This document shows, piece by piece, positions 1 through 37,954 of a stretch of 37,954 nucleotides of DNA. Position 1 is the first letter of the stretch, and each line of letters opens with the position of its first letter. The stretch spans positions 1 to 37,954 of the forward strand of contig JAENYQ010000029.1 of NCBI GenBank assembly GCA_016841675.1, written 5' to 3'. The stretch is from Desulfotomaculum sp. Its GTDB lineage: Bacteria; Bacillota; Desulfotomaculia; Desulfotomaculales; Desulfallaceae. Below the pieces are notes generated by a model, which saw nothing but the letters and a program-made list of their open reading frames with translations, was not told the DNA's origin and did no database searches. The translations under genes and the position numbers were made by a program.

Positions 1-71
1 TAGCTGTGACAACAATCATAGTTGTTATGTTTCCGGCGCTGTCTTTGTATTTACCAGGGTTGTTAAAGTAA
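1..71 (+). CDS. C-terminal end of a probable TRAP transporter large permease (partial)
   Basis: An open frame enters from the left edge and stops at TAA 69-71. The last 22 residues (starting AVTTIIVVMFPAL and ending LPGLLK) are hydrophobic and resemble the usual C-terminus of DctM-type TRAP large permeases, which end in a pattern like P-x-(I/L)-S-L-(W/Y)-L-P. This is a family resemblance over a very short stretch, so the product is tentative. A TRAP importer for an organic or aromatic acid would fit beside the BenE-type permease that follows. Confidence 0.45.
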   Translation, partial: AVTTIIVVMFPALSLYLPGLLK

Positions 72-167
72 CTTTTAGTTTAGTTAAGACGCTAAGACCC
101 AATGAGGTTTTTTAACTATACCATTGACAGATGATGATTCAGTGCCAGACGCCTGGTTAAGAAATAC

Positions 168-196
168 TTGACAATGGCAAAGTCAGGCTATTAATT
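168..196 (+). promoter_or_regulatory. Candidate sigma-A promoter of the BenE-type permease
   Basis: A perfect TTGACA lies at 168-173, followed after 15-17 bases by TATTAA/TTAATT at 189-196. The permease ribosome binding site AAGGCGG is at 204-210, so the leader would be very short. A second TTGACA at 124-129 has no convincing -10 box. Confidence 0.4.
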
Positions 197-219
197 TAAC
201 GTTTAAGGCGGTATTGCAT

Positions 220-1449
220 ATGCTTGAAAGACCCTCTAATAAATTACCGTCCATTAAAGAAATTTATGCTGGATTAAACATTCATACAGTTACTAACGCT
301 TTTGTTGCCGTCCTATTCAGCCAAACCGGACCAATTGCCATTTTAATCAGTGCCGCTCATTTAGGTGGTCTCACCCAGCAGGAAATGGCAACCTGGCTAT
401 TTGCCGGTTACGGATTAGGCGGCATAATAACCATTCTGTTATCTGTTTTATATAAACAGCCCATATCTGCAGCCTGGTCCCTCCCCGCAGCCGCCATTGT
501 TGCATCATCTTTGCAACACTCAACATTTCAGGAAATACTCGGGGCCTGTCTGATCACCGGATTAGTAATCATTATTATTGGGCTAACCGGGATTGCCAAA
601 AAAATGATGGATTTTATACCAACTTCCATCGTTATGGGTATGGTTGCCGGGATCTTCTTACCCTATTGCCTTAAATTAGTTACAGCACTTACTATTGAGC
701 CAGTGCTCGCTGCATCTACCATAGCTGTATTTTTTTTAACCCTGGCAGTTAGGGTGCCATTTCTTGTTATGCCACCAATTTTGTGTTCGGCCTTAGTTGG
801 TATTGTTATTATAGCCATCTCCGGTATCTTAAACCCCGTTCCAATTACTATAAGTATCGTTCACCCTGTTTTTTACATACCGGTGTTTAGCTTTAATGCC
901 ATTATTGAATTAGTACTACCGTTAACTATTTCTGTTATTGCAATTCACAATTACCAGGGCATTGCCATTTTAAAGTCCCAGGGATATAATCCGCCAGTAA
1001 ATATAATGACTTTATCCTGTGGTGTTGGCTCAATAGCCATGGGTTTTTTCGGCAGTGTTCCAACCTGTATAACGGGCCCCGTAACCGGCATTTTAAACAC
1101 CTCCGGACCCAAAGAAACCCGTTATATAAGCGGTATCCTTTATGGCGCATTACTGTTTATGACAGGAATTTTTGCGCCCGTAGCCATCGGCTTGGCCATA
1201 ATGGCTCCTGATGTTTTTGTTGTCCTATTGGGTGGATTGGCCTTGTTCAATGTCCTCGTAGATGCTTTCCAAAAGGCCTTCAAGGACCATTTCAGCAGTG
1301 GTGCACTTATTTGTTTCTTGATTACATTTTCTAATTTGACCTTCTGCAACATAGGTTCTGCATTTTGGGGTTTACTGACGGGCTGTGTTATCTCTTTTAT
1401 GCTGCACCCCCAGGATTTTCGAAAACACCAGCAAGTCACTGTCCATTAA
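220..1449 (+). CDS. benE: BenE-family benzoate/aromatic acid permease
   Basis: A 409-residue, almost entirely hydrophobic protein with about a dozen predicted membrane segments, resembling the BenE benzoate:H+ symporter family. The N-terminal part has the family-like run around FSQTGPIAI and the middle has a glycine/proline-rich stretch around GSVPTCITGPVTG, typical of these carriers. Full length for the family (about 400). I chose ATG 220 over the in-frame TTG at 214 because AAGGCGG at 204-210 is 9 bases from the ATG but only 3 from the TTG. Role: probable proton-driven uptake of benzoate or a related aromatic acid across the cytoplasmic membrane. It converges on hydroxylase operon 1. The substrate is inferred from family and from the aromatic-degradation context. 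Confidence 0.75.
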   Translation: MLERPSNKLPSIKEIYAGLNIHTVTNAFVAVLFSQTGPIAILISAAHLGGLTQQEMATWLFAGYGLGGIITILLSVLYKQPISAAWSLPAAAIVASSLQHSTFQEILGACLITGLVIIIIGLTGIAKKMMDFIPTSIVMGMVAGIFLPYCLKLVTALTIEPVLAASTIAVFFLTLAVRVPFLVMPPILCSALVGIVIIAISGILNPVPITISIVHPVFYIPVFSFNAIIELVLPLTISVIAIHNYQGIAILKSQGYNPPVNIMTLSCGVGSIAMGFFGSVPTCITGPVTGILNTSGPKETRYISGILYGALLFMTGIFAPVAIGLAIMAPDVFVVLLGGLALFNVLVDAFQKAFKDHFSSGALICFLITFSNLTFCNIGSAFWGLLTGCVISFMLHPQDFRKHQQVTVH

Positions 1450-1490
1450 GTAATTTCTACGGGAATAAACATTTGATGATATGAGAAGTC

Positions 1491-1545
1491 AAAAAGGGAC
1501 AGGAGTCTTTTTTCAAAAACCGAAAAAAGCAGCCTGTCCCCTTTT
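1491..1545. repeat. Long imperfect palindrome with GGGACAGG/CCTGTCCC arms
   Basis: Arms AAAAAGGGACAGG (1491-1503) and CCTGTCCCCTTTT (1533-1545) pair, and the inner TTTTTTC / GAAAAAAG blocks extend the stem. It sits between the convergent permease and hydroxylase genes. It could end transcription, but its length and AGGGGACAGG-type arms also recall REP-like elements dispersed in clostridial genomes. Confidence 0.5.
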
Positions 1546-1569
1546 GAATATATTTTCCTTGACAAGTAC

Positions 1570-1608
1570 AAAAAATCGAGGCGGTCCGCAACGCCTCCTC
1601 GATTTTTT
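1570..1608. terminator. Bidirectional intrinsic terminator
   Basis: A perfect stem, AAAAAATCGAGG (1570-1581) with CCTCGATTTTTT (1597-1608), extended by GCG/CGC inside, is flanked by A- and T-runs on the two sides. It can end the permease transcript from the left and the hydroxylase 1 operon (stop at 1624) from the right. Confidence 0.8.
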
Positions 1609-1623
1609 CTGGCTATATTTAGC

Positions 1624-3921
1624 TTAAGCTTTTTCTTTTTCTTTTTTTTCTTTAAGCGCCCGCCAAACCTTTTCATAACTAAGTGGCAGGCTGTTCACCC
1701 GGATGCCCATGGCATCGTATATGGCATTGGCATAACAACCCATTGTGGGAATGGTGGCTCCTTCACCCACTTCTTTTACACCCCAAGGTCCGGCCGGCTC
1801 ATAGCTTTCCACTAGCTCCGAGGTGATCCTGGGCATATCCATGGCTGTGGGCATCCGGTACTCACCCAGGTTAGGATTTAGTATTTTCCCCTTATCATCA
1901 AAAAGAACTTGTTCCCAGATGGACTCACCCATACCCATGTAGAGGGCCCCATGCACCTGTGCATGCAGTAAACCCGGGTTAATCACCATGCCGCAGTCAT
2001 GAACATCCCACACGTCTTTTACGTCAATTTCGCCGGTTTCTTCATCTATTTCAACTTCGCTTATCTGAGCTGCAAAGCTGTAAGCCGGAGAAGTACCCAC
2101 TGCAGCTCCCTTAAAAGTTCCACCAAGCTTGGGCGGGGCATAAGATCCTTTACCAACTAGCGGCCCTTTACGCACGAAAAATTCTCTGGCCACCTCGCCA
2201 AATGGCATTGCTTTTTCTGGATCGGATAACGAAAATACAATACTATCTCGGCAATCCAAGTCGCTGACCTCAACTTCCATCATTTCCGAAGCCAGTTCCA
2301 GCATCTGACCTTTAACCTCTTCACCGGCCTGCTTCACGGCAGAACCTGACATGAGAGTTTGACGGCTAGCATAGGCACCGAAGTCGTGGGGTGTTGTCTC
2401 AGTATCGGCAGCAACAATCTTCATATTTTCATACCTAAAGCCCATAGCTTCTGCAGCCATCTGGCAAAGCACGGTATCAGAACCCTGCCCGATATCTGTG
2501 GCCCCGGTGTACAATGTTGCCGCGGTACCGTCTTCATGCACCTTGATTATCGCTGAGGCATGGGGAAGATTGGTCCGGTAGATAGGGTAACCGGCGCCGC
2601 TGACAAAGCTTCCCACGCCAATGCCAATACCTTTACCACTAGGAAGGTTCCCCTTCTTTTGCACCCAGCCCGATATTTCTTTAGCTTTGGTAATGCATTC
2701 AGTAAGCTCGCAGGAATTAACCGCAAAATCGTTGGGTGTAACGGTATTTGGCTGGCGGGCGTTGATTAGACGCAACTCAATGGGATCCATACCCAAATCC
2801 GCAGCCACATTATCCAGATGGCATTCAAAGGCATACCTTGGCTGCGGCGCACCGTGTCCCCGCTGAGCACCACATGCAGGCAGGTTGGTATAGGCCCTGA
2901 TCATATCAAACTTAAAGTTAACAAACTCATAGGTCAGGGGCAGCATTGCTCCGGCATAATAGGCAGTGGCAATGCCCAGACTGGTATAGGCGCCGCCATC
3001 CATCATGAAGTTGGCATATACGCCGGTTATTTTACCGTTTTTATCCACGCTGGTGGTAATCTCCATTATTTGCTTATGGCGACCCCGGTTGTGGGCAAAC
3101 ATTTCGTGCCGATCATAAAACATCTTGACCGGTCGGCCAGTGATTTTTGAGAGGACCGCACCAGCAAACTCAAGTCCGGTAGGTTCTAACTTACCTCCGA
3201 AACCTCCGCCCACGTACGTTTTAATTACCCGCACATCGCCCATTTTCAAACCAAACTCACGAGCAATATAATGCTGGAAATAGTGTGGCGATTGGGTACT
3301 GGAATAAACGGTAAGTTTACCGCCCTCCCATATGGATATTGCGGAATGAGGCTCGATAGGACACTGATATGTCCGGTTGCCAACAAAGCGGTCAGTGCGA
3401 AGATGGTGCGCCTCGGCAAAAGCTTTATCCACATCACCGAAATTCTGGTGGATTTCGGTATTTATGTTCCTAGCGTACTCGTCGTGTATTTGAGGAGCAC
3501 CCTCTTTAATAGCCTCTTCAGGGTCGAAAACCGCCGGCAGCACCTCGTAATCCACTTTAATCAGCTTGAGTGCTTTATAAACTGTTTCATCATCCAAAGC
3601 GGCCACAGCGGCCACCTTATCCCCCACAAAACGCACCTTGTCACTACAAAATATACTTTCATCCCAGCGAGCCGGGCTGATACCATATTTAAGAGTTGGC
3701 ACATCCTTATGGGTTATAACAGCTTTAACCCCGGGAAGTTTTTCGGCTTCTGTTGTGTCAATACTTATTATCCTGGCATGAGCATGGGGACTGGTTAATA
3801 TTTTGCCCACCAGCAGGTTGGGAAGTTTAAGATCACCGGTGTATTTTGCCTGACCGGTTACTTTGGCCCGACCATCAATTTTGGGTACACTTTTACCAAT
3901 TACCGCATATTTTTCGCCCAT
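1624..3921 (-). CDS. hcrA: Molybdenum hydroxylase 1, large Mo-cofactor subunit; 4-hydroxybenzoyl-CoA reductase alpha-like
   Basis: A 765-residue xanthine dehydrogenase-family molybdopterin cytosine dinucleotide subunit. Visible motifs: GGGFGGK (238-244), QRGHG (353-357), IGQGSD (477-482) and the C-terminal KEVGEG, which places the catalytic glutamate at E720 next to the molybdenum. By my recall of Thauera HcrA (769 aa), the block with N-L-P-A-C-G-A-Q-R-G-H-G and the block around SFVSGAG align best with 4-hydroxybenzoyl-CoA reductase alpha rather than with xanthine or CO dehydrogenase. Known role of that enzyme: reductive removal of the para hydroxyl of 4-hydroxybenzoyl-CoA. Start ATG has GGAGGGG upstream. 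It is last in the operon FAD - FeS - Mo, 17 bases after the FeS gene. Its Lys/Glu-rich tail is longer than in its paralogue at 11510. Substrate is inferred. Confidence 0.85.
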   Translation of the reverse strand: MGEKYAVIGKSVPKIDGRAKVTGQAKYTGDLKLPNLLVGKILTSPHAHARIISIDTTEAEKLPGVKAVITHKDVPTLKYGISPARWDESIFCSDKVRFVGDKVAAVAALDDETVYKALKLIKVDYEVLPAVFDPEEAIKEGAPQIHDEYARNINTEIHQNFGDVDKAFAEAHHLRTDRFVGNRTYQCPIEPHSAISIWEGGKLTVYSSTQSPHYFQHYIAREFGLKMGDVRVIKTYVGGGFGGKLEPTGLEFAGAVLSKITGRPVKMFYDRHEMFAHNRGRHKQIMEITTSVDKNGKITGVYANFMMDGGAYTSLGIATAYYAGAMLPLTYEFVNFKFDMIRAYTNLPACGAQRGHGAPQPRYAFECHLDNVAADLGMDPIELRLINARQPNTVTPNDFAVNSCELTECITKAKEISGWVQKKGNLPSGKGIGIGVGSFVSGAGYPIYRTNLPHASAIIKVHEDGTAATLYTGATDIGQGSDTVLCQMAAEAMGFRYENMKIVAADTETTPHDFGAYASRQTLMSGSAVKQAGEEVKGQMLELASEMMEVEVSDLDCRDSIVFSLSDPEKAMPFGEVAREFFVRKGPLVGKGSYAPPKLGGTFKGAAVGTSPAYSFAAQISEVEIDEETGEIDVKDVWDVHDCGMVINPGLLHAQVHGALYMGMGESIWEQVLFDDKGKILNPNLGEYRMPTAMDMPRITSELVESYEPAGPWGVKEVGEGATIPTMGCYANAIYDAMGIRVNSLPLSYEKVWRALKEKKEKEKA

Positions 3922-3938
3922 GGCGCTCTCCCCTCCTT

Positions 3939-4430
3939 TTATTCACTGGCGGCAGCCAGAATAGCCTTCACTATATTCACGTATCCCGTACAGCGACAGA
4001 GGTTTCCGGAGATGGCTTCCCGTACTTCCTCTTCTGTGGGCTGTGGGTTCCTGGTAAGCAGCGCCTTGGCCGACATAATCATCCCCGGTGTGCAGTATCC
4101 GCACTGCACCGCGGCATTATCCACAAAAGACTCCTGTAGCCGGTCCAAGTTTTCATTCTGGGCCACACCCTCAACAGTGGTAAATTTGTGGCCGTCCGCT
4201 TCTACTGCGAGTACAATGCAGGAGTTTACAGGCTTACCGTCCATTAAAACGGTGCATGAGCCGCAGTCTCCCAGCTCACAGCCTTTTTTTGTTCCGGTTA
4301 AGTCCAACTCATCTCTAATGAAATTTACCAAGAGGGTGTTGGCCTTAACAATCCGGGTATAGTCGTCCCCGTTCACATTAATGGTGACCAGATATCTTTT
4401 TACACCGCTATTATCAACTAATGCCTCCAT
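3939..4430 (-). CDS. hcrC: Molybdenum hydroxylase 1, [2Fe-2S] subunit (HcrC-like)
   Basis: A 163-residue subunit carrying two [2Fe-2S] clusters, the electron wire between the molybdenum and flavin subunits. The plant-type cluster is bound by C51, C56, C59 and C71 (CELGDCGSC...C) and the second, helical-domain cluster by C110, C113, C145 and C147 (CGYC...CRC). All eight ligands are present and the length matches HcrC and CoxS-type proteins. It lies between the FAD gene (13-base gap) and the Mo gene (17-base gap), so the three are co-transcribed. It is nearly superimposable on the paralogue at 13817, with the same cysteine positions. Confidence 0.92.
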   Translation of the reverse strand: MEALVDNSGVKRYLVTINVNGDDYTRIVKANTLLVNFIRDELDLTGTKKGCELGDCGSCTVLMDGKPVNSCIVLAVEADGHKFTTVEGVAQNENLDRLQESFVDNAAVQCGYCTPGMIMSAKALLTRNPQPTEEEVREAISGNLCRCTGYVNIVKAILAAASE

Positions 4431-4443
4431 AGCTCATCCCTCC

Positions 4444-5313
4444 TTACACGTGTCCTTCATTGATGGCTTTACGTAATGCGCGCTTGGTAAATACCCTGAC
4501 CATATCCCTCCGATACTCTGCAGAACCGCGGATATCATCAATCGGTTTGCATTCGGTGGATGCGCAAACACCTACTTCTTCCAACAAATCATCACTGATA
4601 GCTTTACCTATAATCATAGCCTCTGCTTTTGGTGCCCTCATGGGTACCGGGGCGACAGCGCCCAAAACAATCCTGGCATCCTTACATACATTACCATCCA
4701 TGGTAACCGCAACAGCCACTCCCACAACAGCCAGAGCACCCGAACGACGTAGGCCAAATTTTATATATGTGCTGCCTGTGCAAGACTGGTCGGGAATTAC
4801 TATTTGGGCAATTATTTCATCGGGGGCAAGCAGTGTTTTACCGGGGCCGACAAAGAATTCCTCCAACGCCATAACCCTTTCACCCTTTGTCCCCACCAGA
4901 GTTATTGATGCGTCTAGTGCCATTAATATGGGTGGCAGGTCTGCGGAAGGTACTGCATTTGAAATATTTCCGCCTATGGTGCCTACATTTCTAATTTGAT
5001 TGTTGGCCATATGATGGGCGGCTTCACATATGGAAAGATATTTTTCCTGCAGCAGCTTAGAGTTACAAATGGCATTGTGTGTAGCCCTGGCTCCTATTAG
5101 TACGCCTTTACCCTCTTCATATTCGATATTGGATAATTGCTCAAGCTGTTTTAGCGAGATAAGTACTGCCGGTGCGACTAGACCATGTTTCATTTTATTC
5201 AACAGATCGGTTCCCCCCGCAAGCACTTTGGCCACCTGGCCTTTTTCCGCCAGCAATGCACAGGCTTCCTGTATTGTGGCGGGCATATGATACTCGAAAT
5301 CCGGTAGATACAT
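4444..5313 (-). CDS. Molybdenum hydroxylase 1, FAD subunit, lacking the HcrB-type [4Fe-4S] insert
   Basis: A 289-residue CoxM/XdhB-type FAD-binding subunit. FAD motifs AGGTD (32-36) and TIGGN (112-116) are clear. In classical HcrB (about 324 aa) the segment after the TIGGN motif holds an insert of roughly 40 residues with four cysteines for an extra [4Fe-4S] cluster. Here the chain passes directly to [11 protein letters not shown], so that cluster is absent. This matters because the cluster is thought to carry electrons to the flavin in the reductive direction. Start ATG with AAGGAGG upstream; first gene of the operon, with the promoter at 5388-5416. Confidence 0.88.
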   Translation of the reverse strand: MYLPDFEYHMPATIQEACALLAEKGQVAKVLAGGTDLLNKMKHGLVAPAVLISLKQLEQLSNIEYEEGKGVLIGARATHNAICNSKLLQEKYLSICEAAHHMANNQIRNVGTIGGNISNAVPSADLPPILMALDASITLVGTKGERVMALEEFFVGPGKTLLAPDEIIAQIVIPDQSCTGSTYIKFGLRRSGALAVVGVAVAVTMDGNVCKDARIVLGAVAPVPMRAPKAEAMIIGKAISDDLLEEVGVCASTECKPIDDIRGSAEYRRDMVRVFTKRALRKAINEGHV

Positions 5314-5354
5314 ACTAATCTAAACCTCCTTACTTTGGATTTGTCCTTATTCCT

Positions 5355-5365
5355 GAACACTGTTC
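5355..5365. promoter_or_regulatory. Palindromic operator candidate GAACA-C-TGTTC
   Basis: A perfect 5-bp inverted repeat with one central base, just downstream of the hydroxylase 1 promoter on the minus strand. Its TGAAC/GTTC half-sites recur upstream of ravA (5533-5560) and of hydroxylase 2 (15220-15245), suggesting one shared regulator, perhaps the IclR protein at 9763. Confidence 0.45.
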
Positions 5366-5387
5366 TCTATTGTGTACATTTACTTAC

Positions 5388-5416
5388 ATTATGAATTATC
5401 TGATAGTTTTTGTCAA
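5388..5416 (-). promoter_or_regulatory. Sigma-A promoter of hydroxylase 1 operon
   Basis: Read on the minus strand: TTGACA (5416-5411), 17-base spacer, CATAAT (5393-5388). The -35 box is perfect and the -10 box has one mismatch. The leader would be about 75 bases and contains the GAACACTGTTC palindrome. Confidence 0.7.
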
Positions 5417-5525
5417 TAAACAAATCAATTAAAAAATCAACATAAATGGAAGTTAAATAGATTGAAATGTTATCTGAAAGAATATACAATTTAGAGTGAC
5501 AATAGTTCAAAAAAGTCAATATTAA

Positions 5526-5560
5526 TTGACATTTGTTCATAACTAAATTTATATGAACAA
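5526..5560 (+). promoter_or_regulatory. ravA promoter overlapped by a TTGTTCAT...ATGAACAA operator candidate
   Basis: TTGACA at 5526-5531 is followed by a weak -10 (TTATAT, 5549-5554). A perfect 8-bp inverted repeat, TTGTTCAT (5533-5540) and ATGAACAA (5553-5560), fills the spacer and covers the -10 region, where a bound repressor would block the polymerase. The half-site is shared with the hydroxylase operons. Confidence 0.5.
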
Positions 5561-5577
5561 TATCCAAGGAGGCACAT

Positions 5578-6876
5578 TTGTTGACCAAAGATAGTAACAT
5601 TTATCAAAAAATAATTGGCATCGAGGACTACTTGAATAGTAAGTTCCTAGAAAGAGAAGCGCTTATTTCACTATTATTGTTAACAGTTTTATCCGGGCAA
5701 AATATGTTTATATTGGGCAAACCCGGTGTTGCAAAATCTGAAATAGTCTATCAAGCATCTTTGCTATTTAAAAAGGTTAGAATATTCCGCTACCTATTAA
5801 CAAAATATACAACCCCTGAAGAAATATTTGGTTCAATATCCCTTGACGAGTTAAAGAAGGGGCGTTTTTATAGAAGAATCTCCAAAAAATTGGCTGACGT
5901 TGAGATTGGCTTTCTTGATGAAATTTTTAAGGGAAATAGTTCGATTTTAAACAGTCTGCTGATGATTGCTAATGAAAAAATTTATATTAATGACACCGAG
6001 GTGGTCAAAGTCCCCTTAATCTCTTTGTTTGGAGCTTCTAATGAAATCCCTGATGAGGAAGAGATGGAAGAATTACAGGCCTTGTACGATCGCTTTACTA
6101 TAAAGTTTATCGCCGAACCTATTAAAGATTTTAAAAATTTTTCCAAGCTTCTGTTACAAGATGAAAATCAGTTGCAGATAGAAAATGAATTATTACTTGA
6201 ATTAAACGATGTATTGACTATACATGATAAAGCTATGGAAATAACCCCCGGGCAAAAAGTACTTAATTTAATATATGAAGTGCGAGAGTATTGTTATGAA
6301 AACAACTATTATGTATCTGATAGAAAATTTAAAAATATATTAACCATACTAAAGGTTTGCGCTTTTGTTAACGGTAGATCAGATATTGTTGCTGAAGATT
6401 TATTTTTGCTGCCATATATGATATGGGAAAAGCCCGAGGATTTTGCAACAATAGAAAATGATATACATAATATTATTTTAGATCATATTTTTAATAGTAT
6501 CTTGTCTAACATATCAATCAGAATATCTAACTCTTTTTCCTCATTTATTAATGAATTAATAATATCTACTAATAATCAATATAATGAATATACTAAATGT
6601 TATAGTTATTTAAAACCAAAACAAAAGGAAGACCTAGTGATACAATATCGTTTAGTTAGAGAGTACTTATATAAAATAAATAGAATTATAGATCAACTAA
6701 CGACAGAATTATCATCTTACCAGTTAAAATACAATCTCAGATATTACCACCTGGTTTATCAAAAGATTTTATTTACTATCAACAACAAGCTTACGGAGTT
6801 TAGTGATTACCAAATTAAACTTAGTGAATTAAATGATAAAATTCAATCTGCCCTGCAAGAGGAAGATAAAATATGA
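5578..6876 (+). CDS. ravA: RavA-like MoxR-family AAA+ ATPase
   Basis: A 432-residue AAA+ ATPase of the MoxR/RavA group. Walker A is GKPGVAKS (47-54), Walker B ends in FLDE (D114, E115), followed by sensor-1 region GASNEIPDEEE and the ALYDRF arginine-finger region. The order and wording (LSG-FxLGxPGxAKS, TPEEIFGSIS, LDEIFKGNSSILN) match E. coli RavA closely by recall. MoxR ATPases act with VWA partners as chaperones that insert cofactors or remodel metalloenzymes; CoxD/CoxE do so for the molybdenum CO dehydrogenase. The C-terminal 150 residues are helical and less conserved. TTG starts at 5578 and 5581 are both possible; AAGGAGG (5566-5572) favours 5581. It overlaps viaA by ATGA, so translation is coupled. 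It is markedly more AT-rich than its neighbours. Confidence 0.85.
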   Translation: MLTKDSNIYQKIIGIEDYLNSKFLEREALISLLLLTVLSGQNMFILGKPGVAKSEIVYQASLLFKKVRIFRYLLTKYTTPEEIFGSISLDELKKGRFYRRISKKLADVEIGFLDEIFKGNSSILNSLLMIANEKIYINDTEVVKVPLISLFGASNEIPDEEEMEELQALYDRFTIKFIAEPIKDFKNFSKLLLQDENQLQIENELLLELNDVLTIHDKAMEITPGQKVLNLIYEVREYCYENNYYVSDRKFKNILTILKVCAFVNGRSDIVAEDLFLLPYMIWEKPEDFATIENDIHNIILDHIFNSILSNISIRISNSFSSFINELIISTNNQYNEYTKCYSYLKPKQKEDLVIQYRLVREYLYKINRIIDQLTTELSSYQLKYNLRYYHLVYQKILFTINNKLTEFSDYQIKLSELNDKIQSALQEEDKI

Positions 6877-8573
6877 ACTTTATAAAACACGATCAATACG
6901 ACCAGATGTATTTCTCTTACCTGGAACAAAAATACGACCTGACCAGGTCCCTCCGGAGAAGCCAGATCAAAATAATAGACAGAGATATGCTATTGGACTT
7001 ATACAACATCCTTTTTAAAGAGCACCTGGAGATAGTAGCGGTAAAGGAAAAAGAGGTTTCACGGAATGATTTTACCAAATTTTTATTTATCAATAAAATA
7101 ATAGCAAGCAGTTATCTAACAAGAATAAAACGTTATACCGTCTTTAATGAACAAAACAGCTTTCTTTTCATTTCCGAGCTGTTAAATTCTTTTGGTACTT
7201 TCAGTATGTGGGAAGATGAAGACACCGAAAGTACCGATGAACTGCTGGATTCAGTTGACAGTTTGGCCAAAGATACCAAAAGCAACCATGCTCGAGCGGA
7301 TTACAACAAGGAAGAAGACCCTTCACATACCCCCACAGAAAACGATTTAAGCCCAAATAAACAGTATGATAGCATGCTCAATAAGTTATCCAAATATATT
7401 GACACAAACAAGGCACTTTTGCCACCAAACCTTAATCAGTTAGGCTTTTTACCTGCGCCCGATAAAATGAAAACTATCAACACTATCTATGATTTAAATA
7501 GTGTTATGGATAGCCTGGGAAAACTAAAAAAAGATTTGCACGAAACGACACCGGGAGTATTAGACAAAATAGAAAAAGAACTTCATGAATTATCTTTCAA
7601 CTGTGGCAGCGCTGCAAATAAAATAATCATTGATGAAATGGATAAATATTTACGACAGGTAAGTTTACAGGTAGAAAAAGATATTCATATAAAACAGGAA
7701 TTATATAATAACCTAAAGAAATTAAGTTCCCACAATTATTGGGATTTAGCCCTAAGTAACCTGATCCAGACAAACCCCGAGTTCTGCTTTTATATGTCAA
7801 ATTTGATCAAAAAACACCCGGATATTATGAAAATAACTAGATTAATGGGCAACTTAAAGGTTATAAGGACCCGAAAGCACAAAAAAATGACAAAGTCTAC
7901 CTTTGAATGCAAAATGAATATTTCTACCTCAAACGATATTACAAACCTGATCCCCATGGAGTTATTGTATTTGGAACAACAATTGGAAAATATATTTTAT
8001 AATAAGCTCATCGAGCAAAAATTATACACTTATGATTATAAATCCCGTAGCAATAAGGGCAAGGGGGGCATAATCGTCTGTCTTGATACATCCGGAAGCA
8101 TGATTGGTGTTCAGCTTGACTTAATTAAAGCTATAATTCTTAACCTTGCCTTAAGAACGCTGCACAGGAAAAGGTATTTTGCCCTGATTAATTTTAGCAG
8201 TTCAATGAAGGATATTCTACTTCTTCCACACCGACCTGATTTCAAAGAGTTTATTAATTTATTGACTTCTTCTTTTTATGGCGGTACCAATTTTGACATG
8301 CCCATAAAGAGAACACTAGAAATAATTGAAAACTTCAGACATCACCGTGAATCGGATGTATTAATATTTTCAGATGGTTTTGGCAAACTTAGTGACGAAG
8401 TGCTTAATAAATTGGAAATTTACAAAAAAAAATACCACTTTGGGCTATTTGGATTCTTAATAGACGATAATTCTAAAAGCACTAGCATTGCTAACTGCTG
8501 CGACAGGATTTTTAATTTAAACTCAAGTAACTTACTAAAAGATTTACTTAAACACCTCGAAAAGTTGGCCTAA
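6873..8573 (+). CDS. viaA: ViaA-like VWA-domain protein, partner of the RavA-like ATPase
   Basis: A 566-residue protein whose C-terminal third is a von Willebrand A domain with a complete metal-ion-dependent adhesion site: DTSGS (405-409), T472 in GGTNFD, and D501 in FSDGFG. The N-terminal two thirds are helical, charged, with a low-complexity acidic stretch near 110-165. This layout, VWA at the C-terminus and a helical N-terminus, matches ViaA and CoxE-type partners of MoxR ATPases. The ATG overlaps the ravA stop (ATGA), so the pair is translationally coupled. Likely role is substrate recognition for the ATPase; the adjacent molybdenum hydroxylases are the obvious candidate clients, which is inference from location. 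Confidence 0.82.
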   Translation: MNFIKHDQYDQMYFSYLEQKYDLTRSLRRSQIKIIDRDMLLDLYNILFKEHLEIVAVKEKEVSRNDFTKFLFINKIIASSYLTRIKRYTVFNEQNSFLFISELLNSFGTFSMWEDEDTESTDELLDSVDSLAKDTKSNHARADYNKEEDPSHTPTENDLSPNKQYDSMLNKLSKYIDTNKALLPPNLNQLGFLPAPDKMKTINTIYDLNSVMDSLGKLKKDLHETTPGVLDKIEKELHELSFNCGSAANKIIIDEMDKYLRQVSLQVEKDIHIKQELYNNLKKLSSHNYWDLALSNLIQTNPEFCFYMSNLIKKHPDIMKITRLMGNLKVIRTRKHKKMTKSTFECKMNISTSNDITNLIPMELLYLEQQLENIFYNKLIEQKLYTYDYKSRSNKGKGGIIVCLDTSGSMIGVQLDLIKAIILNLALRTLHRKRYFALINFSSSMKDILLLPHRPDFKEFINLLTSSFYGGTNFDMPIKRTLEIIENFRHHRESDVLIFSDGFGKLSDEVLNKLEIYKKKYHFGLFGFLIDDNSKSTSIANCCDRIFNLNSSNLLKDLLKHLEKLA

Positions 8574-8625
8574 CCGGACTTTAATAACTAGACATGCTCT
8601 GCCAATACAATACTATAAAAACGGT

Positions 8626-8649
8626 AAAAAGGCACCCCTTGTGGGTGCC
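8626..8649 (-). terminator. Intrinsic terminator of the molybdopterin-binding protein gene
   Basis: On the minus strand GGCACCC-ACAAG-GGGTGCC (8649-8631) is followed by TTTTT (8630-8626). It lies between the convergent viaA stop (8573) and the stop at 8682. Confidence 0.75.
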
Positions 8650-8681
8650 CGGTTTATAACGTTAACACTATCATCTTTTTA

Positions 8682-9701
8682 TTACTTACCAAAAGGACAC
8701 TCGGGATATCGACATTCTTTACAACTCTTGCATAATCCACCGTGACCGAGCATGGCAATATCTTTTCTAGTAAGTTTTTCTCCAGCCAATACCCTGGGCA
8801 GCACTAAATCAAAAACAGTAGCTTTAAAGTACATAACACAGGCCGGTAAGCCCATAATTGGCACTTCACCATAGTAGGCCAGCAAAAACATGGCACCGGG
8901 CAGAACCGGGGAACCGTATGTCACCAGTTCGGCACCGGTACTTTTAACCCCACTGGGAGTAACATCATCAGGGTCAACAGACATCCCTCCGGTAGTTATT
9001 ACCATCTGCGCTCCCTTGTGAATAAAGTCTTGTATTTTTTCTTTGATCAGTGCCGCGTCATCGTATAATAATTCATGCCATAAAACCTCACACCCGAAAC
9101 GGGCCATTTTTTCCTTTACCACTGGACTAAATTTATCCTTAATTCTCCCATAATAAACCTCATTGCCCGTGGTGATTAAAGCCACCTTTAGTTGATGCAT
9201 TTCTACTACTTCCAAAAGTGGGCCTCTTTTGAGACATAATTCTTCCATGGTCTCAATCTTTTCTTTTTTTATAACTAGTGGGATTACTCTGGTACCAGCT
9301 AAAATTTCTCCTTTTTTCACTACCTGGTTGGTGTGTCTAGTGGCAAATGATACTTCATCAATCATGTTAACTTCACAAAGGTTCTCGACATTTACTTTAA
9401 AAAGCCCCGGCCTGGAAGATGTTATAGTTACTTTCCCCTCACTAGGCTGGGAGTACTCAACACCTTGACCAATAGCAGCCTTAGCCATTCTTAATGCTGC
9501 ATCATTTTCATGTACCAGGTCATTTCCACATTCCCAAATATACAGGTGATCCTTGCCTAGTTTTAGCAGTTCCTCAATATCTTCTTGTTTAACTAAATGA
9601 CCTTTTTTAAAAGCAGGTCCTTTAAATTCTCCCGGGACTATCTTTGTCACATCATGGCAGAGAATCAGACCAACCGCGTCTTCCACTTTTACTTTACGCA
9701 T
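8682..9701 (-). CDS. Molybdopterin-binding (MoeA/MogA-fold) protein with a Cys-rich tail
   Basis: A 339-residue protein with a MoeA-like N-terminal segment and a MoCF_biosynth domain (about 170-300) containing TTGNEV and TTGGMSVDPDD, the usual molybdopterin or adenylate binding signature. It ends in an unusual C-x2-C-x2-C-x4-C tail (C324, C327, C330, C335), which could bind an iron-sulfur cluster or zinc. Proteins of this type are known beside molybdenum hydroxylase genes in clostridia and probably help make or load the cofactor. It follows the IclR gene by 61 bases on the same strand. A relic of a second copy of its 3' end lies at 11047-11128, and that relic keeps the cysteines. Confidence 0.8.
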   Translation of the reverse strand: MRKVKVEDAVGLILCHDVTKIVPGEFKGPAFKKGHLVKQEDIEELLKLGKDHLYIWECGNDLVHENDAALRMAKAAIGQGVEYSQPSEGKVTITSSRPGLFKVNVENLCEVNMIDEVSFATRHTNQVVKKGEILAGTRVIPLVIKKEKIETMEELCLKRGPLLEVVEMHQLKVALITTGNEVYYGRIKDKFSPVVKEKMARFGCEVLWHELLYDDAALIKEKIQDFIHKGAQMVITTGGMSVDPDDVTPSGVKSTGAELVTYGSPVLPGAMFLLAYYGEVPIMGLPACVMYFKATVFDLVLPRVLAGEKLTRKDIAMLGHGGLCKSCKECRYPECPFGK

Positions 9702-9762
9702 TGCTTACTTAAATACCCCCTTATGATCTAATGCCAATGAAGCACTAACGCCATAACTTTGT

Positions 9763-10536
9763 TCAGTGACTCATCATTTGGTTTATTTTTTTAGCCGCAC
9801 GCAACGTTGCCGTTATCGCATGGCTTACTTTATCACTGTTAAAGCTGCTGGCAAATCCCACCACCCAAATAGCAGCCAAGGTATGTCCTCGCATATCGGA
9901 AATAGGTACACTTGCTGCATTGACACCTTGAATGTATTCTTCAAAATCAGTTGCATAGCCCTGCTCTTTTACTATCTCAATTTCCTTTGCGTATTTTAAT
10001 GGATCAGTAATGGAATATTTAGTATATTTAGGGAGTGGTTTTTCATCTAGAGCACTTTGAAAAGCCTGCTCCGTAAGGCTGGCTAGAAAAACTTTACCAG
10101 CAGCCCCTGCAAAAAGGGGTATCCTGGTGCCGACGGGAGCAGAAATCTTGAGTTCAAGTGGGCTATCAACCTTTTCAATAATGGTTATTTTTTGCCCGTC
10201 AAAAGTGCCTAAAAAAATGGTCTCCTTAAACTCCCTACATAACTCTTCCAAAAGCGGACGCGCTAACAATCTTAAATCTTCGCCGGCAAGAGCCCAGTTT
10301 CCCAATTGGATAAGGGTCGGACCCAGCCTAAATTTTTTATTTAAATCCTGTGTTAAAACTCCTAAATCAAGTAACGCCTGGGTTATTCCATACACTGTGC
10401 TTTTAGATATATTTAATTTACGAGCCAGGTCGCTTATTCCGAATCCAGACTGGTCACCGGCAATTTCATCCAGGACTGCAAAGGCCTTGTATAATATTGG
10501 CGCACTATATCCACTCGCTGTTTTTTTAATTGTCAT
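9763..10536 (-). CDS. IclR-family transcriptional regulator
   Basis: A 257-residue IclR-type regulator: winged helix-turn-helix at about 12-75 (LARKLNISKSTVYGI is the recognition region), then the effector-binding domain at about 85-250 (FAGAAGKVFLAS, GYATDFEEY, GVNAASVPI). Such proteins control aromatic catabolism operons in many bacteria. Start ATG 10536 has GGGAGG six bases upstream. It is upstream of the molybdopterin-binding protein gene in the same direction and between the two hydroxylase operons. It is the best candidate reader of the TGAAC/GTTCA palindromes near both hydroxylase promoters, but that link is inference. A partial second copy survives at 11158-11507. Confidence 0.88.
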   Translation of the reverse strand: MTIKKTASGYSAPILYKAFAVLDEIAGDQSGFGISDLARKLNISKSTVYGITQALLDLGVLTQDLNKKFRLGPTLIQLGNWALAGEDLRLLARPLLEELCREFKETIFLGTFDGQKITIIEKVDSPLELKISAPVGTRIPLFAGAAGKVFLASLTEQAFQSALDEKPLPKYTKYSITDPLKYAKEIEIVKEQGYATDFEEYIQGVNAASVPISDMRGHTLAAIWVVGFASSFNSDKVSHAITATLRAAKKINQMMSH

Positions 10537-10625
10537 TAATGCCTCCCACCTGCAGTACCTGCTAACGAATTATAATTATGCAAAACAAGAAAGCGATAAT
10601 GTAACCACGAGAAAGTCTAGGTACA

Positions 10626-10712
10626 TGTCATTTTTGAATGCAAAGAAGTGACATGAAGAATCTCTGAAGTCGCTTAGTTACTCAGATTCTTCGCTACACT
10701 CAGAATGCACAG
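10626..10712. repeat. Dispersed inverted-repeat element (TGTCATTCTGAGCG...GAAGAATCT type)
   Basis: An 87-bp element with degenerate terminal arms: left TGTCATTTTTGA and GAAGAATCT, right AGATTCTTCGCTAC and CTCAGAATG. The sequence is of the TGTCATTCTGAGCGAAGCGAAGAATCT class scattered through many anaerobe genomes. It marks the edge of the decayed region. Related decayed copies lie at 17004-17056 and 23729-23781. Confidence 0.6.
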
Positions 10713-10801
10713 TTTAAGCTGTTTGCCGTATTAATTGACTTTTTTAGTACCCCCACGATAATCGCCCTCTTGTTAAATACGTTAAGATTGAGGTTTTTCC
10801 T

Positions 10802-10868
10802 TTATTTTTTCTCTTTTAATGCCCGCCATATTTTTTCCTAATTAAAGGACAGGCTTTTAGTATAACCA
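10802..10868 (-). pseudogene. Relic of the 3' end of a third hcrA-like gene
   Basis: Read on the minus strand this gives K-S-L-S-F-N-stop-E-K-I-W-R-A-L-K-E-K-K-stop, matching the last residues of hydroxylase 2 (KSLPFTYEKIWRAIKEKK) but with an internal stop. The DNA identity with 11510-11576 is obvious by eye. It is the tail of an otherwise deleted paralogue. From 10869 to 11046 I recognise nothing. Confidence 0.85.
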
Positions 10869-11046
10869 GAACCCGTAATCGTAAGCTATTACTTTAAAAT
10901 CCCTGCCCGATTAGATATCATTACGGCACTTTCTATGTTTTCACTGCACTGTACAGACATAAAAAGGAAGACGGTCAAGTTGTTAAAAAAACAAACTGGG
11001 ACCAGTCTCCCGGGCAAATGTATTTTCCGGCCAACTCATCTGTTCA

Positions 11047-11128
11047 TTATTTATCAAAGGGACACTTGGGATATCGACATTCATTACAATTCATACATAA
11101 TCCACCATAGCTTATCATGGCTATTTTC
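11047..11128 (-). pseudogene. Relic of the 3' end of a molybdopterin-binding protein gene
   Basis: The minus strand encodes a tail reading G-G-L-C-M-N-C-N-E-C-R-Y-P-K-C-P-F-D-K-stop, matching the C-terminus of the intact gene at 8682. No upstream part of the gene remains. It sits directly downstream of the IclR fragment, the same order as in the intact copy. Confidence 0.85.
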
Positions 11129-11157
11129 CTCAACGCAATTATGTCGCAATAGCTTGT

Positions 11158-11507
11158 TTATACCTTTATCATCGCATTGATGTCTTTAGCGGCACGCATC
11201 ATTGCCGTTATCGCACAGCTTACTTTATCACTGTTAAAGTTGTTGGCAAACCCTACCATCCAGATGGCTGCTAGAATGCGCCCTCTCATATCGGAAATAG
11301 GTACACATGCGGCATTGACACCTGGCATGTATTCTTCAAAATCAGTTGCGTAACCCTGCTCTTTTACTTTTATAATTTCCTTTGCGTATTTTATTGGGTC
11401 AGTAATAGAATAATTAGTAAATTCAGGGAGTGGTTTTTCCGCCAAAATACTTTGAAACGCCTGTTCTGTACGGCTAGCTAGAAAAACCTTACCCGTAGCA
11501 CCTGTAA
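11158..11507 (-). pseudogene. 5'-truncated second copy of the IclR regulator gene
   Basis: An open frame of about 115 codons with no start and no DNA-binding domain, running from GATGKVFLAS to a C-terminal stop at 11158. It aligns closely with the second half of the intact IclR protein at 9763 (for example EKPLPEFTNYSITDP versus EKPLPKYTKYSITDP). Homology begins within 3 bases of the hydroxylase 2 stop codon (11510), so the junction looks like a deletion end point. Confidence 0.9.
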
Positions 11508-11509
11508 CT

Positions 11510-13792
11510 TTACTTTTTCTCTTTTATTGCACGCCATATTTTTTCATAGGTAAAGGGCAAGCTTTTCACCCGTACCCCGATAGCATCATATACGGCATTT
11601 GATATACAACCCATTGTCGGAGTGGTAGCTCCTTCTCCAACTTCTTTAACTCCCCAGGGAGCATTAGGGTCAACAGTATCGACTAGTTCAGAAGCTACCG
11701 GCGGCATATCAAGTGCTGTGGGCAATCTGTATTCAGCCAGGTTTCCGTTCATCAGCTTTCCATTCTTATCGAAAAGCACTTCTTCCCAGATGGCTTCGCC
11801 CATGCCCATATAAAAGGCACCGTGTACCTGACCATGCAATAGCGCCGGGTTAATTACATAACCACAGTCATGCACGTCCCAGGCTTCAATGACTTCAATC
11901 TCGCCTGTTTCTTCGTCTATCACAACTTCTGCAACCTGGGTGGCAGCACTATATGCCGGGGAGGTACCTACTGCGGAACCTTTGTGAACTCCACCAAGTT
12001 TGGGCGGCTTGTACGAGCCACGTCCGATTAACTGACCATTTTTTACAAAATATGTCCTGGCCACCTCGGCAAAAGTCTTAGTTATTTCAGGGTTTGATTT
12101 GACAAACACGATTCCATCCCGGCAGTCTAATTCCTCGTTGCTAACACCCATTATCTCGGCTGCCGTATCCAGTATTTTCTTATTAACGTCTTCCCCTGCC
12201 TGCTTTACAGCCGCCCCGCTCATTAGTGTTTGCCTGCTGGCATACGCGCCAAGGTCGTGGGCGGCCAAATCCGTGTCGGCGGCCACAATCTTCATATCCT
12301 CATAGCGATAACCCATGGCCTCGGCGGCCATTTGGCAAAGTACCGTGTCACTGCCCTGGCCAATCTCGACAGCTCCTGTGTAAAGAATAGCCGAGGTTCC
12401 ATCATCGGTAACCTTAATCGTAGCCACAGAATGAGGCAGGTCAGTCCGGTATATGGCATAACCGGCGCCAGAAACAAAGCCGCCGTTGCCCATCCCAATT
12501 CCTCGTCCTTGGGGCAACTTGCCTTTTTTATCCCGCCAGCCTGAAATCTCTCTGGCTTTCTCCATGGCTTCCTTCAAGCCGTACGAGTCTACTCTGAACC
12601 CTTGCACAGTTAATGTACCTGGTTTCCGGGCATTGATTATGCGCATTTCCAGGGGGTCAATCCCCAGGTGTTCAGCAATATTATCCAGGTGGCTCTCAAA
12701 AGCGTACCTGGGCTGTGGTTGCCCATGGCCACGTTGAGCCCCACAACCGGGAAGGTTGGTTACAACCCTGAGCATATCAAATTTATAATTTTCAAAATCG
12801 TAAAGAATGGTGAGCAGAGCGCCGGCATAATAAGCAGAGGCAATCCCAAGACCGGTATAGGCCCCGCCATCCATCACGAAATCGGCGTGCACACCCAAAA
12901 TTTTTCCTTCTTTAGTCACGCCGGTGGTAATATTCATAAACTGGGGATGTCGGCCACGGTTGTTAAAAAACATATCTTCTCGGTCAAACCACATTTTAAC
13001 GGGCCTGCCCGTCTTTTTAGCCAGGATTACGGCGCCAAAATCAAGCCCGGATGGGTCCATTTTACCGCCAAACCCGCCTCCAATATAAGTTTTTAAAACC
13101 CGCACATCGCCCATTTTCAAATCAAGCACTTGTGAGAGATAATATTGTAGATAATGAACAGATTGAATACTGGAATAAACAGTAACTTTGCTGCCTTCCC
13201 AATAAGCGATAGTAGCATGAGGTTCCAGGGGGCATTGATAGGTACGCTGTCCGTCATAACGGTCAGTCCTTACGTAATAAGCGTCTTTAAAGGCCTGGTC
13301 CAAATCGCCAAAGTTCTGGTGAATTTCGGTATTAATATTCCCGGGGTACTCTTCAAATATTTGCGGCGCTCCTTCTTTCATCGCTTCAAAAGCATCAAAA
13401 ACGGCAGGCAGCACTTCGTAATCTACTTTAATCAGCTTTAGCGCCTTGTAAACGGTTTCCTCATCTATAGCCGCGACTGCAGCAACTTTGTCGCCAATAT
13501 ATCGTACCTTATCAATACAAAATATATTTTCATCCCAGCGGGCCGGACTCAGTCCGTATCTTTTGGAAGGCACATCCTTATGAGTAATTACTGCTTTAAC
13601 CCCTGGTAATTTTTCAGCCTCGGAAGTGTCAATACTTATAATCCGCGCATGCGCATGTGGACTGAGTAAAAGCTTGCCCACAAGCATATTGGAAAATTTA
13701 ATATCAGCCGTATACTTGGCCTGTCCGGTTACTTTTTCAAAAGCATCAATCCTGGGCACACTTTTTCCAATTTGTGTATAATTATCGCTCAT
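11510..13792 (-). CDS. hcrA: Molybdenum hydroxylase 2, large Mo-cofactor subunit; 4-hydroxybenzoyl-CoA reductase alpha-like
   Basis: A 760-residue paralogue of the gene at 1624, sharing most residues along its whole length. GGGFGGK, QRGHG, IGQGSD and KEVGEG are all kept, with the catalytic glutamate again at E720. The same HcrA-like blocks are present, so it is assigned to the 4-hydroxybenzoyl-CoA reductase group; the substrate is inferred. Differences from copy 1 cluster in loops and in the short C-terminal tail, so the two may act on different hydroxylated aromatic CoA esters or under different conditions. AGGGG lies ahead of ATG 13792. It is third in the FAD - FeS - Mo operon, 24 bases after the FeS gene. 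Confidence 0.85.
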   Translation of the reverse strand: MSDNYTQIGKSVPRIDAFEKVTGQAKYTADIKFSNMLVGKLLLSPHAHARIISIDTSEAEKLPGVKAVITHKDVPSKRYGLSPARWDENIFCIDKVRYIGDKVAAVAAIDEETVYKALKLIKVDYEVLPAVFDAFEAMKEGAPQIFEEYPGNINTEIHQNFGDLDQAFKDAYYVRTDRYDGQRTYQCPLEPHATIAYWEGSKVTVYSSIQSVHYLQYYLSQVLDLKMGDVRVLKTYIGGGFGGKMDPSGLDFGAVILAKKTGRPVKMWFDREDMFFNNRGRHPQFMNITTGVTKEGKILGVHADFVMDGGAYTGLGIASAYYAGALLTILYDFENYKFDMLRVVTNLPGCGAQRGHGQPQPRYAFESHLDNIAEHLGIDPLEMRIINARKPGTLTVQGFRVDSYGLKEAMEKAREISGWRDKKGKLPQGRGIGMGNGGFVSGAGYAIYRTDLPHSVATIKVTDDGTSAILYTGAVEIGQGSDTVLCQMAAEAMGYRYEDMKIVAADTDLAAHDLGAYASRQTLMSGAAVKQAGEDVNKKILDTAAEIMGVSNEELDCRDGIVFVKSNPEITKTFAEVARTYFVKNGQLIGRGSYKPPKLGGVHKGSAVGTSPAYSAATQVAEVVIDEETGEIEVIEAWDVHDCGYVINPALLHGQVHGAFYMGMGEAIWEEVLFDKNGKLMNGNLAEYRLPTALDMPPVASELVDTVDPNAPWGVKEVGEGATTPTMGCISNAVYDAIGVRVKSLPFTYEKIWRAIKEKK

Positions 13793-13816
13793 ATAAACAC
13801 CCCTTTCTACAGATTT

Positions 13817-14311
13817 CTACTGTTCATCGGCCGCAACCAATACAGCTTTGACAATATTGACATAGCCCGTGCAGCGGCAAAGGTTGCCCGCGATTGCCGT
13901 CCGCACTTCCTGTTCCGTCGGGTGCGGGTTTTGGGTGAGCAGCGCCTTGGCCGACAATACCATACCGGGCGTGCAGTATCCGCACTGGATGGCTGCATTT
14001 TCAATAAACGATTCTTGGATTCGATCGAGTTTATTGTTCTGAGCTACTCCTTCAATAGTGGTAATTTCGTGGCCGTCTGCTTCCACCGCCAGTACTATAC
14101 ATGAGTTCACCGGCTTGCCGTCCATTAGAACTGTGCATGAGCCGCAATCGCCCAATTCACAACCTTTTTTGGTTCCGGTTAGATCTATTTCTTCACGCAA
14201 AAATTTTACCAACAGGGTATTGGCTTTTATCACCCTGGTATAGCTGTCCCCATTGATGTTTAGTGTCACTAAATATCTTTTTATGCCGTTATTATCAACA
14301 ACTACTTGCAT
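13817..14311 (-). CDS. hcrC: Molybdenum hydroxylase 2, [2Fe-2S] subunit (HcrC-like)
   Basis: A 164-residue subunit with all eight cluster ligands: C51, C56, C59, C71 for the plant-type cluster and C110, C113, C145, C147 for the second. It is very similar to the copy at 3939. Start ATG 14311 has AGGAGGG upstream. The 14-base gap to the FAD gene and 24-base gap to the Mo gene indicate one transcript. Confidence 0.92.
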
Positions 14312-14325
14312 TAATACATCCCTCC

Positions 14326-15195
14326 TTACACATGACCATTATTAATCGCTTTACGCAAAGCTCTCTTTGTAAATACCCTGACCATGTCCCTCCGGTATTC
14401 CTCAGAACCGCGTATATCCGAAATGGGGTTACATTCAGTGGACGCGCATACACCCACTTGCTCCAGTAATTCATCAGTTATAGCATTCCCGATCATCATT
14501 GCCTCAGCTTTTTTAGCTCTCATTGGTACAGGAGCCACCGCGCCAAGTGCAATACGGGCATCCTTACAAATGTTTCTATCCATTTCAACTGCTACTGCCA
14601 CCCCTACAACCGCAAGTGCACCCGAACGACGCAGTCCGAATTTTATGTACGTGCTTCCGGTAAAGGAATTATCCGGGATGACTATTCCAGTAAGTAACTC
14701 GTCCGGGGCAAGGTGTGTCTTTCCGGGGCCGGTAAAGAATTCTTCCAGAGGCATAACCCGCTCACCATTTGTACTGACTAGTGTTAATAAAGCACCCAGG
14801 GCAATGAATATTGGCGGTAAGTCGGCTGACGGAACAGCGTTAACAATATTGCCTCCAATAGTGCCCACATTTCTAACCTGGTTATTAGCCATATGTTGGG
14901 CAGCCTCACATACTGAAAGATACTTCTCTTGAAGTAGTGAGGAATTAGAAATAGCATTGTGGGTTGCCATGGACCCAATAACTACGCCTTTGCCAGACAC
15001 ATAATCAATAGAAGTTAGTTGGTCTAGTTTTTTTAGTGAAATTAGCACTTCCGGGGCCATTAATTCATGCTTCATTTTATTTAGCAGGTCGGTGCCCCCC
15101 GCAAGCACTTTGGCTCCAGGACCCTTTTCAGCTAGTAAAGCACAGGCATCCTGCAAACTGGCGGGAATGTAGTAATCAAAGTCGGGTAGATTCAT
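14326..15195 (-). CDS. Molybdenum hydroxylase 2, FAD subunit, lacking the HcrB-type [4Fe-4S] insert
   Basis: A 289-residue FAD subunit, roughly three-quarters identical by eye to the copy at 4444. AGGTD (32-36) and TIGGN (112-116) mark the FAD site. As in copy 1, the chain passes straight from TIGGN to [10 protein letters not shown] with no four-cysteine insert, so the extra [4Fe-4S] cluster of classical HcrB is missing. Start ATG 15195 with AAGGAGG. It is the first gene after the promoter at 15258-15287. Confidence 0.88.
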
Positions 15196-15219
15196 GATTT
15201 ACCTCCTTACCTGTTATTC

Positions 15220-15245
15220 GTTCAGCTATATGAACTATTGTTCAT
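15220..15245. promoter_or_regulatory. Two overlapping GTTCA/TGAAC palindromes upstream of hydroxylase 2
   Basis: GTTCA (15220-15224) pairs with TGAAC (15231-15235), and ATGAAC (15230-15235) pairs with GTTCAT (15240-15245). Both lie between the promoter and the start codon. A further TGAAC follows the -10 box at 15262-15266. The same half-site occurs in the ravA/hydroxylase 1 intergenic region. Confidence 0.5.
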
Positions 15246-15257
15246 TTAACTGACTTC

Positions 15258-15287
15258 ATTATGAACTATTGTATATTAAAATGTCAA
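15258..15287 (-). promoter_or_regulatory. Sigma-A promoter of hydroxylase 2 operon
   Basis: Minus strand TTGACA (15287-15282), 18-base spacer, CATAAT (15263-15258), nearly the same boxes as the hydroxylase 1 promoter, consistent with duplication of the whole operon including its control region. Confidence 0.65.
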
Positions 15288-15473
15288 GGATATTTTACTC
15301 AGCATTTTAATAATTTCGGAAAAACCTACATGTTTTTTTTACAAGGCTGTACATTCATTTTGAATTGATTAATAATTTAAAAGAAGGCTGTGCGATATAA
15401 TGAGGTATTTCATTGCGTGAGATTTTATTCTTATATGAACCCATTAATTTGTCGTAAGAGAGGCGATATCAAT

Positions 15474-15824
15474 ATGAATACAATTATTTTTGATAATAAA
15501 TGGATTCAAGTTCGTAAAATAAAATATTATGTTTATGCACATTTAAAATGGTGTAATGGTATTGGAATAGCTATTTTACCGTACAGAAGGAATGCATCCG
15601 GCCTAATAGAGTATTTAGGCCGATTTGAAATGTGCCCTCCCCATGGGGATGGATTAAAACTTTGGACCAAGGGTGAAGAAGGAGCTTATTGTGAATGGGT
15701 TAATAAATATGATGCCATGATCTGCAACGACCCTTTACTTATCACAATGGTTTCCAGGTTTGAAGGCTTAGGTGCTCTAAAACCTTTAACGCCTCCCGGG
15801 CAAGCAATTTACCCGTCGAAGTAA
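15474..15824 (+). CDS. Hypothetical protein, faintly Nudix-like
   Basis: A 116-residue reading frame from ATG 15474, chosen over the upstream ATG at 15390 because AGAGAGGCG lies just before it. The first 65 residues (ILPYR...EYLGRFEMCPPHGDG) faintly recall the N-terminal half of Nudix hydrolases, but no Nudix box is present. The last 27 codons overlap the 3' end of the convergent HD gene, so the true end may be earlier or the gene may be a truncated relic. Function not assigned. Confidence 0.4.
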   Translation: MNTIIFDNKWIQVRKIKYYVYAHLKWCNGIGIAILPYRRNASGLIEYLGRFEMCPPHGDGLKLWTKGEEGAYCEWVNKYDAMICNDPLLITMVSRFEGLGALKPLTPPGQAIYPSK

Positions 15825-16326
15825 AGAACCATTCTTCAACAGACTCATTAAGCCATTTCCGGTATTTATTGCGTTCTATGCCAAAGCGCCCACAATCAAT
15901 TTCAAAACCGCGGGGTGAAAAACGGAATAACTTGTCAGCATCCTTTACAATACAATCGTTTTGAGAAATGGCTTCCAGCCTGGAATCATGGCCATCTATA
16001 ATAAGCAAAATTTCTTCCATTTTACTTACTTCGTAATTTACTTTTTCAAGTATCTTTCTAGCCATTTTTACCCCTTCTACTTCGTGCACGCGTCTAAGTT
16101 CTCTGTCATATTGAGGACCAAAAGCCTTTAGATGCAATTCTTCAGGCACCTGCCACCAGCCTAAATCATGAAGAAGCACCGCCGGAATAACAATATCGTG
16201 ATCGCCGGCTTCTCTTTTTAGAAGTGTAAATGCATAGCTTAATGATATTTCAATATGAATGTCATTTTTTCTGGTATTTAGAAAAGGTTTAGCCAATTCA
16301 TAAATTAATTGATGACTTTCTACCAT
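15742..16326 (-). CDS. HD-domain metal-dependent phosphohydrolase
   Basis: A 194-residue HD-superfamily protein. Candidate metal ligands are H24, the H53-D54 doublet in LLHDLGWW, the GHDSR segment, and D129/D131 in KDADKLFRF. HD proteins hydrolyse phosphate esters, often nucleotides. The substrate cannot be told from sequence. It lies 32 bases after the GNAT gene on the same strand and may be the last gene of the phenol cluster transcript, although a role in phenol metabolism is not shown. Confidence 0.8.
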   Translation of the reverse strand: MVESHQLIYELAKPFLNTRKNDIHIEISLSYAFTLLKREAGDHDIVIPAVLLHDLGWWQVPEELHLKAFGPQYDRELRRVHEVEGVKMARKILEKVNYEVSKMEEILLIIDGHDSRLEAISQNDCIVKDADKLFRFSPRGFEIDCGRFGIERNKYRKWLNESVEEWFFTSTGKLLAREALKVLEHLSLQTWKPL

Positions 16327-16358
16327 AATAATACATAACTCCTTAGACCAGATTCCAA

Positions 16359-16889
16359 TTAATTCAATTCAGAATTTGTAGGTACCATGAAAAATTCATA
16401 AGGAATTACCCTGTTTTTCTCTGTCAGAATCTTGAAAGTATCTATGTCCTGTTGATAACCGCAGCGGGAATAAAACTGCCAGCCCTGCTCCGTTACACTC
16501 ACAATAAAAAGCAACGTGCCGTCCTTACAGGCCGACTCGAAAAAACTGTACATATATCGGGCCAGTCCCAGGCCGCGCAATTCTTCCTGTAGGGTAATTA
16601 TGTCTATTTCCACCAGCAATTCCGATTTCGGCTTAAAGACTAATAGACCGGCAGCCCGTCCTGATGGCCAGGTCATAACTAAAACAAAGTTTTGATAAAC
16701 TTCCCGAAGTCCGACGTAGTAGGGATTGATCTCACCAAAGTCCGTAAAATGATGGAAGATCTGCTCAAAATCTGCTCGCCCAATTAACTTTGCGCCTTGT
16801 ATTTGCATCTGGCTACCAAAGTAATCCACGAGGCTTTCATCGGCCATAGCCGGGCAATATAACTTATATTTCCACCAGCCGGGATACAC
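16359..16889 (-). CDS. GNAT-family N-acetyltransferase
   Basis: A 176-residue protein with the GNAT acetyl-CoA fold in its second half: strand VEIDIITL, then EELRGLGLARYMY (the pyrophosphate-binding loop, a variant of R/Q-x2-G-x-G/A), and FYSRCGYQ near the C-terminus. The start is GTG 16889 behind GGGGGGAG, 6 bases upstream. The acceptor substrate is unknown. Same strand as ubiX but 230 bases downstream of it, with a decayed dispersed repeat in the gap. Confidence 0.72.
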   Translation of the reverse strand: MYPGWWKYKLYCPAMADESLVDYFGSQMQIQGAKLIGRADFEQIFHHFTDFGEINPYYVGLREVYQNFVLVMTWPSGRAAGLLVFKPKSELLVEIDIITLQEELRGLGLARYMYSFFESACKDGTLLFIVSVTEQGWQFYSRCGYQQDIDTFKILTEKNRVIPYEFFMVPTNSELN

Positions 16890-17003
16890 AGCGCTCCCCC
16901 CTGTTTCTGCTAAGCCTTCTATTTAGAAATTCTATAATATTATTTGGGAAATATAAGAATAGAACAACGTAGATGAAAATCTATTTTTTAAAGACCATCT
17001 CAT

Positions 17004-17056
17004 GTCATACTGAACGAAGTGAACAAACTAAATCATTCGTTAATGTCCAGAATGAT
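17004..17056. repeat. Decayed dispersed inverted-repeat copy
   Basis: GTCATACTGAACGAAGTGAA at the left and CCAGAATGAT at the right are degenerate arms of the GTCATTCTGAGCGAAGCGAA element. It lies in the GNAT-ubiX gap, which is otherwise featureless. Confidence 0.5.
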
Positions 17057-17119
17057 AACTCGCTTTGTAAAAACAGCTTTTTAGATTGAATTAACTTCTA
17101 CCCCTTCCATAATAATTTA

Positions 17120-17710
17120 TTAAGATTGAATATTTAGCACTACTCCACGCATTTGATTTCCTTCCCAGCGGTGGAATAACTGGTGTTCAATGCCAAATTG
17201 ATCAAGGGCTTTGCCGACGGTCTGATTGACAATATCATCAATCGTTTTTGGGTGGTGATAAAAAGCCGGCACCGGCGGCAAAATGGTTCCACCAATTTCA
17301 GCCAATGTAACCAACAGCCTTAAGTGTCCTATATGCAACGGTGTCTCACGTACAATTACCAGCAGCTTTCTCTTTTCCTTCAGCGTTACATCCGCGGCGC
17401 GGACCAGCAGGTTGTCATTGTACGAATTAGCCATTGCAGATAAGCTTTTAATGGAACAGGGAGCGACAATCATGCCGTCATGCTTAAAGGAACCACTGGC
17501 AATGGTAGCGCCGATATTCTCGTTTTCGTAAACATAATCCGCAAGCGCTTCCACATCGTTGATGCGGTAATCCGTTTCAGTGTCTATAGTTCTTTTAGCA
17601 CTTTTACTGAGCACCAGATGCGTCTCAACCCGGCATTGGCGCAGGGCTTCAAGTGCTCTGATCCCATAAATGGCACCACTGGCGCCGGATATTCCAACAA
17701 CGATTTTCAT
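17120..17710 (-). CDS. ubiX: UbiX-type flavin prenyltransferase
   Basis: A 196-residue flavoprotein of the UbiX/Pad1 family, which prenylates FMN to make the cofactor of UbiD decarboxylases/carboxylases. GISGASGA at the N-terminus binds FMN phosphate, and RETPLH further on is the family signature. I start it at ATG 17710, 10 bases after AAAGGAGG (17728-17721); a 32-residue upstream extension has no ribosome site. It is encoded near ubiD, so it probably supplies prFMN for the carboxylation step. A strong hairpin (17770-17810) precedes it. Confidence 0.92.
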   Translation of the reverse strand: MKIVVGISGASGAIYGIRALEALRQCRVETHLVLSKSAKRTIDTETDYRINDVEALADYVYENENIGATIASGSFKHDGMIVAPCSIKSLSAMANSYNDNLLVRAADVTLKEKRKLLVIVRETPLHIGHLRLLVTLAEIGGTILPPVPAFYHHPKTIDDIVNQTVGKALDQFGIEHQLFHRWEGNQMRGVVLNIQS

Positions 17711-17769
17711 GGTAACAAAACCTCCTTTGGGGGCACGGCATATAACCGGTGCGAATTTGATATGATGTG

Positions 17770-17810
17770 TTACTTGCCTCCGGATGTATATCCACATTGG
17801 AGGCAAGTAA
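17770..17810. other. Strong hairpin between the CoA ligase and ubiX genes
   Basis: A perfect 12-bp stem, TTACTTGCCTCC (17770-17781) with GGAGGCAAGTAA (17799-17810); the loop contains GGAT-GTAT-ATCC. There is no T-run on the minus strand, so it looks more like an RNA processing or stability element between co-transcribed genes than a terminator. Confidence 0.5.
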
Positions 17811-17835
17811 TCATAACTAATAAAAGCTATATTCT

Positions 17836-19473
17836 TTATAACATCTTTTCTAACTCTGCCTTAAGGACTTTCTTGTCTACCTTTCCAGAATCGCCTACAG
17901 TCGGTATATTTTCCACGATTTCCAAACGTTCCGGCAACTTGAAAGAGGCTAGTTGTTTTTCCTTCAAAAAAGAAACCATCTCTTCAAACGTGAAGACTGT
18001 ACCAGGTTTGGTGACAACAAATACACACGCACGCTCTCCCAATTCTCTGTCTGGATAACCAACAATAGCCACTATTTTAACCTTTGGATGCTCTTGCAGC
18101 AACCCTTCTACCTCCGCCGGGTAGATATTCTGGCCACCTCGGATAATCATATCTTTGGCCCTGCCCATAATCCAAAGACAACCTTGATCCCATTTGACAA
18201 TATCCCCGGTGGTGGCCCATCCCTCACTGTCAAAGACGGTGGCGGTGGTTTCATAATCGCGGTAGTAACCGGCCGGAGAATTGGGTCCTCTGAACCACAG
18301 CTGACCTGGTTCGCCAGGCCCAACAACATTACCGTCATCGTCGATGAGCTTAACTTCGTTGCCCGCTAGCGGTCTTCCTACGGTCCTTCTTCTTAAATCT
18401 GCCGGATCGTCCACCCTGCACCCGGATACGGAACCCACATCCTGAGTGCCCAGATCACTTGTAATAACGCCGCCAAACGTACTTTCGGCCGTCTGTCCCA
18501 CGTCTGGAGGAAGGTAGCCGCCGGCCGAGCGAATAAAGCGCAGGGAGCTAATGTCGTACTTATCCTTCGGTTGCTCAAGCATCCGGATCAGGTGGGTAGG
18601 AACAACCCCGATGCACGTCGCCTTTTCTTTCTGGATCAAATCGAGTGCACTTTCGGCAGTAAATTCTTCAAGCAACACGGTTTTCGCTCCTACTATAGGA
18701 GCAGCGAAATATGTCAAAGTACCCGCCGCGCCTCCGGCAAAGGGGGCAATAGCAGCGGTAGTATCCTCCACAGTAAGCTTCCAGATATCAACCCGGCCCT
18801 TGGCCGTGCAAAGCCGCGGTGCAATGTTCCATTCTACCAGCTTAGGCAGTCCAGTTGTTCCGCTTGTGCTGGTGAGCATCGCCATGTCCCTGAAAGGGTC
18901 AAACCGTCGGTCATCTAAAACTGTTAACTTTTCTTCCGGCACCGGCTCCTGTAAAAGCTGGAGCAAGGAATATGTGCCCTCCGGAGCACCGGCAGGGACA
19001 TCTTCGTCAAGGAGGAAAATATGCTTAAGATCAGGGGATAGTTTACGGAGGTCATTATACATTTCCAGATAGTTAAAGTTTCTGTAGGTGTTGGGAATAA
19101 CTACTGCCGAAGCGCCTGTTTTTTCAATCATGTACGATAATTCCTTTTGACGCATATAAGCATATACAACAAGGGAAATCAGTCCCGCGCGTTCCGCGGC
19201 AATCCTAGCCAGAAAAGCGTTGACATCATTGGGCGCCTGAATAATTATCCGATCGTATTTCTGCAGGCCCAGCTCAACCCAACGGTAGGCCATCCGGTCG
19301 ATTAAGTCTTTAGCCTGCGCCCAGGTTACCCGATGACGCGAATCCACAAGGGCTTCCCGATCAGGAATTTCTTTAGCGTTTTTGGCCCAGTAGTCGTAAA
19401 AAGTCTCGTCAGTCCAATAACCATTATCCTTAAATTCCTTAATCATATCTTCTGTATAACGCATTACTTTCAT
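17836..19473 (-). CDS. AMP-forming aryl acid-CoA ligase (probable hydroxybenzoate-CoA ligase)
   Basis: A 545-residue acyl-adenylate synthetase. The P-loop TSGTTGLPK (about 203-215), the TGD and GRAKDMI motifs and the C-terminal catalytic lysine in SGKVDKK (K531) are intact. Overall layout, including the opening N-G-Y-W and the end K-L-P-E-R-L-E, is closest to the EntE/DhbE aryl acid branch by recall. In this setting the likely reaction is hydroxybenzoate + ATP + CoA giving hydroxybenzoyl-CoA, feeding the Hcr-like enzymes. It lies between the Tm-1-like gene and ubiX on the same strand. GAGGAGGG precedes the start; a second in-frame ATG four codons on is also possible. Exact substrate not provable from sequence. 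Confidence 0.85.
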   Translation of the reverse strand: MKVMRYTEDMIKEFKDNGYWTDETFYDYWAKNAKEIPDREALVDSRHRVTWAQAKDLIDRMAYRWVELGLQKYDRIIIQAPNDVNAFLARIAAERAGLISLVVYAYMRQKELSYMIEKTGASAVVIPNTYRNFNYLEMYNDLRKLSPDLKHIFLLDEDVPAGAPEGTYSLLQLLQEPVPEEKLTVLDDRRFDPFRDMAMLTSTSGTTGLPKLVEWNIAPRLCTAKGRVDIWKLTVEDTTAAIAPFAGGAAGTLTYFAAPIVGAKTVLLEEFTAESALDLIQKEKATCIGVVPTHLIRMLEQPKDKYDISSLRFIRSAGGYLPPDVGQTAESTFGGVITSDLGTQDVGSVSGCRVDDPADLRRRTVGRPLAGNEVKLIDDDGNVVGPGEPGQLWFRGPNSPAGYYRDYETTATVFDSEGWATTGDIVKWDQGCLWIMGRAKDMIIRGGQNIYPAEVEGLLQEHPKVKIVAIVGYPDRELGERACVFVVTKPGTVFTFEEMVSFLKEKQLASFKLPERLEIVENIPTVGDSGKVDKKVLKAELEKML

Positions 19474-19628
19474 TGTATTACTTCCCTCCTCTTAAGAAAA
19501 TAAAATTTTTGCCATTATTAAGTAACTAATCATAATTCTTCAGTGATATCTTGACATATCAGCTATGGTAAGTAAGTTTGAAATTTAATAATGATGCTAA
19601 TATTTAGCAATGGATGGTGTGCCTTGTT

Positions 19629-20876
19629 TTACACATTTCCGTCTGCTTTCATTACTTCCTTAAAGGCTTTGATTACTTCTTCAGCAAACCTTTGTTCCTC
19701 TAAGTTGGCATCCACTTCTTTTATTTCGATGTCATCTTTTAGGAGTTTTCTTAGTTCATCTATAAAAATGCGGTCGGTTTCAGGTTCATACAGAACGCTT
19801 CCCTCTCCGTCTATGCCAGACCAGCCTTTGGTTGGTACTATGATTTTAACCGGCCCTCTGGCCTGGTTTAGCTTTCCTGCAAAAGCTTCTGCAACCTTAA
19901 CCAATTCATCGGGAGATACTCTTAAGAATGTACGCAATGAATCCATATCGTATCTTTTACGGTTGTAATAGTCAGGCTTATATTTGCTTTTTGGAGGTGT
20001 CATTAGGTTCACCAAACAAGGGGCAATAATTTGGGGGATGCCTGCCTTGCCGGCCGCTTCAAGCCTGAGCGGACCAGCCGCCCTGGTGCCGCCGAGCAGT
20101 TCCTCTCCTACCGCGCCCGGGGCCAAGTCGATTACTGCGCTAAAAATACCTTCTTTATCTATTAATTCCTCCATGGCCATGTCCGCTACGCCTGTAGCGG
20201 AAAAACCAATTACCTGGTACCCTTCCTGCTCCAGGCTCAGCCGCACATGAGTAGCGCATTTTTCACACATATTCAATAGGGTCATGGCTACAAGCGGCTT
20301 GCCTTGCTTTCTGCCGGCCCCCACGGTCACGCCGGCTTCTTTCATCTCAACCATGCCCAAGATACTTCCGGCAGCCCGATCCAGCACGTTGCACATGAGA
20401 TCATTTAAGCTGGTAAAATCTATTACCGAGTGCATTATCGCTATATCGGCAGTGCCAAAATAGCGACTGGTCAAACCCCGTGCAGCCGCCACACTGGAAA
20501 CCATCAGCTTAGGGACGCCAAAAGGAAGTGCTTTCATTACACCGGTACCCATTATGGTGCCAGTGGCTCCACCGATGCTGATTATTCCGACCAATTTATT
20601 TAGATCATACAGCTCTTTAGCCTTTTTCCCCGCACCCTCGACCATTAACTGCATTAATTTAGGCCTGTTTTTCGATAGGTTCTCGCCATCAATTTCCTTA
20701 CCTGAAGCGGCAAGCACTTCTTCACGCGTGATATCTGCGGAAATGCTAGGCGAATCTTTTGTGCCAATATCCATGATTAATGCATGGTAACCTTTTTTAT
20801 CGATTTGCTCTTTTAGGTATTTCGTCTCTTCACCTTTCGTATCCAGGGTACTCACTATCATTACTGTTTTTTCCAT
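19629..20876 (-). CDS. Tm-1-like ATP-binding family protein (UPF0261)
   Basis: A 415-residue member of the Tm-1-like/UPF0261 family, recognised by the start STLDTKGEE, the D-I-G-T segment, GGATGTIMGTGVM and the C-terminal P-T-K-G-W-S-G-I-D. The plant relative Tm-1 binds ATP and a viral replicase; the bacterial function is unknown. I begin at ATG 20876 behind GGGGTGAA rather than 22 codons upstream, where no ribosome site is seen. It sits inside the phenol carboxylation gene set, between ubiD and the CoA ligase, which suggests a role with an ATP-dependent step there. That role is a guess. Confidence 0.85.
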   Translation of the reverse strand: MEKTVMIVSTLDTKGEETKYLKEQIDKKGYHALIMDIGTKDSPSISADITREEVLAASGKEIDGENLSKNRPKLMQLMVEGAGKKAKELYDLNKLVGIISIGGATGTIMGTGVMKALPFGVPKLMVSSVAAARGLTSRYFGTADIAIMHSVIDFTSLNDLMCNVLDRAAGSILGMVEMKEAGVTVGAGRKQGKPLVAMTLLNMCEKCATHVRLSLEQEGYQVIGFSATGVADMAMEELIDKEGIFSAVIDLAPGAVGEELLGGTRAAGPLRLEAAGKAGIPQIIAPCLVNLMTPPKSKYKPDYYNRKRYDMDSLRTFLRVSPDELVKVAEAFAGKLNQARGPVKIIVPTKGWSGIDGEGSVLYEPETDRIFIDELRKLLKDDIEIKEVDANLEEQRFAEEVIKAFKEVMKADGNV

Positions 20877-20978
20877 CAAGTTCACCCCTCTATGCCAACA
20901 CCCTGGCGATTTGTCGCGCTCTATTCTACGGTTCTTGCTCATCGTCCATTCAACGGAAGTTCTTCACTGTTGCTCTTT

Positions 20979-21026
20979 AATTTACCGTTACGGTGCTTGA
21001 ATAAAGCACCCGTAACGGTAAATTTT
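20979..21026. other. Large hairpin between ubiD and the Tm-1-like gene
   Basis: AATTTACCGTTACGGTGCTT (20979-20998) pairs with the block 21004-21024 apart from one bulged G, around a 5-base loop. It follows the ubiD stop (21078). With no U-run on the minus strand it may be a partial terminator, a processing site or a mobile palindrome. Confidence 0.55.
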
Positions 21027-21077
21027 AAGGTCGCCTAAGTAGTGTTAGCGCAATTAGGTTGCAGGATATAGCGTGTC

Positions 21078-22487
21078 TTAGAAACCATACTCCTGCCACT
21101 TGCTTCGAACCGTGTTGGCCATATCCTTATCAAGATAAATCTCAAACGGTTTTCTTTCCCATTCAAAGGGTATGCAGGCATCAATAATAATCCTGGAGCA
21201 AATTTCCCGGGCGTTAATCGGCAGCGCAGGGTCAAGCGGAGTGGAGCGTCCCCTATTAATAATCTGGGTGCGTGCAACCGGATCGTAGCGCATGCTCATG
21301 GCCCATAAAACCTTGGTCCAGTCATCGGCTGGAATGTCTTCTTCGACTACGATTACACCTTTTAAGCCGTAGTGACCGGTGGTGGTGGATATAACCGCTG
21401 TGCCTACATGCATTGAGTGACCGGGATACATTTGCTTCACCGACACAACGGCCCAGAAACGGCCGCCGGATTCGGGTGGCAGATAGACCGACTGAATTCC
21501 AGGTACATGCATATTTTCCAGGTCAGTCCACATGGTGGCTGTGCGGTTCAGCGACTGGATCATATGGGTATCGGTAATCGGTTTTCCAACCGTGGTAGAC
21601 CACAGGATGGGATTGTTACGGTGATACACTCGTTTGACATTGATAAACGGCTTGGGCCACTCTTCACTTTGCTTGCCGGAATAGTAACCGGTGTATTCAC
21701 CGAACGGACCTTCCTGACGCCGCTCCACCGGGTCGATTTCACCTTCAATGATAATCTCCGCATCGTACGGCAGCGGTAGTCCGGTCAGGTCGCTAATGAA
21801 GACCTTGGCCGGCTCGTTACGCAGTGAGCCGATGATATCGTATTCAGAAATGTCGGCCGATACCAGGGTGCTACCTACCAGGAAGTTCAGGGGGTCGCCG
21901 CCAATAATCGCTGCTACCGGCATGGGCTTGCCTAGTTCCTTGTAGCGGTTCATGTGGAAATCAGCGTGCTTGCCCTTAATAATCTGGACGCCCACACTTT
22001 TTTCATCTAGCACTTGCATCCGATAGGTGCCCAGGTTGACCCATTCACTGTCTGGATCTTTGGTTACCAGAGCCACCGCGGTGCCAATGAATCTACCGCC
22101 ATCCTCGGGGTAGAATTTGGGCACAGGGAAATTAAACAGGTTTATGCTTTCGCCTTCCACGACGTTTTCAAAGACGGGGCCTGTGCTAACGATTTCCGGT
22201 GGAATTGTTCTTTTCGTGATCAGTTTCATCCAGCTTCTGGCAAGGTCGCATAGCGATGCATTTTGCGGCTGGCCCAGGGCGATGGCTAAGCGTTTGACTG
22301 TGGTAAATGCGCTGGTAAGGACGGGAATGTTATAATCTTTAATATTTTGAAAAAACAGCGCCGGTCCTTTAGCCTCCTCGTTAAGCTTGGCAATGTGGGA
22401 CAATTCAAGATCCCAGTCTACCTTCGCCTCAATCCGCTTAAACTCGCCGGCTTCTTCACATAGTTTGATAAAATCTCTTAAATCCAT
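21078..22487 (-). CDS. ubiD: UbiD-family prenyl-FMN-dependent (de)carboxylase, probable phenylphosphate carboxylase
   Basis: A 469-residue UbiD-family enzyme, full length. The catalytic triad is visible: R156 in GTYRMQV, then E259 and E264 in RRQEGPFGEYTGYY, spaced five apart as in Fdc1 (R173, E277, E282). The family uses prenylated FMN and divalent metal to add or remove CO2 on unsaturated or aromatic carbon. Located after both phenylphosphate synthase halves and with ubiX nearby, it most likely carboxylates phenylphosphate to 4-hydroxybenzoate. Thauera needs two UbiD-like subunits, a HAD-type subunit and a small subunit for this; none of those extras is present here. Start ATG 22487 behind AAAGGAG. 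Confidence 0.88.
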   Translation of the reverse strand: MDLRDFIKLCEEAGEFKRIEAKVDWDLELSHIAKLNEEAKGPALFFQNIKDYNIPVLTSAFTTVKRLAIALGQPQNASLCDLARSWMKLITKRTIPPEIVSTGPVFENVVEGESINLFNFPVPKFYPEDGGRFIGTAVALVTKDPDSEWVNLGTYRMQVLDEKSVGVQIIKGKHADFHMNRYKELGKPMPVAAIIGGDPLNFLVGSTLVSADISEYDIIGSLRNEPAKVFISDLTGLPLPYDAEIIIEGEIDPVERRQEGPFGEYTGYYSGKQSEEWPKPFINVKRVYHRNNPILWSTTVGKPITDTHMIQSLNRTATMWTDLENMHVPGIQSVYLPPESGGRFWAVVSVKQMYPGHSMHVGTAVISTTTGHYGLKGVIVVEEDIPADDWTKVLWAMSMRYDPVARTQIINRGRSTPLDPALPINAREICSRIIIDACIPFEWERKPFEIYLDKDMANTVRSKWQEYGF

Positions 22488-22541
22488 AATAATCTCCTTT
22501 CTCAAACCTTTTTTTGTATTGCTTTTTTTGTATTTGATTGA

Positions 22542-23609
22542 TTATTTTATTTTTTTGCCAGTTATGAGAGTGCTGGCAATATGATTAAGCGCGCTTACGT
22601 TTGGTTTTACCAAGGGTTTGGCCTCCTTTTTGTTCCATACAGTCTCCGGCCTGGTTTGCAATAAGATAATGTTTCGGGGAAAGGGGAGATCCTTATCTAT
22701 GGCCCATTCAATATCCTGTGGAAGTTTATTATTTGCCTCCACCATTTTACCGAGCCCGCCCAGTTGAACAATCTCTTCATCGGTAAGGCATGGTGCGTTT
22801 TGCCTGTCCGGTTCGACTTCTAACGGCACCACGTCACCTTCCGGCCCGTAGACCATTTCGATGCCCTTGTTGCATATTATCCGCTTTGTAATAGCCAGCG
22901 TTACTTTGTTTAGTGCAAATTTATCAGGTGTGACCTGGCCGCTAACCAAACTTTCACCCAGCCCCCAAGCTGCTTCAATAAAAATGGTCGAGCGGTCCCC
23001 GTTTAAGGGATCTAGAGTAAACATAACCCCGGCTGCCTTGGCATTGACCATCTTAAGCACGGCTACGCCAATGGGGGAACTTTCCACAGGCATGGCGCGC
23101 TGCAGCCGATAATGCATAGCGCGGCCGTTAAAGGAACTGGCCCAAACTTTTTTTACCCGCTTTAAGAGTTCTTCCTCACCCTGAATATTGAGGAATGTGT
23201 CAAATTGGCCGGGCATGCTCACCGGGCCGCTCGAACGCACGGCCACTTTTACATTTTTTACATTGCTCCGTTCACAAAGTTCTCGGTAGTAATTCAGGAT
23301 ATAATCTTGAATATCTCCGGGCATTGGCCTTGATTCAATAAGCTGGCAAATATACTCACTTGCCTGGTCAAACAGGCTGACATCTTCTTGCAACCTGTCT
23401 TTTATTCCCTCAAAGTAACTAGATATGGCCTTACCAACCCCGGTTTCGTCAATAAACTTCTCGTATGCTTTAAGAGAAATGGCGAAGCCAGGGGGAACCG
23501 GTAAACCAGCTCTTATCATCTCGCCAAGGCCTTTGCACTTTCTTCCTGCAATGAAGACATCGTCCTTGTCAAGCTCACGAAGCCAGTAAACATAATTTTG
23601 GGAATCCAC
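22542..23609 (-). CDS. ppsB: PEP synthase N-terminal-like ATP-grasp protein; probable phenylphosphate synthase 40-kDa subunit
   Basis: A 355-residue (about 40 kDa) free-standing version of the ATP-grasp nucleotide-binding part of PEP synthase/pyruvate phosphate dikinase. Visible: KCKGLGEM near the start, VAVRSSGP, the MFTLDP segment, AAWGLGE, and the closing LLQTRPE. It has neither the phosphohistidine nor the PEP domain. In Thauera the phenylphosphate synthase is split in exactly this way: a 40-kDa protein like the PEP synthase N-terminus phosphorylates the histidine of a 70-kDa partner. The partner is the next gene upstream (23828). Start GTG 23609 behind AAGGGGGG. It is followed 54 bases later by ubiD. 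Confidence 0.87.
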   Translation of the reverse strand: MDSQNYVYWLRELDKDDVFIAGRKCKGLGEMIRAGLPVPPGFAISLKAYEKFIDETGVGKAISSYFEGIKDRLQEDVSLFDQASEYICQLIESRPMPGDIQDYILNYYRELCERSNVKNVKVAVRSSGPVSMPGQFDTFLNIQGEEELLKRVKKVWASSFNGRAMHYRLQRAMPVESSPIGVAVLKMVNAKAAGVMFTLDPLNGDRSTIFIEAAWGLGESLVSGQVTPDKFALNKVTLAITKRIICNKGIEMVYGPEGDVVPLEVEPDRQNAPCLTDEEIVQLGGLGKMVEANNKLPQDIEWAIDKDLPFPRNIILLQTRPETVWNKKEAKPLVKPNVSALNHIASTLITGKKIK

Positions 23610-23728
23610 GGTTTGCCCCCCTTAAAACATCTTTAAATTGTTTTTCATGAATATTTCATTAACTCATTAATCCCCTCAATACGAAAATAGACTTTTTCAT
23701 AAGCAATTGTGCCCAACAGAGGTAAGCT

Positions 23729-23781
23729 GTCATCCTGAGCGTTAGCAAAGGGTTTAGACTCTTCACTTCGTTCAGAATGAC
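23729..23781. repeat. Dispersed inverted-repeat copy (GTCATCCTGAGCG...TTCAGAATGAC)
   Basis: The ends GTCATCCTGA (23729) and TTCAGAATGAC (23771-23781) are near-complementary and the inner part carries TTCACTTCG. It lies in the 218-bp gap between ppsA and ppsB and would form a hairpin in the operon mRNA. Confidence 0.6.
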
Positions 23782-23827
23782 ATGACCCTGTACCACTTAC
23801 TGATTTAACGGTATAATCATATTGTTT

Positions 23828-25666
23828 TTAGTCTTGTAAAATCTCGACTTTCCCTGTATGGCCATCCACTTTAATTCTTTGGCCGGTTTTAATCGCCGCA
23901 GTTGCATAACCTGAACCTACCACAGCAGGTAAGCCGTATTCGCGGCAAACGATGGCGGCATGGGACATAATCCCACCTACGTCTGTGACCACCGCTTTTA
24001 CCTTGACAAATATAGGAGCCCAACTTGGCGATGTAGTTGGTGCCACCAGGATTTCACCTTCTTGTAACAACCCCAAATCCGCTGGACTGCGCACCACCCG
24101 GGCAATTCCTTCAACTATACCGGGCGAACCGGGATGGCCTTGTAACTTGCTCATATCTTCTGCCTTTACCGAACCAGCGTCCAGCCAGTCCGACAGGCGG
24201 TCGGTGGTAATCCCCCACAGCGTAATGGTGAACGGTTCGGTTACAACTTCAGGCGGCATCCCCAACGCCGGCGGTGGGGTATATTCCCGGAATTTTTCTA
24301 TTACCCCTTTGCGCCACTCGATTTCCTGAGGCCAGTAGGAAGGTCCGCAGGCTTTTACCCCGGTTCCCCAGGCGCACACCAGATCGTAAAGTGCCTGCCC
24401 GATTTCAAAACGGTTTAAGTACCAGATGTCCTCTATATCCTTAATCATCCCGTGATTGACAAAAATTGCGGACAGTTCTCTCATTTTCCCGTAAAACAAA
24501 CTATGGGACCAATGTTCAACATAAAACGTATGCTCTTCAACAAAAGGAAACACTTTCTGGGAAATAGCCAACAACTCGTTGTAAGCATCCTTGTCTTCTT
24601 GAGTCCGCAAAAGCGAACCGTATTCGGCAACGATCCTATCTCTTTCCTCAACTAGCTTCTGAGTCGGTCGCTCCAGGCTTTCCCCTTTTTGTGCTTTTTT
24701 AATGTAACTTTTAATGGCCATGAATGGAATTTCAGGGCGGTCAAGCCAACAGTAGTGGTCGTGATACCACCCCGTTCCGGAAGACATGTAGAACCAAGGT
24801 TTTTGTGCCTGTTCATACTGTTCAAGCCATTTTTTACCTGCCTCGTTTTCACCGAGGGCGGTGATAATTTCAGCCGGAGTGGATTCATCCTTGAAAAAGT
24901 CGGTTACTTCCAGGGTTATGGCTGACTTGGCCAGTTTTCTTAATTGCATGTCCGGTTGAAAGAGGATAACGTCAATCCCGGCAACCATCCTGGTAATCGT
25001 GCCATCATCTATACCCGGAAAAGCTTTCCGGCAAAAATCAGCAAAGGTAACGAAGGCAGCGTAACCGAGATTCAAAAACTCAAAATGGTACTGCCAAACC
25101 AGCAACGCGCGGTCAATCAAATGGTCATATTTTTTTACGAGTTCGTAACCGCTACTGCGGCCAACTCCCTCATGCACAATGGAGATATCCTCCATGTCCG
25201 GCAAGTCTTTAAACTCAATGTTGTCAATTTCCTTAATCAGCGTTTCCATCTTACTCTTCCAACGGCCATATAAATCTTCCCAATTTTCGTAATAATATCC
25301 AGCTCTTTGTAAGAAATGCTGCAGTCTTTCTTCAACCTGCTTCGGGTCAGTAACCGGCACAGGCGATATATAAATATAGCCGTTTGTTATACGGTGATCG
25401 ACACCAAATGCCGGCGGAACCATGAAAATACGGGTATTGTATTGCGATAGGCCGAGATACCACGCTTCATCCCAAATCAAATCAAACGGGTACATTGGTT
25501 CCGGGTAATGAAGTCCGTCGTAATACCAGAGCATGCTGTTCTCGTAATCTTCCCTTTCCTTATCCATGCTAAATCGGTAGTAATACGGGTACATTCTTTC
25601 CCAGCCTTCCGTACCAGGAATAACAGGAACCTCACCCGGGTTCATGAATTTACTGTCTGCGGACAT
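23828..25666 (-). CDS. ppsA: PEP synthase central-domain-like protein with phosphohistidine domain; probable phenylphosphate synthase 70-kDa subunit
   Basis: A 612-residue (about 70 kDa) protein whose last 100 residues form the PEP-utilizer swivelling phosphohistidine domain (ILVAPTTSPSWAP, then GGIMSHAAIVCREYGLPAVVG). The phosphorylated histidine is H569, the position I recall for the Thauera phenylphosphate synthase protein 1. The N-terminal 500 residues are rich in tryptophan and tyrosine and lack an ATP-grasp domain, as expected for the phenol-binding half. Reaction by family: phenol + ATP + H2O giving phenylphosphate + AMP + Pi, together with the 40-kDa protein. The stimulating CBS-domain third subunit of Thauera is not found. 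Start ATG behind AGGAGGGG; a perfect palindrome precedes the ribosome site. Catechol or a cresol could be the true substrate. Confidence 0.85.
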   Translation of the reverse strand: MSADSKFMNPGEVPVIPGTEGWERMYPYYYRFSMDKEREDYENSMLWYYDGLHYPEPMYPFDLIWDEAWYLGLSQYNTRIFMVPPAFGVDHRITNGYIYISPVPVTDPKQVEERLQHFLQRAGYYYENWEDLYGRWKSKMETLIKEIDNIEFKDLPDMEDISIVHEGVGRSSGYELVKKYDHLIDRALLVWQYHFEFLNLGYAAFVTFADFCRKAFPGIDDGTITRMVAGIDVILFQPDMQLRKLAKSAITLEVTDFFKDESTPAEIITALGENEAGKKWLEQYEQAQKPWFYMSSGTGWYHDHYCWLDRPEIPFMAIKSYIKKAQKGESLERPTQKLVEERDRIVAEYGSLLRTQEDKDAYNELLAISQKVFPFVEEHTFYVEHWSHSLFYGKMRELSAIFVNHGMIKDIEDIWYLNRFEIGQALYDLVCAWGTGVKACGPSYWPQEIEWRKGVIEKFREYTPPPALGMPPEVVTEPFTITLWGITTDRLSDWLDAGSVKAEDMSKLQGHPGSPGIVEGIARVVRSPADLGLLQEGEILVAPTTSPSWAPIFVKVKAVVTDVGGIMSHAAIVCREYGLPAVVGSGYATAAIKTGQRIKVDGHTGKVEILQD

Positions 25667-25681
25667 GGTTTACCCCTCCTT

Positions 25682-25699
25682 TAACAAATTTATTTGTTA
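25682..25699. promoter_or_regulatory. Perfect palindrome upstream of ppsA, operator candidate
   Basis: TAACAAAT-TT-ATTTGTTA is an 8-bp perfect inverted repeat just upstream of the ppsA ribosome binding site. On the minus strand a -10-like TATAAC overlaps its upstream end. It may be bound by the adjacent PucR-type regulator. Confidence 0.5.
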
Positions 25700-25811
25700 T
25701 ACTAATGTCCATTTGGTTTAATAAAGTCCCTTATGACTTTGTAAATTCAGTATGCTTAATCTCTAAGACCACCACCTTGTTCATTACTGCGTGTACATCA
25801 AATGGCATCCC

Positions 25812-25840
25812 TTGACACTGGCATGTCGTAGTGGTAAAAT
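25812..25840 (+). promoter_or_regulatory. Sigma-A promoter of a candidate small RNA
   Basis: TTGACA (25812-25817), 17-base spacer, TAAAAT (25835-25840). The -35 is perfect and the -10 has one mismatch. No protein gene follows on this strand; a terminator follows about 60-110 bases on. Confidence 0.6.
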
Positions 25841-25845
25841 TGGGC

Positions 25846-25953
25846 ATAGCAAAGCTGTAGGTGCTGGATATAATAAGCCATGCGCATGCAGCCTTAGCGC
25901 CGCACCGATTTGAACCTTGGCCAAGGGGGAATCGGTTGCGGCAATTTTTGTTT
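25846..25953 (+). ncRNA. Candidate small RNA between the phenol regulator and ppsA
   Basis: A roughly 108-base transcript is predicted from the promoter at 25812-25840 to an intrinsic terminator. The terminator stem GCCGCACCGATT (25899-25910) pairs with AATCGGTTGCGGC (25930-25942) with one bulge, contains an inner CCTTGG-CCAAGG, and is followed by TTTTT (25945-25949). A perfect CATGCGCATG palindrome lies in the 5' part. No open frame of note. It does not match SRP RNA, 6S, tmRNA or a tRNA as far as I can see. It is transcribed towards the 3' end of the regulator gene and away from ppsA. Confidence 0.5.
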
Positions 25954-25975
25954 AGATTATACTAGTTCAGTTAAC

Positions 25976-27982
25976 TCAAATTCCTTCAATTAATTTCAGG
26001 GCTAGGTGTACTAGAAGAATGGTTTCCGAATTGGTTAAATCTATGTTACCAATCTCTGATATCCGCTTTAATCTATATTTCATGGTGGCGGAATTCAAAA
26101 AACCATTTCGAGAAGCCCTCTGAAGGTTGCAGTTATTATTGAAGTACAGTGTTAAAGTTTCGACCAACTGCGATTTGTTTTTTTCATCATAGTCAATAAG
26201 AGGACCAATTACCTTACGGATAAATTCACGAAAACGGTCAGCGTCTATGTTTATAACACTAAATATTCCTAATTTTTCATATGCCAAACAGCGGTTTTTG
26301 CGATTTAGTGCTTTTGCTATATCGATGGTGGCGCGGGCCTCATGATAGGAGTTGGCAAAATCTTTTAACCGACTGCAGGGTGAACCGATACCAACCCACC
26401 ACTTGTATTCAGGCAAATGCGTTTTTAGTTCGTTTTCTATTTTTTGTAAAACACTTGTAAGGTTATCGAGCTTGGGGTCCGCTTCATCTTGAACCGGCAG
26501 CAATCCAATTGTTTTTTTCCGGTTGCCACTTAAAAAGAAGCCGGGACAAATGCTTTCAAAAACATAGCGCACTGCTTCAAAGAAGCTTTCCGTCATGCGC
26601 GCTTGTCTATATTGCCTCTTTTCATCATCTACAACTTCCTCAAGCACAATGTCTATGGACATCAAACGATAGGTTTTGCTTAAATCAAGCCCTAATTGAT
26701 TAGCACGCCATAAAACAATTTCCTCGCTTTCATACTTGCCCGCCAGTAATGCTTCAAAAAAGTTCTCCCGGATCCTTAGCTCGGTCTCAAAAGAGGCTTT
26801 TTGCTTTAACATTTCCAAAGCTATCACCGTTGCGGCATGCTCCAAGGCAATACAGTCCAGCCTGCTCAATGAATTTTCTTCCAGGGCGGTCACGAATCCA
26901 AGGTGATTATTGCCAGCAATGATGGGAACCACCGCCATATCTTTTAAGCCATCGGCGACCAGTTCGGGGAACATAAGCCTAAAGTAGTGAGTGCTGGAAT
27001 CCATAGTCAGAAGAGCTTGGCATACCGCTGAATCGGCGGCCACATTCCTCCAGACCAGTTCAATATCATCCTCGCCATCATCTTCTTTTTTTAGTAATGG
27101 TTTGGAGCAAGATAGGACCTGAAAGAAACGGTCGGCCACCAGTACTGACCGGTCAATAATATGGGCCAGGTTTCCAGTAATTTTGGCAAGCCCTTGTCCT
27201 TCCAGTACCAAAGATGTAAGCTGATTGTGAATAGCTGCGGATTTTTGCATCGCTGCCTTTTCATGATACAGCAAATTATTAACTCTACTCAGTTCCGAAA
27301 TTTTTTCTTTCAGTATTTCATTGGTGCGTTCTAGAACAGAATTACTCATCCCCCGCCAAAGGGTAACACGCTTCCGCTCTTCTTCCGCCAAGCACTGCTC
27401 TAAGTCCTCAATATTGCGGAAAGCGGCGCCATCCCATGCTTCAGTATTGCGCAATTCAAATTGGCAATGGGGGTCTCCCATACCCTGACACATTGTTTCA
27501 ACACAAATTACCTGTCGCCCCAAAAAACCGGTACTAAAACCACTGGCGTAGCCACTCAATGTCCAACAAACGGGGTCTTTAGCCGGGCCGAAAAGACGTA
27601 AATGATGCTCGGCTTCATACGAGTTGCGCCAGATGCCCCGCATTAAGAAAGTCCCTTTCTGCCGGTTATATTCAAGAGTTTTAGTAGAGGCGTGCACAAT
27701 ACCCTCTAACTTGTGCATTAACGGCCCGGCCAGCATCCAGTTGGCATCGTTTTCAAATTCGAAAGAATTGCGCAAGGTAGTTGCGTCATTAAAGCCACAG
27801 CGGTAGCCAAAACGTGCTAGAATACCGCGAACAATGTCTTCCCCCAGGGTATGGGTCATTTCTTTACGTAATTCACAAAGGGCATTCGAATTAAAAATTA
27901 ACATCCTGTTGCCGCAAAAATTGATTATGCCATCATCCTTGTTTATGTCGAGAAGTTCCGTTAGTCTTAATTCCTGTTTCAC
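25976..27982 (-). CDS. Phenol-sensing regulator: XylR_N/V4R sensor fused to a PucR-type DNA-binding output
   Basis: A 668-residue chimeric regulator. Residues 1-175 form a XylR_N plus V4R aromatic sensor. The phenol contacts and zinc ligands I recall from MopR (H106, W134; C155, E178, C181, C189) are all found at a constant offset of 16: H90, W118, C139, E162, C165, C173. A coiled linker (about 190-250), a GAF-like region (250-400), a CdaR/PucR GGDEF-like domain (about 420-560) and a PucR HTH (about 605-665, with SATMKYRLKRI) follow. No sigma-54 AAA+ domain is present, unlike DmpR/XylR, so it should work with ordinary promoters. Start GTG 27982 behind AGGAGGG. It lies upstream of the pps-ubiD genes and is their likely activator. 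Confidence 0.88.
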   Translation of the reverse strand: MKQELRLTELLDINKDDGIINFCGNRMLIFNSNALCELRKEMTHTLGEDIVRGILARFGYRCGFNDATTLRNSFEFENDANWMLAGPLMHKLEGIVHASTKTLEYNRQKGTFLMRGIWRNSYEAEHHLRLFGPAKDPVCWTLSGYASGFSTGFLGRQVICVETMCQGMGDPHCQFELRNTEAWDGAAFRNIEDLEQCLAEEERKRVTLWRGMSNSVLERTNEILKEKISELSRVNNLLYHEKAAMQKSAAIHNQLTSLVLEGQGLAKITGNLAHIIDRSVLVADRFFQVLSCSKPLLKKEDDGEDDIELVWRNVAADSAVCQALLTMDSSTHYFRLMFPELVADGLKDMAVVPIIAGNNHLGFVTALEENSLSRLDCIALEHAATVIALEMLKQKASFETELRIRENFFEALLAGKYESEEIVLWRANQLGLDLSKTYRLMSIDIVLEEVVDDEKRQYRQARMTESFFEAVRYVFESICPGFFLSGNRKKTIGLLPVQDEADPKLDNLTSVLQKIENELKTHLPEYKWWVGIGSPCSRLKDFANSYHEARATIDIAKALNRKNRCLAYEKLGIFSVINIDADRFREFIRKVIGPLIDYDEKNKSQLVETLTLYFNNNCNLQRASRNGFLNSATMKYRLKRISEIGNIDLTNSETILLVHLALKLIEGI

Positions 27983-28201
27983 GGAAACCCTCCTGACAAA
28001 AGGTATTATTTAAGTATTCAAACTATTTTAAATTATCAAACGGGATAACTGAATATTAACATAGCAACCAAAACTAGTCTATACCTATTATAGGAGAAAT
28101 TACCTCCTTGGTTTTATCTAATTTGGATAAACCATCAAGCATTCAGAGAGCAGAAAGGACCATTTTAAGATATAATTAAGCGCTGAAAAAACAAATACTA
28201 C

Positions 28202-28438
28202 CTACTCCCAATCTTTCCACACATCTGGTTTATAACCCACTGTAGCCCGTTTACCATTTCCGACAATAGGTGATTTATAAAGTTTCGGATTTTTAAAAAG
28301 AATCTCTTCCGCAACGCTTCCACTTCCAAGGCGCTGTAAATTAAACTCCTTATACTCTTTCGCTTTTGGGTTTATTAGATCTTTAAGACCTATGGAAGCT
28401 CTAATCTCTAAATTCCTTCCACATCGTAAATCCTCCAA
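28202..28438 (-). pseudogene. Truncated ArsC/Spx-family gene fragment
   Basis: About 65 codons match the C-terminal part of ArsC-family proteins: IGLKDLINPKAKEYK, then LFKNPKLYKSPIV and GYKPDVWKDW. The N-terminal half with the catalytic cysteine is missing. The apparent TTG start is part of a GGAGG ribosome site; the real ATG after it (28425) reads only seven codons before a stop in another frame. This looks like a decayed gene. Confidence 0.65.
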
Positions 28439-28465
28439 TATAACCGATTATTTTTAAAACTTGCA

Positions 28466-28507
28466 GTGACTAATAGGGGTAATTCAAGAATCGCCCCTAT
28501 TGGTCAC
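28466..28507 (-). terminator. Hairpin at the end of hydroxylase 3 operon
   Basis: A 14-bp stem with one G-T pair, GTGACTAATAGGGG (28466-28479) with CCCCTATTGGTCAC (28494-28507). It includes the stop codon of the large subunit. The minus-strand sequence after it has a short TTTT, so termination is plausible but not certain. Confidence 0.5.
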
Positions 28508-30803
28508 TTAATTTCTTAACCGCCCCCTCCTTCTGCATACCCATAAACACTTTTTCAGGCGTTACCGGAAGCTTTGTTATTCTAACACCCACTGCATTAT
28601 AAACCGCATGTACGATGGCCGGCGCGGGCGTATTGGTTACAACTTCGCCGATCGACTTGGCCCCAAAGGGACCTGTGGGTTCGAAACTTTCTTCGAAGGC
28701 CACCCTTATATTTTTAATGTCTTTGCGGCATGGAATCTTGTACTGCATAAAAGAATTTGTCTGCAGAACGCCTCTTTGGTCATATCTTACTTCCTCAAAC
28801 ATCGCCATCCCGATGCCCTGAACAATGCCACCTTCTGTCTGGACTCTAGCCAAATTTGGATTGATCACCGTTCCGCAGTCCACTACCGCCACATAATCAA
28901 TTAAATCTACCTTGCCGGTCTCTTGATCCACTTCCACCTCGGCAAACCCGGCCACAAAGGGTGGTGGCGACACCGGACTCCCATAGGTGGCGTTGCCGAC
29001 CAACTGAAGTTTGCCGGTCCCCAGAATCAGAAGTTCAGCCAGTTTGGTCAAGCTGATGGATTTATCTCCATCAATGGACCTGATGGTTTTTCCGTCAAAA
29101 TCCACTTCATCAGGCGGCACTTTTAACAAGACGGCCCCGTTTTGCATAATTTGCTGCTTTAAATCTTCTGCCGCTTTAACCACGGCCATTCCCGTGACAT
29201 AAGTCGTGCTGGAAGCGTAAGAACCCGGGTCGTACGGGGAAACATCCGTATCCGCGGCATTGACAATAATGTTTTCCACCGCAGTTTCTAAAATTTCGGC
29301 AGCCATTTGGGCCAGTATAGTATCGCTTCCCGTTCCCATGTCCGTCGAGCCAATAAGAAGCGTAAAGTTGCTGTCATCATGCAAACGTATTTCGGCAGAG
29401 GCGGTTTCCAGACCAGCGATCCCCGACCCCTGCATGGTTACTGCCATGCCCACCGCTCTTACTTTATTACTGCCTGCATCTCTCCTAGGGTACTTTTCGT
29501 CCCATCCGATCATTTCCTTACCCTTTTCTATGCACCGGTGCAGGGAAGAACTGCCTAAAGGATGTTTGGTGTGGACCAGAGATGTTTCACCTGCCCTGAT
29601 TAAATTTTTCAACCGCATTTCCGCCGGGTTCAGGTTCAGTTTTTCCGCCAGCTTGTTGACGGCTGACTCAAGGGCAAAAGTTCCTTGGGTGGCTCCATAG
29701 CCCCGCAAAGCTCCCGCCGGCATTTTATTCGTATATACTGCATGGCCCATATAACGGACAGCATTTGTTTTATTATATAATGGAAGAGTTTTTTCTCCCG
29801 CCACCGCAAATACCGTGGGCGCATGCTCCCCGTAGGCCCCTGTGTCGGATAAACCCTGAATATCAACCGCCCTGATGTACCCTTCCTGATCGGCTCCCAG
29901 TCTCACCTTTAATCGCATTGCATGGCGGCTATTTGTAGAAGTAAAGGTTTCCTTTCTTTCATACACAATCTTAGCCGGTTTCCCTGTCTTTAAAGTAACA
30001 ATGGCCGGAAATATTTCCGCTACAGCAGTCTGCTTGCCTCCGAAACCTCCGCCTATTCGCGGTTTAATGACCCTGATCCTACTTGCAGGTATTTGTAATG
30101 CTCTGGACAGTATTCTTCGCACATGAAATGGAATCTGGGTGGAACTTACCACCACAAGCCTGTTAGTATGATCAAGGTAACTGAAAGCACGGTACGTTTC
30201 CATCATGGCTTGGGCCTGGGCTTGGGTGTAATAGGTTTCTTCCACTAGCACCGCGCACTTGCGCAATTCTTCCTCGACATCACCAACTTCCACCTTGTGC
30301 ATTGATGCAATATTCTTTTCCTGTTTCAACCCGATATCGAAATTGCAGTGCAGATCATCTTCAGGATGAACGATGGATGGATGTCCGACCGCCTTTTCAA
30401 AGTCCAAAACAGGGTCCCATACCTCATATTCAACCTTGATCAGGCCCGCGGCTTTTAACGCCGTTTTTTCACCTGCGGCAGCGATGATGGCCACTTCATC
30501 GCCCACGTACCGGACAACTTGATCCAATATTAACCGGTCATAAGGCGAAGGTTCCGGATAGGATTGCCCGGCTGATGTATATCTGATATTGGGCACGTCC
30601 TTGTAAGTAAGAATACACTCAACACCATCCAGTTTTTCCGCCTTGGATATGTCAATGGATGTTATTTTGGCGAAGGCGTGCGGGCTCCGAAGTATTTTGA
30701 CTACCAGAGTATTTGGCATGGCCAAATCATCCGTATAAACGGGTTTGCCGGTGGCGATGGCTATGCCATCTAGTTTTGCAATACCCTTACCGACGATATG
30801 CAT
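28497..30803 (-). CDS. Molybdenum hydroxylase 3, large Mo-cofactor subunit (xanthine dehydrogenase family)
   Basis: A 768-residue molybdopterin subunit, clearly a different branch from the two HcrA-like copies. It has GGGFGGK, RGYG in place of RGHG, MGTGSD in place of IGQGSD, and a C-terminal AKSIGEV with the catalytic glutamate at E720. These features fit the XdhA/aldehyde or N-heterocycle hydroxylase branch. Typical role: oxidative hydroxylation of a heterocycle or aldehyde with water as the oxygen source. The substrate cannot be told. It begins 2 bases after the FeS gene stop and has only a weak ribosome site, which suggests translational coupling. Confidence 0.85.
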   Translation of the reverse strand: MHIVGKGIAKLDGIAIATGKPVYTDDLAMPNTLVVKILRSPHAFAKITSIDISKAEKLDGVECILTYKDVPNIRYTSAGQSYPEPSPYDRLILDQVVRYVGDEVAIIAAAGEKTALKAAGLIKVEYEVWDPVLDFEKAVGHPSIVHPEDDLHCNFDIGLKQEKNIASMHKVEVGDVEEELRKCAVLVEETYYTQAQAQAMMETYRAFSYLDHTNRLVVVSSTQIPFHVRRILSRALQIPASRIRVIKPRIGGGFGGKQTAVAEIFPAIVTLKTGKPAKIVYERKETFTSTNSRHAMRLKVRLGADQEGYIRAVDIQGLSDTGAYGEHAPTVFAVAGEKTLPLYNKTNAVRYMGHAVYTNKMPAGALRGYGATQGTFALESAVNKLAEKLNLNPAEMRLKNLIRAGETSLVHTKHPLGSSSLHRCIEKGKEMIGWDEKYPRRDAGSNKVRAVGMAVTMQGSGIAGLETASAEIRLHDDSNFTLLIGSTDMGTGSDTILAQMAAEILETAVENIIVNAADTDVSPYDPGSYASSTTYVTGMAVVKAAEDLKQQIMQNGAVLLKVPPDEVDFDGKTIRSIDGDKSISLTKLAELLILGTGKLQLVGNATYGSPVSPPPFVAGFAEVEVDQETGKVDLIDYVAVVDCGTVINPNLARVQTEGGIVQGIGMAMFEEVRYDQRGVLQTNSFMQYKIPCRKDIKNIRVAFEESFEPTGPFGAKSIGEVVTNTPAPAIVHAVYNAVGVRITKLPVTPEKVFMGMQKEGAVKKLSDQ

Positions 30804-30805
30804 AT

Positions 30806-31255
30806 TTAGGCCACCCCCAGATACTTCTTAACTGCCCGTAGCTGTCCCATATAGCCCGTACATCGGCATAAATTTCCGGTTAGGTAATGTTTGATTTCTT
30901 CTTCAGTAGGATTCTTTAGTTCGTTTTTCATGGCCAGTACAGTCATGATGAAACCGGGACTGCAGAAACCGCACTGGTCTGCGCCTTCGGCCCCAAGTAC
31001 TCGGGCAAACTCCTCGGCTTCCTTTGGAACTCCTTCAATTGTGGTAATACTTTTACCGTGCACCCGGAAAGAGAGAGTAGAGCAGGACAAGGTGGGTTTC
31101 CCGTCTATCCACACGGTACACAGGCCGCAACTGGAAGTGTCACAGCCTTTTCTTAAGCTTAGCAAGCCAATAGCCCTTAAAGTATCCGCCAGTAATTCGT
31201 CGTTTTCTATCTCCAGGCTAGTCTTTTTATTGTTGATGGTGACTTCTATCTGCAT
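30806..31255 (-). CDS. Molybdenum hydroxylase 3, [2Fe-2S] subunit
   Basis: A 149-residue two-cluster subunit with C38, C43, C46, C58 for the plant-type cluster and C95, C98, C130, C132 for the second. It is shorter and divergent from the two HcrC-like copies. It overlaps the FAD gene by 10 bases and abuts the Mo gene, so the three form one operon. Confidence 0.92.
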   Translation of the reverse strand: MQIEVTINNKKTSLEIENDELLADTLRAIGLLSLRKGCDTSSCGLCTVWIDGKPTLSCSTLSFRVHGKSITTIEGVPKEAEEFARVLGAEGADQCGFCSPGFIMTVLAMKNELKNPTEEEIKHYLTGNLCRCTGYMGQLRAVKKYLGVA

Positions 31256-32043
31256 TCCAATACCTCCGTAACCGCCCTTTTAACTAGTACCTGGCATATT
31301 GCTTTTCGATATTCCGCCGTACCCCTAATGTTGGTTCCAAAAGATAACTCCTCTGCCGCCATATTGGCTGCCTGGTCAATAGTTTCAGGGCTAAGATTCG
31401 CTTGGGATAGATTTTCTGAAGCTATGGGGGCAATTTTAGCCCTTTGCGGCCTGGCTCCGACAACAATGCGCCACCCGTCATGCAAATTGGAAACGGCGAC
31501 ATTTAAAATAGGATAATCAGTTGCCGAATTTCTTATATTGTGATAAACGGCTTTTCTTGGACTTTTCTTAATCAATATGCTGGTGAGAATATCCTTGGCG
31601 CTGGATTGAGCCAAAAATTGATCCAGTGGCATTCTTCCGCCTTTAAACAACTCTACCTCTGTATCCAAGGCCAATAACGGTGTTATCAAATCAGAGAAGC
31701 CGTACTTAGCATAAACGGTAGCCCCGACAGTAGCAATATTTCTAAATTGAACGCCCATTATATAGCTGACTGATTTGGATAACACTCCGTTAAAATAATC
31801 AGCTAAAAGAGGACTAGTCTCAACAGTTCTAAATGTTGTCAGTGCTCCTATCTCGATATGCTCATCCAGCTCTTTTATATAATCCAAGTTAAGTTTTGAC
31901 AAATCTATAGCGGTACCAATCTTTTGGGAGCCTAATCGCAAAAAGGCGCAACCGCCAAGAACCGTGCTGCTTTTATTAGCTGTCAATACTTGATATGCTT
32001 CAGCAATGGTATCTGGTTGTACTAAATCGAGTATAGTAAACAC
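31246..32043 (-). CDS. Molybdenum hydroxylase 3, FAD subunit
   Basis: A CoxM/XdhB-type FAD subunit of 265 residues from GTG 32043, which has AAGGGGG 8 bases upstream and gives the usual start (V/M)FTILDLVQP; an ATG at 32079 would add 12 residues without a ribosome site. FAD sites are altered: GGCAFLR replaces AGGTD and TVGATVYA replaces TIGGN, so flavin binding may differ. No [4Fe-4S] insert. First gene of the operon. Confidence 0.8.
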   Translation of the reverse strand: MFTILDLVQPDTIAEAYQVLTANKSSTVLGGCAFLRLGSQKIGTAIDLSKLNLDYIKELDEHIEIGALTTFRTVETSPLLADYFNGVLSKSVSYIMGVQFRNIATVGATVYAKYGFSDLITPLLALDTEVELFKGGRMPLDQFLAQSSAKDILTSILIKKSPRKAVYHNIRNSATDYPILNVAVSNLHDGWRIVVGARPQRAKIAPIASENLSQANLSPETIDQAANMAAEELSFGTNIRGTAEYRKAICQVLVKRAVTEVLECR

Positions 32044-32252
32044 TTTTGGTTCCCCCTTAAACTCCGGTGCTAGTGGCATTGTAATCTACCGTGGCACCTA
32101 TTAGTAACCATCAGTTTCTAACAGCACTGGGATTTTTACGTGTGTTTTCTTCTGTTCTTTTAGATGATGAACTTCCTGGCATTTTTCTCTATTATGCGCC
32201 AGCGCTAACACTATTTACGATTGTCTTTTGCACTGCCCTATGCAATCTTTAT

Positions 32253-33599
32253 TTATTTTCGTTCTATCCTTACCACGCACTCGACATGAGGGGTATGTGG
32301 AAACATATCCACGGGCTGGACCTCAACTAGTGCAAAGCCAAAGTTAGACAGACGGGCGATGTCCCGGGCCAGGGTGGCCGGGTCGCAAGAAACGTAAACT
32401 ACACGCCGGGCGCCGCTTTGGGCTACGGCTTGCAAAACCTCTGGTTGGCAACCCGCCCGGGGGGGGTCCAGCACTACCACATCCGGTCGGTAGCCGGCAG
32501 ATACGTGCTCCGCTAGCACTTTATCCACCGTACCGGCGTAAAAACGGGCATTTTCTATGTGATTAAGGGCGACGTTGGCTCGGGCGTCTTCAACGGCCTT
32601 GCGTACCACCTCGTAGCCCCGTACCTCTCCGGCGAAACGAGCGGTGTACAGGGCGATGGTGCCCACGCCGCAGTAGGCGTCGGCTATTTCCTCACCGCCC
32701 TGCAGATCGCAGTATTCAAGCGCACTGCGGTATAGTACCGCTGTCTGCACCGGGTTTACCTGGTAAAAAGACGGGGCGGAGATGCGAAACTTAAGCCCGT
32801 CCAGTTCATCTACTATGTAATCACGCCCGGCCAGTGTTAAAAACCGATCGCCGCCGGTTTTCTTGCCCCGGAACGAGATGTGTTCGACCACCGCTACCAC
32901 ACTTGGTATGGATATAATTTTTTCTGCTAAGACTTGATATCGGCTTCGAATATTGGTTTTTGCCGTGTCAGTATTATTGCTTAAGATAACCATAATTTCG
33001 CCGGTGCTACCCCGACGCAGAGCTACCTGCCCGGGCAACGGCATAGCTTGATACAGTTCACCAAGCAATATCTGCACCGCGTTCGCCACCCGGTTCAGTT
33101 CCCGGTGCGCTAAGAGACAAGTGCCTTCTTCCTGGTCATCGTTCTTAATAACACTGTGCGACTCCCTGGCGTAGAAGCCCAAAACAACTTTGCCCGCATC
33201 CCGTCGCACCTTGAATTGCACGTTGTTCCGGTAATGCCAGGGGTCCGTCATGCCAATGGTATCCCGCACCGGGAAATTTGCAATGCCACCAGTGCGGGCC
33301 AAGGTTTGCCGGACCAGTTCAGTTTTTAACCGCAGCTGTGCGGGGTAGGCAATGTGCTGCAGAACGCACCCGCCACAGTTCTCTGCCAAGGCGCAACCCG
33401 GCGTCACCCGCTCGGTGGAAGGTGCTTGATTATTCAGCAGTATCCCCCGGGCAAAACTACGGCGAATATCAGTCAAGCGGACTAAAACCTGTTCACCTGG
33501 CACAGTACCGGGCACGAATACAACCAATCCTTCATGGCGGCCTACTCCCTCACCCTGGTGGTTAATACCGGTAATCTCAACCGTAGCTTCTTTGTCCAT
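32253..33599 (-). CDS. rlmD: 23S rRNA (uracil-5-)-methyltransferase, RlmD/RlmCD type
   Basis: About 448 residues. An N-terminal TRAM domain, a [4Fe-4S] site (C-x5-C-x2-C in CALAENCGGC plus a later cysteine in EGTC), a SAM-binding DAYCGVGT and the catalytic region VLDPPRAGC followed by YVSCDPAT identify an RNA m5U methyltransferase of the RumA family, which modifies 23S rRNA. A housekeeping gene. Starts at ATG 33599, TTG 33605 or GTG 33614 are possible; GGGAG spacing fits TTG 33605 best. Confidence 0.9.
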   Translation of the reverse strand: MDKEATVEITGINHQGEGVGRHEGLVVFVPGTVPGEQVLVRLTDIRRSFARGILLNNQAPSTERVTPGCALAENCGGCVLQHIAYPAQLRLKTELVRQTLARTGGIANFPVRDTIGMTDPWHYRNNVQFKVRRDAGKVVLGFYARESHSVIKNDDQEEGTCLLAHRELNRVANAVQILLGELYQAMPLPGQVALRRGSTGEIMVILSNNTDTAKTNIRSRYQVLAEKIISIPSVVAVVEHISFRGKKTGGDRFLTLAGRDYIVDELDGLKFRISAPSFYQVNPVQTAVLYRSALEYCDLQGGEEIADAYCGVGTIALYTARFAGEVRGYEVVRKAVEDARANVALNHIENARFYAGTVDKVLAEHVSAGYRPDVVVLDPPRAGCQPEVLQAVAQSGARRVVYVSCDPATLARDIARLSNFGFALVEVQPVDMFPHTPHVECVVRIERK

Positions 33600-33824
33600 T
33601 ATCAATATCAGCACTCCCGACCGGAAAAGAGATCCCCATATTTATATACCACTGTTTTATTTTAACCACTTTTGCCAAATCCCTGCCGGTCAGACTGCCA
33701 TCGCAGAAAATTTATAAGTTTTCATAACTGTCACTGGCCATGATTTAAAAGAGACGGTTAGAATTCGCATTAAAATGAACCATGCCGGCCCTCTGTACAA
33801 GTAAATTTTTAGGTTAAAGAAAAA

Positions 33825-34163
33825 TTATAGCAGAGGAAAGACAATCTTGGTTAAAAGTTCACTTTCCGGTGTTTTACCGGGTTCATTCAGGTAAAAATCA
33901 TGCTCTACACCTGTCGCGGTGTACTCGTTTTCACCAATCCACTGCATTAGAGCATGATAGGCGGGTTCAAGTTGGCTGTATGGGCCGAAACAAAATCCTA
34001 TTTCTAAATCCAGGGCCTGCATGTCCATGTTGTAATATGCCACAAACGGTGCGTCTGACGGTTGTTCACCCAGTTCATTCAAGTACAGTATAATAGCGCC
34101 GTAAGCGTTTCCCAGCACCTGCGGCAAATTGCCCACTGCAGCCCGGGTACGCATGGAAAGCAC
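33825..34163 (-). pseudogene. GyrI-like effector-binding domain gene, internally deleted
   Basis: A 112-residue frame that resembles the AraC/GyrI small-molecule-binding domain (VLSMRTRAAVG, DLEIGF, then GPYSQLEPAY and FYLNEP). The stretch that normally lies between the E-I-G-F strand and the G-P-Y helix, roughly 25 residues, is missing, leaving FCFGPY. Family-like codons continue upstream of the ATG (F-E-Q-P-A-Q-P) to a stop with no start or ribosome site. Probably decayed. Confidence 0.5.
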
Positions 34164-34215
34164 GGGCTGGGCCGGCTGCTCAAATAATTCTATTTATATT
34201 GCATATCAAACAAAC

Positions 34216-34243
34216 AACCGCCGGGCAGTATAGCCAGGCGGTT
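34216..34243 (-). terminator. Terminator of the DASS transporter gene
   Basis: On the minus strand AACCGCC (34243-34237) pairs with GGCGGTT (34222-34216), followed by GTTTGTTTG. It is 23 bases after the transporter stop codon. Confidence 0.65.
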
Positions 34244-34265
34244 ATATTTACTACAGTATGCAGTT

Positions 34266-35813
34266 CTATTTTATCAGTGCCGGGACACCCAATAGCGGCC
34301 AAACCACCAGCGCAAACAGTGCCACCATGGCCAGCACGATTAGAGTGAACGGTATGCCCACCATAAAGAACTGACCGGTGGTAAATTGCTTGGATTGATA
34401 GGCAATGGCGTTGGGTGCCGCACCAACCAGCAGCATGAATGGCAGAGCAGCCATTGACAGGGCAGCGTAAAGGATTAGGTACGGGTTTACTCCCATATAT
34501 TCCGCAACCACCAGTGCCACCGGTAAAGTAATGGCTATCGCCGCCACGTTCATAATAAAGTTAGTCATTACTATTATCAGGAAGCCAATAGCCAGAACAA
34601 ACACCAGCCAGTGGGCATTTTCAAACATACCCAACCAATTAACAGCCATCCACTGAGCGGCGCCGGTTTCCCATAAAGCATAACCGATACTCATGGCTCC
34701 ACCGAAAAGTAGTACAATGTTCCAGGGAATACCTTTTTCCAAATCTTCCACCGTAAACAGTTTGGTCATGAATAACAGTATCGCCGCCACCAGCATGGGC
34801 ACAGCCTTGTTCATGCTTTGCAGAGCCGGTACAAAATTTTGCAGTGCCAGGATAGCTACCACAGACAGTGTCAGTACGATAACAAAAATTTCCTTCACCG
34901 ACATGGGTCCCATTTGTGATTTAACTTCATCAACCTTTTTCTGTAAACCTTCAATCTTAAGTTGTTCAGGTTTAAAGAAGACATAGCATAACAGGAACCA
35001 AACCAAAAACACAGTGACCCAACCGAAGAGAAACATCACCTTGGACATTTCAATAAATGAAACGGAATTGCCCGTAAATTCTTGGAAAAACCCCAGCGCT
35101 ACCGGCGCCCGAGCCGCCCCCAGCAGTGTAATCATACTGCCGGCCCCGGCCGAATAGGCCATCCCGATAAACATTGCCCTACCAAAATTGGTGGGTTCAT
35201 CCACTTTTCCGTACATGCTCATAATAACTAACATTAAAGGAAACATAGTGGCCGCCACCGCGGTATGAGCCATTAAATGGGTCAGAGCGGCGGTGACAAT
35301 AAATACACCAAGTAGAATTTTTCGGGAATCTTCACCCACAATAGTAAGCATTTTGAATGCCAACCGCGTGGTGACGCCAGCCTTGGTAAATGCCAACCCC
35401 AACATCAACGAGCCGAGAATGAATAATACCGAGGGGTCCATAAAATTGGCAAATGCAACCGCTGCCGGGCGAATCATAAAAGCTGCCTGAAATACACCGA
35501 TGGCGAGACTAGTAACACCAATGGGTATGACTTCAAAAACCCACCAAATTCCGGCCAGAAGGAAAAGTCCAATAGCCAACTGCGCTTCCCGGGATAATTC
35601 AAATGCCGTGCCGGTTGGGTCTATCGCCGGTGGCAGGGCTGGCATAAAATAGAAGAGTGCAAAAAGTGCAATGCCCAGCAAAGCAAAGGCTAATCTACGA
35701 CCTTCTCCCGTAAAGCTTTTTGATTTTTCGGTTATAACCAGCGGACCCGCAGTTGCTTGTGTGGTATTATTAATTTTAACCACCCCACATATTAAAGATT
35801 TCTTTTTGTTCAA
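34266..35813 (-). CDS. DASS (SLC13/CitT-like) anion:sodium symporter family permease
   Basis: A 515-residue membrane protein with about a dozen hydrophobic segments. The MDPSVLFILGSLMLGLAF segment, the later ETGAAQW and the G-A-A-P-N-A motif near the C-terminus are typical of divalent anion:sodium symporters for dicarboxylates, sulfate or similar anions. Length fits the family. Start uncertain: TTG 35813 has no ribosome site and a GTG about 10 codons inside is an alternative; the first membrane segment starts near residue 40 either way. Substrate unassigned; sulfate or succinate are possibilities. Confidence 0.8.
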   Translation of the reverse strand: MNKKKSLICGVVKINNTTQATAGPLVITEKSKSFTGEGRRLAFALLGIALFALFYFMPALPPAIDPTGTAFELSREAQLAIGLFLLAGIWWVFEVIPIGVTSLAIGVFQAAFMIRPAAVAFANFMDPSVLFILGSLMLGLAFTKAGVTTRLAFKMLTIVGEDSRKILLGVFIVTAALTHLMAHTAVAATMFPLMLVIMSMYGKVDEPTNFGRAMFIGMAYSAGAGSMITLLGAARAPVALGFFQEFTGNSVSFIEMSKVMFLFGWVTVFLVWFLLCYVFFKPEQLKIEGLQKKVDEVKSQMGPMSVKEIFVIVLTLSVVAILALQNFVPALQSMNKAVPMLVAAILLFMTKLFTVEDLEKGIPWNIVLLFGGAMSIGYALWETGAAQWMAVNWLGMFENAHWLVFVLAIGFLIIVMTNFIMNVAAIAITLPVALVVAEYMGVNPYLILYAALSMAALPFMLLVGAAPNAIAYQSKQFTTGQFFMVGIPFTLIVLAMVALFALVVWPLLGVPALIK

Positions 35814-36287
35814 TCAGTTACATGAATAAGTAATTAAAGCTTACAACAATAGTGAAATATATCACTTTGATAAGTTTAAAAAAATGTTACTCCAAGCATC
35901 CCTCCCTGTAACCCCGCTTTAATTCTGGCTTTCCGGTCAATTGCAGGTTTTTATTGAATTTGTGCAAAATGTAACTTATAGAGATTATAGCCGTTTTTAG
36001 ATGATTTGACAACTACTTTTTGTCACTACCAGCAAAAGTTCCAGAAATATTTTTTACTTCACGAAAAGAAATAAGTGCCCGATATATTAGTTTAAACCAG
36101 TGCTTAATTAACTGCGGCACCCGTCGCAGTTACCCGCCACATTCTTTTTGTCACGTATTTTTAGGGGCGGCATCAAATAATTTTGAAATTATTTTTTTGG
36201 GAAGTTAATAATCTTCTTTTTAAATTCCCGGCATGTCGATTATAATAAGTATAGCAACAATAACCATAAGAAACGGGGACTTTTATA
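35814..36287. other. Intergenic region with sparse signals
   Basis: 474 bases between divergent genes without a recognisable gene. It holds a Crp/Fnr-like palindrome (35851-35866), a 7-bp hairpin AACTGCG/CGCAGTT (36110-36131) and an AT-rich hairpin with a T-run (36173-36197). TATAAT about 50 bases before the hemolysin III gene may be its -10 box, without a clear -35. Confidence 0.4.
35851..35866. promoter_or_regulatory. Crp/Fnr-type site candidate upstream of the DASS transporter
   Basis: AGTGA-N6-TCACT is a perfect inverted repeat with the arm content and 6-base spacing of Crp/Fnr-family sites. It is about 40 bases upstream of the transporter start. Confidence 0.4.
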
Positions 36288-36938
36288 ATGAAAAATTTTC
36301 TGGGCATGAAGGAACCTGTCAACACCCTAACCCATTTTATTGCCTTTTTAACTGCCATCGCCGGACTAGTGTTTCTGATCATCGCCACCTGGGATGAACC
36401 AGCCAAGCTTTTGGTGATGACCGTGTACGGTACCAGCCTGGTGCTGCTTTACGGGGCCAGTTCTTTGTACCACTGGATTAAAACGTCACCAAGCAAAGAA
36501 CTAGTCCTGCGAAAAATTGATCATATTGCCATTTACATATTGATTGCAGGCTCGTACACGCCGGTTTTCTACTACGGTCTAGGTGGTGCATGGCGGTGGA
36601 CAATGCTGATTGCCATTTGGATGCTGGCGGTAATCGGTATTATCTTAAAAATGTTTTTCCTGCACGCCCCGCGGGCGGTATCTACGGCTTTCTATTTATC
36701 CATGGGTTGGATTGCTCTGGTACCCTTTGCCATACTTATTAAAACCATACCGCTGGGCGGCATTATCATGATGGTGGCCGGCGGGGTGGTCTATACCGCC
36801 GGGGCCCTGATATACGCCACCAAGTGGCTGAACTTTTTTCCCAACCGGTTTGGATTCCACGAAATTTTTCATTTGTTTATCGTAGCGGGGAGCGTGACCC
36901 ACTACTTGATGATTGTTTTTTACATTGTACCGGCTTAG
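36288..36938 (+). CDS. Hemolysin III (PAQR/TrhA) family membrane protein
   Basis: A 216-residue protein with seven predicted membrane helices. Family motifs SSLYHW, DHIAIYILIAGSYTP and FHEIFHLFIVAGSVTHY carry the conserved histidines and aspartate proposed to bind metal. Members are linked to membrane-fluidity homeostasis in some bacteria; hemolysin activity is not implied. Single gene with ACGGGGA ahead of ATG 36288 and its own terminator. Confidence 0.9.
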   Translation: MKNFLGMKEPVNTLTHFIAFLTAIAGLVFLIIATWDEPAKLLVMTVYGTSLVLLYGASSLYHWIKTSPSKELVLRKIDHIAIYILIAGSYTPVFYYGLGGAWRWTMLIAIWMLAVIGIILKMFFLHAPRAVSTAFYLSMGWIALVPFAILIKTIPLGGIIMMVAGGVVYTAGALIYATKWLNFFPNRFGFHEIFHLFIVAGSVTHYLMIVFYIVPA

Positions 36939-36955
36939 ACCCAATCGGCATGAAT

Positions 36956-36992
36956 AATCCCCCATTTCGCGATCATGCGAAAACGGGGGATT
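36956..36992. terminator. Terminator after the hemolysin III family gene
   Basis: AATCCCCCATTTCGC (36956-36970) pairs with GCGAAAACGGGGGATT (36977-36992) with one bulged A, followed by TGTTTTA. It also overlaps the region just after the convergent gene stop at 36997. Confidence 0.8.
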
Positions 36993-36996
36993 TGTT

Positions 36997-37954
36997 TTAC
37001 CCGGCTCCGGGCCTTTTTCTGCTTTCCTGATTCCCATCATCCTGGCCTTCTTTCCGGCGGCGCTTAGCCGCCAATAGGCGGGATGCGGTTCCATCTTTAG
37101 TAACAGCATTCTGCTTCAACGGGTCGGTGTTATTGGCGGCCACGTCCAACCCGGCCAAAGCCTGGCGGGACGTGGCGGGTTCGATTCGGGCTGATACAGT
37201 TGTGTTTTGTTCATCCAAGCCAAGCCCACCGGCCTCTGTCCGCTGCATATCATCTCGGCGGCGGCGCATACCCTGCACCCGGGAGAGGGGTTCACCGGTC
37301 CAGGCCGGGTCGCCCTCTGCCGCGGGGCGTATCCGCAAAAAGCGCTGGCGTATAGATTGCTTGAGCCTTTGCAAAGCGACACGTTCTTCTTCACCGAACA
37401 CCAGGCGCCGCCCCGCCACATCCACCAACCACAGGAAAGCAGCCAATGCCAACAGGTAGGGGGCTAGATCGCGCCTGGCCTGCACCGGAGGCAAGTTTTC
37501 AGCGTAAGCCTGCTCCGGATTCTCCAAAACCGTGCCGCCGCCGGCGGCGGCTATGGCCCGCATGGCCTCTGAATCCACGCCGGTATCCCGGTATTCATCG
37601 GGGTAGGGCACTACCGCACCGCCCCGGCCCATGATCGTTTCTTCATCAACACTATCTATATTTATTAGATAAGCACCCGATTGCTCCACAGTATGCCGGG
37701 CCTCGTAGCGTCCCGGGCCGGCGGGTTCCAGGGCCACAGTGGTCACTGAGCCGTCCGGTCCGGTAACCAGAGCACTGAGCCCACGCACCTGCTGCCAGTC
37801 GCCCGGATCTTCCACCTGTATTTCCAGCACCTGGCCGCCGACGGGGGAACTTGTTACATCGGTTTCCACGTACAGCGAGCCGGTGCTGTCAGCCGGCAAA
37901 ATCCAGGACAACACGTTGCCCCACAGCCGGGGGAACATTTCGCTGCCGGCCCAG
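36997..37954 (-). CDS. Partial membrane protein, C-terminal region of a VWA/GATase-like type (5' end beyond the window)
   Basis: The frame is open to the right window edge (…W-A-G-S-E-M-F-P…), so the ATG at 37938 is internal and only the last 318 residues are seen. They contain FPRLWGNVLSWIL, a beta-rich domain, one membrane helix (LAPYLLALAAFLWLVDVAG, about 160-178 from the ATG) and a basic, Arg/Gln-rich cytoplasmic tail without a known domain. Pattern fits large membrane-anchored proteins with a VWA or glutamine amidotransferase-like core. Function unassigned. It is distinctly GC-rich compared with the rest of the window. Confidence 0.6.
   Translation of the reverse strand, partial: WAGSEMFPRLWGNVLSWILPADSTGSLYVETDVTSSPVGGQVLEIQVEDPGDWQQVRGLSALVTGPDGSVTTVALEPAGPGRYEARHTVEQSGAYLINIDSVDEETIMGRGGAVVPYPDEYRDTGVDSEAMRAIAAAGGGTVLENPEQAYAENLPPVQARRDLAPYLLALAAFLWLVDVAGRRLVFGEEERVALQRLKQSIRQRFLRIRPAAEGDPAWTGEPLSRVQGMRRRRDDMQRTEAGGLGLDEQNTTVSARIEPATSRQALAGLDVAANNTDPLKQNAVTKDGTASRLLAAKRRRKEGQDDGNQESRKRPGAG

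Follow-up and report, generated by a model that had tools for sequence, protein, structure and literature searches.

What does a RavA-ViaA-type gene pair do between two operons for molybdenum hydroxylases? The role of RavA-ViaA in Escherichia coli is disputed, with fumarate reductase, complex I, the membrane, and aminoglycosides all having been put forward. A branch that sits beside one enzyme type and the genes maturing its cofactor gives a concrete candidate client. We examined such a pair in Desulfotomaculum sp. The window analyzed, 37,954 nucleotides, is an entire contig (JAENYQ010000029.1) of a 3.84-Mb genome.

A RavA-like/ViaA-like pair between two hydroxylase operons

The RavA-like and ViaA-like open reading frames share the four bases ATGA at positions 6873 to 6876 (TGA stop, ATG start), and AAGGAGG lies immediately 5′ of the TTG start of the RavA-like frame. 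Hydroxylase set 1 (1624-5313, minus strand) is divergent from the RavA-like gene, with a spacing of 264 bp. A preliminary description had placed a translationally coupled pair between two Hcr-like operons, divergent from the first and near a molybdopterin-binding gene, and this arrangement was confirmed, coordinates included (Table 1).

Table 1. Features of the locus, with CoxD/CoxE-type pairs near Hcr-like operons of other genomes (window positions unless another locus is named)
Feature	Position	Strand	Details
HcrA-like molybdenum-binding large subunit 1	1624-3921	-	765 aa; TIGR03194 1124 bits; best PDB match 1rm6_A, E 9e-169
HcrC-like [2Fe-2S] subunit 1	3939-4430	-	163 aa; Pfam Fer2_2 4.9e-35
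HcrB-like FAD subunit 1	4444-5313	-	289 aa; FAD_binding_5; 1rm6_B match to residues 3-118 only
GTTCTCTATTGTGTAC	5362-5377		Upstream of hcrB; candidate IclR-type operator
28-base palindrome	5533-5560		Just 5′ of the RavA-like gene
RavA-like MoxR AAA+ ATPase	5578-6876	+	432 aa; AAA+ core and lid, all-helical C terminus, no LARA domain
ViaA-like VWA protein	6873-8573	+	566 aa; start overlaps ravA stop; MIDAS intact
MoCF_biosynth-domain (molybdopterin-binding) protein	8682-9701	-	339 aa; PF00994 3e-22
IclR-family regulator (PcaR/PobR-like)	9763-10536	-	Family matches
Second HcrACB-like set	11510-15195	-	A 11510-13792, C 13817-14311, B 14326-15195; TIGR03194 1061 bits; Pfam
Phenol-type gene region	17120-27982		UbiX-like flavoprotein, AMP-dependent ligase, UPF0261, UbiD, phenylphosphate-synthase-like gene pair; regulator with XylR_N/V4R and PucR-type C terminus
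Third molybdenum hydroxylase set, other type	28497-32079		A 768 aa, FeS 149 aa, FAD 277 aa
CoxD/CoxE-type pair (G094)	L118:17088-19259		Genome without a close RavA-ViaA pair
CoxD/CoxE-type pair (G200)	L162:5430-7554		Genome without a close RavA-ViaA pair

The same description had named the pair RavA-ViaA, and here the name probably held for the subfamily but not for the exact proteins. The RavA-like protein matched the NCBIfam RavA model (NF010054) over residues 6-307 only, with an E value of 4e-63 and 214 bits against an equivalog cut-off of 681. Its best Pfam match was bpMoxR; AAA_lid_8 and AAA_5 matched as well. The AAA+ motifs GKPGVAK, FLDE, and ASN are intact, and Walker A, Walker B, and sensor are conserved (A1/A2); together with the AAA+ fold, these are the features of a MoxR AAA+ ATPase. 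E. coli RavA also has the LARA (PF20265) and ATPase_RavA_C (PF12592) domains, whereas the window protein matches neither. The ViaA-like protein scored 91 bits (E 9e-26) against the NCBIfam ViaA cut-off of 500 (NF008230) and matched VWA_2 in Pfam. All of its MIDAS residues are present (D405, S407, S409, T472, and D501), and its gene adjoins the RavA-like gene, as in ViaA in the wide sense. By sequence, the two proteins are related to E. coli RavA and ViaA without being their equivalogs.

The predicted model of the RavA-like protein had a pLDDT of 76.5, with the C-terminal 145 residues predicted to be helical. That of the ViaA-like protein was too weak (pLDDT 62.5, pTM 0.46), and so the RavA-like model alone was compared with the PDB by fold. 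Between two relatives (L020 and L021), dN and dS were 0.079 and 0.54 for the RavA-like gene and 0.109 and 0.69 for the ViaA-like gene. With dN/dS at about 0.15, the pair is under purifying selection. Just 5′ of the RavA-like gene, a perfect 9-base inverted repeat (TTGTTCATA/TATGAACAA) forms part of the 28-base palindrome. Among nine sources scanned, this palindrome was present in the window alone, and we claim no conserved ravA operator.

Both HcrA-like subunits exceed the cut-off of TIGR03194 (4-hydroxybenzoyl-CoA reductase alpha, 994.55 bits), and the A subunit of set 1 is nearest to that of Thauera HcrABC. The first HcrB-like subunit scored 144.7 bits against the beta-subunit cut-off of 404.55. 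Its alignment with 1rm6_B ends at residue 118, which we take to be the start of the [4Fe-4S] insert in Thauera HcrB. This feature of the 4-hydroxybenzoyl-CoA reductase beta subunit is absent from the set 1 protein, which is instead CutM-like; electron entry into the Hcr-like enzyme is therefore probably unlike that of the classical enzyme. The enzymes of strict anaerobes are not known to have the [4Fe-4S] insert. Both HcrB-like subunits of the window are short, at 289 aa.

The phenylphosphate-synthase-like, UbiD, UbiX-like, and AMP-ligase families in the window suggest that the locus belongs to anaerobic phenol/4-hydroxybenzoate catabolism. Across 34 sources scanned, GTTCTCTATTGTGTAC is kept 5′ of hcrB in three divergent layouts (the window, L009, and L015); outside the window it was found only in genomes G021 and G011, with at most one change. 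It is possibly an IclR-type operator.

Recurrence and limits of the association

We searched 113 genomes of the order Desulfotomaculales; a class-level search covered the same number of genomes and gave the same matches. The ATPase query matched seven of them at an E value of 1e-20 or better. Two matches were distant (30-33%) and five were close: the window itself, G011 (76% identity), G021 (70%), G091 (58%), and G101 (56%). The ViaA-like query alone returned the same five genomes, which represent four genera and two families. G101 is Pelotomaculum terephthalicicum JT, G091 is the Desulfotomaculaceae MAG STE_194, and G011 is a Bacillota MAG, while G021 is presumably Desulfotomaculum gibsoniae. 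Excerpts of the D. gibsoniae genome paper mention phenol genes and no AAA protein (PMC4148979). A search of viral contigs gave no relatives.

In all five holders the pair lies within an hcr neighborhood, a molybdenum-cofactor-maturation neighborhood (yqeB, yqeC, mocA, xdhC, MoCF), or both, and a MoCF-domain gene is present each time. The layouts vary. As in the window, hcrACB of G021 is divergent from ravA-viaA, with IclR-yqeC-mocA-yqeB-xdhC-MoCF behind hcr. The order in G011 is yqeB-mocA-yqeC-hcrACB divergent from ravA, with viaA, MoCF, and IclR on the next contig; its ravA-like gene is interrupted by two contig ends. The other two carry the pair within a run of maturation genes. G091 reads yqeC-mocA-MoCF-yqeB-xdhC-ravA-viaA on one strand, with the nearest hcr operon on the contig about 15 kb away. 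In G101, hcr and a regulator are followed by yqeC-MoCF-yqeB-ravA-viaA, and the yqeB and ravA frames overlap (yqeB stop at 16432, past the ravA ORF start at 16425). The window genome has its yqeC-mocA-yqeB-xdhC block on another contig (C123), beside a different hydroxylase. The YqeB and YqeC families are named for selenium-dependent molybdenum cofactor biosynthesis.

Lack of recurrence in a neighborhood survey had been set beforehand as what would refute the proposed link, but the arrangement recurred in four further genomes of the 113. The linkage had also been thought undescribed. Our literature search, covering papers open without subscription, found none connecting RavA-ViaA or another MoxR pair to Hcr, in agreement with that view. 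The nearest papers, as excerpted, concern CoxD or unrelated MoxR genes (PMC2997495, PMC4782131, and PMC11278965).

The pair was present in 5 of 10 genomes with an HcrA of at least about 80% identity to that of the window, versus 0 of 103 others. The Fisher P value of 1.8e-6 ignores kinship and overstates independence because there are only five such genomes, partly related. All five holders have an HcrA at least 83% identical to that of the window. However, the association runs one way: every holder of the pair also has Hcr, but Hcr occurs without the pair as well. Three genomes that are 99-100% complete (G026, G067, and G100) lack a close RavA although their HcrA is 83-85% identical. Hcr thus does not strictly require the pair, which is optional. 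Elsewhere in the phylum, five genomes whose HcrA is 76-84% identical gave no RavA- or ViaA-type match in the sequence examined. In the phylum sample, only the window's own match reached past model position 320 of 431.

We also inspected 27 hydroxylase loci that do not adjoin the pair. In two of them, a VWA_CoxE gene follows the gene of a CoxD-type ATPase (Table 1). CoxD-type genes are common in the order (54 of 113 genomes) and mostly distant from Hcr, so substitution by a CoxD-type pair at other Hcr loci is a lead only. In G096, a CoxD-type gene lies about 13 kb from that genome's own Hcr.

A candidate client and competing accounts

The position of the pair beside yqeB, yqeC, mocA, and xdhC in relatives favors a function in maturing or activating a molybdenum hydroxylase. 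The pair has the same two parts as CoxD/CoxE and NorQ/NorD, has a hydroxylase and XdhC as neighbors like the former, and adds YqeB/YqeC, which suggests ATP-driven opening of a site for insertion of cofactor, sulfur, or selenium, or for repair. On balance, we think it probable that the pair is an optional, accessory ATP-driven remodeling machine for the adjoining Hcr-type hydroxylase. In this model, six RavA-like subunits would assemble into a ring, and the ViaA-like protein would serve as adaptor, holding the hydroxylase by its VWA/MIDAS face; the form held would most likely be the apo or inactive enzyme. ATP hydrolysis would then open the buried molybdenum site. Into this site could pass the cofactor prepared by the MoCF-domain protein, MocA cytidylyltransferase, XdhC, and YqeB/YqeC; alternatively, a terminal sulfur or selenium could be added or a dead-end site reset.

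We also tentatively entertain a broader proposal, which we hold with less confidence. The LARA-less RavA-ViaA branch may be devoted to assembling molybdenum hydroxylases of the Hcr type, which possibly bear selenium. Alongside CoxD/CoxE, it would be another MoxR-VWA answer, recruited separately, to the loading of a molybdenum active site, and it would give the RavA subfamily a metallocofactor client. If this is true, anaerobic aromatic catabolism would be a further case in which the MoxR-VWA device known for CO dehydrogenase was taken up, this time from another MoxR subfamily.

The preliminary description had suggested either maturation or reactivation of the active site. Maturation genes do adjoin the pair in relatives, but the pair is optional, and the data here do not separate the two. 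A narrower form of our explanation, overlapping with it, is that the pair is a reactivase only. It would rescue mature hydroxylase that has become inhibited and would have no role in first assembly; CbbQ/CbbO, which acts in this way on Rubisco, is a MoxR-VWA precedent named in PMC9976466. Optional occurrence fits repair better than assembly, while nearness to the insertion genes yqeB and xdhC fits assembly better, and we consider a pure reactivase somewhat unlikely.

Alternatively, the pair could serve a shared Mo/Se cofactor-maturation pathway (YqeB-XdhC-MocA) and hence several hydroxylases rather than Hcr specifically. It is co-directional with or overlaps yqeB in G091 and G101, shares a contig with yqeB in four of the five genomes, and occurs in genomes that carry further molybdenum hydroxylases. 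As for the selenium side of such a pathway, all 11 genomes tested have selD, whether or not they carry the pair. Yet YqeB is above cut-off in 50 of the 113 genomes and the pair in only 5, and the window genome keeps the pair with hcr and yqeB elsewhere. We regard this account as unlikely. The same selD count makes selenium uninformative as a discriminator of pair holders. The best selD match of each of the 11 genomes contains a single in-frame TGA, which would fit SelD being a selenoprotein itself.

The pair may also act on another target, a respiratory complex or the membrane, with its adjacency to hcr being historical, for example through transfer of an AT-rich insert. E. coli RavA-ViaA has been tied to Frd, Nuo, and the membrane (PMC10585395, PMC3893208, and PMC9489729). 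The distribution of the pair is patchy, and its GC content is low: in four genomes it is 0.30-0.35, while the remaining genes measured have 0.42-0.54, and the contrast is smaller in G011 (0.40-0.47 versus 0.53-0.56 for neighbors). Since the pair is GC-poor relative to its neighbors in all five, an acquired insert is possible. However, the linkage survives rearrangements, being divergent to hcrB three times and in a maturation-gene run twice. As a control, we examined 44 distantly related RavA-like loci, two from the order, 17 from the phylum, and 25 from named genome records (653 kb with unequal flanks). In none of them did the gene panel find a subunit of a molybdenum hydroxylase or a maturation gene. 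A different target appears quite doubtful. Finally, a MoxR-vWA conflict (defense) system, of the kind described in PMC7159879, is very improbable: the best Pfam match, bpMoxR, is named after MoxR-vWA-beta-propeller systems, but E. coli RavA matches it more strongly (191 bits) than the window protein does, PADLOC matches neither protein, and those neighbors that match a family belong to metabolism, regulation, or transport.

Relation to known MoxR-VWA systems

The nearest characterized protein compared was E. coli RavA, with 35.5% identity over 304 residues in BLASTP (E 1e-56). Its structure, 3nbx, was the first PDB match of the RavA-like protein by sequence and also by fold (E 1e-17). The ViaA-like protein, which has a C-terminal VWA domain, aligned with E. 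coli ViaA from about residue 285 onward (23%, 6e-17), whereas the N-terminal part gave no BLASTP alignment. The neighborhoods differ as well, with kup/asnA in E. coli and hydroxylase and Mo-cofactor genes here. In E. coli, RavA lacking LARA retains an ATPase activity that ViaA stimulates, and the VWA part of ViaA binds FrdA (PMC10585395). Counting against our explanation, a MoxR-VWA pair can also inhibit its target, as for Frd in E. coli (PMC10585395).

BLASTP and profiles clearly favor a RavA/ViaA-type pair rather than CoxD/CoxE. CoxD from Afipia/Oligotropha pHCG3 gave no BLASTP match with the RavA-like ATPase up to an E value of 10, and CoxE matched the VWA protein no better than 0.09. Against VWA_CoxE (PF05762), the ViaA-like protein scored 20.8 bits, below the cut-off of 26.4, compared to 288 for CoxE itself. 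CoxD/CoxE orthology is ruled out by these comparisons. In a tree with rows L044 and L045 left out and L129 cut, the RavA-like branch joined E. coli RavA at a support of 84/56, placing it there weakly, and CoxD sat on a very long branch.

In NorQ/NorD and CbbQ/CbbO, too, a MoxR-VWA pair loads or resets the active site of an enzyme; their targets are different and, per the literature, they belong to another MoxR subfamily. NorQ/NorD is presented as an ATPase with a MIDAS adaptor for cofactor insertion, in which NorD is proposed to grip apo-NO-reductase through its MIDAS, pass on the ATP-driven motion of NorQ, and open the metal site (PMC9976466). CoxD is reported to be needed for MgATP-dependent sulfuration of molybdenum in folded apo-CO dehydrogenase, with CoxE and CoxF acting on copper (PMC4240915). 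CoxD/CoxE likewise combines a MoxR ATPase with a VWA protein, and its genes adjoin those of a xanthine-oxidase-family enzyme with three subunits as well as a gene of the XdhC family. The pHCG3 order, coxMSL, MoxR ATPase, VWA protein, and XdhC protein, is the same order of roles as at the loci of the pair. Taken together, the best reading is that the pair would play a role for Hcr-type enzymes parallel to that of CoxD/CoxE for CO dehydrogenase, drawn from another MoxR subfamily.

Follow-up and report, generated by a model that had tools for sequence, protein, structure and literature searches.

The gene at positions 25976–27982 (minus strand) of the window, that is, the whole stretch of 37,954 nucleotides from a Desulfotomaculum species that was analysed, encodes a protein of 668 residues that joins a sensor of the MopR/DmpR type to an output of the PucR type. 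We regard it, with a probability of about 0.68, as a sigma-54-independent, phenol-responsive activator of the pps-ppc genes, putative as to its ligand, its activating role and its use of an intergenic block as operator. The sequence itself establishes the domains, the conserved residues, the lack of an AAA+ domain, the syntenic gene order and an intergenic block that is conserved. For this reading we counted the gap-free homology to three solved phenol sensors and the retention of the His, the Trp and the zinc ligands, as judged from the alignments; against it we counted six changes in the predicted pocket, the near-identical pocket of a paralog (L049) and the occurrence of pps/ppc loci without an XylR_N sensor.

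The regulator gene begins with a GTG codon preceded by an AGGAGG-type ribosome-binding site, rated good. Pfam profiles place XylR_N at residues 7–105 (100 bits, gathering score 23) and V4R at residues 118–178 (57.1 bits, gathering score 31), and the sensor module made of these two domains (residues 7–178; 27449–27964, minus strand) carries H90, W118 and the zinc ligands C139, E162, C165 and C173. A single-sequence AlphaFold model of the sensor alone (residues 1–192) reached a pLDDT of 45, too low for a superposition. The linker that follows (residues 187–245; 27248–27424, minus strand) lies, from the sequence and published work on DmpR (PMC7264223), at the site of the DmpR coiled-coil B-linker, and its helical nature and role are presumed. 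Beyond it come a weak CodY-type GAF match (residues 319–405; 23.2 bits, under the 29.5 cut-off) and the output module (25991–26728, minus strand), in which GGDEF_2 (residues 419–555; 65.1 bits) and the PucR helix-turn-helix HTH_30 (residues 606–664; 56.8 bits) both exceed their Pfam cut-offs. Among NCBIfam profiles, the output half matches best to that of the activator AdeR, under its cut-off. There is no Pfam match to a Sigma54_activat/AAA+ domain, a motif search found no GAFTGA, and the PucR N-terminal domain PF07905, present in the outgroup L067, is absent by Pfam. Pfam thereby bears out the earlier note, which had described a protein lacking the AAA+ domain and carrying GAF-like, CdaR-like and PucR helix-turn-helix regions on its C-terminal side, with the reservation that the GAF-like match is under cut-off; the search that it had proposed for XylR_N, V4R and PucR HTH recovered all three, each over its cut-off.

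In the Protein Data Bank, the regulator matches best to the sensor domains of PoxR, DmpR/CapR and MopR (phmmer E-values of 8e-32, 2e-31 and 5e-29, respectively). Residues 13–186 align with residues 29–202 of MopR without a gap at an offset of 16, where 60 of 174 positions are identical against 20 at the next best offset, and a chance match of residues is excluded by this difference. The proposal that six MopR contact and zinc residues recur at one constant offset is confirmed, since all six are found at this offset with the GTG counted as residue 1. In an alignment of 33 rows (30 Bacillota sensors plus MopR, DmpR and PoxR), the Trp and the four zinc ligands (C, E, C, C) are invariant in 33 of 33 XylR_N/V4R sensors, whatever the neighbouring genes. 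Only the His varies among the six key residues, being replaced by Tyr in four sensors (L050, L056, L057 and L066). The invariant residues are therefore a signature of the family rather than of a ligand, and the six matches cannot be counted as six separate indications of phenol.

The surrounding genes speak for phenol more strongly than these residues do. The regulator gene lies upstream of, and on the same strand as, a set of phenylphosphate synthase and carboxylase genes, all on the minus strand: a PEP-utiliser mobile-domain protein assigned by domains and synteny as a phenylphosphate synthase subunit (ppsA-like, 23828–25666), a PPDK_N ATP-binding protein assigned by its domains as another subunit (ppsB-like, 22542–23609), a UbiD-type phenylphosphate carboxylase beta subunit (21078–22505; TIGR02724, 603.6 bits, cut-off 468.95), a UPF0261 protein that recurs in pps/ppc clusters, as seen from Pfam and from other loci (19629–20942), an acyl/aryl-CoA ligase-like AMP-dependent synthetase whose place next to ppc is conserved (profile match, 17836–19473) and a UbiX family flavin prenyltransferase (profile match, 17120–17806). 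The source bacterium is probably an anaerobic phenol degrader. An orthologue that is 80% identical occurs in genome G021, taken as Desulfotomaculum gibsoniae, with gene order and orientation kept, and published work reports growth of this species on phenol and the presence of these genes in it (PMC4148979). XylR_N-PucR regulators also stand at three more pps/ppc clusters (genomes G092, G382 and G072). In the order, XylR_N occurs in 4 of 7 genomes with a ppc-beta match over cut-off and in 9 of 106 others (p = 0.003), these genomes being related and not independent; in the phylum sample the figures are 3 of 7 and 4 of 391 (p = 1e-4, common descent ignored). Other pps/ppc loci have PucR-output regulators without XylR_N (the second regulator of G072, L005, G091 and G430), some pps loci have GAF domains in place of the XylR_N sensor, and at six ppc loci (G017, G059, G363, G388, G168 and the ppc contig of G234) no PucR-output regulator was seen in the stretch examined, some of these stretches being cut by contig ends. 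In A. aromaticum, a sigma-54 relative, PheR, controls pps-ppc (PMC10715001).

Further features surround this set in the window. Two xanthine-dehydrogenase-type molybdoenzyme subunit sets lie at 1624–5313 and 11510–15195 (minus strand), with a third large/medium pair at 28497–32079, and these are possibly 4-hydroxybenzoyl-CoA reductase-like. Between the regulator gene and the upstream molybdopterin dehydrogenase gene sits the remnant of an ArsC-family gene (28202–28399, minus strand), with 65 residues in frame matching PF03960 (E = 1e-8) and the start of the profile missing.

The sensor might instead bind another aromatic, such as cresol, 4-hydroxybenzoate, phenylphosphate or toluene, with pps-ppc still as its target, an alternative that we consider rather unlikely and that draws its support from the pocket. 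Among the 13 MopR pocket residues listed in PMC10715001, six are altered in the regulator (F99M, V114A, F132G, Y165F, Y176C and I191F); all six are ring-packing positions, at which the ring contacts of MopR are not kept, so another ligand may be preferred over phenol. The pocket is that of an XylR_N-type aromatic sensor and alone does not say phenol. Moreover, the p-cresol and p-ethylphenol sensors of A. aromaticum have the identical His/Trp pair (PMC10715001), and the paralog L049 keeps the His, its listed pocket differing from that of the regulator only at S150 (Ala). This alternative is opposed by the pps/ppc position conserved in D. gibsoniae, by the three further loci with XylR_N-PucR regulators and by the His itself, which is the phenolic-type residue, Tyr being found in the toluene/xylene sensor XylR (PMC7264223). 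What stands of the phenol inference in the earlier note is thus the part that the phenol-pathway context supports; the residue match does not serve as proof, given the family-wide residues, the His of L049 and the six pocket changes.

Two paralogs encoded in the source genome, L048 and L049, form the nearest group to the regulator in both trees (46–47% identity) and have the architecture XylR_N-V4R-GAF-CodY GAF-GGDEF_2-HTH_30 (domains checked on L048); they exceed the regulator by about 165 residues and one GAF domain, and sit upstream of benzylsuccinate-synthase-type genes. At L049 (6193–8691 and 9356–11974, plus strand), the paralog gene immediately precedes a TutD-like benzylsuccinate synthase (bssA-type) gene scoring 1478 bits, which suggests toluene or cresol degradation under a sensor of the XylR_N-PucR type. 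The paralogs at L050 (2748–4694, plus strand) and L057 (8877–10790, plus strand) have Tyr instead of the phenol-anchoring His, and their ligand is possibly an aryl-lactate or an aromatic amino acid derivative: L050 neighbours 2-hydroxyacid dehydrogenase and HGD-D dehydratase genes, and L057 an indolepyruvate oxidoreductase gene. Of the other Tyr-bearing sensors, L056 neighbours beta-oxidation genes and L066 is closely related to L050. L055 adjoins a 2-hydroxyacid dehydrogenase gene yet keeps the His.

Upstream of ppsA, a block at 25801–25952 (minus strand) is 75% identical over 152 nt to its counterpart in D. gibsoniae. It occurs as a single copy in each of these two genomes, and a third genome matched over 27 nt only (E = 0.005). 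From this conservation, the block would be the leading candidate site for an operator and promoter, a leader RNA being also conceivable, and it lies upstream of the stretch (25667–25800) that had been proposed for DNA binding. It holds a hairpin of about 12 pairs with an unconvincing fold z-score of -1.8, and neither Rfam nor ARAGORN gave a match in it; a riboswitch or a tRNA was dropped on these grounds. No -24/-12 promoter is recognisable before pps, the best candidate agreeing at 4 of 11 positions and not being conserved. Together with the missing AAA+ domain, this supports the earlier suggestion of a switch that would work without sigma-54, in a genome in which rpoN was found.

We propose that the regulator would act as a cytoplasmic one-component regulator. 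Its XylR_N/V4R sensor, presumed to be dimeric from solved relatives and stabilised by zinc at C139, E162, C165 and C173, would bind phenol or a closely related phenolic compound, whose hydroxyl H90 and W118 would hold. In DmpR, a coiled-coil linker relays ligand binding (PMC7264223), and by analogy binding may shift the linker (approximately residues 187–245), then the GAF-like and GGDEF-like domains and finally the PucR helix-turn-helix. The activated regulator would then switch on the pps-ppc operon, which starts at 25666, from a promoter of housekeeping type that needs no sigma-54.

The sign of this regulation is not fixed by sequence, and a repressor relieved by its ligand would suit the same arrangement; we hold this to be improbable. 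PucR, CdaR and AdeR are known activators, and AdeR is also the best, if sub-threshold, NCBIfam match of the output half. Still less credible is a degenerate sensor that binds no aromatic, with an output answering another signal: a sensor-less form at the same place in G091 and the GAF domains at some pps loci would fit it, but the zinc ligands, the His and the Trp are all intact, and sensor and output are conserved to a similar degree relative to D. gibsoniae (81% and 84%, respectively).

The phenol-responsive activator proposed here belongs to a wider family, which we surveyed in 113 genomes of the order and 398 genomes drawn from the phylum. XylR_N was found in 13 and 7 of these, respectively, and every XylR_N open reading frame long enough to judge in the Bacillota genomes sampled has a PucR output and none has GAFTGA. 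There are four XylR_N proteins in the source genome and six in D. gibsoniae. A scan of the contigs with the regulator protein as single query returned only three output-side relatives. Sensor and output trees both place the regulator with its D. gibsoniae orthologue and then with the paralogs near benzylsuccinate-synthase-type and related genes, the latter grouping being weaker in the output tree (80/75). This agreement indicates that the fusion is old and inherited; a recent one-off fusion is rejected by the same paralogs appearing in both trees and by an architecture found phylum-wide. The term chimeric used in the earlier note is hence apt for a DmpR-type sensor on a PucR-type output and not for a singular event, XylR_N proteins ordinarily having this form in the Bacillota genomes sampled.

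GAF-only regulators are nested in the same 12-member output clade as the regulator (99/94), which points to a putative exchange of sensors on the PucR-type output. A natural form without the XylR_N-V4R sensor is the pps/ppc regulator of G091 (L179:4062–5450, minus strand), whose relative in the sister species G092 (L061) keeps the sensor; the two are 82% identical over 45 residues, from residue 216 on, and no trace of a sensor was found upstream of the match start in the G091 form. On balance we favour the view that in Bacillota the XylR_N/V4R mode of aromatic sensing passed in its entirety from sigma-54 activators to outputs of the PucR type, with four paralogs in one genome (at phenol genes, two benzylsuccinate-synthase-type genes and one aryl-lactate-type cluster), and that modules (XylR_N-V4R, the same with GAF, or GAF alone) were swapped or lost on a common output at phenol loci.

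The regulator resembles the DmpR/MopR/PoxR/XylR group in its homologous sensor domain, its His/Trp anchor, its zinc site and its place beside phenol genes, and A. aromaticum PheR likewise stands beside pps-ppc; unlike that group, it has GAF-like, GGDEF_2 and PucR HTH domains in place of the AAA+ sigma-54 domain, and its ring-contact residues diverge. With the PucR/CdaR/AdeR family it shares the GGDEF_2 and HTH_30 output, whereas its sensor is XylR_N/V4R and not the PucR domain (PF07905, found in PucR proper) or a diacid-recognition domain. The likely published precedent is PheR of the Geobacillus stearothermophilus phe-operon, whose sub-domain architecture was described in 2008 as differing from that of DmpR and XylR; that paper notes the unusual sub-domains with no mention of PucR and leaves the regulatory mode for further work (PMC2590616). 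A counterpart on Parageobacillus thermoglucosidasius pNCI001 has the architecture XylR_N-V4R-GGDEF_2-HTH_30 and lies in a phenol hydroxylase operon in the order catechol 2,3-dioxygenase, tautomerase, two-component phenol hydroxylase, ferredoxin, 642 aa regulator and meta-pathway genes, which is the order of the G. stearothermophilus phe-operon (PMC2590616). Gene order and the common size of 642 aa make it likely that the two proteins are of the same kind. The pNCI001 protein is about 30% identical to the regulator and differs in serving an aerobic phenol hydroxylase pathway from inside the operon. The regulator has the arrangement that marks a PheR-like protein, XylR_N-V4R-GGDEF_2-HTH_30 in one open reading frame adjoining aromatic degradation genes, and plasmid records of P. 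thermoglucosidasius, Priestia megaterium and Peribacillus asahii list XylR N-terminal or V4R proteins that share this architecture. A literature search found no paper describing XylR_N or V4R fused to a PucR-type output. A likely member of the family has nevertheless been known since 2008 as PheR, and the fusion recurs across Bacillota.

Substrate sensing in Gram-positive phenol and toluene degraders is little described, and the XylR_N-PucR family provides named candidates and a natural comparison set, with His or Tyr at position 90 and differing neighbour pathways, on which both the specificity for ligands and signalling free of sigma-54 can be tested directly. A sensor for phenol with no need of sigma-54 would make an easier biosensor in Gram-positive hosts. 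If the sensor did move to PucR-type outputs as we favour, one His/Trp pocket may serve hydrocarbons as well as phenols.
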